Below the pieces are notes generated by a model. It was not told where the DNA came from and did no database searches. It was given only the letters and a program-made list of their open reading frames with translations. A program made the translations under genes and the position numbers. A DNA stretch of 64,000 nt from Acidobacteriota bacterium (GTDB lineage Bacteria; Acidobacteriota; Thermoanaerobaculia; Gp7-AA8), in contig QHVT01000016.1 of assembly GCA_003223645.1 (NCBI GenBank), positions 1 through 64,000 on the forward strand, given 5' to 3'. Positions 1 through 64,000 of this stretch are shown here, piece after piece. How positions within the stretch are numbered: position 1 is the stretch's first letter; each line of letters starts with the position of its first letter.

Positions 1-115
1 TCCCACGCAACCGCATCTCTCGTATCGCTGCCGCTGTCCCATGGCCAATCAGTTCCTCCTCCACGGTGCCCTTTGGCACCGCGTCGAGCATCTCTGATCC
101 TTCTTGTTCTTGCAC
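1..115 (-). CDS. Partial N-terminus of probable IS21-family transposase (IstA-like), truncated by window edge
   Basis: Reverse strand GTG at 115 after GGAGGGAG: VQEQEGSEMLDAVPKGTVEEELIGHGTAAAIREMRLRG..., HTH-like start; lies just inside a GGGGGGATTTT repeat end typical of IS21-like termini. Confidence 0.4.
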   Translation of the reverse strand, partial: MQEQEGSEMLDAVPKGTVEEELIGHGTAAAIREMRLRG

Positions 116-198
116 GGACTCCCTCCTTCGTCGTTGCTCCAGGAGGGGGGATTTTTAACTGGCCGGATGGGGGGATTTTAGGGTGGCCGCCGACAAGC
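116..198. mobile_element. Putative terminus of an IS21-like element
   Basis: Direct repeats GGGGGGATTTTTAACTGGCC / GGGGGGATTTTAGGGTGGCC followed by CCGACA; reverse strand end reads TGTCGGCGGCCACCC. Confidence 0.4.
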
Positions 199-362
199 TG
201 TCCGCAATGGGGCGCGGCATGGTCCCACGTGGGGCGCTGACTGTCCGCAGTGGGGCGCGGCATAGTCCCACGTGGGACGCTGGCTGTCCGCAATGGGGCA
301 CAGCATGAACCCACGTGGGGCGCGGGCGGTCCGCAATGGGGCGCAGCATGAACCCTGCGCGG
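199..362. repeat. Imperfect ~43-45 bp tandem repeat, about 4 copies
   Basis: TGTCCGCAATGGGGCGCGGCATGGTCCCACGTGGGGCGCTGAC repeated at 199, 242, 285 and ~330 with substitutions; unit contains CCCACGTGGG. Confidence 0.85.
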
Positions 363-540
363 TGGTGTCACGCACGTGTACACCGGGCGTGCGGTCCTGC
401 GACACGGGCGAGGTGCATAGACGAGTCATCGGTTCATCTTGACGCACGGCCGGCGTCCTCGCGACATGCTCAGCTCCACCATCTCTTCTCACTCCGGATC
501 CCGATACGCCCAAAACGCCGCATTCGGTGTCTTTATCTAG

Positions 541-2793
541 GTGGGCCAGCACGTCCGTCGCATCGGGGTCACTGTGTTCGCGCTTCTGATCGCCGGCAGC
601 ATCCACGCGGGTGCGCTGCCGCGACGCAGGGCGCTGCTCATCGGCGTCAACGACTACTCGGCATCACGGCTGCCGCGTCGCGTGGCCGCCGGCGTGCCGC
701 CGCCGCGTGACTGGGTGAACCTCACGGGCGCGCTGAACGATGTTGCGGCGATGCGCGATGCACTCATCGAGCTTCACGCATTCGACGCGCGCGATGTCGC
801 GACGCTCACCGATCAACGGGCCACGCGTGCGGCGATCCTTGGAGCGCTCGAGGCGCTGATACGCAAGGCGGCGAAGGGAGATCTCGTCCTCTTTTATTTT
901 TCCGGCCATGGCTCGCGGGTATTGAACTCGCGCTCCGACGAGCCGGACAAGCTCGATGAGTCGCTCGTGCCGGCGGACTCGCGCCTCGGCGTACGCGACA
1001 TCCACGACAAAGAGCTGCGCGCGATGTTCAATCGGATCCTCGACAAAGGCGCGCAACTTCGCATCGTCCTCGACGCCTGCTTCAGCGGATCAGCCTTCCG
1101 CGGCTTGGCGACGCCGGACATGGCCCGAGGAATCCGGGCGGATCTGCGCGACGTCGCCGACGGCCCCTCGACAGCGCCGAAACCCGAGGAGCGCGGTGCG
1201 GTGGTGGTGGCCGCGTCGCAGGATCACGAGCTTGCGTTCGAATTCACGGACGAGGAGGGGAAGCGCCGCGGCGCGTTTTCGTGGGCGTGGGTTCACGCGA
1301 TGCGGGATGCGGCGCCGGGCGAGCCGGCGATCGACACGTTCCTCCGCGCCAGTGCGCGCCTCGGCGCAATGGCCAGGCCGCAGCACGCGGTTTTCGCCGG
1401 CAACGATCGCGCGCGACAACAGCCGTTCATCGACTCCGGACCGCAGGACGTCCGCCATTCGCCGGTCGTGGCGGTGGCGCGCGTCCGTCGTGATGGAACG
1501 GTCGTGATCCATGGCGGCTGGCTGAACGGCCTCACCGTCGGAAGCGAGTTGCGTCTCCTCGGCCGAAAGGCGCCGAACGTGCGGATCGAGGTGAAGGCGC
1601 TCGATGGCCTCGCGCGCTGCGAAGGCCGCGCGAGTGACCCGAGGCGCGTGAAAGCAGGCTCGCTGCTCGAGATCGTCTCCTGGGCGGCGCCTCCTGCGCA
1701 TGGGATGCGCATCTGGATTCCGCGAGCCCCGTCGACCGCGGCTGAGCTTGCGGCGCTCGCGCAAACCCTCGCTGCCGACGCATCGCGGCGCGGCATCACC
1801 TGGATCGAAGATCCGGTCGAAAAAACGCCGACGCATCTTCTTCGATGGAACGGGTCGCAGTGGGAGCTCATCGAGCCGAAGGCGCCGATCCGCCGTTGGA
1901 CCGACCCGGCCGCAGCTCTCGCGTCGATTCCGCGCAACGCCGCGTTGTTCGTGCAGTGGCCGCTGCCGGATGCCACTTCGCAGCGCATCCTTCTGGGTCC
2001 CGGAACCCAGCACAGCGCGGTCGAGCGGGTGGGGGACGCGGTGAATGCCGCGTACGTACTCGCGGGACGCGCGACGAATCGCGGAATCGAATACGCGTGG
2101 GTGCGGCCGTTCGCGGTTGCCGGGTCGCCGGACGTGCTGCCGCCGCGTACGAACTGGGAGCCTGCGCAGTCGCCGACGACGCCATATGCGCTCACGGAGG
2201 CCGTTCTCCGATTGCAGCGCATCCGCGCATGGCAGCTCGTCGACTCGCCGGCGTCCGCGGAGTATCCGTACGGTCTCGTTCTTCGTCAGGAGGCGAAACG
2301 GGAGCTGGTGCGCGACGCCGTCCTCACCGCCGGCGAGCCCTACCACCTCGCGCTTCGCGCTACCGCCCGGCCGATGCCGCCGCGCGTTGCGCCGCGATAC
2401 GTGTACGTATTCGTGATCGACAGCTTCGGCCGAAGTACTCTGCTGTTCCCACGCAACGCCGCGGTCGAGAACTGGTTTCCGCTGCCGTCCACCGGACCGC
2501 CGCCTGCCGAAATCGCGCCCGACGGGCAGCGCACGTTCCATGCCGCGGAGCCGTACGGCATCGACACGTACGCGCTCCTGTCCACCGACGAGCCATTGCC
2601 GAATCCGTGGATTCTCGAGTGGGACGGCGTGCGCACGCGCACCGGAGACGCAACGACGCCTCTCGAAGAGCTCCTCGTTTCGATCGGGTCGCCCGAACGC
2701 TCGGTCGTGCTGGAGCGGCTGCCGGTGCGGTGGTCGCTGCAGCGCCTCGTCTTTCGATCGATTGCGCCGGACGCAAAGAGGACCGCACCATGA
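541..2793 (+). CDS. Secreted caspase-family (C14) protease with C-terminal DUF4384-like domain
   Basis: Signal-like N-terminus; RRALLIGVNDY, FYFSGHGSR (His), IVLDACFSG (Cys); C-term YVYVFVIDSFGRSTLLFP. Confidence 0.9.
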   Translation: MGQHVRRIGVTVFALLIAGSIHAGALPRRRALLIGVNDYSASRLPRRVAAGVPPPRDWVNLTGALNDVAAMRDALIELHAFDARDVATLTDQRATRAAILGALEALIRKAAKGDLVLFYFSGHGSRVLNSRSDEPDKLDESLVPADSRLGVRDIHDKELRAMFNRILDKGAQLRIVLDACFSGSAFRGLATPDMARGIRADLRDVADGPSTAPKPEERGAVVVAASQDHELAFEFTDEEGKRRGAFSWAWVHAMRDAAPGEPAIDTFLRASARLGAMARPQHAVFAGNDRARQQPFIDSGPQDVRHSPVVAVARVRRDGTVVIHGGWLNGLTVGSELRLLGRKAPNVRIEVKALDGLARCEGRASDPRRVKAGSLLEIVSWAAPPAHGMRIWIPRAPSTAAELAALAQTLAADASRRGITWIEDPVEKTPTHLLRWNGSQWELIEPKAPIRRWTDPAAALASIPRNAALFVQWPLPDATSQRILLGPGTQHSAVERVGDAVNAAYVLAGRATNRGIEYAWVRPFAVAGSPDVLPPRTNWEPAQSPTTPYALTEAVLRLQRIRAWQLVDSPASAEYPYGLVLRQEAKRELVRDAVLTAGEPYHLALRATARPMPPRVAPRYVYVFVIDSFGRSTLLFPRNAAVENWFPLPSTGPPPAEIAPDGQRTFHAAEPYGIDTYALLSTDEPLPNPWILEWDGVRTRTGDATTPLEELLVSIGSPERSVVLERLPVRWSLQRLVFRSIAPDAKRTAP

Positions 2794-5700
2794 GTAAACG
2801 ATTTTTCGTCGGCCTCTTCCTGCTGGCTTTGGCGAATACGGCGATGGGGGAAGAACCCGACCGCCTCGCGAATCTCGGGGCGACATTCCGTACCGGCGAT
2901 ACGCAAGCGATCCGCGCGAAAGTGGTCGAGGCGCTCGAGGCTTACCAGAAAGAAAACAATACGCAGCAGGTGGCGCTTTGCCATCTGCTTCTCGGATCGA
3001 TCGATTTGACGCTCGACCGCGAGGAGTCGGGGCTGGAGGCTCTCGACACGAGCGTCAAAGAATTCGAAGGTACCGGCGACCACTTCGCGGCCATTCTCGC
3101 GCTCATGAGCCTGGGCGTATTTCAGAAGCAGCAACTGCAGTTCGACGCATCGATCGTCACACTGGAGCACAGTCTCGCGGTCCTGGAAAAAGCGTCGATG
3201 CCGGGCGAGCGCTTTTCCTTCGAAGGACTGAAGTCGTTCGGCTCGTTCTTCAGCAACGACATCAACAAGCTCATGCCTCTGATGCCCGACTCCGAAATCG
3301 TCAAGCCAATGATGATTACGATGTTCGGGATCATGGTTCGGATGGAGCTCGGCTCCGCGCTCGTCGAAGCGAACCAGTTGCCGAGAGCGGAAGCAGAGCT
3401 GAATCGCGCGCGCGAAGTGGCCGCGGTTTTCGGCCCGATGTTCGACTCCTCGCTGCAAACCTATTTCGGCGATCTCCGCCGCCGCCAGTGGCGGCTCGAC
3501 GAGGCGCGCACGCATTACCGGCAGGCCCTTCGCGGCACGCGGTTCATGCCGCCGTTCGCACACCAGGGCGGTTTCATCGAAGTGGAGATCCTCGACCGGC
3601 TGGCGGACGTGGAGATCCTGTGCGGCCGCGTCGATGATGCGATGGCGTGGAACAACCAGGCAATCGCGCTCATCGCGGCGTCGAAGAACCCGCAGCGCGA
3701 CGCGGCGATTCTGAATGCGCGCGGCAGCCTGCTGCTGCGCGCCGGCCGCCTCGATGAGGCGGAAGGAGCCTTCGAGGATTCGCTCGCGATCGCCACGGAT
3801 GCCGGCGACGGATACCGGCGCGGCGCGGTGCTCTCCGATCTCGGTCAGCTCAACATGGTGCGCGGCCGATACGGAACCGCGGTGCAACAGCTCGAGCAGG
3901 CGATCAAGCTCCTCGCCGAAACGAAGAACCGGGCCGCGGAGTCGGAAGCGTGGCTGAAGCTGTCGGAGATCGATACGACCATCGGCGCGCGCGACTCGGC
4001 CAAACTCGCCATCGAGAAAGCTCGGGAACTGGCGGTGAAGAGCAAGTTCCGAACGTCGCAAGCGTCCGTCGAGATGATCGATGCCGCGCGGCGGTTCATG
4101 AACGGCGAGATCGGAGCGGACGAGCTGCATGCGGCCGTCCGCCGCCCGTTCGAGCTTCCTGAAACAAGCGATGTGATGCCGCCGAACGCGGCCGATTTCC
4201 TCGAAAGTGTCTTCTCGCTGAGAGTGACCAATCCGAACGCACTTCGCATCGACGATGCGGGAAACACTTTGGGACTCTCCGTCCTGGTGGCGATGCTCGA
4301 AGGCAAGCTCCTGGCGGACAAGGGCGATCTCGCCGCCGCGCGCATGGTCCTGCAAAAGGGATTGAGCATGAATCCGAGCCGCGACCTCCGCGCCGGCTTC
4401 CACGCACTCATCGGTGCGACGTGGGTGCGGCAAGGAGACATGGCGAAAGCGACGGAGAGTTTCTCCGATGCGGCGAAGTCTCTCGAGATGGCAGTCGACG
4501 ACATGCGCGTGGAAGAGATGCTCAGCGACTATCTCGGAACCGGCCGCGGGTTCTATTACGTGCTGCTCGTGGAGAGCTTGGCACGCCAAGGGCGATTCGC
4601 GGATGCATTCGATCAATCGGAGCGCGCGCGTTCCCGCGCGTTCCTGCAGCTCCTCGGCAATACACGGCTCGAGCCGCGCCGCGGAGCGGATGTCCAGCTC
4701 GCACGCGAAGCCGAGACCCTGCGAACGCAGGTCGCCGCGTGGGAGCGGCAGTTGCCGTCCGCATCCGAGCCCGATGCGCGAAAGATGCGCAGCGACCTCC
4801 GCGAGGCGCGCGTGCGGTATGGCGCGCTGCTCACGCGCATCAAGACCTCGAGCTCGGAGTACGCATCGCTCGTCAGCGTGAAGCCGCTGAATCTCGAGGA
4901 AATCCGCGGCGCGCTGCCGCCTGACACCACGCTCGTCAGCTACTTCGTCACTCCTTGGAACGTGCACGCATGGGTGGTCGATCGCACCACGCTGCAGCAC
5001 GTGGCCATGCCGGCCGATGCGAAGGCGCTCGCGCGCGCGGCGTGCTGGCCGGGGCAGGTCGATGCGCGCGGCGTCGTCGTCGAAGACGACCAGCGCTGCG
5101 GCGGATACGCGAATCCGGAGGAGGTCTACGACCTGCTGTTCGCCCGCGTTCGTCCGCTCATCGCCAACCGGAAAGTGCTCATCGTTCCACACGGACCGCT
5201 GCACTACATTCCCTTCGCGGCACTGCGCGACCCGAAGAGCGGCCGCTATCTGATCGAGGACTTCACGATCACGTATGCGCCCAGCGCGAGCGCGCTGCGG
5301 TTCCTGCACGAAAAGGAGTCGCCGGTCGACGGCGGCGCCCTGGTCCTCGGCAATCCGAAAGGATGGGCGGGGCGCGATCTTCCGAATGCGACGGTCGAGG
5401 CCACGCGCGTGGCGGACGCATTCGGAACGCGGCCGCTGCTCGCGGCGGACGCGATGGAGAGCCGGCTCTATGAATTGAACGGGAAAGTGGATCTGATCCA
5501 TCTCGCGGCGCACGGCAGCTACGACGAGGACAATCCGCTCTTCAGCCGGATCGTGCTCGCGCCGGGCGACGGCCGCGACGGAAACCTGGAAGTGCACGAG
5601 ATTCTCACCGAGCTCGATCTGACGGGCGTCAATCTCGTCGTCCTCGCGGCCTGCGACAGCGCACTCGGAAAGCGGAACAGCGGAGACGACGTCGTCGGAT

Positions 5701-5969
5701 TGACCCGTGCGCTCCTGTACGCCGGGTCGCCGGGCGTGATCTCGACGCTCTGGAGGATCAATGACGAGGCGACGGCGGCGCTGATGGACGAGTTCTATCG
5801 ACACCTCCTCGCCGGCGATTCGGCGGCGGATGCGCTGCGAGCCGCCCAACTGTCGATGCTGCATGGCGACGCGTTCAGCGATCCGAGGCAATGGGCGGCG
5901 TTTGTGCTCTCGGGAAATCCCGAAGGGCGGTGGTCTCCACGTGCTGCGTCATCGGGATCCGGCCGCTGA
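2790..5969 (+). CDS. Secreted TPR-CHAT domain protease
   Basis: ATGA overlap with upstream caspase; signal peptide MSKRFFVGLFLLALANTAMG; TPR-like helices; HLAAHGSY and VVLAACDSALG plus SPGVISTLWRINDEAT of CHAT. Confidence 0.9.
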   Translation: MSKRFFVGLFLLALANTAMGEEPDRLANLGATFRTGDTQAIRAKVVEALEAYQKENNTQQVALCHLLLGSIDLTLDREESGLEALDTSVKEFEGTGDHFAAILALMSLGVFQKQQLQFDASIVTLEHSLAVLEKASMPGERFSFEGLKSFGSFFSNDINKLMPLMPDSEIVKPMMITMFGIMVRMELGSALVEANQLPRAEAELNRAREVAAVFGPMFDSSLQTYFGDLRRRQWRLDEARTHYRQALRGTRFMPPFAHQGGFIEVEILDRLADVEILCGRVDDAMAWNNQAIALIAASKNPQRDAAILNARGSLLLRAGRLDEAEGAFEDSLAIATDAGDGYRRGAVLSDLGQLNMVRGRYGTAVQQLEQAIKLLAETKNRAAESEAWLKLSEIDTTIGARDSAKLAIEKARELAVKSKFRTSQASVEMIDAARRFMNGEIGADELHAAVRRPFELPETSDVMPPNAADFLESVFSLRVTNPNALRIDDAGNTLGLSVLVAMLEGKLLADKGDLAAARMVLQKGLSMNPSRDLRAGFHALIGATWVRQGDMAKATESFSDAAKSLEMAVDDMRVEEMLSDYLGTGRGFYYVLLVESLARQGRFADAFDQSERARSRAFLQLLGNTRLEPRRGADVQLAREAETLRTQVAAWERQLPSASEPDARKMRSDLREARVRYGALLTRIKTSSSEYASLVSVKPLNLEEIRGALPPDTTLVSYFVTPWNVHAWVVDRTTLQHVAMPADAKALARAACWPGQVDARGVVVEDDQRCGGYANPEEVYDLLFARVRPLIANRKVLIVPHGPLHYIPFAALRDPKSGRYLIEDFTITYAPSASALRFLHEKESPVDGGALVLGNPKGWAGRDLPNATVEATRVADAFGTRPLLAADAMESRLYELNGKVDLIHLAAHGSYDEDNPLFSRIVLAPGDGRDGNLEVHEILTELDLTGVNLVVLAACDSALGKRNSGDDVVGLTRALLYAGSPGVISTLWRINDEATAALMDEFYRHLLAGDSAADALRAAQLSMLHGDAFSDPRQWAAFVLSGNPEGRWSPRAASSGSGR

Positions 5970-5983
5970 GGCGCGGTGGAGCT

Positions 5984-6781
5984 CTAAGAGGAAACGCGAA
6001 TGGCAAACGTCGCCAGATGTTCGGCTTCGCCGTCGTCGAGGCCATAGAGAACCAGTTCATAAAGGCCGGGCGGGAGTTTTTTCGTCGAGAGAGGCACGGC
6101 ATAGACGCCGGGCTGTTCGGGATGCTCGTGATCGCGGCTCCATAAGGACCGGGCAGGTGCGCTGCCGAGATCGAGAAACACGAGCCGATACTCGCGATAC
6201 TCGCGGTCGGGAGTGAACACCAGCTCGAGCCGGTAATCGCGGTCCTGCTCGAGCAGAATGGGAGGAGGTGCCGATGCGCCTCCGCGCGCGCCGATGTCGG
6301 TGGGATACACCTTGCGTGTCACCGCGATGCTGGCCGCCGGCCCGGATTTAAAGAGCCCGGCCACGATCGCTCCGATGGCGAGGACGACGATCAGACCCGC
6401 GGCTACGGCGAAAGCGGGACGAGGCAAGCGTTTTGGAAACGGGAGGGGCTTCGGAACGGGCGTCGGGGCAGCGGCCGGGGTGGCGGCGGGGGTCTGGGTG
6501 GCGGCGGGGGTGATGCCGGTCTTGCGGCGGATGGCGGCGAGATCCGCCGCGAGCTCCTCCGCCGTCAGCACTCCCGCCGTATCCGCCGGAAACGGCTCGA
6601 TCATCGCTCGCGCCATTTCCGGGTAATACGCCAGCAGCTTCCGCACGCGTTCCGCTTCCGCTTCCGGTAATTTGTTTTCAAAGAGAGCCTCGACTTCGTC
6701 CACCGTGGGAGGATCGAGCCGTTTTCGTCCTTCGGCGATCACGTCACGGTAGGCGTCTTTCCAACCCGATGAGTCATTCAT
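5984..6781 (-). CDS. Membrane anti-sigma-like protein with Pro/Ala linker, one TM and extracytoplasmic beta domain
   Basis: Overlaps the sigma gene by 4 nt (ATGA); acidic N-term, PAATPAAAPTPVPKP linker, TM AFAVAAGLIVVLAIGAIVAGLF. Confidence 0.6.
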   Translation of the reverse strand: MNDSSGWKDAYRDVIAEGRKRLDPPTVDEVEALFENKLPEAEAERVRKLLAYYPEMARAMIEPFPADTAGVLTAEELAADLAAIRRKTGITPAATQTPAATPAAAPTPVPKPLPFPKRLPRPAFAVAAGLIVVLAIGAIVAGLFKSGPAASIAVTRKVYPTDIGARGGASAPPPILLEQDRDYRLELVFTPDREYREYRLVFLDLGSAPARSLWSRDHEHPEQPGVYAVPLSTKKLPPGLYELVLYGLDDGEAEHLATFAIRVSS

Positions 6782-7392
6782 GAGCCGCCATCCAATCCTA
6801 GCGCGTCTTTGCCGAGGAGCTTCTTCAAACGATCGCGCGCCGCTTTGATCCGCGACTTCACGGCCGACTTGCCGATGCCGAGAATGTCACCCATCTCCGC
6901 GTAAGAAAATCCCGCCAGAAGAAACAGGATGCAAGTGCGATCCTTCTCGTTGAGCTGAGCGATGGCGTGATAGTAGCGCTTCGCGGACTCCTCCTGCTCG
7001 AAGAGCGCATCCGGCTGCTGGGTGGGATCCGACGGCCGCGTGGCGAGCGCCTCCTCCGGCACGTTTTCGCCCTCCCGTTTTTGCGTATGTTGATCGCGAA
7101 TTCGATTCACTGCGAGCCGCCGCGCGATCTTTTGCAAGAACGCCCACTTCGACTCGCCGCGATACCCGCTCATGCTTTGATAGACACGGAGGAATACGTC
7201 CTGGGCGAGCTCCCGCGCTTCATCGAGAGGATGACCGAGCTGTTTCAATAAGCTCACGATGCCGGGATAGTAGGCATAAAGCTTTTCGAATTGCCGGTCC
7301 TGCTCCTCTTTGCGCTTCCGCTCTTCCTCTTCCGGGCTCTGCCGCTCTTCCTCGGCCAGGCGTTTGGGCAGTTCTTCCTCGTCGTCGATCAT
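6778..7392 (-). CDS. RNA polymerase sigma factor, ECF/sigma-70 family
   Basis: LDEARELAQDVFLRVYQSMSGYRGESKWAFLQKIARRLAVNRIRD (region 2) and FSYAEMGDILGIGKSAVKSRIKAARDRLKKLL (region 4). Confidence 0.93.
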   Translation of the reverse strand: MIDDEEELPKRLAEEERQSPEEEERKRKEEQDRQFEKLYAYYPGIVSLLKQLGHPLDEARELAQDVFLRVYQSMSGYRGESKWAFLQKIARRLAVNRIRDQHTQKREGENVPEEALATRPSDPTQQPDALFEQEESAKRYYHAIAQLNEKDRTCILFLLAGFSYAEMGDILGIGKSAVKSRIKAARDRLKKLLGKDALGLDGGS

Positions 7393-7451
7393 CTTCGGAA
7401 TGTCTATATCATTATCTAACCCTTTCAGCAGGTAAAGATTGCGGAGTCTAT

Positions 7452-10400
7452 GTGACGAATTTCTCTTTCGAATTCGGCCGGCGAACGTGCACCCTTTTTA
7501 CGCTTCTTCTCGTTCTCTCGATGGCGTGCGGGAAGGAGAAGCCTGCCGCTCCGTCGTCTAACAGGCCGCCCGCCGCCCGGCCGGCCGCGCCGCGCGAGAC
7601 CACCGCGTGGCTGACGGGATATGACCAATGGCGCCCATGCAGAAGCACGCTCGGGCCGGGAGAGGTCCTGGAGGAGGGCGATTGCGGCCCGAACGTGATC
7701 CCGGACCAACTGGTGCGCAACCTTCGGACGGATCCCGTGTCCATCTCTTCCAGCGAGTGCAATCAATTGATGGAGACCGAACGAGAAGCCGTGCAGCTGC
7801 TGGCGCATGTGCCGGGATGCGTGGACGCGGTGGTGGCGAAGCTGGCCGGTTTCGCGGCGACGCGGAACGATGCTGCCGTCATGAGCGATCTCTCCGCCGC
7901 GTATTACACGCGTGCACAGCGGAAACATCAGCCCTGGGATCTCGTCCGCGCGCTCGATGCCGCCGAACAGGCCGCGACTCTTGCTCCCGGCCTCATCCCC
8001 GCGCGATTCAATCGTGCGCTCGCGGAGGAAGCTCTCGGATTTTTCGACCAGTCGATTGCATCGTGGGACGCCCTGAGCAGAACCGCCGGCCCGGGGTGGG
8101 CGCGTGACGCTGCCGCTCATTACAGCCGCCTGCGCTCCGAGCAGGCAATTCAATGGGATGAAGAGCGCCTCGTGCGCGCGGCGCAATCCGGAAATTCGCG
8201 CACGATGGAGGATCTCGTGAGTCCGTATCGCGCCACCGTGCAGCGGTATGTCGGGGAAACGGTCTTGCCGGAATGGGCGCAAGCGTCGGAAGGCGGCCGA
8301 TCGAAAGAGGCGGCCGAACGATTGTTACTGGCCCATGCAATCGCATCCGCGCTGGCCCGGCTGACGAAGGATCGCTATCTACTCGAAATCGTCGACGCCG
8401 TCCGCACCTGTGACGACCCGGAACGATTGCGGCAGCTGCGCCTCGGCCATCTGGCGTTTGCCGAGGCCCGTGACGTCGAAATGCGTCTCAATGGCAAAGC
8501 AGCGGAGCGTCCTTATTGGAAAGCCGAGCAGATTCTGACGGAGGCCGGCAGCCCGCTTCGATTCAGCGCCGCCGTCGGTCACGTCACGGCGCTGACGCAA
8601 GCGAAAAAAACAGGCGAAGCGGTCGCAGAGCTTCGTCGTGTCGAAGACGCAGTGCGCGGCCGATACCCCTCCGTGCTCGCGCGCGTGCATCGGGCTCGTG
8701 GGTATCTCTACGTCGTACAAGGCCGGTATTTCGACGCATTGGCGGAGTACGACCGGGCGCAGAGGGTTGTCGAGAGCATCGGTGACACGGAAGAGCTGAG
8801 CGAGATCACCTCGAAGAAGATCGGGGTCCTTCGCACGATCGGCGAGCGCGATCTGACCTGGACGGAAATCGTTCGTACCTGGAGGCATCCCTCGGCGATC
8901 CTGCGGCCGGCCGCGCGCCATTATTTCCTCGGCGAATGCGCATTATCGGCGGTGGACCTCGGATATCCGCGGGTCGGACTGCAGTACCAGGAATTGGCGG
9001 TTCGCCTCCTCGAGGACGAGATCGGCCGCAGTGGCGCCGGGGGTCCATTGCAGGGTTTACGCGCCAATCTCGGCATCGCCTTGCGCGTGCGCGCCAACAT
9101 TCGTCTGCGGCTCGGTGACCGCAAGGGCGCCGAAGCGGACCTCGTGCTGGCCAAGCCTCTCATTGGCAACGAGGATGCGCCGATCCCGATCGGATATCGG
9201 GCGCGTCTTGCGGAGGTCGAGGCCCAGGAACTGGCCGGCCGCGATCGCAAGGCGGCAATCGGCAAATTCACCGAAGCGATCCGATATGCGAGAGAAACGA
9301 ATTACAACACCCTCCTGGCATCGCTGCTCGTGCAGCGTGCCGAGCAGGAGCGGCTCGAGGGCGACCGCCCGGCTGCACTGCGCGACCTGCACGATGCCAT
9401 CGAGCAGTTGCGCAAGGAAGAGAAGGCCGTGCTGGCCTCGACCGCGCCCGCATCGCAGGCGGAACGATTGTGGTCTTCCTATTTCTCGTGCCGGCAGGAA
9501 GCGTACCGGCAGCTGATCCGGCAGTTGATCGAAACAGGAGGTGAGAAGGAAGCGGAGGAAGCCTTCGCCTATGCGGAAAAAGCGCGCGGGTCGGAGCCGC
9601 TGCATCGCCTGTTGCAGCGCGACGATCTGCCGCCTGAATTTCGTCAGGAGATTCGGAATGGCGAGCCGTTCGGGCTCGACGACATCGCCGGAGTGCTTCC
9701 GGACGGAACGTTCCTGCTGCAGTACTGCGTCCTCGACGACAGGACCTACGTCTGGATCGTATGGCACGGCGACCATGAACGGCGCACGCTGCAGGTCGGG
9801 AACGCTGCGATTGCACGGTGGTCCGCGGACTTGCTACAGGCCGGCGAGGAGCACGCCGAGGCATTCGAAGCGGGACTCGCGGCTCCGTATCAGGCGTTGT
9901 TGGCGGAGCCGATTGCGCGGATTGCGAAGTTGCACGGCAAGAACACGATTCCAAGGGTCGTCATCGTTCCCGACCGCGCAATGCACGGCCTGCCGTTTTC
10001 GGCCCTGCGCAACGGCAACCGCTATGTCGTGCGCGACTATGTGATTTCCGTCGCCGCCAGCGGGACGCTCTATGCGTTTTCACTGGCGCAGGACCGGCAA
10101 TTGTCGTTGTCGGAACCGGAGTCGGTGCTGTTGGTCTCCGATCCGGCGTTCGATGAAAACCTCCATGTGGCGCATGGACTGAAGCGCCTGCAAACGGCGC
10201 GCTATGAGCGCGAGCGCATCGAACAACTCTATCGATCCGTCATTGACGTGCGGCCTCCGCTGGAGGGTGCCGCGGCGACGGTTCCCGCGTTCGTGAGCCT
10301 GGCGGCGGACAGCACCATCGTTCACGTCATTGCCCACGGTGTGGCGAACCCCGACGTCCCTTCCAACTCGTTTCTCCTCCTGGCTCCGGCGGAGAACGAC

Positions 10401-10778
10401 TCGGGCCTGCTCAATGTGGAGAAACTGCTCCGGCAGCTGCGGCTGAAGAAAACACGCCTAGTCGTTCTGTCGGCATGCAGCAGCGCGGGAGGAACGGCGG
10501 TCGGCCCCGAGGGGCTCGCTCCGCTCGTGAGGCCGATCATCACCGCCGGCGCGCCGGGAGTGGTCGGTACGCTCTGGAAGGTATGGGACGCGCGCGTAAC
10601 CGCCGATTTTCTCGTCTTTTTTCACCAGCATTATCGCGAAGGCCATGACGCGGACGAAGCGTTGCGGCTGGCTCAACTGGACATGCTCGATGGAGACATC
10701 GCGCATCAATCGGCCGCGGCATGGGCACCGTTCCAGGCGATCGGCTATGCCTCATCGCCATTCCGGCCTTCTCAATGA
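7452..10778 (+). CDS. CHAT domain lipoprotein with TPR-like repeats
   Basis: Lipobox LLVLSMAC; VHVIAHGVAN and LVVLSACSSAGG, GAPGVVGTLWKVWD. Confidence 0.88.
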   Translation: MTNFSFEFGRRTCTLFTLLLVLSMACGKEKPAAPSSNRPPAARPAAPRETTAWLTGYDQWRPCRSTLGPGEVLEEGDCGPNVIPDQLVRNLRTDPVSISSSECNQLMETEREAVQLLAHVPGCVDAVVAKLAGFAATRNDAAVMSDLSAAYYTRAQRKHQPWDLVRALDAAEQAATLAPGLIPARFNRALAEEALGFFDQSIASWDALSRTAGPGWARDAAAHYSRLRSEQAIQWDEERLVRAAQSGNSRTMEDLVSPYRATVQRYVGETVLPEWAQASEGGRSKEAAERLLLAHAIASALARLTKDRYLLEIVDAVRTCDDPERLRQLRLGHLAFAEARDVEMRLNGKAAERPYWKAEQILTEAGSPLRFSAAVGHVTALTQAKKTGEAVAELRRVEDAVRGRYPSVLARVHRARGYLYVVQGRYFDALAEYDRAQRVVESIGDTEELSEITSKKIGVLRTIGERDLTWTEIVRTWRHPSAILRPAARHYFLGECALSAVDLGYPRVGLQYQELAVRLLEDEIGRSGAGGPLQGLRANLGIALRVRANIRLRLGDRKGAEADLVLAKPLIGNEDAPIPIGYRARLAEVEAQELAGRDRKAAIGKFTEAIRYARETNYNTLLASLLVQRAEQERLEGDRPAALRDLHDAIEQLRKEEKAVLASTAPASQAERLWSSYFSCRQEAYRQLIRQLIETGGEKEAEEAFAYAEKARGSEPLHRLLQRDDLPPEFRQEIRNGEPFGLDDIAGVLPDGTFLLQYCVLDDRTYVWIVWHGDHERRTLQVGNAAIARWSADLLQAGEEHAEAFEAGLAAPYQALLAEPIARIAKLHGKNTIPRVVIVPDRAMHGLPFSALRNGNRYVVRDYVISVAASGTLYAFSLAQDRQLSLSEPESVLLVSDPAFDENLHVAHGLKRLQTARYERERIEQLYRSVIDVRPPLEGAAATVPAFVSLAADSTIVHVIAHGVANPDVPSNSFLLLAPAENDSGLLNVEKLLRQLRLKKTRLVVLSACSSAGGTAVGPEGLAPLVRPIITAGAPGVVGTLWKVWDARVTADFLVFFHQHYREGHDADEALRLAQLDMLDGDIAHQSAAAWAPFQAIGYASSPFRPSQ

Positions 10779-10791
10779 CAAGGAGATTTCA

Positions 10792-11859
10792 ATGGACGGG
10801 TTCACTCTCAAGATTTTCTTCAGTGGTCTCATCGCCCTCCTGCCGAGCAGCGACGGCAAAGAACTGACCGTGCTGCTCGTCAACAGCGGACACGAATACC
10901 GATTGGCCGACGATTCCGAACTGGCGCATCACCGCCCGCTGCTCCTGGCCCGCGCAGCCCGTTGCGAACAAACGTGCACGACGCCGGATCAGGCGGCAAT
11001 CGCTCAATACATTTATGCGAAAAAGACCCCCGATCAGGCGGCAACCGCGCTCAACGGCGCGCTTGCCGGCGGCGGCGCGTGGCAGCTGTCCGGATCGGAT
11101 CTCACTCTGCCGGACCTGCCCGACAATCTCTCGATCCAGAAGGATGTACGCGGCCATTTGCAGGACGGCTCCCTGCAGCGCGTGCCGACGACGGCGGCGG
11201 AGCGTGAGGATTTCAGCTGGGTCGCGAGTCTCGGCGCCATTGCACCGGGGATTGGGGGCTTCACGAGCTGGGCGACGGCGACGGAGCCGCCTCCCAGCTG
11301 CAAGGTTGCGGCGCGATTGAAATTGCGCAGCGGCAGGGTCTTCACGTACTCGTTGATCAAAGTCGATGGGAAGGCGAAGCCGATTCACTTCCGCAAGCCC
11401 TCCGGTGAAGGCCCCGACGCCACATATTCGCAGGCCCTGGCGAATTGGGTCGCGGCCGAGATTCACGTTCCCGGTGATTTCGTCGAGATCGTCGACCAGA
11501 ATTTCGATGACCGCGAGCGCGTCCGGACGATGAAGCTCTATCCGCAGGAGGGCAAAGTCGAAGTGGCCATCCTGAACCTGCCGGATTTCGAAGCGCCCGC
11601 TCCCGATGCGGAAGCACCGGCGCCGGCGCCGGGACAGCACTTTCAAATCTATTACGATCTCGTGAAGACGCCGCCTGCGCGCGCGGCGCGGCCCGTTCCG
11701 CATCTGGCGCTGGCGCCTCCGGCGTCGGAACCTCAGACCGATTGGGGCACATTGCATCCACGGGCGGCGCTCTGGTCGGATCTTCTCGAGCAACTCAATC
11801 TCAGTCCGCGGGGCAAAGGGCCCTATGACCTCTCGCTCTGCCCGGTGGCCGAGCCCTGA
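10792..11859 (+). CDS. Hypothetical protein in CHAT/caspase cluster
   Basis: AAGGAG ribosome site before ATG 10792; MDGFTLKIFFSGLIALLPSSDGKELTVLLVNSGHEYRL...; downstream of CHAT gene. Confidence 0.8.
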   Translation: MDGFTLKIFFSGLIALLPSSDGKELTVLLVNSGHEYRLADDSELAHHRPLLLARAARCEQTCTTPDQAAIAQYIYAKKTPDQAATALNGALAGGGAWQLSGSDLTLPDLPDNLSIQKDVRGHLQDGSLQRVPTTAAEREDFSWVASLGAIAPGIGGFTSWATATEPPPSCKVAARLKLRSGRVFTYSLIKVDGKAKPIHFRKPSGEGPDATYSQALANWVAAEIHVPGDFVEIVDQNFDDRERVRTMKLYPQEGKVEVAILNLPDFEAPAPDAEAPAPAPGQHFQIYYDLVKTPPARAARPVPHLALAPPASEPQTDWGTLHPRAALWSDLLEQLNLSPRGKGPYDLSLCPVAEP

Positions 11860-11872
11860 ACGCACGGGAAAC

Positions 11873-12448
11873 ATGAGCGAAACCGACAGTCATCTGGAAA
11901 TCGCGAGGGAGAATCTCGCGCTCTATCGTTCCGAAGTCCGGGAATTGCGGCGGCAGTTCTGTCTGGGCTTGTTGTCCGCCATTGCAGGCCTGATCGGCGC
12001 GGTTGCCGCACTGCTCGCGTTGCTGATCGCGATACGGCCGCTGGCCAGGGCGGCCGAGCACGTGGAAGACACGTCGCGAAACGTGAAGAGCATCGAGACC
12101 GCGATTCTCAGCAATCGATTGACGATTCTGTCGTTGTCCAATGGCGACGAGGTTTCGCGGAATGAAACCGTGAGCGGCCTGACCCCATTTACGCACCGGC
12201 GGCACTACCTGGTCGTGGCGCCGGTGAACATCGGCGACTCGTATGTACAGGATGCGATGACGCCGCGGCCGGACGGAACCTGGACCGGAACCGCGAAATT
12301 CGGTTCCGGCGACACCGGCCGCGGCGAGCGATTCAGCGTTCGTTGTCTGGCGACGGAAGGGGAACTGAGAACCGGCTCTCTGGCGTCGCAGTCACTGCCT
12401 TCCGACGCCGTGTTCTCCGCTCCAGTGATCGTCGTACGAACGCAGTGA
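11873..12448 (+). CDS. Single-TM protein with C-terminal beta-sandwich-like domain
   Basis: MSETDSHLEIARENLALYRSEVRELRRQF + TM GLLSAIAGLIGAVAALLALLIAI + HYLVVAPVN...PDGTWTGTAKFGSGDTGRGERFSV. Confidence 0.7.
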   Translation: MSETDSHLEIARENLALYRSEVRELRRQFCLGLLSAIAGLIGAVAALLALLIAIRPLARAAEHVEDTSRNVKSIETAILSNRLTILSLSNGDEVSRNETVSGLTPFTHRRHYLVVAPVNIGDSYVQDAMTPRPDGTWTGTAKFGSGDTGRGERFSVRCLATEGELRTGSLASQSLPSDAVFSAPVIVVRTQ

Positions 12449-12466
12449 TCAAAAGGGGGAGTTGTT

Positions 12467-12898
12467 ATGTATGGCCGGCGCGGTACCGTAATCGTTCTCT
12501 CGTTCCTGGTGCTCACTGTTCTGTCTTGCAGACATGAATGCGAAAACGCAGTGGCGGCGAATGCGCCGGTGTCGATCCTGACGCCGTGCGATCAATCCGC
12601 GGTCGGCTGGCACACCCTGATTCGCGGGCGCGTTTCCAATCCCAAGGCGATCGTGCACGTGATCATCCATCCGCTCGAAGTCAACGAGCACTGGGTCCAG
12701 CCGAAAATCGACGTCAAATCCGACGGCACATGGGAAGTGCTCGCCTATTTCGGCCGGGATGGCTCCGTCGATCACGGGAAACCGTTCGAGCTCGCGGCCG
12801 TCGTCAATCCGAAAACCCTGCTCGAAGAGGCGGACCAGCTGCCCGACTGGCCGGACGCGGAAGCGCGATCGGACATCGTGCGAGTCAGGCGCGATTGA
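12467..12898 (+). CDS. Small lipoprotein with beta-sandwich-like domain
   Basis: Lipobox LTVLSC; GGGGGAG upstream of ATG; IRGRVSNPKAIVHVIIHPLEVNEHWVQPKIDVKSDGTWEVLAYFG. Confidence 0.7.
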   Translation: MYGRRGTVIVLSFLVLTVLSCRHECENAVAANAPVSILTPCDQSAVGWHTLIRGRVSNPKAIVHVIIHPLEVNEHWVQPKIDVKSDGTWEVLAYFGRDGSVDHGKPFELAAVVNPKTLLEEADQLPDWPDAEARSDIVRVRRD

Positions 12899-12908
12899 AG
12901 CGGCCGTC

Positions 12909-13313
12909 TCATTCTTTCACGAGTTGGAAGCTCGCACTCCTGGTTCGCGCGCCGTCGGATTGGGCGACATTCAGAACCTCGCCGGGCCCGGCCATGCCGC
13001 GTCCGCGCGACGCGCGCTCCGCTACGGCAGATGTCTGGCACGCCGCAATCGCCATCTTCTTGCTGCCGCCGTCCGTCGTGAACTGAATTCCCCTGGCCGC
13101 GTTGCGCTCGCGATTTTCGCGGACCCATGCAAGCACACGGTCGTTCACATCATCGGCGAAGGCATTGATGGTAATGAGTCCGCGCTCGTCTGCTGGCGCG
13201 GAACAATGCAGGCCGTCGAGAACGGCCGCCGTGAAGACACCGTTCTTGCGGTCATCGAGGCACAGATATTGGTGCAAGCCATGGCGCCACGAAACATACG
13301 AGAGCCCAGACAT
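12909..13313 (-). pseudogene. Truncated caspase-like remnant (C-terminal half only)
   Basis: NGVFTAAVLDGLHCSAPADERGLITINAFADDVNDRV resembles NGYFTRAVLDGLRCRAAAANGFITPAALGAFASRRV of the 17613-18893 caspase; no catalytic His/Cys region present. Confidence 0.6.
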
Positions 13314-13381
13314 TCGAAAGTGTCGCGGCGATTCTCGAAGTCAGGCTTTATAAGATTCGCAGTGATGCTCGGTCGGAATAG

Positions 13382-14677
13382 TTACGACCCTGTCACCATA
13401 GGACTTGCATATTGGATGTTCGGGTCGTTAGTGGTGTTGTCTGTGGTAGACCCGTAGACAATTACGCTGCCGCTCGATATGGTAATCGCAATCGACTGAT
13501 TGGCGCTGATGGCGAAACCACTAAAAAAGTTGGTAGAGTCAACCTGCTCGAACCAGTTGGGTGGATAGGATTTAGTGACGCTACGAACAGCCGCTCCGTT
13601 GGCGTCGCGCAAGACAGCGGTCAGGGACGCACCCAGGAGCAGTGTCCGGACGCCAATGTTGAATCGGGTCTTCGCCGGATCAACCGGGGTCACAAGGAAT
13701 CCGGTGGTTGCAGCGTTCAACACTCGGACATCGGATAGGTCGATGAGATCTTCGGTAAGTCCTGCCGTGCCGGCCGAGCCCGCGTCATTGAACACTCTGG
13801 TGATAATGATAGGCCTCAGGGCGGTTTGCGTCGTCAGTAGATCAATACTTCCCGTTCCGGAACGGCCGAATGTCGTCCCGATATCCGGGAAGGATAGGAT
13901 TTGGCCGGCGCCAACAGTGTACGTTACAGTGGGATCCGATGCCGTGCCGCTCGTGCCGGCGGGGTGGAACACTAGCTTACCTGTGATCGCGCCATTCGTG
14001 ACGCCGGCTCCGCACAGAAGCTGCAGGGACGTCCGAAAATTTGATCCATTCGCGCCGGCCGCCGATCCGACCACGGGAATAACGGCTCGAAGGACGTCCT
14101 CCGTCTCGATGCCGGTTCCGGCAAGGGCAAGGCGTTCTCCAAAAATGTAGTTATAGCCGGCCGAATATGGGCCCCTGAAGTCAGACGAAAAGTACGCATA
14201 CGTTGCGTTCTGTTCATGGAAGAGCATCGGAGTTCCGCAATTTGTGAGGCGTGTGATTCCGATGACGTCACCCTTGAGCACTGGAACAGGGGGCGACAAT
14301 GGCATGGTAACGTCGGTTGCGGAGACCGTGAAGGGACCACGTTCGGCGACCATGGTGAGCTTTGTACTCGGACGAAAGAATTTAATTTTCAAGGCATTCG
14401 AGCAGCCGGCGGTAGACCAGTAGAAATGAACAGACGTCACGATCCCGGTGGCACTCGCAGGTGCGAACAAGTCAATGACGGTTCGCACCTGTTCCGAGTT
14501 TGAATCGCCGCCCGCGCTGGGAAAACCCGAAAAGTCAGGTCCAATGGTGAGAACCTGCGAAAAAGCAGCGCCGGCAGGCAAAAAAATGAGATACGCCATG
14601 AGAAAGACCCTTGCACGCACGACAGTCCACTTGCTGTAAACCGCGGATCCCGGGCCGCCGATAAATTGACCGGACAT
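13382..14677 (-). CDS. Secreted beta-rich hypothetical protein
   Basis: GGGAGG before ATG 14677; signal-like VRARVFLMAYLIFLPAGAAFSQ; beta-rich repeats; locally lower GC. Confidence 0.65.
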   Translation of the reverse strand: MSGQFIGGPGSAVYSKWTVVRARVFLMAYLIFLPAGAAFSQVLTIGPDFSGFPSAGGDSNSEQVRTVIDLFAPASATGIVTSVHFYWSTAGCSNALKIKFFRPSTKLTMVAERGPFTVSATDVTMPLSPPVPVLKGDVIGITRLTNCGTPMLFHEQNATYAYFSSDFRGPYSAGYNYIFGERLALAGTGIETEDVLRAVIPVVGSAAGANGSNFRTSLQLLCGAGVTNGAITGKLVFHPAGTSGTASDPTVTYTVGAGQILSFPDIGTTFGRSGTGSIDLLTTQTALRPIIITRVFNDAGSAGTAGLTEDLIDLSDVRVLNAATTGFLVTPVDPAKTRFNIGVRTLLLGASLTAVLRDANGAAVRSVTKSYPPNWFEQVDSTNFFSGFAISANQSIAITISSGSVIVYGSTTDNTTNDPNIQYASPMVTGS

Positions 14678-14843
14678 GCTACCTCCCACAAGCCGATTGC
14701 CGCCCGCCGCAACCGGAGGTCGGCGCGCTATTGAATAGATAGACACGCATTCGTGCAGTTTGTCGGCGCTACGCATCCCTCCATGCGGCCTGGCATCGTA
14801 GCCTTGCCCCCACCCGTTCGCTGCGATTCGTGTCCATGCAGAC

Positions 14844-17063
14844 ATGCGAAGAGGCACGATCGCTCTAGCGCTGTTCTGTTTCCTCTGGAACCACCAGGCG
14901 GAGGCAGAGGTCCCGCGCAGGCGCGCGCTGCTGGTCGGGATCAACGACTACTCGGCGTCGCGCATTCATCTGCCGCGGCGGGCGGCCGCACGAGGGCGCG
15001 ATCTGGGAGATCTCGACGGCGCGGTGACGGACGTCGAGACGATGAGGGAACTGCTGGTCGCGCGCTACGGCTTCGAACGTGCGGACATCGTCATGCTGCC
15101 GAACCAGAAGGCCACCCGCAGCGCCATTCTCGAGGCGCTTCGGAATCATTTGCTCGCGCCGGCGAAGAAAGGCGATGTCCTTCTCTTCTACTACTCGGGC
15201 CACGGGTCGCAGGTGAAGAACACGCGCTCCGCTGAGCGCGATCAGCTCGACGAGTCGCTCGTGCCCGCGGACTCTCGCCTCGGCGCGCCCGATATTCGCG
15301 ACAAGGAGCTCGCTCCGATCTTCAATGCGATTCTGGATCGCGGCGCGCGCCTGACCATCGTCCTCGATGCCTGCCACAGCGGCTCCGGCGCGCGCGGGAT
15401 CGATCCAACAAGGCGCGTGCGCGGTGTGAAGCCGGATCTCCGCGATGTTGCGGATGCGGAAATCGTGATGCGTCCCGAAGATCGGGGCGCGCTGGTGCTC
15501 TCCGCTGCGCAGGACCTCGATCAGGCCTTCGAGACCCTCGACGAGCGGAATGTGATTCGCGGCGCGTTTTCGTGGGCGCTCGCGCGCGCGATCCGCGACG
15601 CGGTGCCGGGCGAATCGGCGGATGACACGTTTCTGCGCGCGCGGGCGCGGCTGCGAGTCGATGCGCCATCGCAGGAACCGGTGCTCGCCGGCCGCGCCGG
15701 TGTGCGGCTCGCTCCTTTTCTTGCCGACGGCACGGAACGGCGCGCGCGGCGGCCGCGCACTGTGCTTGCGGTGGAGCAGCCCACGCGTGGAGAGACGTAC
15801 CTGCTTCAGGGCGGGTGGGTGGACGGTGTGACGGTGGGCAGCGAGTTGCGCGTCGCCGGCCAGAATGGCGCGCGGCTCGAGGTGACGGCGCTCCATGGCC
15901 TCCTGCAGTGCGAAGCACGGCTCGTGGCCTCGACGCGTGCGGATCTGCAGCCGGGAACGCTCCTCGAAGTCGTTGCGTGGGCGGAGCCGCCGGGCCGGCC
16001 GTTGCGTGTCTGGGTGCCCCGCGCCACCGATCCCGTTTTCGGCGACGCGCGCATCCTTCGCAGGGAAGCGCTCAGTCGAGGGATCGACGTCATCGACGAT
16101 CCGACCGATACCATGCCGAAGCATCTCCTCCGCTGGCGCAATGCTGCCTGGGAGCTCGTCGCCGGCGGCCGCGTCATGACGGCGGATCGACTGCGGCAGA
16201 TTCCTGCCGGCGATTCTCTCTTTCTGCAACTGCCCGTCTCGCCGCGTGTAGCCGGCGAGATCGGAGCCTTGAATGACGTCGAAATGACCTCCGGCCCGGA
16301 GATGGCGGACTACATTCTCGTCGGGCGTTTCGCCGGAAGCCGGATCGAGTACGCGTGGGTGTGTCCGCTGCTCACGCGGGCCGACGCCGCGCGTGCGGTG
16401 ACGCCGGTGCGCAGTGCGTGGATCGCCGACGGCAGGCGGGATACCGCGCTCGTCTTGCGCAGCGCGCTCGAGCGTCTTCGCCGCATTCACGGCTGGCATG
16501 AACTGGCCTCGCCCGCGGCTGCCGATCCACATTATCGCCTCGCCATCCGGCGCTCGAGGGACGGGCAGCTCGTCGAGAACGGAACGCTTTCCGGCAATGA
16601 GATCTATCGGCTCGTACTGCGCGCGCGGGAGAACGCGCCGGGTCCGATTTACGCGCGCTACGTCTATGCGTTCGTCATCGATCGCGATGGCAAAGGCGTG
16701 CTCTTGTTCCCGGACTCCGCGAGCGGATCGGTCGAAAATCTCCTGCCCGTCACCCCCAATCCCGGCCGGCCATTGCGCGATCCACCTCGGGAAATTCCGC
16801 TCGGCCGGTTTCGCGTGACGGAGCCTTACGGACTCGATACCTACTTTCTGTTGCTGACGGACGAGCCGGTGACGACGCTCGCGAATCTGGAGGGCGACGC
16901 CGTGCGCAGCCTCGAGCCGTCGCCGAAGACGGTGCTCGAGAAGTTGCTGGCCCGCCCGATTTCGGGAACGCGCGGCCTCGACGCTTCGAGCCACACGCCG
17001 CCGAACTGGTCGATCGAGAAAGTGACATACCAGTCCGGGGCTCCGAAACGAGCATCGCGATGA
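14844..17063 (+). CDS. Secreted caspase-family (C14) protease with DUF4384-like domain, paralog of 541-2793
   Basis: MRRGTIALALFCFLWNHQAEAEVPRRRALLVGINDYSASR; FYYSGHGSQ; IVLDACHSGSG; YVYAFVIDRDGKGVLLFP. Confidence 0.9.
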   Translation: MRRGTIALALFCFLWNHQAEAEVPRRRALLVGINDYSASRIHLPRRAAARGRDLGDLDGAVTDVETMRELLVARYGFERADIVMLPNQKATRSAILEALRNHLLAPAKKGDVLLFYYSGHGSQVKNTRSAERDQLDESLVPADSRLGAPDIRDKELAPIFNAILDRGARLTIVLDACHSGSGARGIDPTRRVRGVKPDLRDVADAEIVMRPEDRGALVLSAAQDLDQAFETLDERNVIRGAFSWALARAIRDAVPGESADDTFLRARARLRVDAPSQEPVLAGRAGVRLAPFLADGTERRARRPRTVLAVEQPTRGETYLLQGGWVDGVTVGSELRVAGQNGARLEVTALHGLLQCEARLVASTRADLQPGTLLEVVAWAEPPGRPLRVWVPRATDPVFGDARILRREALSRGIDVIDDPTDTMPKHLLRWRNAAWELVAGGRVMTADRLRQIPAGDSLFLQLPVSPRVAGEIGALNDVEMTSGPEMADYILVGRFAGSRIEYAWVCPLLTRADAARAVTPVRSAWIADGRRDTALVLRSALERLRRIHGWHELASPAAADPHYRLAIRRSRDGQLVENGTLSGNEIYRLVLRARENAPGPIYARYVYAFVIDRDGKGVLLFPDSASGSVENLLPVTPNPGRPLRDPPREIPLGRFRVTEPYGLDTYFLLLTDEPVTTLANLEGDAVRSLEPSPKTVLEKLLARPISGTRGLDASSHTPPNWSIEKVTYQSGAPKRASR

Positions 17064-17166
17064 CGATGCGCAGGGTTGCGATCAGAGCGACGAGACCGAG
17101 ATGGACCATGTCGCCGGTGCGAGATTGTCGATCTTCGGCAGCTGGCAATGCAGTGAGGCGACCGCC

Positions 17167-17616
17167 TCACCGCACGCGATACACCCTCACCGGGCTGCTC
17201 GCTTCGCACGTTGCAGGAACGCGGAGGACGATCTTCCGGCCGTCGAACGGATTGTCGGTCTTGCAGGCGAGCAGGTAGATCCTGAAGAATTCGCCCACGC
17301 CGTCCACCTCGTTGCCGAGGTAGATCGACCCGTTGACGGAGCCGTCGTCTCCGATGCTGTGAATGCGCGGCTGAATGTGCAGCCGCGGCGCCCACAGTTC
17401 CGGCTCCACGGCGAAGAACGCATGCGTTCCTTTCGGGACCCGTCCTTCCGCCTCAATACGAAAACATGCCCGCTCGGACTTCGGGCAGCCGGTGTCGCCG
17501 TCGGCGCCGACTTTCTGTCCCGCCGCCGGCCGTGTAACGACGGGACGATCGGCTGCCTGAGCCAGGCAACATGGAATCAGCAGCGAAACCGCGATGAACG
17601 ATCCAAAGGCTCTCAT
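17167..17616 (-). CDS. Small secreted beta-rich protein in caspase cluster
   Basis: ATG 17616 overlaps stop of upstream caspase (ATGA); signal peptide MRAFGSFIAVSLLIPCCLAQA; GRVPKGTHAFFAVEPELWAPRLHIQPRIHSIGDDGSVNG. Confidence 0.65.
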   Translation of the reverse strand: MRAFGSFIAVSLLIPCCLAQAADRPVVTRPAAGQKVGADGDTGCPKSERACFRIEAEGRVPKGTHAFFAVEPELWAPRLHIQPRIHSIGDDGSVNGSIYLGNEVDGVGEFFRIYLLACKTDNPFDGRKIVLRVPATCEASSPVRVYRVR

Positions 17617-18893
17617 TGGTTTCCCTCCAGGCTCACGTCGTTCGGACCGAGCCAATAGACGATGTTCTCCGCGCGATGCTCGAGCGGGACGGCGGGAAAG
17701 TGTTCCTCGCCGCGCAGGAACGTGCCGTCTGCGGAGAGTGCGGCATAAATGCGGAACGCGTCCTCGTCGCCGTAGCCGGCGTGGATGCGCGTGATCGCGC
17801 CGGCCGTGGCGGGCACCGGCTCGGGATTCTGCTTCCAGCATTCTCCCGTGCTCGCGGCGCAGACGAGCGCCGTGACGTAAAGCGACGGCACGAAGACCTC
17901 GACGTCGATCGAGTCCGACGGAGCGACGCGCGAGTCCGGCAGCGGATGGACGATCCGCGCGATCTTGTCAGGCGGAATGCAGCCGAAAAGAGGAAGGTCC
18001 GCCAATCCGCCGAAGCGCGATTCCGGATTCTGCAAGCCGTGCGAAGCCTCGGGCACCCGACGGCTGGCGAACGCACCGAGCGCCGCCGGCGTGATGAATC
18101 CGTTCGCGGCGGCGGCGCGGCAGCGTAGTCCGTCGAGAACCGCGCGCGTGAAGTAGCCGTTGCGGAGCTCCTCGTCCGGCCTGGCGAAGCCGCCGGGCCC
18201 GGAGGCGGAGAAGATTGCGTACTCACCGGGGAAGCGCAGATCTTCGAACAGGCGCGAAGGCGTGGGGTACGGCGCGCGGCAAGCGTCGATGAAGAGCAGC
18301 ACGCGATGCCCGTGGCCCGAAGGGATCGCCTGCAGCATGCCGTTCAGCTCGACGCCGGTTGGGGATTTCGCGTCCGACTGCGGCATCAACAGGATGTGCG
18401 CACCGCGGTCGGTCATGCCGTGCGTGGCGATGAAGAGAATCAACACGCCGTCCTGTCCGACTTTCTCGCCATACTCTGAGATGAGTGCATAGACGCGCTC
18501 GGCGTCGAACTCTTCGACGATCACCGATCCCTCGTGCTGCAGCATGAGCAGGTGCGCCTGCGACGCCCGTTTGTCGGGACGTCCGGAGAGCAGCAGCAGC
18601 AGGCGATCGGCGGGCAGCAGCGACGGCAGCTCCTTGGCCAACGTCCAGGAGAAATCGGTGGCGTCGTCGGCCGCGTACTGAACATCGGGCGGCACGGCGG
18701 CGGAGACAAACGTCTCGACGCCGATGACGATGGCCACCGACTGGCTCCAGTCGATCGCTTCGCGAACGGTCGTCCGGACAGGCAGGAGTGCCTGTCTTCG
18801 CTCTGCCGGCGCGCGCACGCGCACGGGTGGCGGTGGATTTCCGCCGCAGGTCATCAGTGCGACGATCAATGAAGAAAGAGCCGCGCGTCGCAT
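17613..18893 (-). CDS. Divergent caspase-like lipoprotein/secreted protease
   Basis: Lipobox-like VALMTC; AIVIGVETF, ILFIATHGMTDRG (His), VLLFIDACRAPY (Cys), FSASGPGGFA; C-terminal beta domain. Confidence 0.8.
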   Translation of the reverse strand: MRRAALSSLIVALMTCGGNPPPPVRVRAPAERRQALLPVRTTVREAIDWSQSVAIVIGVETFVSAAVPPDVQYAADDATDFSWTLAKELPSLLPADRLLLLLSGRPDKRASQAHLLMLQHEGSVIVEEFDAERVYALISEYGEKVGQDGVLILFIATHGMTDRGAHILLMPQSDAKSPTGVELNGMLQAIPSGHGHRVLLFIDACRAPYPTPSRLFEDLRFPGEYAIFSASGPGGFARPDEELRNGYFTRAVLDGLRCRAAAANGFITPAALGAFASRRVPEASHGLQNPESRFGGLADLPLFGCIPPDKIARIVHPLPDSRVAPSDSIDVEVFVPSLYVTALVCAASTGECWKQNPEPVPATAGAITRIHAGYGDEDAFRIYAALSADGTFLRGEEHFPAVPLEHRAENIVYWLGPNDVSLEGNQ

Positions 18894-18938
18894 GGCTGAT
18901 GGGAAAAGACACGCACGGCCGACAAAGTTGCGGCCGCG

Positions 18939-20672
18939 GTGTCTTCTGCGAGTGTGAAACCCGCGTTGGCACTCGCGCTCCTCCTTCTCGTCGCAACCCC
19001 GGTGCGCGCCGGCTCGGGCCTCGACCTGGTCATGCTCGTCGACCGGTCGACGAGCATGGCTCGGAATCCGCGGCTCGCGTCGCTGCTATTGCGGATGACA
19101 CTCGATCTCGTGGCGCAGAACGCGCGGGCGAATCGCGTCGATCACCAGCTGGCGGTGGTCACATTTGGCGCGGCGCCGCGTATCGATCTGCCGTTCACTT
19201 CGATTCGCGCCGAAGAGCTGCCGCGCCTGCGCCGGTTCGCGGATGGCCTGCCGGCGGAAGATCGCGGGGACACGGACGTCCTCGCGGCATTCATGGCCAC
19301 GGAGAAACTCTTTCGCGAGTTGCCGGCCGATCCGTCGCGGCGTCGCGCGGTCGTTTTGTTGACGGATGGCGTGCCGTACGTGCGCGGCGTGGCGATGCCG
19401 GCGTATCGTGCCGCGCTGCAGCGCCTCGTGCACGAGCAGTTCTCTCGCGCGAACATCAGCATCGAGGTCCTACTCCTGGCGTCGGGACGCGAAGCCGCGG
19501 ACCGCCCGCTCTTGCGGGACATCGCGGGCAATGTCGAAGTGGTGAGCCGTGAGCCCGACCTGCTGCTCGCCCGCGCGCATGGCGTGCTCGCGCAGCTCGC
19601 CGGCACGCGCACGGTCGCGAGCGCGCCGGCAAAAGGGGAGGCTGCGATCGACACGCTCGTCGTTGCTCCCTATCTCGACCTCATCGTGCTCGACGTCTTT
19701 CGCGGATCGCCTGACGCCGAAGTCGCGATCTTTCCGCCGGGAAAGACGACGCCGGTCCGCGGCGGAGTCGACGGCGCGGAGTCGTTTGCGCTGGGTGATG
19801 TCATGGCCACGCTCGTCGTTCCGCATCCTTCGCCGGGCCAGTGGCTGATCCGGAAATCGAGCGCCGGCGCGCGCGTGCGTATTCTTTCCCAGCAGTTCTT
19901 TCCGCGGGGATTGCTCGTGCGTCCTCCGGCGGCCGATGCGCTCCGCCAGTACGACCGCGTGGCGATCGCCTATCGTGTGATCGACGGCAGCGGATTGCCG
20001 CTCGCGGAGCTACGGGATTATCAACTGTCGCTCGAGGTCACGCTCGTGAAGCCGAACGGCGTCTCGACCGTGGTACCGATGACGGGCGACGCCGGCAGCA
20101 AGTCGGTGTTTCGCAGCATGCAGGAAGCGGAGTGTGAGCTGGCCGGCCACTACTGGACGGACGTGCGAATCACCACCGTTGATGACGACGGGCGGCGGCT
20201 CGATGTTTTCCGCGACCGCTGGTCGGGGTTCTCGGTCGTGCCGGCGTCGCGCGTCGACTGCCGCGTCAGCGCGTCGGGAACGACGGCGTGGCTGCCGATG
20301 ACGACGCGCATCGAATGCGTCGAGGCGGGAGACCGCCCGATCGAGATGAGCGCGCTCGCGAACGGCTCGCCGGCCGATCTCTTTCACGCCGTGCTCACGC
20401 GCGAAGGCCGCAGCACCGTGGCCATGCTCCAGCTTCGCTACGATGGCGCCGGCGCGTTCGCCGGCTCGTTGCGCGGCGCGGACCGCGACGGCGCGTATCA
20501 ATTGCGGCTGGCCATCGACCGTGCGCGCCTGCGCGGCCCCTACAACATCCGCTTCGTTCCGCCGCAGCTCTCGTTCGTGCGCCGCACGCGCATCGAGTGC
20601 ATTGCCGCGGCGCTGCTCGCATGCGCGATCGCTGCCGCGATGGTTTTTCGGAGGCGCGCAACCAAATCCTGA
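18939..20672 (+). CDS. Secreted/membrane von Willebrand factor A (VWA) domain protein
   Basis: GTG start; signal peptide; LDLVMLVDRSTSM (MIDAS DxSxS); C-terminal TM ECIAAALLACAIAAAMVFRRR. Confidence 0.88.
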   Translation: MSSASVKPALALALLLLVATPVRAGSGLDLVMLVDRSTSMARNPRLASLLLRMTLDLVAQNARANRVDHQLAVVTFGAAPRIDLPFTSIRAEELPRLRRFADGLPAEDRGDTDVLAAFMATEKLFRELPADPSRRRAVVLLTDGVPYVRGVAMPAYRAALQRLVHEQFSRANISIEVLLLASGREAADRPLLRDIAGNVEVVSREPDLLLARAHGVLAQLAGTRTVASAPAKGEAAIDTLVVAPYLDLIVLDVFRGSPDAEVAIFPPGKTTPVRGGVDGAESFALGDVMATLVVPHPSPGQWLIRKSSAGARVRILSQQFFPRGLLVRPPAADALRQYDRVAIAYRVIDGSGLPLAELRDYQLSLEVTLVKPNGVSTVVPMTGDAGSKSVFRSMQEAECELAGHYWTDVRITTVDDDGRRLDVFRDRWSGFSVVPASRVDCRVSASGTTAWLPMTTRIECVEAGDRPIEMSALANGSPADLFHAVLTREGRSTVAMLQLRYDGAGAFAGSLRGADRDGAYQLRLAIDRARLRGPYNIRFVPPQLSFVRRTRIECIAAALLACAIAAAMVFRRRATKS

Positions 20673-20709
20673 CGGCAGTGTCTTTTTCGTCATTGACGAG
20701 CGATACGCC

Positions 20710-22353
20710 GTGAGACAGATCGGGCCTTACCAGATTGAAGGAGTGATCGGCGCAGGAGGGATGGGCGTCGTCTACAAAGGCCGTCACGTCACCCTCGGCC
20801 GCCTCGCGGCCATCAAGACGCTCCTTCCGGATAAAGCGGGCGACGCCGCGCTCCGTGCGCGGTTCATCGCCGAAGGGAAGGCGCAGGCGCTCCTCGAGCA
20901 CGACGGCATCGTCAAGGTCTATGACGCCTTCACCGACGGCGGCGAGCTGTTCATCGCCATGGAGTATGTCGAGGGCGAGACGCTCGCGAAGACGCTGGAG
21001 AAACTCCCTCACCACCGGATGCCGCTCGAGGAAGTGCTGGAGATCTCCACGCAATTCCTCACCGCACTCCACTACGTCCACGGCCAGAAAATCATCCACC
21101 GCGACATCAAGCCGTTGAACGTGATGCTCTGTCACGGGCGCGTGAAGCTGATGGACTGGGGCCTGGCCATCGTCGACGGCGCTCCGCGTTTCACGGTCAC
21201 GAATCGCGTTCCCGGCACGCTGCCCTACATGTCCCCGGAGCAGATCGAAGGCAAGCCGCTCGATGCACGCACCGACATTTACAGCTGGGGCGTCGTGCTG
21301 CATCAGATGCTGGCGGGTGCGCTTCCTTTCGCAGAACAGGGCATTTACGCGCGATGGCTCGGCCCGCCCGAGCTGCGCGAATTCGTCCCCGATTTGCCGG
21401 CCGGCGTGAGCGACGCCGTGAAAATGGCGTTGCAGGCGGATCCCGCGAAGCGATTCGCGTCCGCCGTCGAGCTCCGCGATGCGTTGCGTGAAGGAGCGCT
21501 GGGATTTCTCGATGTTCTGCCGCACGATTCCGACGCAACGGTGCCGTACACCGTGCCGGATGCGATCGTCGAGACGCAGCCACCGGTTTCGCAGGATCCA
21601 TCGATCTCGCGGCGCTGGGTTTGGATCGCGATCGCAGCGTGTCTCGTGGCGATGGTCTACGTGACGGTGAGTCTCTGGAACCGTCAACCCGCATTCGATT
21701 TCAGGCCGCCGCAACAACGAGGTTCATCGTCGAACGGAACGGATCGCATCGTCATCGATTTCGCGGCTCCGCTCCCTGCTGTTCTGAAAAGCCGGAAACA
21801 ACCACAGGAGGCGCCGAAGCAGCAGCCGCCGGTCGTCGACGACAGAGCCGCGACGCAACGCGCCGCGGATGATGCGACGCGGATCGAGATCGAGCAGCTG
21901 CGCGCAAGAATCGCGCTCGCCCTCAAACGCGCGGACGCGGACGTACGGAACAACAGCTTTGCGTCCGCGCGCGAACAGGTCGCGCAAGCCGAGCGGTGGG
22001 AGCAACAGTCCGCCGGCCTTTGGCAGGAGCGCGACGCGATCGAGCGAATGCGCGGCCGCATCAATGAGGCCGAGGAACTGGAGCGCGTCCACCGGCAGCA
22101 GGAAGCGATGTGGAGCTCGCGGATCGCGGATGTCGAGAGCGACCTGCGCAAAGAGCGCTGGCCGGAAGCGGAGCGGTTCGCAAAAAACATCATCGACAGC
22201 GCCGACGCGCCCGAGCCGGTGCGTGCCCGTGCCTCCGAGCTGCTGCAGCAGGCGAAGGACGGCCGCGCCGCGATCTTCAAAGAAACAGAGGTCGGGAACA
22301 CTCAAAACACGATCGTCCGGAAACCCCCGTCACCGCCGAGGAAAAACCGTTGA
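20710..22353 (+). CDS. Hanks-type Ser/Thr protein kinase with TM and C-terminal coiled coil
   Basis: IGPYQIEGVIGAGGMGVVYKG, AAIKTLL, IIHRDIKPLNVML, LMDWGLAI, YMSPEQ; TM VWIAIAACLVAMVYVTVSLW. Confidence 0.95.
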   Translation: MRQIGPYQIEGVIGAGGMGVVYKGRHVTLGRLAAIKTLLPDKAGDAALRARFIAEGKAQALLEHDGIVKVYDAFTDGGELFIAMEYVEGETLAKTLEKLPHHRMPLEEVLEISTQFLTALHYVHGQKIIHRDIKPLNVMLCHGRVKLMDWGLAIVDGAPRFTVTNRVPGTLPYMSPEQIEGKPLDARTDIYSWGVVLHQMLAGALPFAEQGIYARWLGPPELREFVPDLPAGVSDAVKMALQADPAKRFASAVELRDALREGALGFLDVLPHDSDATVPYTVPDAIVETQPPVSQDPSISRRWVWIAIAACLVAMVYVTVSLWNRQPAFDFRPPQQRGSSSNGTDRIVIDFAAPLPAVLKSRKQPQEAPKQQPPVVDDRAATQRAADDATRIEIEQLRARIALALKRADADVRNNSFASAREQVAQAERWEQQSAGLWQERDAIERMRGRINEAEELERVHRQQEAMWSSRIADVESDLRKERWPEAERFAKNIIDSADAPEPVRARASELLQQAKDGRAAIFKETEVGNTQNTIVRKPPSPPRKNR

Positions 22354-22363
22354 GAGGTAGCGC

Positions 22364-23092
22364 ATGAAACGCATCACCGTCATTTTTCTGATCGCCACGA
22401 TGCTGCTGTCTGCCTGTGTCACGACCGCACCGTCGTCAAAAGCGAATACGCCTCCCAGACCGAACAACATCAAGGAGTGGATGGCGCTCCAGAGCCGGGC
22501 GAAAAAGAAGGCACTCATCGGGGCGCTGATCGGAGCGGTCGCCGGCGGCTTGAGTGCCGGCATTGCAGGCGGCAACACCGACGACATCCTCAAGAACGCG
22601 CTCGCGGGCGCGGTGGTCGGCGCGATCGCCGGGTTCGCGATCGGCAAACGGGAGGATACGATCTTCGCCGGCCGCGATCTCGCAATCCGGCAGGCGGGCT
22701 ACGACCGCTCGCAGGGCTACATCGCGCGCGTCGAAGCGGTGACGTTCGATCCGCCGCAACCGAAGCCCGGCGAGACGGCGACGCTCTACGTCCGCTATCT
22801 CGTGCTCGGTCCCGATCCGAACGAGACGATCAAAGTGAAGATGTTCCGGGGCCTGAAATACGGCGACGACTATGTCTTCGGCGCCGGTCCGAATGAGTTC
22901 AAAGTGCCACAGGGCGGGGGTGTGGTGGAGTCGAAGCTCGATCTGGTGCTGCCGAAGAAAGCTCCGGAGGGCACGTATGCCGCCGAAGCGCTGCTCGAAG
23001 ACTCGCAGGGACGATTCCCGCAGACCCTCGGCAAGGGTGTGCTCTACATCCTCGCGCGCGCCGGAAGCCGCGGAGTGAAAACGGCGGCGTGA
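22364..23092 (+). CDS. Lipoprotein with glycine-zipper segment
   Basis: Lipobox MLLSACV; GALIGAVAGGLSAGIAGGNTDDILKNALAGAVVGAIAGFAIG. Confidence 0.8.
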   Translation: MKRITVIFLIATMLLSACVTTAPSSKANTPPRPNNIKEWMALQSRAKKKALIGALIGAVAGGLSAGIAGGNTDDILKNALAGAVVGAIAGFAIGKREDTIFAGRDLAIRQAGYDRSQGYIARVEAVTFDPPQPKPGETATLYVRYLVLGPDPNETIKVKMFRGLKYGDDYVFGAGPNEFKVPQGGGVVESKLDLVLPKKAPEGTYAAEALLEDSQGRFPQTLGKGVLYILARAGSRGVKTAA

Positions 23093-24252
23093 TGAGTCTG
23101 TCCCGCGACTCGATCCTCGCTCTGCAGCGTCATTTTCTCGGCGCGCTCAGCGAGCCTGCGCGCACGTGGCTCGAGCCCATGGCCGCCGCCCGCGTGGCGT
23201 TTGCCGGCGATGCCATTCGCATCGACGGCGAAGGATGTCTGGTCGACTTCGGCACCGTCGAATCGCCCGGTGAGGACCACCGGCTGCTGCGGGTCTCCGA
23301 GCGAGGCGCGCGCATCAGCGAACAACCGCCGTGGCTCACGGTGCGCTGGATCGATGACTCGACGCTCGCGCTCATTGCGATTCACGACACCGAGCGAGAC
23401 TTCTGCGATCCGCTTCGCTTGTCCTTCAGCGATGGCCGCAGCCAGGCGCTCCGCGTGCGCATGAGCGCCCGGCGCACGCATCCGATCGCGGAGCTCAATT
23501 TCAACGGCTGGCCGGCGCCGCATCCATTCGACTTCGGCGCGAACGAGCATCCATACGTTCTTTCGGTCGGCAATCGCAGCGGCGTCCCGCTCGTCGTCAG
23601 CTTTGCCGATCTTCCGGAATGGCTGCGGTTCGAGATCGACGACCGCTGGCGCGACGGACCGCTGCCGGGCCGGTTCTTCCGGCGCAGTGCGCCGTTCAGC
23701 GTACGCATCCGTCCGCGTCCGCGCTTCTTCGGGCGGCGAAACGGCTCGATCCATCTCCAGACGAACGATCCGAGGGCGGACATGCAATCGATCGAGCTCG
23801 CGTTCGCCGCGTGCGTCGAGCCCGCGAAGCCGTGTGTCATCTCATTTGCGCCGCAGGCAAATCGCCTGCGCGCGGATCAGAGCATGACCGTGTCGGCGCG
23901 TCTCGAAAACTGGAGTCGCTCGCCGGCTCGCGTCCACGCGCACGTCGTGCCGGCCGCCCTTCGCGTGCTGGAGTGGCCGGTCGTTCCGGCGGCGCGCGAC
24001 GGACAGCCCGGCGCGGCGATGTTGCCGATCCGCATCCTGCCGGCGCAGCTCGCGCCGGGCGCGCACGCGCTGTCAGTCTCCATCCGCGTTCTCGACGGCG
24101 AGCCCGCGGTGGTCGACGTGCCGATGCGCGTCGAAGTGACGCCCGCGCTGCCGCGTCGGACGGGCGTCAGCCGTTCCGAAATGGTCGCCGCGCTCCTCAC
24201 GCTGCTGCTCTTCGCGCTCCTCTTCGCCGTCGTCGTGCGAGGTCTCTCATGA
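23092..24252 (+). CDS. Hypothetical beta-rich protein with C-terminal TM anchor
   Basis: ATGA overlaps with both neighbours; two Ig-like segments; terminal VAALLTLLLFALLFAVVVRGLS. Confidence 0.75.
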   Translation: MSLSRDSILALQRHFLGALSEPARTWLEPMAAARVAFAGDAIRIDGEGCLVDFGTVESPGEDHRLLRVSERGARISEQPPWLTVRWIDDSTLALIAIHDTERDFCDPLRLSFSDGRSQALRVRMSARRTHPIAELNFNGWPAPHPFDFGANEHPYVLSVGNRSGVPLVVSFADLPEWLRFEIDDRWRDGPLPGRFFRRSAPFSVRIRPRPRFFGRRNGSIHLQTNDPRADMQSIELAFAACVEPAKPCVISFAPQANRLRADQSMTVSARLENWSRSPARVHAHVVPAALRVLEWPVVPAARDGQPGAAMLPIRILPAQLAPGAHALSVSIRVLDGEPAVVDVPMRVEVTPALPRRTGVSRSEMVAALLTLLLFALLFAVVVRGLS

Positions 24253-27119
24253 ATCGAGCCGCCGCGCTCGCGGAGTGCCGTTTCTGCCGTCAGTGGGAAG
24301 TTGCTTCGGACGACCTCTACTGCAGCTTCTGCGGATCGCTGTTGCTGCCGCTCGAGATTCTGTTCGAAGCGAAACCGCTGATCACGACGATCTCTCCCAC
24401 GCGCGAAATTACTTTGCGCAATGACAGCTCGCGGCCGATGCAGCTCTCCCTTCGCGCGCGCAGCGGCGGCGCGCTCGCCGCCGGCGTGACGTTCGATCCC
24501 GGAACGGATCTGGAGGTCGCGGCGAAGAGCGAAGTGCTCGTCCACGCGACCGCGGACGCGGCGAAATTGCCGCCGGGGGTTGACGGACTCGTCGAGTACG
24601 TCTGCGTCGTCGACCGCGACGAGCGCAAGCAGCGAACGTTCACGCTCGAAGTGCGCTCCGGACCGTCGCCGAAACTGCTCACGCCTCGCCTCGACTTCGA
24701 CGAGGTCGCGGAAGGGACGGCCGTTGAGCGGCTGCTCCGGCTCACGAACGCCGGCAACGTGCCGTTGGGGATCAAGAGCGTACGCGCGGAAGGATCGCCG
24801 CATCTGCGCGTCGAAGGCGATCACGCGAATCGCGCGATCAGAAAAGGCGAGACGCTGTCGATTCCCGTCATCTGGCAGAGCTCGTCCGAGACGCCCATGA
24901 CTCCCGCGGGCGAGCAGCCGGCCGGTGTTCGCATCACCTTTACGACGAACCGGCTCGACGAGTTGTTCGTGGCCGCGAGCGCGCGGATGTTCCGCTACCG
25001 GCTCGATGTCAAGCCGTCGTCGGTCCGCTTTACTCAGGCTCTGGCGAAGCACGAGTACGTCTCGCCCATCAAGTTCGAAAACAGCGGCACGGTCGATGTC
25101 GAGATCACATCGATCGAGCCCGATCAGCCATGGATTCACGTCATTGCGCGCGCGACGCGATTCACGCTGCTGTGCGCCGACTCCGTCGCTCGGCAGAAAG
25201 TGCTCTCGCCGACGACGCTTCGCGCGTTCGACTTCAAGATTGTCTGCCGTCCCGCCGACCTGACGCCCGGCAGGCATCGGGGCAACGTCACCATCCGTGC
25301 GCACCAACAGGAGCCGCTCGTGCTGCCGGTGGAGATCACCATCGTCAAGCCAAAGGAGTATCCCGACTACATCGGCATCGACTTCGGCACGACGAACTCC
25401 GTCGTCGCGGTGCTGAGCCAGAAGGACAAGAGCGGACTGGAGCTGGTGCAGGACGAGTCGTCGGGCAAAGATCTCATCCCCAGCGTGCTGGTCTTCGATG
25501 ATCCGGAGACGTACAAGATCGGCGCGGCGGCGCTGCACGAGGCCGACGCCGCGCCCGACCGGACGGTTCGCTCGATCAAGCGTGTGATGGGCTACGAGCG
25601 CGATCGCAATTTTTTCGACCGCCCGTATTCCGCCGCGCAACTGGCGTCGTTGATCATCCGGAAGCTCGTCCTGCTCGCGGAGCGAAAGCTGCAGGCCGAA
25701 TCGACGAACGGCACGCACTTCACCGTGCGCAAGGCCATCATCACCGTTCCCGCGAATTTTCACGACCTGCAAATCCGCGACGTGCTCGAGGCCTGCGACG
25801 CTGCCGGTCTGGACACTGAAGAAGAGCGCGCGCAGAAGGTCGCGGAGCGGCAGGGCGCGCAGATCGGTGAGGCCGTGAACGCCGGGATCATCCTCGACGA
25901 GCCCTCGGCCGCGGTCCTCTATTACATCGATCAGCTGCGGCACTCGCGCGGCGCCACGGAGATGGCCAAGGCCATTGGGCGCGAACAGGGGCTGAAGCTC
26001 CTCGTCTTCGATTATGGCGGCGGCACGCTCGACGTGGCCGTGGCCGGCGTGACGCAGGTGAACGGTGGCGGCACCGGCCTGCGAATCCTCGCCAACATGG
26101 GCGACAACGCGATCGGCGGCGATCAGATCGACGTGCTCGTGATGAGCGAGCTATTGCGCCGCTGCAAGCACGAGCTGCGGGACTTCGAGTTCGACACCTC
26201 GCTGATCACCGGCACGTTCCGCGACTTCCAGCGCCGCAGCGAGGCCGAAGGCTGGAACGGCCACGTCTGGCGGGAACTGATGGGCGTTCGCGCGCAGTGG
26301 AAGGATCTGGCCGAGAAAGCGAAGATTCAGATCAGCGGAAAATCCCAGCCGGCGATCGACGTGCGTCCCGATTTGATCGTGCGCCTCGCCGGCGGAGCGA
26401 TCGAGCGCGCCCCCCGGGGCGCCAGGATTCCGCCGCTCGCGTCGGAGCTGGTGAGCGAGCTGCTGCAGCCGGTGCTCGCGCGCAGCGAAGAGTTGATCAA
26501 ACAGGCGCTCGCGCTCGCGGAAGTCGGCGCGAACGACATCGACTACATCCTCCACACCGGCCGGCAGAGCCTTCTGCCGCACGTTCGCCAGCGCGTGCGC
26601 GCGCTCTTCCCGAATCTCGACGACAAACACGATCTTCTCGAGGAGCAACATCTGAAGATCTGCGTTGCCAAAGGGGCGGCGCTCTATGGCTCGATGCGCG
26701 ACCGGCTCGTCGCGCCCGAAGCGCGGATCGTCCTCCTCAGCGAAGGGCGGCGCCTGCCGCACAGCTACGGCGTCGAGAAATTCACCAACATGGTCGAGCC
26801 GGAGTTCGACGAAGTCATCGAGCGCGGCGCGAAGTATCCGGTCGAGCGGACGAAGCTCTATCCGGCGGACATGATTCCGGTGAGCGGCTATCTCAATCTC
26901 AACTTCTACCAGAACACCGGTGTCAGCAAGACCATCGTCGGCAACCGGCAGGTGAGCCGGATCGGCCAGATCTCGATCGACACCGCGCACGACGGCAACT
27001 CGGGCTGCCAGGTCACGTTCGCCGTCGGACCGAACCGCACGTTGCATGTTTCCGCGAACGGCAATCCCGTGACCATCGAGCCCGCGCGCCTGCACGAAGA
27101 AGAGAGCTGGATGGGATGA
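24249..27119 (+). CDS. Zinc-ribbon + Ig-like repeats + Hsp70 (DnaK-like) fusion lacking the C-terminal lid
   Basis: CRFCRQWEVASDDLYCSFCG; repeated beta modules; YIGIDFGTTNSVVAVL, AIITVPANFHDLQ, GIILDEPSAAVLYY, LLVFDYGGGTLDVAV, IDYILHTGRQSLLPHV; ends just after SBD-beta-like strands. Confidence 0.93.
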   Translation: MNRAAALAECRFCRQWEVASDDLYCSFCGSLLLPLEILFEAKPLITTISPTREITLRNDSSRPMQLSLRARSGGALAAGVTFDPGTDLEVAAKSEVLVHATADAAKLPPGVDGLVEYVCVVDRDERKQRTFTLEVRSGPSPKLLTPRLDFDEVAEGTAVERLLRLTNAGNVPLGIKSVRAEGSPHLRVEGDHANRAIRKGETLSIPVIWQSSSETPMTPAGEQPAGVRITFTTNRLDELFVAASARMFRYRLDVKPSSVRFTQALAKHEYVSPIKFENSGTVDVEITSIEPDQPWIHVIARATRFTLLCADSVARQKVLSPTTLRAFDFKIVCRPADLTPGRHRGNVTIRAHQQEPLVLPVEITIVKPKEYPDYIGIDFGTTNSVVAVLSQKDKSGLELVQDESSGKDLIPSVLVFDDPETYKIGAAALHEADAAPDRTVRSIKRVMGYERDRNFFDRPYSAAQLASLIIRKLVLLAERKLQAESTNGTHFTVRKAIITVPANFHDLQIRDVLEACDAAGLDTEEERAQKVAERQGAQIGEAVNAGIILDEPSAAVLYYIDQLRHSRGATEMAKAIGREQGLKLLVFDYGGGTLDVAVAGVTQVNGGGTGLRILANMGDNAIGGDQIDVLVMSELLRRCKHELRDFEFDTSLITGTFRDFQRRSEAEGWNGHVWRELMGVRAQWKDLAEKAKIQISGKSQPAIDVRPDLIVRLAGGAIERAPRGARIPPLASELVSELLQPVLARSEELIKQALALAEVGANDIDYILHTGRQSLLPHVRQRVRALFPNLDDKHDLLEEQHLKICVAKGAALYGSMRDRLVAPEARIVLLSEGRRLPHSYGVEKFTNMVEPEFDEVIERGAKYPVERTKLYPADMIPVSGYLNLNFYQNTGVSKTIVGNRQVSRIGQISIDTAHDGNSGCQVTFAVGPNRTLHVSANGNPVTIEPARLHEEESWMG

Positions 27120-28567
27120 GAGCGCAGCTGATCCTCGATTGCGGAGGCCGCGTGCTGTCAGCGCTGCTTGTGACGGCAGATGGACAACAAGTGCCGTGCA
27201 GCCAGGACATCCGATTCGTCGCGGCGCGCTATGTCTCTGCGGATCTGCTCTACGAGCCGCGTGTTGCCGAGGCCGAGGACTTCATCTGGGAAGACGCGCT
27301 CGAGACGGTAGCAAAGGCGACTGCGCGCGATTTCTTTCAGCGGGCGCGCCGCATCGGCCTCCGGCGGCCATGGGACGCGCAGGCTTCCGAGCGGGCCTTG
27401 CTGCTGGCGTCGCCGCTGGCGGTGCTCTCGTCCGCCGTTGCGTTGACCGACCGCGCCGCGCGCGCATCGCTGCCGCGCGTGGCCATGGCGCTCCTCGACG
27501 CCATGCTCGATCCGGCGTTTTCGTTTCTCGCCGAGCGGCAGATCGCGTTCGCCGAGATCGATCCGATCGTCATTCTCCCGGCGCAGGTGGGGCGGCACGC
27601 GCGGCTGGTGCTGCAGAAGCTCTTTCGCCGCCGTGGCTTTCGTCCTCCCGCAATCGTGAGCCGGGATCTCGCGGCCGCGGTGGCGCGGATCGATGAGCCG
27701 CCAGGCGAATGCCTCGTCCTCGATGCATCGGATGAGCATCTGCATCTCCATCGCGTGTCGATCGAGGGCGGCGAGAACGAGCGGCGGTTCCGCACGCTTG
27801 CTTCCACGACGTGGCCGGCGCTCGGCTGGAATCATTGGAGCGCGCGCATCGCCGAGGCACTGCACGTCACCGCCACGGCGGCCTTCGATCGCGCGTTGAT
27901 CTCGCTGCTCACCGGCTCGCCCGATTCGCTCAAGCCGAGACTGACCCATGGAGCGTTGCAAAGCGCGCTCGATGATGCGTGGGTCGCGGCGCAGCGGAAC
28001 GAGATCGCTGGCCGGTTGCGGGAAATCGATGTGAGCGGACTGCGCGTGCTTTTTGCCGGCGAGCTCTTCGCGCTCGACGCCGTCCGCGCGGTCTTCGGAG
28101 GAAACGGGGTGACCGGCACACCCGTTCTCGATCAAGCCGCCGGCGGCATTGCGGGGGCGTTGCGCTGGCTTCGCGCCGCGGAGGAGCGGCAGCTCGTCCT
28201 CGTGCCCGGCGGAGGGCTGCGCGTCAACAACTTCCATGGCGAAGCGATCGAGCTCGTCTCACCGGAACAGCTCCCCGCCGCCGGCGAAGCGTGTTTCGTC
28301 GAAACCGACTTGCGATTTGCCGGCGAGGCCGCGAAGTCGTTCGTGATGCATTTGCAGTGGGGCGCGGACCAGACGCCGGAAGGAAACGCGACGCTCTGCG
28401 CGATGCCGCTCGAGCTGCGCCGCGACTCGAATGATCTTCGGCTGAGCGTGCATCTTCGCCGCAGCCGGAGCGGCCGCCGGTTGCACGGAACCGTCGAAGC
28501 GCGCATGGCGCGCGGCGTCGTCGCGGCGCAGGCGCAGTTCGCCGAAGAGCTGGAGGTGAGGAGATGA
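27116..28567 (+). CDS. Degenerate Hsp70/actin-fold ATPase-like protein
   Basis: ATGA overlap; LILDCGGRVLSALLVT, CLVLDASDEHLHLHRVSI and LRVLFAGELFALDAVRAVFG at positions expected for phosphate/adenosine motifs of Hsp70, with key residues altered. Confidence 0.6.
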   Translation: MRAQLILDCGGRVLSALLVTADGQQVPCSQDIRFVAARYVSADLLYEPRVAEAEDFIWEDALETVAKATARDFFQRARRIGLRRPWDAQASERALLLASPLAVLSSAVALTDRAARASLPRVAMALLDAMLDPAFSFLAERQIAFAEIDPIVILPAQVGRHARLVLQKLFRRRGFRPPAIVSRDLAAAVARIDEPPGECLVLDASDEHLHLHRVSIEGGENERRFRTLASTTWPALGWNHWSARIAEALHVTATAAFDRALISLLTGSPDSLKPRLTHGALQSALDDAWVAAQRNEIAGRLREIDVSGLRVLFAGELFALDAVRAVFGGNGVTGTPVLDQAAGGIAGALRWLRAAEERQLVLVPGGGLRVNNFHGEAIELVSPEQLPAAGEACFVETDLRFAGEAAKSFVMHLQWGADQTPEGNATLCAMPLELRRDSNDLRLSVHLRRSRSGRRLHGTVEARMARGVVAAQAQFAEELEVRR

Positions 28568-29973
28568 TGAATCGATCCTTGATGGTCGGGCTGTTGCTGA
28601 TTTCGCTGGTGGTGTTCGCCGCGGTGGGGGAGGTGTCGAAGGAAGGCAACCCTGCCACACCAACACCGGACAGTTCCAACACGACCACGGCGTCCGATGC
28701 CACAAACACGTCCGCCACGACCACGACGCCTCCGCCGGGCAATCCTGCGCCGCATGTCACCACGACCGTCCGTCAAACAAGACCGGTAACGCAAACGGCC
28801 CATCCGGTTGCTGCCACAGAAACCACGCCGACCACCACCGCCGCTGCCGCGCCGGTGATCACGACGACCACCGCTGCGCCGCCGGCTGCCCCGGTCCCTG
28901 CGAAACCCGTCGTCCATCCGATCCCTCCGACTCGGCCGCAATCACTGCCGTGGTGGCTGCTCACACTCCTCATCCTGAACACGCTCCTCGCGCTGACGGC
29001 CGTCGCGTTGCTCGCGCTCCCGCTCTTCAAACCGAAACCGCAACCGAACTTCGACGATACGGAGCTCGGAAGACGGCTGGCCCGGCTCACCGAGAGAATC
29101 GGAGACGTCCAGGCATTTCTCAGCGACAAGATCCAGAAGCGCGGCGACGAGTTGCACGAAACCATCGCGAAGCACGTCACACGCGAGCAACTCGATGCCG
29201 AGCTGCAGCCGGTGCTCGCCCACGTCGCCTCGCTCGATCACACCATCGAGGAAATCGCGACCGCGCCGCCGACGACGTCGTCCTCTCCCGTCGACCCGAC
29301 TGCCATCGAGCATCAGGTTCTCGGCGAGTGCTGGAAACAGTTCCGCGACCACAAGGAGCTCAGCGCCGCGTTCGACGCCGCGCTCCACGACAGCTCATGG
29401 GACGGATTGCTCACCGATCTGGGGAAGCTCGTTCCCGACGATCTGAGGCCGTCATTCGACAATGTCGTCGCCCCCTGCCGCGAGTACCGCACGCTCGTCC
29501 GAAAAGTCAGCCTGATTCCGCAAATCGTCAGCGGAGAGTTGAAGCGGCTCGGTAGCGACGCCGAGGAAGTACGCAGGACGCGCGAGTACGCGAGCCTCCT
29601 CGCGTCGATGCAGAGCGGCGACAACGGCAATCGTCTGAATTTCCGATTCAAGAGCTGGATCACGGACAGCTTCCTTCCGTTCGCCGATCTCTATCTGCAG
29701 CGCTATCAGCAGGCCCAGCTCGAAAGCCGCCATCGCGAGATGCAGCGGGGCGTGCAGCTCGTCCGCCAGTTGCTGCACTTCGCCGCCGTCGAGCCGATCG
29801 AGGTGACCCTCGGTGAGACGGCCTTCGACAGCGCGCTGCACATCGGCCGCTCCACTACGAACGACCCTCGCTTCTCGGATGGTGTCATTACCGGTGTGGT
29901 GAGGAATGGGTTTGTCGAAGGAGGGCAGCAGGTGATTCGGCACCCCGAGGTAATCGTCAACCGGATGCGGTGA
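28564..29973 (+). CDS. Membrane-anchored protein with Thr/Pro-rich ectodomain, coiled coil and GrpE-like C-terminus
   Basis: Signal/TM; T/P-rich 60-120; TM WWLLTLLILNTLLALTAVALLALPLF; coiled coil; C-term LRQLLHFAAVEPIEVTLGETAFDSALHIG...VVRNGFVEGGQQVIRHPEVIVNR resembling the GrpE beta-wing. Confidence 0.65.
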   Translation: MMNRSLMVGLLLISLVVFAAVGEVSKEGNPATPTPDSSNTTTASDATNTSATTTTPPPGNPAPHVTTTVRQTRPVTQTAHPVAATETTPTTTAAAAPVITTTTAAPPAAPVPAKPVVHPIPPTRPQSLPWWLLTLLILNTLLALTAVALLALPLFKPKPQPNFDDTELGRRLARLTERIGDVQAFLSDKIQKRGDELHETIAKHVTREQLDAELQPVLAHVASLDHTIEEIATAPPTTSSSPVDPTAIEHQVLGECWKQFRDHKELSAAFDAALHDSSWDGLLTDLGKLVPDDLRPSFDNVVAPCREYRTLVRKVSLIPQIVSGELKRLGSDAEEVRRTREYASLLASMQSGDNGNRLNFRFKSWITDSFLPFADLYLQRYQQAQLESRHREMQRGVQLVRQLLHFAAVEPIEVTLGETAFDSALHIGRSTTNDPRFSDGVITGVVRNGFVEGGQQVIRHPEVIVNRMR

Positions 29974-29985
29974 CGGGAGAACAAC

Positions 29986-31260
29986 GTGACCTGTGCCTAT
30001 TCGGTTCCGAATTGCACATCGGATGTCGCGGCAGACGCGCAGCGATGCCGCTGCGGCGGCTTCCTGAAGCGCTGCCCGCGCTGCGATACGCGCAACCGCG
30101 GGTTTGCGAACTTCTGCCGCGCCTGCGGATCGGTGTTGCCGCCGTCGGCGCAGAACTGGACGGCCTACAAAGGGAGCGCACGCCGTCTCGGCGTCAGCGG
30201 GTCCGCAAGGGGTCCGGCGAGCCTCGCCGAGAACGTCACGCTTCGGCTGCGCCTTGGCGACGAATGCCGCAGCCTTCTCGCCTGCGACGGCGTGCTGGTG
30301 GCGATCTCACTCGCCGGCGTCGTGGAGATCGCCGATCCGCGGCGTGCGGCGAGTCTCTGCCGCTTCCAGGTGCAGGGACCGATCACCGCCGAGCCTTGCA
30401 TCCGCAACGGGATGCTCTATCTCGGGACGCGCGGACAGCTGACCGCTTATGCGCTCGCTCCCATGACCGCGACGACGCCGCGCGTGCAGCCGGTGTGGCA
30501 AATGCCGATCGTCGGCACTCCCATTCACGCGCTCACCGCGGCCGGCAATCGCCTGTTCGTCACCGTCGCTTCGTCGGGCTGGCGCGACATCCAGGTGATC
30601 GATTCGATTCACCGCCCGCAGCCGGCACCGGCGCGCACGCTGTTCGGTGCCGCGAATGCGGGTTGGCTCGCCGCCGATGCCGCGGGAAGGGCGGTTTTCT
30701 TCTCCGAGGATGTGCAGGGCGTGCAGTTGCACGTCTTTGACCGCGAACTGACGACGCATCCCGTCTCGCTGCGGTCGCTCGTGGAGCAGCCGATCGCGCT
30801 CCTGGGCGACACGATCTTCGGCATCTTCGGCGAGGAGCATCGTCTCTATCGCATCGATGCGGCGACGGGCAGCATCGCCGAGCCGCTCGATGCCGACACG
30901 CAGCTCTTCGCGCTCACCCACGCCGGCGAGGACGAATGGGATCGCGACGGCGCGCGCATCGACACCCGCGGGATCTCCTTCCTTCGCTCCGGAATTCATG
31001 ACGGCTTCGGACCGCACGAGTGGGCCACCCGCGGCTCACCGCTGATCGTGCAGGGTTGCGCAGTCGTCATCGGCATGGATGACGGGCGCGTGCGCGTCTA
31101 CGACCTCGCACACCTCCCGCGTCACGAGGCGTGGCTCGTCGGCGGCAACGGCGGCGTCGCGATCACCGCGCTCGCTTCATTCGAGACCTTTCTCGCGGCC
31201 GGCAACAAAGAGGGAATCGTCGAAGTGCGCGAGCTGCGGACGCCAGGAGCGAAACAATGA
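29986..31260 (+). CDS. Zinc-ribbon + PQQ/WD-like beta-propeller protein
   Basis: GTG start; CRCGGFLKRCPRCDTRNRGFANFCRACG; repeated propeller-like blades (LLACDGVLVAISLAGVVEIADPRR, GMLYLGTRGQLTAYAL). Confidence 0.75.
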   Translation: MTCAYSVPNCTSDVAADAQRCRCGGFLKRCPRCDTRNRGFANFCRACGSVLPPSAQNWTAYKGSARRLGVSGSARGPASLAENVTLRLRLGDECRSLLACDGVLVAISLAGVVEIADPRRAASLCRFQVQGPITAEPCIRNGMLYLGTRGQLTAYALAPMTATTPRVQPVWQMPIVGTPIHALTAAGNRLFVTVASSGWRDIQVIDSIHRPQPAPARTLFGAANAGWLAADAAGRAVFFSEDVQGVQLHVFDRELTTHPVSLRSLVEQPIALLGDTIFGIFGEEHRLYRIDAATGSIAEPLDADTQLFALTHAGEDEWDRDGARIDTRGISFLRSGIHDGFGPHEWATRGSPLIVQGCAVVIGMDDGRVRVYDLAHLPRHEAWLVGGNGGVAITALASFETFLAAGNKEGIVEVRELRTPGAKQ

Positions 31261-33029
31261 CCCGACGTATCGCGATTGCGATTTCGCTCGTTTTGCTTGC
31301 GGCCGCCGCGCACGCGGCCCCGGCCCTCAGGCCGGGCGATCCGGTGGCCGTGCGCATTCTGTACGACAACTCCGGCAGCATGTATCCCGGCTATCGTCCG
31401 CCGGGCGATCCGGCTCGTCGCAGCAGGGCCGACCTCGGCTCGCGCTACGTTCATCAGTCGCCGGCGTTCGTCGAGTGGCTGGGCGATTTCGTTCAGCGGC
31501 AGACGCTCCTCGACGGCGCGACCGCAGGGATGTGGACCTTCACGTCCACCGGAGCCTTCACGCCGAATGACATTCAACAGGTGCATCCGGTGGTGCCCCT
31601 CCGCGAGTTCGACGCCGCCGCGGCAATCGGCCGTTTTCCCAATCACACCGGCGACAACACGTATCTCACCGAAACGCTCACCACCTTCACGCGCGATTTC
31701 ACCGGTTTGATCTGGCTGATCACCGACAACATCGTCGAGACGGATGCCGGACAACCGGACGAAGGCGTACGGCGGTTTTTCGACACGCTCGCGCGGCAGA
31801 ATGAGTTCCGTTCCGTTCATCTCTTCAAGTACACCGTCGAAGAAGGCGGACACACCGCCGCGCTCGCGGTGTACGGCATCCTCGTCTCGGCATCGGATGT
31901 TTCTCCTGAAACGCTCGGGTACTACGACGCCAGGTTCCTGACACTGCTCGAGGCCCGCCGGGGCGCGCGGGGCGGCGAGCTCTTTCCGGGCCGCGAATAT
32001 CTCAAGCTGAAGAACCTGGCCATCGATCCGTTGGTACTGAGTGCCGACCTGCAGCTCGTCCTCTCCGACCAGGACAAAGGGATGTTCAAGGAAGGGCAGA
32101 GCGTCCAGCTGGATCTGGAGGGCGAGATTCGCAGCCGTCTGACGCAGCACTCCGTCACGGCCGGCCGCTACGAGCTCGCGGTGGCGACGACGTTTCAGCC
32201 GGAGATGTGGGCTCAGCGCGACCTCGGTGCGCAATCGCTCGCGCCACAGGTGTTCGATGCCGCGAGCGGAGAGATCCAGGAAGAGATTCCGCCGAAGGGC
32301 TCGCGCCGCGTGCACGTGCGGCTCAGCTCCACGCAGCCGGTGTCCTTCACGCCGAGCGGCCTAGGTGAATGGCTGCGCCTCGCGTGGAATGGCGCGGCAG
32401 TCCGTTACACGGGCTCGGTGCGCATGTCGTTCACCGACGTGAGCGTCCGCCTCGAGCGGCAGCAGATGGCCGGCATCTTCGGCATCGATCAGGCGTCGAC
32501 AATCTTCGATTTCCAGGACGTGCGGACGCTGCAGCAAGTGCGTCCGAGCGTCGTACCGGTGAGCTTCTCACTGCGGACGGGCTCGAGCCGCACCGCGATT
32601 CTGCTGGTGGCGCTCGCGCTCCTCGCGGCGATCGGGGTGCTGCTCGCGATCCTGCTGGCGCGCAAGCAATCGTTCGACATCACCATCACGCGCGGGCCGA
32701 CGGCCACGATCGAACTGCGCCGCCTCGGCACGCATCGCGTGATCTTCGATCAAAAGGTCCTCGGCCGCTTGTCCCGCGGTCTCGTGAACGGCTACGCCTT
32801 CGATCCGGTCGCCGGCGATCGCAGCGTCATGGTCATTCCGTCCTCGATGCCCGGCACATGGGACGTGAAGTTCACCGGCGGCAACAATCATCAACTCTCC
32901 ATCAAATCGAAAAGCGGCACGTTGAATCAGGCGGACGAGCCGAAAAAGAAGCCCGGAACGCCGCCGCCGCCCCCGCCGCCACCGAAAAGCAGCCTGCCTC
33001 CGCGCACACCCAAGATCGGCAACCGTTGA
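31257..33029 (+). CDS. VWA-like membrane protein with cytoplasmic FHA-less beta tail and Pro-rich C-terminus
   Basis: Signal peptide; VRILYDNSGSMYPGY; TM TAILLVALALLAAIGVLLAILLA; GTPPPPPPPPKSSLPPRTPK. Confidence 0.8.
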   Translation: MTRRIAIAISLVLLAAAAHAAPALRPGDPVAVRILYDNSGSMYPGYRPPGDPARRSRADLGSRYVHQSPAFVEWLGDFVQRQTLLDGATAGMWTFTSTGAFTPNDIQQVHPVVPLREFDAAAAIGRFPNHTGDNTYLTETLTTFTRDFTGLIWLITDNIVETDAGQPDEGVRRFFDTLARQNEFRSVHLFKYTVEEGGHTAALAVYGILVSASDVSPETLGYYDARFLTLLEARRGARGGELFPGREYLKLKNLAIDPLVLSADLQLVLSDQDKGMFKEGQSVQLDLEGEIRSRLTQHSVTAGRYELAVATTFQPEMWAQRDLGAQSLAPQVFDAASGEIQEEIPPKGSRRVHVRLSSTQPVSFTPSGLGEWLRLAWNGAAVRYTGSVRMSFTDVSVRLERQQMAGIFGIDQASTIFDFQDVRTLQQVRPSVVPVSFSLRTGSSRTAILLVALALLAAIGVLLAILLARKQSFDITITRGPTATIELRRLGTHRVIFDQKVLGRLSRGLVNGYAFDPVAGDRSVMVIPSSMPGTWDVKFTGGNNHQLSIKSKSGTLNQADEPKKKPGTPPPPPPPPKSSLPPRTPKIGNR

Positions 33030-33043
33030 AAGGAATCGTGTCC

Positions 33044-33424
33044 ATGAACTATCGAAATACTCTCGCTGCCCTGTCCGCTCTCCTCGCATTCCCACTCGCC
33101 GCACAGAGTAACGCTCCGCTGCTCGAACAGTCGGACAACGTCCTGCTGCGAGGTGCCGGGATCGCTCTCGCCGTCGTCATGATCTGGTTCGTTCTCTACA
33201 AAGGGGTGTATCCGTTCTTCCTCCGCTACTACCGCGACGAATTCTGCAAAACGATTTTCTGGAATCTCTTTTTTCTTTACACCCTGACCTGGATTCTCGT
33301 GTCCTTTTATGTAGTGCTGGACGTCGGCTTCTACTGGGCGTGGCTGCCGTGGGTAGCGGTATTCCTCGGCGTGTGGTGGCTGATCTCCGGCGCGGTGCTG
33401 TTGCTGAGACGCGTTCCGGCCTAA
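33044..33424 (+). CDS. Small multi-TM membrane protein
   Basis: Hydrophobic: GIALAVVMIWFVLYKGVYPFFLRYY...WNLFFLYTLTWILVSFYVVLDVGFYWAWLPWVAVFLGVWWLISGAVLLL. Confidence 0.8.
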   Translation: MNYRNTLAALSALLAFPLAAQSNAPLLEQSDNVLLRGAGIALAVVMIWFVLYKGVYPFFLRYYRDEFCKTIFWNLFFLYTLTWILVSFYVVLDVGFYWAWLPWVAVFLGVWWLISGAVLLLRRVPA

Positions 33425-33451
33425 CGACGAACTGACCATCAGGGAGAACCG

Positions 33452-36400
33452 ATGAATCTCGACCCCCTCCTGCAAGCAAGCCTTCCCCAAACCCTCGTCA
33501 GCGACAAGCCGGTCGGACCGACGATGATCATCGGCCTGGGCGGCACGGGAAAAGAGGTCCTGCTGCGCCTGCGCCGCAAGATCATCGAGCGTTATGGAGC
33601 GCTTTCCCGGCTGCCGTTCCTGCGCTTCATGCACGTCGATACCGACAAGACGCTGAACGCGACGGAACAATACGACCTCCGCGGCGGCGACGATCCGCTC
33701 ATCCGTGAAATACAGTTCTCCAATGCCGAGCGCGTGGATCTGACGATTACGGGCGGAACCGGCAAGTACGTCGATCATCTCAACAACTACCCCAGCGTCA
33801 AGCGATGGTTTCCGGGCGGCAGCAAGATCGCCCATCTCGGCGATTTGAAGGACGGCGCCGGACAGGTCCGCATCGCCAGCCGCCTCGGTTTCTTCGACGC
33901 CTTCAATCATCAGAAGATCACCGGCCGCCTGGCGCAGTGCCGCAGGGAGCTCAGCGAGACTTCCATCCCCTCGGAATCGAGCGCGCTCGGATTCGACTTC
34001 AACGCCCAAAACTCGAGAGTCGTCATCGTCGCGTCGATCGCAGGCGGTACGGGCAGCGGCACCTTCCTGGACATGGGCTATCTCGTGCGCCGTTATTTCC
34101 CCGAGGCCGAGCGCATCGGGATTCTGCTCCTGCCCGGATTCTTCAGCGGATATCCGGGAGCGGAGCGCGTGCGTGCGAACGGATATGCCGCGCTGATGGA
34201 GCTCAATCACTACACCTTCCGCCATACCTTCATCGCCGACTGGACGGCCACGCAGAGCGAGCGCATGGGACCGCCGCCATTCAGCAGCACGTACCTGATC
34301 GACAACAAGAACGAGGCCGGCCTTGCCATCGGCTCCGGCGGAAAAGATCAGAAAGAGCTCGACGCCTACCGCATGGTGGCGGAGGTGCTGTATCAGGACT
34401 ATTCGGTCGGCGCATTCGCCAGCCACAAGCGCGCCATTCGCGTGAACCTCGAGCAGTTCAACCTCAATGTGTACCGCCACAACTTCCTCAATGAGGCGCT
34501 GCTGCGCAATGACGCGGAAACGCACAAAGGAATCGTCGGCGACGCGTATCCGTGCCGGTTCGGATCGTTCGGCCTGGCGACGATCGCGTTTCCGACGGAG
34601 CGCGTGCAGAGTGCCTGCGCCAGCCGCCTGGCCTCGAAGATTCTCGACTATTGGCAGAAAACCGCCGTCGACGATCCGATCGAATATCTCTTCACGAAGT
34701 TCCTCACGGATCAGCGGGTGCTCTGCGCCCAGGGAACGTACGAGCGGCGCGACGGCGCGGGCGTCGTCGATCAAAACGACATCGAAGACGCGCTGATGGT
34801 CTATGACGCCGGCAGCGGCCGCACATTCAGGGATTTTCTCTGGGAAAAAGCGCAGGCGCTGCGCGTGGAGCTCGAATCGACTCCGAACGGCAAGAAGGCC
34901 GAGCGCCTGCGCGAACGGCGGGCCGAGCTCGATCAGTTCTATACGGCCGAGGACTCGGAATATCCGGATGAATGGGGCGTCGGCATCCGCCATCTCGATC
35001 AGAACATGCGCTCCTATCTCCAGCGGGTGAAGGACGGGATCGAGGCCAAGGCAGGCGAACTGGCCAATCACCCGCAATACGGCGTCAGCTACACGCTCAA
35101 GCTGCTGCAGACGTTCAAGACCCTGCTGCGCAATGAGACGTTCCGCTATATGCAGCATTTCGACGATCAGGTGCCGGTGTGGGTGGAGCGGATGCAGTAC
35201 TACTCGAACGCGCTCGACGAGATGCAGCGCGACGTCGCGCGCCACGAAGAGGAATTCCTGTTCCGCCCCGCCGATCTGAAGCGCGACTACGAAAAACTCG
35301 TCGGCGACGGGAAGGACGACGACGATCGCGGCGCGTTCTTCGATCACTTCTATGCCCGCGCCGGCAAGCAGGTAGCCAAGCGCGGCAAGTGGGTCTGTGA
35401 ACAGCTCGAGGCATTCCTCGGCCCCGATCACGAAGGGGGCGCCGGTCTGCTCGGCCGCTACCACGATCTCGTGGCCGGCTTTGCGCGGCTGAAAGACCAT
35501 CTGCAGAAGAAAGAGGCGTATTACACGAAGCAGGAGGCGTCGGACCTGACGCTGTCGCTCTATCGCGACGGCGACGTCGACGAGTGGTATCGCACGTGGA
35601 TCGGGGAGGGGGCGGCGGAGGTGCAGAACCTCAAGAACATCGGCGGGCAGATGCTTTCCGAGGTGTTCGAAGTCGACGGCGTCAGCGCGGCGCTGGAAAA
35701 AATTCAGCGCACGCCGGTGGAAACGGTGGAGGAGATGATGTTCGCGAAGTGCCGCGCCGTCGTCGTCCACCACAATCGCCAGCCGGACGCGCTGACGATG
35801 CTGTTCGACGCCAACCGGATCGATACCCGCCAGCGCATCGACATGGTCCGCCAAGCCTATCGCCTCGCCAAAGTCTGGGTCGCGCCGAGCGAGCGCGGAT
35901 TGGAGCACACCGGGCTTCCGCCGGTGAGCATCGATCAGCGGCCGGTGCTCATCGGATTCGACGATGCGGCCAATCCGCAGCGCGTTTCCGACTTCGTCAA
36001 ACTCGTCGAGGGCGCGCAAAACACGGGCGACTCACCGTTGACGTTCAAGAACATCGGCCAGCAGCACCGCGGAATGATCGTCTTCTATCATGAGCTCGCG
36101 GGCGTCCCGGCGTTCTATCCGAGCTCCGTCACCGATGCGCACGGTCTGCGGGCCGCCTATAACGCGTTCCCGGAAAAAGAAGAGCTGCACACGGACAAGA
36201 ACCGCTTCCAGTTCGGCGATCTGATTCCGAAGGACGACAATGAGGCGCGCCAGTACACCGATTCCCTGCGCGCTTTCGTCCTCGGGCGCGTGCTCGGCAT
36301 CGTGGAAGCGAATCAATCGCCGAGCGACGGCGACCAGCTCGTCTATCGCTACAGCTACAAGCTGGTCAAGGATCTCGACGTTCAGGAAATCCCTCTCGGC

Positions 36401-37429
36401 GGCGAAGCGCACGCGGTCGATTACCTCTGGCGCGACAAACGCGCCGAACATCTGACGCACCGCCGCTATCTGCTCGAGAAAATCGAGAAGACGATTCAGG
36501 TGCTGCGCGATCAGAAGAAGCTGGCCGTCTACAGGCTGCTTCTCGACTTTTACATGAAGAAGGTCTATCCGCCGGTCGATCGCCTCGAGAGCGGAATTCC
36601 CGATCTGACGATGACCCAGTATTCGCCGGAATATGCGGTACTCGACGGAGCCAAGGACCGGCTCACGCAGATCATCGGCGATCACGAGCAGTTCCAGCAA
36701 CAATTCCGGGGCATCGCCCAGAAGAATCTCGAGGATCCGCTCACGTACGAGGAGTACGCCAAAGCGCTCGAGCCGTACTGTAAGACGGCCGGCAAATATG
36801 CAGATGATCCGGCGCTCGTCGTGGTCCATCGTGGTGTTGAGTGGCGGGATGTCTTCGCGCTCGACATCAACAAGGCCGATAAGAGCGCGGCCAAGGCGAA
36901 GGAACAGATGCCGCCGCCGCGTCCGGCGAGCCCCGCTGTCCCGGCCGACCGGCCGTTCGGCGAGCGCCCGTGCCCGAATTGTGCGAAGCCGATCGATCAG
37001 CGCGCCATCCGTTGTGCGCATTGTCAGAAAACAATTGCCGTCCACGTCGCCTGTCCCCATTGCCAGGAGCCGCGCGTACCGAGCGACCTGGAGCACTGCT
37101 TCAAGTGTGGCCAGCGGATGCGCCAGGACGAGCCGGTCGATTGCCCGCAGTGTTTCAACTTCAGCGGCTACGAGGAGCAGTTTCCGTGTCCTCAGTGCGG
37201 CTACGACCTGAAAACGGGATCGACCGCCCCGCCGTCGATCGGGACTCCGATTCTTAATGTCCGTACAGCGGCGGAGGAGGGCGGCGGCAACGGCAAGGCC
37301 GGGCCGTCCGTCAGCGTCGCCGAGCCGGCGATAGCCACGATCCCGCTCGTACAGTGCACGGTTTGTTATGAAAAAGTCGTCCCCGGTCCGACGTGCTCAG
37401 AGTGTTCCAGTCCCTTGGAGGTGAGGTAA
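33452..37429 (+). CDS. Tubulin/FtsZ-superfamily protein (tubulin-like) with multiple C-terminal zinc ribbons
   Basis: AGGGAG before ATG; MIIGLGGTGKEVLLRLRRKI N-term, VVIVASIAGGTGSGTFLDMGYLVRRYF (GGTGSG tubulin signature); C-term with many CxxC pairs (CPNC, CAHC, CPHC, CFKC, CPQC, CPQC, CTVC, CSEC). Confidence 0.88.
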   Translation: MNLDPLLQASLPQTLVSDKPVGPTMIIGLGGTGKEVLLRLRRKIIERYGALSRLPFLRFMHVDTDKTLNATEQYDLRGGDDPLIREIQFSNAERVDLTITGGTGKYVDHLNNYPSVKRWFPGGSKIAHLGDLKDGAGQVRIASRLGFFDAFNHQKITGRLAQCRRELSETSIPSESSALGFDFNAQNSRVVIVASIAGGTGSGTFLDMGYLVRRYFPEAERIGILLLPGFFSGYPGAERVRANGYAALMELNHYTFRHTFIADWTATQSERMGPPPFSSTYLIDNKNEAGLAIGSGGKDQKELDAYRMVAEVLYQDYSVGAFASHKRAIRVNLEQFNLNVYRHNFLNEALLRNDAETHKGIVGDAYPCRFGSFGLATIAFPTERVQSACASRLASKILDYWQKTAVDDPIEYLFTKFLTDQRVLCAQGTYERRDGAGVVDQNDIEDALMVYDAGSGRTFRDFLWEKAQALRVELESTPNGKKAERLRERRAELDQFYTAEDSEYPDEWGVGIRHLDQNMRSYLQRVKDGIEAKAGELANHPQYGVSYTLKLLQTFKTLLRNETFRYMQHFDDQVPVWVERMQYYSNALDEMQRDVARHEEEFLFRPADLKRDYEKLVGDGKDDDDRGAFFDHFYARAGKQVAKRGKWVCEQLEAFLGPDHEGGAGLLGRYHDLVAGFARLKDHLQKKEAYYTKQEASDLTLSLYRDGDVDEWYRTWIGEGAAEVQNLKNIGGQMLSEVFEVDGVSAALEKIQRTPVETVEEMMFAKCRAVVVHHNRQPDALTMLFDANRIDTRQRIDMVRQAYRLAKVWVAPSERGLEHTGLPPVSIDQRPVLIGFDDAANPQRVSDFVKLVEGAQNTGDSPLTFKNIGQQHRGMIVFYHELAGVPAFYPSSVTDAHGLRAAYNAFPEKEELHTDKNRFQFGDLIPKDDNEARQYTDSLRAFVLGRVLGIVEANQSPSDGDQLVYRYSYKLVKDLDVQEIPLGGEAHAVDYLWRDKRAEHLTHRRYLLEKIEKTIQVLRDQKKLAVYRLLLDFYMKKVYPPVDRLESGIPDLTMTQYSPEYAVLDGAKDRLTQIIGDHEQFQQQFRGIAQKNLEDPLTYEEYAKALEPYCKTAGKYADDPALVVVHRGVEWRDVFALDINKADKSAAKAKEQMPPPRPASPAVPADRPFGERPCPNCAKPIDQRAIRCAHCQKTIAVHVACPHCQEPRVPSDLEHCFKCGQRMRQDEPVDCPQCFNFSGYEEQFPCPQCGYDLKTGSTAPPSIGTPILNVRTAAEEGGGNGKAGPSVSVAEPAIATIPLVQCTVCYEKVVPGPTCSECSSPLEVR

Positions 37430-37432
37430 GCC

Positions 37433-38212
37433 ATGGCTCGCTCATCGCCTGTGCGCGCTCTCACGGTGCTGTTCCTGCTGTTCTTTCTTGGGTTGGCGGT
37501 GACGGTGTTCGCGTTCGTCGACCTGCAATGGACGCATGTCGTCCTGGTCAAGATTCCCGACGCCAAATCGGGCAAGGGGGTGCGGGCGGCGAGCGTCGAC
37601 CCGCAGCAGTTGCAACGCCTGCGGCAGAGCATTCTCAATGTGCGCGTGCAGTGCATCAGCGGCGAGAACACCGGAACCGGCTTCATTGTGAAGCCGGGAT
37701 TCGTCGCCACGGCCGCGCATATTTTCGGCGACCGGCGTCTGTGCAGCGGTCCCATTCGCCTCGTCGACTACAAAGGCCTCGAGCACATCGCCGAGGTGGC
37801 GGGGGTATCGGACGACGACGATCTCGCCGTGCTGAGCATTCCCGACGTCCTGCTCCCGGCACTGGCACTCGCCGATGCGACCCGCTATGAAGCCGCCAAT
37901 GACGTCGTCCGCGTCGTCACGATCGGCTATCCGCTCGAGCAGCAGGGAGCGTCCGCCCGCGACAGCGCGTCGGTGTCGGGAGAGGGCAGCCTTTCCCGCT
38001 TCATCCGCGATCGCAACGTATTCGTCACCTCGGGACTCAATCTGAATCCCGGCAACAGTGGCGGTCCGATTTTCATCCGCGACAACTGGACCGTCCTCGG
38101 CATCGCCCGCGCGAAACTGCCCAACACAGTCGGCGAAGGGATCGGATACGTCGCTTCCGTTCGCGCGTTCGAGAGCTTTTTCCGCGAGAAGACTGGACAG
38201 GAACTGCGATGA
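37433..38212 (+). CDS. Membrane-anchored trypsin-like serine protease
   Basis: N-term TM; GTGFIVKPGFVATAAHIF (His), DDDLAVLSI (Asp), NLNPGNSGGPIF (Ser). Confidence 0.93.
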   Translation: MARSSPVRALTVLFLLFFLGLAVTVFAFVDLQWTHVVLVKIPDAKSGKGVRAASVDPQQLQRLRQSILNVRVQCISGENTGTGFIVKPGFVATAAHIFGDRRLCSGPIRLVDYKGLEHIAEVAGVSDDDDLAVLSIPDVLLPALALADATRYEAANDVVRVVTIGYPLEQQGASARDSASVSGEGSLSRFIRDRNVFVTSGLNLNPGNSGGPIFIRDNWTVLGIARAKLPNTVGEGIGYVASVRAFESFFREKTGQELR

Positions 38213-45939: not shown

Positions 45940-47100
45940 ATGCAAGTCTCGATCGAAGTTCCCGTATTCAAGGGACGGTTCCTGCGTCCATGCGTTGACT
46001 CCGTTTTGGCCCAGACTTCGGACGCATGGACGCTGTCGCTTTATTGGAACGGCGGCGATGAGCAATCGAGAACTATCCTCGAACGACTCCAGCATGAAGG
46101 TGATGCGCGTGTGCGGGTCTTCTTCGGAGAAAATCGCGGAATCGCGGGCGGCCGTAAGCTTCTCACGGACCATAGTGAAGGGGACTACATCCTTCCACTG
46201 GATGATGACGACATTCTGTGTCCTCGGGCCGTCGAGCGCTTCCTGCAGGTTGCGACCGGGTGTCCGTGGGCGAGTCTGATTCGGGCGCGCCGCGTCTTGA
46301 TCGACGTCGAGGGGAACATTGTCGAACAGGAACCATGGTTTCCGTTCGGACCGCGGAGCTATGACCGCGGAATGGTCACCGACATATTCAATCAGTCGCA
46401 GCCCTACTTGATCCGGCGCTCCGCTTACAACCGCACGCGCGGGTGGACCGGGTTTCCTGATTTCATGGGCGCGGGTGAAGACTGCGACATTTTCCTTCAG
46501 TTGGAGGAGGTGGCGCATTTCGAATTCATCGACGAGGTCCTTTATGAGTACAGGCTGCACGACGGCCGTGCCAGTCTCTCCCTGACCAACGCCGCTGCGT
46601 TCGAAATGTGGAGACGTCTATGCGACGGAGCCATTACGCGGATTGGCTTGCCGCTCAAACGTGTCAACGATACGCCCCCATTCGTGTATGAGCGCTTGCC
46701 ACGCCGGCCGGTCACGCTGGAGGATGTTAATGTTGTGACTCGCGGGACGGACGGCGCGTCAACCTGGCGAATGGCGGGTTTTCGCGCCACACAGCGGCCG
46801 GTGGTCTGTTTCCTGGGCGAGCACGCAGACATCCAAACGTTCATCCGGACTCTCAATGACACCGGCGCCGATTTGCTCGCGCCATCGCCTGGCGGAAAGA
46901 TTTTGCTGGTGCGGCGTGAGGTCGTTGCAGCCACCGGAGGCTTTGATGAGCAGTATGTCCCTGCGTCGTCACAAGCCGCAGACTTCTGGATTCAGGCACG
47001 CCGGCGCGGATTCTCCTGCGTGGGAATTCCACCGGAAGGCGATCTCGGCGCGCTGAGGTCAAAGTGGCGGAGCCATACGAACCTCCTTCCGTCATCCTGA
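45940..47100 (+). CDS. Glycosyltransferase family 2
   Basis: VSIEVPVFKGRFLRPCVDSVLAQTSDAW, DYILPLDDDDILCP. Confidence 0.9.
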   Translation: MQVSIEVPVFKGRFLRPCVDSVLAQTSDAWTLSLYWNGGDEQSRTILERLQHEGDARVRVFFGENRGIAGGRKLLTDHSEGDYILPLDDDDILCPRAVERFLQVATGCPWASLIRARRVLIDVEGNIVEQEPWFPFGPRSYDRGMVTDIFNQSQPYLIRRSAYNRTRGWTGFPDFMGAGEDCDIFLQLEEVAHFEFIDEVLYEYRLHDGRASLSLTNAAAFEMWRRLCDGAITRIGLPLKRVNDTPPFVYERLPRRPVTLEDVNVVTRGTDGASTWRMAGFRATQRPVVCFLGEHADIQTFIRTLNDTGADLLAPSPGGKILLVRREVVAATGGFDEQYVPASSQAADFWIQARRRGFSCVGIPPEGDLGALRSKWRSHTNLLPSS

Positions 47101-47134
47101 GCCGGCCCACCGCGCGATGCGCAGACCTCGATCG

Positions 47135-47280
47135 TAATGACCGCCCCTCACCCGGCGCTTCGCGCCACCCTCTCCCCGCATGCGGGGCGAGGGGCAACAT
47201 GTACGAGCATCGAGATTTGTTGCCCTTCTCCCCGCATGCGGGGAGAAGGTGCCCGAAGGGCGGATGAGGGGCTGTCATTA
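47135..47280. repeat. ~145-bp inverted-repeat (REP/MITE-like) element
   Basis: Arms taatgaccgcccctcacccg...ccctctccccgcatgcggggcgaggggcaaca and tgttgcccttctccccgcatgcggggagaagg...gggcggatgaggggctgtcatta. Confidence 0.8.
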
Positions 47281-47290
47281 GAAGGATGTG

Positions 47291-47380
47291 GCGACCGCTG
47301 CCCTCAGCGGTCACCGCGCCGCCTCACGGCGGCGCCAGCGGCGCGTAGCGCCGCCGCGACCGCTGAGGGCAGCGGTTGCC
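47291..47380. repeat. Second long inverted repeat hairpin
   Basis: gcgaccgctgccctcagcggtc ... gaccgctgagggcagcggttgcc. Confidence 0.8.
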
Positions 47381-47440
47381 ACAAAGCTCTTGGAAATTTT
47401 TCACAGCCTTCAGATTGACAGATTCGTCGTGAAAGAGAGA

Positions 47441-48691
47441 TTAGGGCCGCAATGACGAGAGCAGAGCGGACGGCGACGGAGCCCGACGGAATCGTTCCAT
47501 GATTCGATCCCGCTGTTGCGCGTGCCCCGCGACTGCCGCCTCCAGCACGGACAATGACAGAGCCGCATTGTGATCGAGGTAGGGAGGCTCCCACCCCTGA
47601 TAGTACCAGGCGATGACGCGGTCGTAGATCGCCGGCACCGCGCGCGCCAGATGGCCGCGATTGAACAGGATGACGGGCCGGCCGTTCCACAACTGCATGA
47701 GAATCGAATGGGACACGACGTTCCAGTAAAAGCTGTATTCCGCGGAAAGAAGCAGGGACAGGAAGCGGCGAAAGGAACAATACCGGAGCAGGTGGATCCG
47801 TTCGTGGGTCCCGGCGAGCGTCAGGTTTACGAGATCCACGAGCTCATTCGGCCCAACGAAAATCGCGTCACGTCCCAGCCGCGCCGTTTGAGTGAGCAGG
47901 CTCGCGACAATCCGTGCGAATTCGATGCTCCCCAGGAACATGACTTGTGTCGCGTAGTCGGCCTCGGAGACAACAAACATCCAATGATCGGATCGGACGG
48001 CGCGAATCTCCGGCGGCAACAGGAGCGCGTCGTTGAAGAAAGAAAGGTTTCGATTGTCCTCGATCGCCGTCTCCAGGCCATCCATGTCCGTGTAAGACGG
48101 GTAGAGGTGAGGCACATTGCGCAGAACGCGCTCCGCTTCTGCAAGCGCCGTGTGAAGCATCCTGTCGGCGGACTGTTTTACGGTAATCAGACTCTCACTG
48201 GCATGTTCCGGAATGTCGATCGAGATCAATTGCTCCACGCGGCCTGACCACTGCGACACCAGGCCCAGGAACGGATCGGCCGTCACTACGACAGCATGGT
48301 GGCGGCGGGCCAGTTCGCATAGTCGCTCCAAGGCTGCCGCGGTGAGAAGACGATGCACCGGCATCAGGTATCCCGAAGCAAAGACGACCACCGCCGGTTG
48401 AAAGGTTTCGATCGCCTGGACCAGATCTTCTTCCGAGGTCCATAGGGCGATGCGGCCGGGAAGCGTGTCGTGATTCTTTTCATACAGGCGAGGGCTGAGA
48501 AGAATCCTCGCGTCGCCGAGACATTCCTGCCCCAGGACCAGATACATGACAGTGGTCAGCTCGCCGAAATCATTGTCGAGGATGAACAGGACGTGCCCGT
48601 TCCCGCCGCGGCTCGTACAGAGGCTCTCCAGCCAGGTCTCGATCGCCCGCCCCCCGGGTAAGCTCACGGTTGCGAGGTCGTGTTCGGACAT
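47441..48691 (-). CDS. Hypothetical protein, possibly glycosyltransferase-like
   Basis: Start overlaps stop of upstream methyltransferase gene; two Rossmann-like halves (VLFILDNDFGELTTVMYLV; IFVGPNELVDLVNL). Confidence 0.6.
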   Translation of the reverse strand: MSEHDLATVSLPGGRAIETWLESLCTSRGGNGHVLFILDNDFGELTTVMYLVLGQECLGDARILLSPRLYEKNHDTLPGRIALWTSEEDLVQAIETFQPAVVVFASGYLMPVHRLLTAAALERLCELARRHHAVVVTADPFLGLVSQWSGRVEQLISIDIPEHASESLITVKQSADRMLHTALAEAERVLRNVPHLYPSYTDMDGLETAIEDNRNLSFFNDALLLPPEIRAVRSDHWMFVVSEADYATQVMFLGSIEFARIVASLLTQTARLGRDAIFVGPNELVDLVNLTLAGTHERIHLLRYCSFRRFLSLLLSAEYSFYWNVVSHSILMQLWNGRPVILFNRGHLARAVPAIYDRVIAWYYQGWEPPYLDHNAALSLSVLEAAVAGHAQQRDRIMERFRRAPSPSALLSSLRP

Positions 48692-49839
48692 TACTGTTTG
48701 CGCCAGAACGCGCCGGACCAGTCGATCCTGACGATGTCTTCCTGAATCGCATTCGCACGCCGGAAGTCGTCCACCGCCTGACGGCAGGGCGGCGCGCTGT
48801 AGTAATCGTCCACAATCGCAAACCCGCCGGGCGAGAGCTTGGAATAGAGGTGCACAAGCCCGTCCATGGTCGACTCGTAAAGATCTCCGTCCAGACGCAG
48901 GACCGCCAAGTGATCGATCGGTGCAACAGGCAATGTGTCGGCGAACCACCCTTCGAGGAACACGACTTGATGGTCGAGAAGGTCGAAGCGCCGGAAATTC
49001 TCGCGCACTTCCTCGGCGGAGACGGCGAGAGAGCGCCACATCGACAAGTCATAGCCGCGGTCCACCGGATATTTGTCCGAATCAGGGCGAGGAAGCCCCC
49101 GGAAGGAGTCGGCGACCCACACTTTCCGCTTCGCATCCCCGTATGCGCGAAGGATCGCGCGCATGAAGATGGTCGCTCCGCCCCGCCAGACGCCGGCTTC
49201 GATCAGGTCGCCGGGAATCTGATCCTGAAGAACGCGCTCTACGCACGTCTGAATGTTGTCGAGGCGCTTTTTGCCGATCATGGTCAGTGCCTGCGCCGGC
49301 CAGTCCATGCCGAATTCGCGGACGCTGATGGGTGGCGTGCGACGCCACAGGCCAATCTTTCGAAGCATGCGGGCGAAGCTGACCAGCGGCCGTCGTGCGT
49401 TGAGCTCGAGGAGGGGCCCGTCGCTCGCACGCCATAATAGAAACGTCAGGCAATCTTTCATCAACTCGAGGTAGGACGCCGCGGCATCGGTACCGCCCGC
49501 CGGCAGTGGCGCGTGTGCCAGCTCCGCTTCGCGCCGGTACGATTCCGCGGCCCCTTCGTGATCGTGGCAAAGCCGCTGCAGGTCTCCCAACTTGCGGAAC
49601 AGGACCGCATTGTGAGGGGCACGCGCGATCGCTGCCAGATAACTCCGGGCGGCGGGCTCCCACAGTTCCAGGCGAAACTGAAGGTCGCCGAGAAACTCGA
49701 AAACCCCCGGCAGGTCCGGTGCGCTCCGGGCCGCGGCCTCGCACAATGGCTGGGCCTCGCCCCATTGGCCCTGTGATGCCAACTCCCGCGCTCGATGAAG
49801 CTGAGCGGCGCCGAGTTCGACGTCGGTGTTATGATTCAT
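48691..49839 (-). CDS. TPR-containing TylF/MycF-like O-methyltransferase
   Basis: GDLIEAGVWRGGATIFMRAIL, VWVADSFRGLP, LAVLRLDGDLYESTMDGLVHLYSKLSPGGFAIVDDY. Confidence 0.9.
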   Translation of the reverse strand: MNHNTDVELGAAQLHRARELASQGQWGEAQPLCEAAARSAPDLPGVFEFLGDLQFRLELWEPAARSYLAAIARAPHNAVLFRKLGDLQRLCHDHEGAAESYRREAELAHAPLPAGGTDAAASYLELMKDCLTFLLWRASDGPLLELNARRPLVSFARMLRKIGLWRRTPPISVREFGMDWPAQALTMIGKKRLDNIQTCVERVLQDQIPGDLIEAGVWRGGATIFMRAILRAYGDAKRKVWVADSFRGLPRPDSDKYPVDRGYDLSMWRSLAVSAEEVRENFRRFDLLDHQVVFLEGWFADTLPVAPIDHLAVLRLDGDLYESTMDGLVHLYSKLSPGGFAIVDDYYSAPPCRQAVDDFRRANAIQEDIVRIDWSGAFWRKQ

Positions 49840-49883
49840 TGGAATCAGAACTCCATTATAGCCCGCATCGATGGTTGGCTTCG

Positions 49884-51929
49884 ATGAGCTCCAGCCGGCG
49901 AAGAATTTTGATCAGCGAGCCCTGTTCGTGGGACATGGACGCACTAGGCTTTCCTTATCTGCCCTACGTGTGGGGCGTGCTGAAGACCCATCACGAGCAA
50001 CACGGCCGCGACTGCGACGATTGGGAATGGCTCGCCCCAATTTATCGGTATGGCGATCCGGACGATCTGTTGCGACGCCGGCTGGACGTACCGATCGACG
50101 TCCTGGGACTGAGCTGCTACACGTGGAACTGGAGACTGCAGTGCAGAATCGCCGCGGCCGTCAAGTCGCGCTACCCGGAATGTCTGGTGGTGGCCGGAGG
50201 GCCGCAGCCGGATTTCGCCAACCCGGAGTTCTTCCGAGAACACCCCTACATTGACGCCATCGCCGTAAAGGACGGCGAGCTGACGTTCACGCGCATCCTG
50301 GAGACGTGGGCGTCGTGCAATCGGGACCTCGGCAGCGTCCGAGGAGTGTATCTGCCCGACCTCGGAGCACCTGAGGGACATCGTTTTACAGGACCGGCGG
50401 AAATCCCGACGGTCTTCGACACGAGCCCGTATCTCGCGCAGGCAGATCATTATGAGAACTTCATCCGTGAGTGCGGCGGAAAGTTCTGTGCGACCTGGGA
50501 GACCAACCGCGGTTGTCCGTTCAGCTGCAGCTTCTGTGACTGGGGCTCGAGCACGATGTCCAAAGTGCGGCGTTTCGCGCAGGAGCGTGTCCGTGCAGAG
50601 CTGGAATGGCTGGCATTACACGGCGTGACGGTCCTGGTGCTGACGGACGCGAATTTCGGGATGTTTCCTGAAGATGTGGATCTGGGCCGCACGGTGGCGG
50701 ACACCTTTCGCCAATACGGTGCACCGGCGAGCTTCAGTTACAACACCGCGAAAAACAGGCCGGAGCCGTCGGTCGCCATCTCCAAGGCATTGTTCGATTC
50801 CGGGATGCCTTACAAGCACACACTCTCCATTCAACATACGAAATCCGAGGTGCTTGAGGCGGCCGACCGGCAAAACATCTCGTCTGAAAAACAGGTGCGG
50901 GTCGTCCGGGAGCTGATGAAGTACGGGATCCCTATCGAAGTGCAGCTCATCCTCGGCATTCCCGGCGATACCTACGCGCTTTGGCAGGGCTGTTTCGGCG
51001 ATCTGATGGAATGGGGAATTCACGGTCAGTATCAGACGTACCTTTACCACCTCCTTCCGAATGCTCCCGCGGCGTCCCCGGAGTCTCGCCGGCGGTGGCG
51101 GATCGACACGATCGAGCGCTCCGTCTATTTATCGCCGCACCTGGGATTCATTGCGTCCGGGTCGCGCATTGTCGAGAAGAACGACATCATCGTCAGTTCG
51201 TCAACGTACGGACGCGAGGACTGGGTGCGCATGAACGTGTACGCGGCGATCATCAAGGCGCTGCACACGTCCGGATTGACTCAGCTCGTTGCGCATTACC
51301 TGAGATGGACGCATGGCGTGTCCTATGAAGATTTCTATCGCACGCTGGTCGATGAATGGGCCGTGCAGACGTGGTGGTACGAGCGCCTCGCCGCCCATTT
51401 CCGCGCGTTTCTCAGCGAAGAAGAGGCCACCGAGTTCATGCGAGTGGAGGAATTGCCGTCGTATCCGCATCGTGTCGCGGCGTTTCAATGGCTGCTGATC
51501 CGGGCCTGTCTCTCGCTCGATTCCTTTTTCGAGGCGTTAAGCCAGTTTCTCTCGATGAAGTATCCGCACGCCGCCAACCTCGAGAGCGTGTTGCGCTATC
51601 AGAAGGACATCCTGGTCCTTCCGGACTATGACAGCCGTACCGGAAAGTCGTTCGTCACGGATCTCGATTGGCCCTCCTATTTTCTGCGAGGAACGGGCGA
51701 GCATTCGTTGCCTGACCCGCTTCCCGCGTCCGGCGGATTGGTGCACGTTGCCGACAAGGAGTGCTCGAATGGCGTCGACGGGTTTCCGCTGGACTGGTTT
51801 GGCCAGACCGCCGAGGCGCGATGGGTGACCTGGATCGAGCGCATCGTCCTCGATTACAGCTGCGCCATGCGCGGCACTTTTCAGAACGTGGCCCTCGAAT
51901 CAGCGGTCCTGTCGCGATCTGAAACGTGA
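49884..51929 (+). CDS. Cobalamin-binding-type radical SAM protein
   Basis: VLGLSCYTWNW, LVVAGGPQPDF, NRGCPFSCSFCDWG. Confidence 0.9.
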   Translation: MSSSRRRILISEPCSWDMDALGFPYLPYVWGVLKTHHEQHGRDCDDWEWLAPIYRYGDPDDLLRRRLDVPIDVLGLSCYTWNWRLQCRIAAAVKSRYPECLVVAGGPQPDFANPEFFREHPYIDAIAVKDGELTFTRILETWASCNRDLGSVRGVYLPDLGAPEGHRFTGPAEIPTVFDTSPYLAQADHYENFIRECGGKFCATWETNRGCPFSCSFCDWGSSTMSKVRRFAQERVRAELEWLALHGVTVLVLTDANFGMFPEDVDLGRTVADTFRQYGAPASFSYNTAKNRPEPSVAISKALFDSGMPYKHTLSIQHTKSEVLEAADRQNISSEKQVRVVRELMKYGIPIEVQLILGIPGDTYALWQGCFGDLMEWGIHGQYQTYLYHLLPNAPAASPESRRRWRIDTIERSVYLSPHLGFIASGSRIVEKNDIIVSSSTYGREDWVRMNVYAAIIKALHTSGLTQLVAHYLRWTHGVSYEDFYRTLVDEWAVQTWWYERLAAHFRAFLSEEEATEFMRVEELPSYPHRVAAFQWLLIRACLSLDSFFEALSQFLSMKYPHAANLESVLRYQKDILVLPDYDSRTGKSFVTDLDWPSYFLRGTGEHSLPDPLPASGGLVHVADKECSNGVDGFPLDWFGQTAEARWVTWIERIVLDYSCAMRGTFQNVALESAVLSRSET

Positions 51930-51973
51930 TAGAGTTACGGAAGTCCGAAAATTGGCCAGAAGGGGAGAGAGAG

Positions 51974-52972
51974 ATGGCCAGCCCGTCAGAAACCTTCATC
52001 AGCACTCTCACGCAGACTCCGTCCCTCGCCGGAGCGCTTCAGGCGAATCTGCAACGGCTCAAGAACAACAACGATCAGATCATCACGGTTCTGACGTATA
52101 CCAAGACCGTCGCCGATAAGCTCGACAAGCTGGACGACACGCTCAAACTCGTATCCGACCTTCTCACCGTCGTGTCAGTGATTCCGGAAGTCGGACAGGC
52201 CGCGAGCGCGCTGAAGAACTCGATCGCCCTGCTCAGCAGAGAGGTTACGCCGGCGCGCCAGGCAGCCGACCGGTTGGAAGCGAAGGTGAAGCCGTTTCGC
52301 GAGGCGCTCCAGAAGCTCAATTCCGTGCTGGATCAGGGCATCCAGACGACCGGGCAGATCCAGTCGACCTCTCAATCCTTCCTGGACAAGTTCACCACGG
52401 TTTTCCGCTGCGTCCAGAGTCTGCCCGACAGACCTGTCAAGAACGACCTGCAGAGCGCCCTCGATCAGTTTGCCGGCACGGTCCAGACGCCTGTTGCAAC
52501 GCTGAACACCGCGCTCGACACTGCGAACAAAGCCATCGACACCTTCTATGCGGCGCTGCAGAAGGTCAAAGATGCGCTCAATCCGCTCAAGGCCATCGCC
52601 GATGCGATCGATACGGTGATGAACGTCCTCAGTCCGGTGATTGGGCCGTTGCAGGCATTGAAGGACGCGTTGATGAGTATCGAGATCATGATTCCGATAC
52701 CCTACCCGCACATGGTGAAGCTCTACGATGTCTTCAAGCTCTTCGGCAGCTTCATCGATCTCGCTATGAAACCCATCCAGGCTCTCGTGGACAAGGTCCT
52801 GGAGGTGCTGCACATTACGCTGCCTTCCATCCCCGGCCTCAGTGACCTGATCAACCTCCACATCGATCTCCCCGGCATCCCGAACTTCCCGGATCTCCTG
52901 CTGAAGATCACGAACCCCTTCAACGACTTCAATGTGAAGATCCCGACGTTCAATGTGAAATGCCCGCCATAG
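51974..52972 (+). CDS. Hypothetical amphipathic-helix-rich protein
   Basis: GGGGAGAG before ATG; long heptad-like helices with Pro-rich hydrophobic C-terminus LPSIPGLSDLINLHIDLPGIPNFPDLLLKI. Confidence 0.7.
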   Translation: MASPSETFISTLTQTPSLAGALQANLQRLKNNNDQIITVLTYTKTVADKLDKLDDTLKLVSDLLTVVSVIPEVGQAASALKNSIALLSREVTPARQAADRLEAKVKPFREALQKLNSVLDQGIQTTGQIQSTSQSFLDKFTTVFRCVQSLPDRPVKNDLQSALDQFAGTVQTPVATLNTALDTANKAIDTFYAALQKVKDALNPLKAIADAIDTVMNVLSPVIGPLQALKDALMSIEIMIPIPYPHMVKLYDVFKLFGSFIDLAMKPIQALVDKVLEVLHITLPSIPGLSDLINLHIDLPGIPNFPDLLLKITNPFNDFNVKIPTFNVKCPP

Positions 52973-54096
52973 CGGGAAGCGGAAGGAAGAGAATTCTCTT
53001 CTTTCCACTGAGCAACGTTCTGGGTCACGTCACACGGACGCTCGCGCTCGCGGAGGAGCTCGATGCCCAAGGGCACGATGTCTACGTCGCGATGAATCGG
53101 ACGTACTCGTACATTGCGAACGTGCTGCCGCCCGGAATCCGTGTTCTGCCGGCGCCGGAAATGTGGGCAGCGGCGACGCAGTCGTTCGGGCCGATTCGGC
53201 ATTATCGCGAGGGAATTACAAACGATCGCGCGAATCTGGAGAGCTCCGGCCGGCTGAACGAGTCCGAACTGCGGCGAAGAGGCCGGCGCCTCACACAGAT
53301 GGTCGAGCGGGATGCGGCGATCGTCGAAGAAGTGCGTCCCGACGCCATCGTCACCGACTATCATTTCACCCCGTCGCTGCTCCCTCTTCGTCCCCGCACG
53401 CACGTCTTCCACATCTCCCACATCCTCGGCTACCCATCCTTCTATCGCCGCGTCATGGGCGCCGATTTTTTTCCCCTCGACTCGGGGCACATCCTCGTAC
53501 CTGGATTGAAGGACATCGAATATTGGAGACGCGGCGCTGGACATGCGGGCATCGATCGCCGGGAAAGTATGTGCGGTGTGTTTCGCTGGCGCGGCTGGCA
53601 GCGGCTTCCTACGAATGACGACCCGCCACCCCGCTCGGACGTTTTCCTGTTTTTCGGAAGTACGGGAAATGGGAAAGAAATCGTCCCGTGGTTGTCGCGA
53701 ACGATCCCCGGGCGCTATCGCGTTTCGTGCATCGCACCCGGCCGTACCGGAGATTTGGAGCGCTTCCTCAGCAGCACTGACGTAGCGTTTTGCCACGGCG
53801 GACACGGGAGCGTCATGGAGTGCATTCTTCACCGGACGCCGATGGCCATCTTTCCCCACAATATCGAGCAACTGGAGATCGGCAGGCGCATCGAGAAGAT
53901 GGGACTCGGAATTCTGGTCAAACAACCCTGCGGCCAATTGAGCGGAAGGGATTTGGGCGAGATCATCGAGAAGCTCAGGACGGATGCGCGCATGAAGGCC
54001 GCGCTGGAGAAGTATTCGGGCCTCCTTCGCCGCCGAAACGGACCGAAACGGGCGGCGTCCACCGTGCTCCGGATCCTCGCGGATGCGCGCAGCTGA
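52960..54096 (+). CDS. Glycosyltransferase, MurG/UGT-like
   Basis: RILFFPLSNVLGHVTRTLALAEELDAQGHDV; DVAFCHGGHGSVMECILHRTPMAIFPHNIEQ. Confidence 0.85.
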   Translation: MPAIAGSGRKRILFFPLSNVLGHVTRTLALAEELDAQGHDVYVAMNRTYSYIANVLPPGIRVLPAPEMWAAATQSFGPIRHYREGITNDRANLESSGRLNESELRRRGRRLTQMVERDAAIVEEVRPDAIVTDYHFTPSLLPLRPRTHVFHISHILGYPSFYRRVMGADFFPLDSGHILVPGLKDIEYWRRGAGHAGIDRRESMCGVFRWRGWQRLPTNDDPPPRSDVFLFFGSTGNGKEIVPWLSRTIPGRYRVSCIAPGRTGDLERFLSSTDVAFCHGGHGSVMECILHRTPMAIFPHNIEQLEIGRRIEKMGLGILVKQPCGQLSGRDLGEIIEKLRTDARMKAALEKYSGLLRRRNGPKRAASTVLRILADARS

Positions 54097-55687
54097 CCAC
54101 ATTCCGCTCGATCCCGAGCGGGAAGAGTGGGACGTCCTCGTCATCGGCACCGGAATGGGCGGCAGCACCGCGGGCTACGAGCTCGCCCGCCTCGGACGCC
54201 GCGTTCTCTTCCTCGAAAAGGGAAAATTTCTAGATCGCGGCCCACAGCCGGCACCAACCGAAGTGCGCAGCAACGAAGAAGTGCGACTGTTGACCGGGCG
54301 CTGGCCGCTGCCGATCAAAGGCTGGACGAGCTTCGGCGACGTCGAGTTCTTCGGTCCGTTGGGCTGCGGAACGGGCGGCTCGACGACGTTGTACAGCGCA
54401 CAGATGGAGCGCTTCTCGGCCGTTGATTTCCATCCGAGGAGCAACTTCCCGAACGTCCGCGACGCGAACCTGCCCGAGGAGTGGCCGCTTTCGTATGAGG
54501 AGCTCCTGCCGTTCTATCGGCGCGCCGAAGCGCACTTCAGCCTATGCGGGACGCCCGATCCGCTGAACCCCGACGGCGAGGGGACGCTGCGCGAGCCGCC
54601 GCCCCTCAGTGAGCGCGATCAGGTTCTCTTCGATTCCTTTACTCGATCGGGATTGCATCCGTATCGCTCGCACGTCGGCTATCACGCGATCGACAACTGT
54701 TTCGAATGCTTCGATCTCTGCCTGAAGAACTGTAAGAGCGACGCGGCGAGCAAGTGCCTCTTTCCGGCGCTGACGACCTTCGGCGCGCGGATCCTCCCGG
54801 AGTGCGAAGTGCAGGAACTGATCGCGGACCGGACACGGGTGAGAGCCGTCCGCGCACGGTGGAACGGCCGCGACATCCTCCTGACCGCAAAGGTCGTCAT
54901 CCTCGGGCTCGGCGCGTTCATGACGCCGGTGCTCCTGCTCAACTCCGCCTCGCCCGACTGGCCCGATGGACTCGCGAATTCCTCCGGTGCCGTCGGGCGC
55001 AACCTCATGCTTCACACGAGCGACTTCCTCGTCGTCGACCAGAGCGAGGAACGCTCCGTCCTGGGACCGAGAAAATCGCTGACACTCAACGATTTCTATT
55101 ACGACCGCGGCCGAAAGCTCGGCACGCTGCAGTCGGTCGGCATGCCGCTCCTCGCGGAGTTCATCCTGAAATACCTCCGCTATGTGGAGGAGAAGGACCC
55201 GCGCTGGTGGAGGCGCCGGATCAGCGATCATCTTCCGCGGCTGTCTGAAATCGCCGCGCGTCGGTTCCGCCGGGCCTCACTCTTCAGCACGATCGTCGAG
55301 GACCTGCCGTATCCCGAGAACCGCGTGCTGCCCGATCCGCATGCGCCGGACGGCAGACGTTTCCAATACACCTACTCACGCGACCTGCATGAGCGAAACC
55401 GCCATTTTCGAAAGCAGCTCGTCCGCAGGCTCGCATCGCGACACAAAATCCGCTTCGTCAATGCCGGCAAAAACAACATCAACTACGGCCACGTCTGCGG
55501 AACGTGCCGGTTCGGCGACAAACCCGGCACGAGCGTTCTGGACAAGAACAACCGGGCTCACGACCTCGACAATCTGTATGTCGTCGATGCGTCGTTCTTC
55601 CCGTCGAGCGGCGGCACCAATCCAAGCCTGACGATCGCGGCGAATGCGTTGCGCGTCGGCGCGATCATCCACGAACAACTGCAGTAG
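54083..55687 (+). CDS. GMC-family FAD oxidoreductase
   Basis: DVLVIGTGMGGSTAGYELARLGRRVLFLEKG; C-term NLYVVDASFFPSSGGTNPSLTIAANALR. Confidence 0.93.
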   Translation: MRAADHIPLDPEREEWDVLVIGTGMGGSTAGYELARLGRRVLFLEKGKFLDRGPQPAPTEVRSNEEVRLLTGRWPLPIKGWTSFGDVEFFGPLGCGTGGSTTLYSAQMERFSAVDFHPRSNFPNVRDANLPEEWPLSYEELLPFYRRAEAHFSLCGTPDPLNPDGEGTLREPPPLSERDQVLFDSFTRSGLHPYRSHVGYHAIDNCFECFDLCLKNCKSDAASKCLFPALTTFGARILPECEVQELIADRTRVRAVRARWNGRDILLTAKVVILGLGAFMTPVLLLNSASPDWPDGLANSSGAVGRNLMLHTSDFLVVDQSEERSVLGPRKSLTLNDFYYDRGRKLGTLQSVGMPLLAEFILKYLRYVEEKDPRWWRRRISDHLPRLSEIAARRFRRASLFSTIVEDLPYPENRVLPDPHAPDGRRFQYTYSRDLHERNRHFRKQLVRRLASRHKIRFVNAGKNNINYGHVCGTCRFGDKPGTSVLDKNNRAHDLDNLYVVDASFFPSSGGTNPSLTIAANALRVGAIIHEQLQ

Positions 55688-55739
55688 ATTCACGCGCGCA
55701 CCAGACGTACGATCATCGTCTCCGCGATCCGCTTCTCTA

Positions 55740-64000: not shown

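Follow-up and report, generated by a model that had tools for sequence, protein, structure and literature searches.

We describe here a predicted membrane protein, encoded within an Hsp70 operon of an Acidobacteriota bacterium, whose C-terminal domain is diverged but almost certainly homologous to GrpE and which probably acts as an inner-membrane-tethered nucleotide exchange factor for the Hsp70 of its own operon. The gene occupies positions 28564-29973 (+ strand) of the window, by which we mean the whole stretch of 64,000 nucleotides analysed here (contig QHVT01000016.1), and encodes 469 amino acids. The known GrpE forms are soluble, and no description of a transmembrane-anchored GrpE was found in the literature searched, with most subscription papers lying outside that search. 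GrpE itself has been described as the sole known kind of bacterial Hsp70 exchange factor (PMC4753570). If our reading is true, bacteria also confine the Hsp70 cycle to a site in the cell by anchoring its exchange factor, and a membrane-anchored GrpE encoded with an unusual Hsp70 of its own offers a way into the Hsp70-tubulin-vWA operons, which are poorly understood.

The open reading frame is a real gene and part of a tight operon. Its start codon (ATG 28564) overlaps the stop codon of the gene before it in the sequence ATGATGA, a GGAG stretch is found directly 5' of the ATG, and 12 nucleotides separate its stop from the start of the next gene. The surrounding run of + strand genes extends from a kinase gene (20443) to about 39279. 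Both the reading frame and the C-terminus quoted in the earlier note lie where that note had placed them. The protein starts with a hydrophobic, signal-like segment (residues 1-26, positions 28564-28641, Kyte-Doolittle peak 2.51), followed by a Thr/Pro/Ala-rich segment (residues 25-125, positions 28636-28938) that contains 28 T, 21 P and 17 A among its 101 residues and is predicted to be extracytoplasmic. A predicted transmembrane helix (residues 127-156, positions 28942-29031, Kyte-Doolittle peak 2.45) leads into a long C-terminal part (residues 163-469). This part begins with a long-helix, possibly coiled-coil region (residues 163-235, positions 29050-29268), indicated by helices in a low-confidence AlphaFold model and a weak apolipoprotein-type match, and ends with the GrpE-like domain (residues 369-466, positions 29668-29961), which corresponds in sequence to the helical-bundle end and the beta-wing of GrpE by PF01025, hhalign and residue comparison. 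The signal-like start together with a single transmembrane helix predicts, by the usual topology rules, that the C-terminal part is cytoplasmic and the N-terminal part outside. Three other genomes of the same class contribute four further members, giving a family of five proteins in four of the 149 genomes of the class. A signal-like segment and an equivalent transmembrane helix are present in 5/5 members, so that the membrane anchor proposed in the earlier note is predicted for every member found. The Thr/Pro-rich ectodomain, in contrast, belongs to the window copy only, as the other members carry different N-terminal parts.

Homology of the C-terminal domain to GrpE is taken as established because Pfam, profile-profile comparison with shuffles and reverse search agree. 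In hmmscan, residues 369-466 match PF01025 with E=4.7e-5 and 23.6 bits (cut-off 25.8), and the same place scores 25.9 bits against this cut-off in a genome-wide GrpE search. GrpE is the top Pfam family at the same C-terminal place in 5/5 members, with E-values of 7.1e-3 and 2.7e-4 for the two copies in genome G405, 3.7e-3 for G449 and 1.6e-6 for G463, the last homologue exceeding the cut-off of 25.8 with 28.4 bits. When the five-member family was compared by hhalign with 31 canonical GrpEs from the same class, the score was 46.3 (E 5.9e-7, probability 92%), while 200 column shuffles reached at most a score of 23.7 and a probability of 7.9%, and the reversed alignment scored 13.6. Conversely, a search of 396 genomes of the phylum with the family profile hit 14 loci outside the family, all of which are canonical GrpE genes (111-164 bits). 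Thus, the likeness to canonical GrpE exceeds chance in both directions. The earlier note had read GrpE into this C-terminus and had proposed a profile search as the test; a GrpE match was found and the reading holds. Two of its motif spellings differ from the protein: the Gly of 'G-VEPI' is absent (the protein reads AAVEPI), and 'VIRP' is actually VIRHP. GrpE was not retrieved in profile searches of the sequences of solved structures (PDB), where the best hit (4rv1), a designed repeat protein aligned in six weak pieces, was taken as chance. AlphaFold models built from three input rows have low confidence (pLDDT 46 for 307 residues; pLDDT 52 for 120 residues, with a helix-helix-strands order), and a Foldseek search with the 120-residue model returned no credible match.

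The putative partner, encoded two genes upstream (24249-27119, +), is itself unusual. It combines a zinc-ribbon-like N-terminus, Ig/ASH-like repeats, an ATPase domain in which the phosphate motifs GIDFGT and D-x-G-[GA]-G-T are kept, and an SBD-beta. The protein ends about 19 residues past the point aligned with DnaK 489, and we therefore describe it as having an SBD-beta without alpha lid. Between the two genes lies a protein without Pfam match (27116-28567, +), for which no counterpart was recognised at the same place in the other three operons. By eye it resembles a degenerate Hsp70, an assignment that we rejected, since hhalign gives it a probability of 0.4%, no better than shuffles. On the 5' side, a protein of unknown family, judged by sequence and Pfam scan, immediately precedes the Hsp70 gene (23089-24252, +), and a Ser/Thr kinase reading frame recognised by Pfam (20443-22353, +) starts the cluster. 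Downstream follow four conserved neighbours on the + strand: a double zinc ribbon/beta-propeller-like protein (29986-31260; Pfam and synteny), a vWA-like membrane protein with a DNSGSM motif and no Pfam match (31257-33029; synteny), a Tubulin_2 protein with C-terminal zinc ribbons (33452-37429; Pfam and synteny) and a trypsin-like protease (37433-38212; Pfam and synteny). None of the operon genes scanned was recognised as encoding a J-domain protein. Further upstream on the + strand, the window encodes a CHAT-domain protein (7452-10778, 3.4e-53), a caspase-like protein (14844-17063, 1.1e-22) and a vWA protein (18939-20672).

G405 (L034), G449 (L060) and G463 (L061) have the same succession of Hsp70, GrpE-like, zinc-ribbon/propeller, vWA-like, Tubulin_2 and trypsin genes, the zinc-ribbon/propeller gene of G463 being recognised by its place and a similar N-terminus only. 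G405 (contig JAHZIX010000010.1, Deltaproteobacteria bacterium isolate P_S1_bin.14) carries two GrpE-like genes in tandem (L034:9929-12055 and 12116-14059), whose N-terminal parts do not resemble the Thr/Pro segment of the window copy. Searching the 396 genomes of the phylum with the family profile yielded no member outside the class, and single-protein searches of related genomes, like searches of genome contigs, plasmids and viral contigs, found only L054, which is the same G405 contig. Six additional GrpE-like genes fetched from the class likewise adjoin an Hsp70 gene (6/6). At L093 (G450:C391), a fusion of TPR and GrpE lies beside another Hsp70, and the same 10 kb also encode a caspase-like protein and a CHAT protein. 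The genome of the window also encodes, on contig C50 (L119:3407-7006 of G000), a second Hsp70 that is 51% identical to the operon Hsp70 and fused to a TIR domain and a HATPase_c_4-type domain; the 20 kb fetched for this locus revealed no GrpE-like gene. Two further Tubulin_2 matches occur at another locus of this genome (L053, G000:C21:223155-226565).

Comparison with the 31 canonical GrpEs separates kept from changed positions. The family retains the helix Asp (31/31 canonical GrpEs, 5/5 members), the Phe and His of F-x-x-x-x-H, the Gly-aromatic pair (G-[YF]) and two C-terminal Val, positions that vary little or not at all among the canonical GrpEs. The FDP Pro and the HEA Ala, both found in 31/31 canonical GrpEs, are replaced in the five members by S/S/S/R/S and G/G/G/G/V, respectively, and the Pro of the RPA motif is changed as well. 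In the structure of human mortalin with GrpEL1, P172 and A177 contact Arg107 and Val110 in the IB lobe of the Hsp70, and the alpha lid of mortalin is the partner of the second GrpEL1 beta-wing (PMC11685456). Judged from motif spacing, P172 and A177 would be the FDP Pro and the HEA Ala. The operon Hsp70s have H/E/S/Q in place of Arg107 and D/R/R/M in place of Val110, the two sites being located by counting back from the conserved KR motif. Both sides of the contact thus appear changed, in agreement with either re-specialisation of the pair or loss of the contact. For this reason we keep the possibility that the protein is a GrpE-derived anchor or docking subunit, which brings the operon Hsp70 to the membrane and has lost nucleotide exchange activity. 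The replaced invariant residues, the differing Hsp70 positions that face them and the missing lid would all agree with this; however, the beta-wing scaffold residues are kept in all members and a change on both contact sides is equally compatible with re-specialisation, and we regard the loss of exchange activity as the less probable outcome, albeit one to be taken seriously.

The genomic context bears on the question which Hsp70 is served. A normal GrpE gene is present on another contig of the same genome (164 bits), so that a GrpE-type head could in principle meet a normal DnaK and tether general chaperone activity to the membrane, the operon Hsp70 not being its partner. However, the GrpE-like gene occurs only together with the operon Hsp70, which lies upstream of it in 4/4 carrier genomes, and residues that would touch a canonical Hsp70 are lost, which makes action on the housekeeping DnaK quite improbable; the pairing with the operon Hsp70 proposed in the earlier note is supported by a neighbouring Hsp70 for all members found. 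Even less credible is that the protein is no GrpE relative but a helical coiled-coil membrane protein whose short beta tail matches GrpE by chance, as the weak single-sequence scores, the absence of GrpE from the solved-structure hits and the low-confidence models might suggest, since five members share the same top family, the hhalign score lies far beyond the shuffle distribution and the reverse search yields GrpE genes only.

A tethered exchange factor for the operon Hsp70 therefore remains the reading that we favour, in which a diverged GrpE would have been converted to a single-pass membrane protein. With a signal peptide and a transmembrane helix, its N-terminal part would lie outside and its C-terminal part would be cytoplasmic. 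In the cytoplasm, the long helices and the GrpE-type bundle-plus-beta-wing head, presumably as a dimer, may dock onto the operon Hsp70 at its ATPase domain. If the head works as GrpE does (PMC4753570), the beta-wing would enter the cleft of the Hsp70 like a wedge and open it, leading to release of ADP. The anchored protein suggests that the operon Hsp70 is switched at the inner membrane, and its cycle would then be tied to the place where other membrane proteins of the operon, the vWA-like one among them, reside. More tentatively, the tethered GrpE family could have co-evolved with the lidless Ig-Hsp70, and a machine of Hsp70, tubulin and vWA proteins at the inner membrane might thereby answer to a signal from the envelope. 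Given that caspase-like and CHAT proteins are encoded nearby and a TIR-Hsp70 elsewhere in the genome, this might be a cell-death or anti-invader system.

With GrpE, the nucleotide exchange factor of DnaK (PF01025; mitochondrial Mge1/GrpEL1), the family shares the bundle-end and beta-wing sequence with its D, F, H, G-[YF] and V positions, and its genes adjoin an Hsp70. Unlike GrpE, it has a transmembrane anchor, a signal peptide, an extracytoplasmic part and an extra helical region of about 200 residues, and it has lost the FDP Pro and the HEA Ala. Its putative partner also differs from that of GrpE in the absence of an alpha lid and in having Ig-like and zinc-ribbon parts at the N-terminus. 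Yeast has an Hsp70 exchange factor tethered to a membrane, the BAG-domain protein Snl1, which is anchored in the ER membrane (PMC3962485); the analogy is one of arrangement only, as the BAG fold is unrelated and the site is the eukaryotic ER. Similar in gene content are the GAP1-N2 GTPase-centric conflict systems, whose themes include HSP70+GrpE, tubulin/vWA, kinases, zinc ribbons and trypsin fusions (Kaur et al., 2020; PMC7159879). That study mentions GrpE once and a transmembrane-anchored GrpE not at all. No GAP1 or TRAFAC GTPase was matched by Pfam among the window proteins scanned, which were part of the window's reading frames, and hence we do not file the operon under these systems. Linked HSP70+GrpE and tubulin/vWA genes are nevertheless common to both, and the Hsp70/GrpE and tubulin themes, which do not overlap in the description of the GAP1-N2 systems (PMC7159879), stand together in this operon.

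Follow-up and report, generated by a model that had tools for sequence, protein, structure and literature searches.

The window analysed here, 64,000 nucleotides of contig QHVT01000016.1 of an Acidobacteriota genome, encodes on its + strand a protein of 1325 aa (33452-37429, ATG start) whose assignment as a Tubulin_2 (FtsZl1) protein with a conserved tail of four zinc ribbons is secure. Comparisons of sequences indicate a nucleotide-binding tubulin-fold domain with conserved loops, conserved ribbon cysteines, and an operon order that extends across phyla. We give an even chance to the broader reading, the most likely of those considered, that this is a new FtsZl1/Tubulin_2 subfamily which would lie on the cytoplasmic side as the core of a complex spanning the membrane, as a GTP-bound scaffold turned over by a chaperone and with a role in envelope stress or against invaders. 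An earlier note, made from the sequence alone, had placed here a tubulin-like GTPase of about 1325 residues with a long helical middle and a zinc-ribbon tail; the reading frame is present as proposed, and both N-terminal motifs it quoted are found, at residues 25-43 and 196-216. The gene is overlapped by an antisense open reading frame of 1030 aa (32927-36019), which we regard as a high-GC shadow frame.

The Tubulin_2-type domain that had been proposed is supported by Pfam, by two AlphaFold models compared with Foldseek, and by orthologs. The search against tubulin-like Pfam families, one of the checks suggested in the note, returned PF13809 (Tubulin_2) over residues 26-398 (33527-34645, + strand) with E 9.5e-64 and 216.3 bits for a cut-off of 27. 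The tubulin-type GTP-binding domain is very divergent. The canonical FtsZ/tubulin profile PF00091 scores 14.9 bits, below its cut-off of 33, the NCBIfam search has no match for the protein, and a PDB sequence search with the tubulin profile gave no tubulin, its sole match being the GYF domain of AgmX, through the homologs. Comparison of predicted structures, another suggested check, retrieved tubulin-superfamily structures. With the model of residues 1-1160 (mean pLDDT 80.2, pTM 0.71), the top 50 matches listed are tubulins or tubulin-containing assemblies only (E 5e-5, probability 1.00, TM to target 0.34-0.45); with a second model of residues 1-410, in which residues 319-384 have low confidence, the top 50 listed are CetZ, tubulins, TubZ and FtsZ only, again with probability 1.00. 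The match of folds is distant, because the TM-scores are low (0.29-0.46 to target). Since the alignments with the longer model cover about 390 columns of targets about 425 long, the predicted structures suggest, at these low TM-scores, that the protein has some version of the second tubulin subdomain, which went undetected in FtsZl1 in the study of Makarova and Koonin 2010 (PMC2875224). The claim of a long helical middle is true of residues ~443-805, which are helical in the model, but not of the region from ~830 to 1105, which is mixed alpha/beta.

The nucleotide site is well conserved. Six stretches are invariant or nearly so among 39 to 60 homologs: GGTG at G30-G33, DTD with D63/D65 (63-65), GAGQ at G135-Q138, the superfamily loop GGTG(S/T)G at G198-G203 together with S195, P...R with P228 and R239 (228-239), and N287 after strand S6. 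We take these to be T1, T2, T3, T4, T5 and T6, respectively, from their order, their secondary structure and the motifs of FtsZ and tubulin. The T7 loop most likely lies at ~316-323, because both models put a helix that is a candidate for H7 (301-318) ahead of a loop, itself followed by another helix. The homologs read D-F-x-S-x-D-F-A at this place; the assignment draws on the secondary structure predicted by the models and on the short motif DFA. The invariant N332 had been considered as the asparagine of T7 and was dropped, being helical in both models, and the candidate loop was moved to 316-323. A full alignment of the FtsZ and FtsZl1 profiles through T7 was also dropped for its low confidence beyond H6; as the comparison is confident only from T4 to H6 (E 0.002), T7 is a loop that we infer.

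In FtsZ, T7 carries a GXXNXD motif that is important for hydrolysis (PMC8456036). Every one of the 55 homologs outside the ribbon-tailed clade described below has D or E at position 321, in the candidate loop. Within the clade, five members have A, S, G, A and D, and the remaining two have T (L041) and G (L054), so that, on this inferred placement of T7, the acid is gone in 6 of the 7 proteins, the window protein having Ala. Because the replacements vary, the sequences suggest relaxed constraint at this position rather than one new function. The obvious alternative acid is D316, invariant in 60/60 sequences and located either inside the candidate T7 or immediately ahead of it. If D316 or another residue were the hydrolytic acid, the protein could polymerise and hydrolyse GTP with full activity, as FtsZ does. 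We consider this unlikely, because the residue that fits the T7 of FtsZ better by motif and position is D321, which is the one that most of the clade has lost. Of the proposed GTPase, the tubulin fold and the conserved loops beyond GGTGSG are thus retained, and the description as GTP-binding is better supported than that as a GTPase, since the acid of the probable hydrolytic loop is lost in the clade.

The tail occupies residues 1174-1318 (36971-37405, + strand) and contains exactly eight CxxC pairs, in agreement with the at least eight half-sites initially counted. Three ribbons stand in tandem, with ~10-11 residues between half-sites, and a Pro/Ser-rich linker of ~50 residues separates them from the fourth, which stands at the extreme C-terminus. 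Pfam DZR matches two stretches of the tail at 27.8 bits, just above the cut-off of 27.3, and a PDB sequence search with the tail alone gave nothing significant. The tail is not a chance feature, since three full-length orthologs align with the window protein at 42-49% identity with all 16 cysteines invariant. Docking of the ribbons to the operon's other zinc-ribbon proteins is plausible from the sequences, as the Hsp70 and the propeller protein both carry N-terminal ribbons. The Tubulin_2 family appears from these alignments to exchange its C-terminal module, GYF_2 for zinc ribbons, because Pfam finds GYF_2 in 19 of the 39 aligned homologs and the profile of the homolog set matches the GYF domain of AgmX.

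Searches among class relatives and GTDB representatives found six further proteins of identical layout, giving seven in all; in the scan of genome contigs, a single-protein query had no match and a query made from a four-sequence alignment did. The six are G095 (L041), G096 (L050), deposited as a Deltaproteobacteria MAG, G114 (L053), from Acidobacteria SZUA-115, two proteins from Candidatus Aminicenantes MAGs (L051 and L054), and one from Desulfonema magnum 4be13 (L052). The hosts of the clade are Acidobacteriota-related MAGs and D. magnum. In a tree of 45 rows, built quickly and with several long branches, the seven ribbon-tailed proteins form one branch (99% SH-aLRT), its nearest neighbours being G061 and a clade that comprises Pseudomonadota and Humidesulfovibrio. 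L054 was scored as 'other' in this tree because masked bases split its gene; the second part of the gene holds the 8 CxxC. Plasmid and phage matches cover at most the Tubulin_2 part, with up to 33% identity, and an origin from mobile elements was rejected.

The tubulin gene belongs to a run of eleven genes on one strand, from 22364 to 39279, with gaps of -4 to +27 bp. All genes given here are on the + strand. Two genes precede the run: a secreted or TM vWA-domain protein (18954-20672; VWA_2, E 1e-10), possibly the first gene of the cluster, a homolog of which adjoins another Tubulin_2 gene in the same genus, and a Ser/Thr protein kinase with one TM helix and a GAGGMG loop (20689-22353, the start at ~20689 being set by eye; Pkinase, E 5.8e-43). 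The run itself opens with a lipoprotein-like protein with a glycine zipper (22364-23092; Rick_17kDa_Anti, 1.1e-5) and an Ig/ASH-like protein with a C-terminal TM helix (23092-24252), which has no Pfam match but is found again, as homologs, in the operons of L054 and D. magnum. The third gene encodes a 956-aa protein with a zinc ribbon, an ASH/Ig-like region and an Hsp70 domain (24249-27119; HSP70, E 1.2e-34), which has orthologs across which the Hsp70 phosphate motifs are invariant. Next comes a divergent protein (27116-28567) with a homolog at the matching place in D. magnum. It is possibly Hsp70/actin-like, though this is unproven, and its identification as an Hsp70 homolog was rejected, the profile match on the phosphate-2 region not being significant (E 0.23). 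It is followed by a protein with a signal, a Pro/Thr-rich region, a TM helix and a GrpE-like C-terminus (28564-29973; PF01025, 4.7e-5), two orthologs of which match PF01025 above the cut-off.

The genes closest to the tubulin encode a protein with an N-terminal double zinc ribbon and a probable beta-propeller (29986-31260; DZR 1.6e-4, weak PQQ_2, orthologs), a protein with a signal, a vWA-like domain and a TM helix (31257-33029), identified by its DNSGS MIDAS motif and TM helix and lacking a Pfam match, and a small membrane protein with three TM-like segments (33044-33424). Downstream lie a trypsin-like protease with an N-terminal TM helix and the His/Asp/Ser motifs (37433-38212; Trypsin_2, 3.3e-15) and a protein with an N-terminal TM helix, Fn3/PEGA-like repeats and a C-terminal domain that has no assignment (38209-39279; weak Pfam matches, orthologs in the matching place). 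A defence-system library gave no match for the tubulin, and generic protease matches only for the trypsin-like protein. The window genome also has a separate canonical FtsZ (G000:C21:580453; PF00091, E 4.1e-48).

This order is conserved across several phyla, as far as the sequenced loci indicate. From the Hsp70 to the trypsin or PEGA gene it is kept in L038-L041, L050 and L053, and partly in L054, which has masked stretches. The complete D. magnum chromosome carries the set once more, almost in the same order and including the divergent and Ig-TM proteins: ZnR-Ig-Hsp70, divergent, GrpE-like, Ig-TM, ZnR-propeller, vWA-TM, small TM, Tubulin-ZnR, trypsin and PEGA-like. The differences there are two GrpE-like genes, the position of the Ig-TM gene beside the propeller, and two insertions. 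The proteins of the operon probably form one membrane-spanning assembly, and the conserved gene order is best read as encoding a membrane-linked complex that includes Hsp70.

Genes of effector type lie close to several of these operons. In the window, the operon is preceded by a caspase/CHAT/ECF-sigma cluster; downstream of the D. magnum operon lie a caspase and a further vWA protein, an FGE-sulfatase-TPR protein is near that of L050, and two FGE-sulfatase proteins and a CHAT/STAND-like protein are near that of L051. Nine caspase and eleven CHAT matches occur in the window genome, and some of them lie within ~20-30 kb of each of its two strong Tubulin_2 loci, a proximity that is no more than suggestive of function. 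The identity of the neighbouring effector-type genes varies from one genome to another, and genes of these kinds are common in the lineages concerned. A lipoprotein gene and SPOR/SLT/LysM genes also lie near the operon.

The 2010 description of FtsZl1 gives it vWA, kinase, GTPase and OmpA partners (Makarova and Koonin, PMC2875224). The window protein resembles FtsZl1/Tubulin_2 in its N-terminal domain, T4 loop and long helical middle, and its setting does so in the vWA and TM partners and in the canonical FtsZ elsewhere in the genome (PMC2875224). The vWA-domain gene at 31257-33029 has its counterpart at other FtsZl1 loci, and in many loci of Pseudomonadota a vWA homolog comes immediately before Tubulin_2; the remaining components of the operon were undetected there. 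The nearest well-sampled clade in the tree is that of the proteobacterial FtsZl1 with a GYF_2 tail, whose Tubulin_2 genes are likewise immediately preceded by a small gene and a vWA gene. In contrast to the ribbon clade, they have GYF_2 at the C-terminus, and the searched flanks contain no homologs of the Hsp70, trypsin or propeller. Relative to FtsZl1, the clade thus adds four C-terminal zinc ribbons to the protein, a tail that the consulted part of the 2010 paper (PMC2875224) does not report, and Hsp70, GrpE-like, propeller and trypsin genes to the operon, and it lacks the probable T7 acid. Makarova and Koonin proposed for FtsZl1 a membrane-remodelling or vesicle machinery (PMC2875224), in which the polymer would shape the membrane and the remaining proteins would be structural. 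The shared family, the vWA partner, the many TM proteins and the neighbouring lipoprotein and SPOR/SLT/LysM genes fit such a machinery; however, the Hsp70, GrpE-like and protease genes added in this clade fit signalling or control of assembly better, and the search turned up no membrane-deforming domain, which leaves this proposal doubtful for the clade.

The association of a tubulin with chaperones recalls the conflict systems with a DO-GTPase and GAP1 core analysed by Kaur et al. 2020 (PMC7159879). Tubulin, HSP70, GrpE, zinc ribbons, vWA and kinase, together with a second HSP70-like protein for which the window has a candidate, are common to the window operon and the GAP1-N2 DO-GTPase systems of that work, and the effector types near the window operon and its orthologs resemble those it lists. 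The operon could then belong to such a system with its GTPase genes elsewhere in the genome, an explanation that is very improbable and largely refuted: DO-GTPase2 (PF19993) and GAP1-M (PF20014) are both absent from the window genome, from G095, G096 and G114, and from the complete D. magnum genome, in searches that were positive in the control, Corynebacterium glutamicum. In a fifth ortholog genome (Aminicenantes), PF19993 is weak and sub-threshold, and DO-GTPase2/GAP1-M matches lie on another contig. Moreover, tubulin and HSP70+GrpE are separate, non-overlapping themes in Kaur et al., whereas here the tubulin and the Hsp70/GrpE-like genes are in one operon. Membership in the DO-GTPase/GAP1 systems was accordingly rejected, and since neither DO-GTPase2 nor GAP1-M is found in the five genomes, the window operon is a variant, not a member, of the tubulin/Hsp70 conflict systems.

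We thus return to the membrane-linked complex with a tubulin core. The tubulin domain would bind GTP and assemble at the inner membrane through the vWA-TM protein and the small TM partners, and the ribbon tail would recruit the Hsp70 and propeller proteins that bear zinc ribbons. The Hsp70 and its TM-anchored GrpE-like partner may remodel the tubulin assembly, and the periplasmic vWA, the trypsin-like protease and the PEGA-like proteins may detect a signal in the envelope or cleave it. Given the loss of the probable T7 acid, the assembly would be expected to hydrolyse little GTP by itself and to act as a GTP-bound scaffold or switch, its turnover being driven by the chaperone and not by treadmilling. 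It would probably respond to envelope stress or invaders, and in several genomes the nearby caspase, CHAT or FGS proteins would serve as its outputs. Both the reduced hydrolysis of GTP and the role in stress or conflict are put forward as hypotheses, and the chain taken as a whole, from a tethered tubulin devoid of its hydrolytic acid, through turnover by a ribbon-recruited Hsp70/GrpE-like pair, to an envelope signal that triggers a cell-death or defence output, is unlikely to hold in every step.

Tubulin_2 proteins are widespread, and no experimental studies of them were found in the literature searched. In the clade, a compact set of some ten conserved genes links a tubulin with membrane proteins and a chaperone machine, and this set is present in a cultured bacterium, D. 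magnum. It thereby opens two questions to test: whether a non-hydrolysing tubulin scaffold may operate under the control of Hsp70, and what purpose FtsZl1 systems serve.

The operon of the zinc-ribbon Tubulin_2 protein is followed, on its downstream side in the Candidatus Aminicenantes locus L051 (6999-12348) and the Desulfonema magnum locus L052 (17267-21756), by several proteins with a short N-terminal Cys motif whose final residues are FCP(H/N)(T/S)GK. Among these, one carries an FGE-sulfatase domain and one a SPOR domain. Upstream of the operon, D. magnum (L138/L139) has a single stretch of at least five near-identical ORFs, each of ~170-320 aa and starting at the N-terminus with MLRDDTGAIYHVEEQRNLKK...

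A domain fusion is found in a class relative (L150:976-2466, G059:C15), where a second FtsZ-type protein has an N-terminal TIR domain (TIR_2, E = 5e-13) followed by the FtsZ part (Tubulin, E = 7e-43; FtsZ_C, E = 1e-18), with FtsZ_C and the T7 motif both intact.

The window genome itself encodes a second strong Tubulin_2 protein, without zinc ribbons (L013:15123-17873, G000:C21), which is adjoined by caspase-like genes and, ~2 kb downstream, by a third, weak Tubulin_2 match. Within the window, positions 541-18824 hold a cluster of three caspase-like proteins, two CHAT proteins, and an ECF sigma factor (6778-7392). Clusters homologous to this one adjoin the genus's other Tubulin_2 genes, in L013/L014 and L015/L016.
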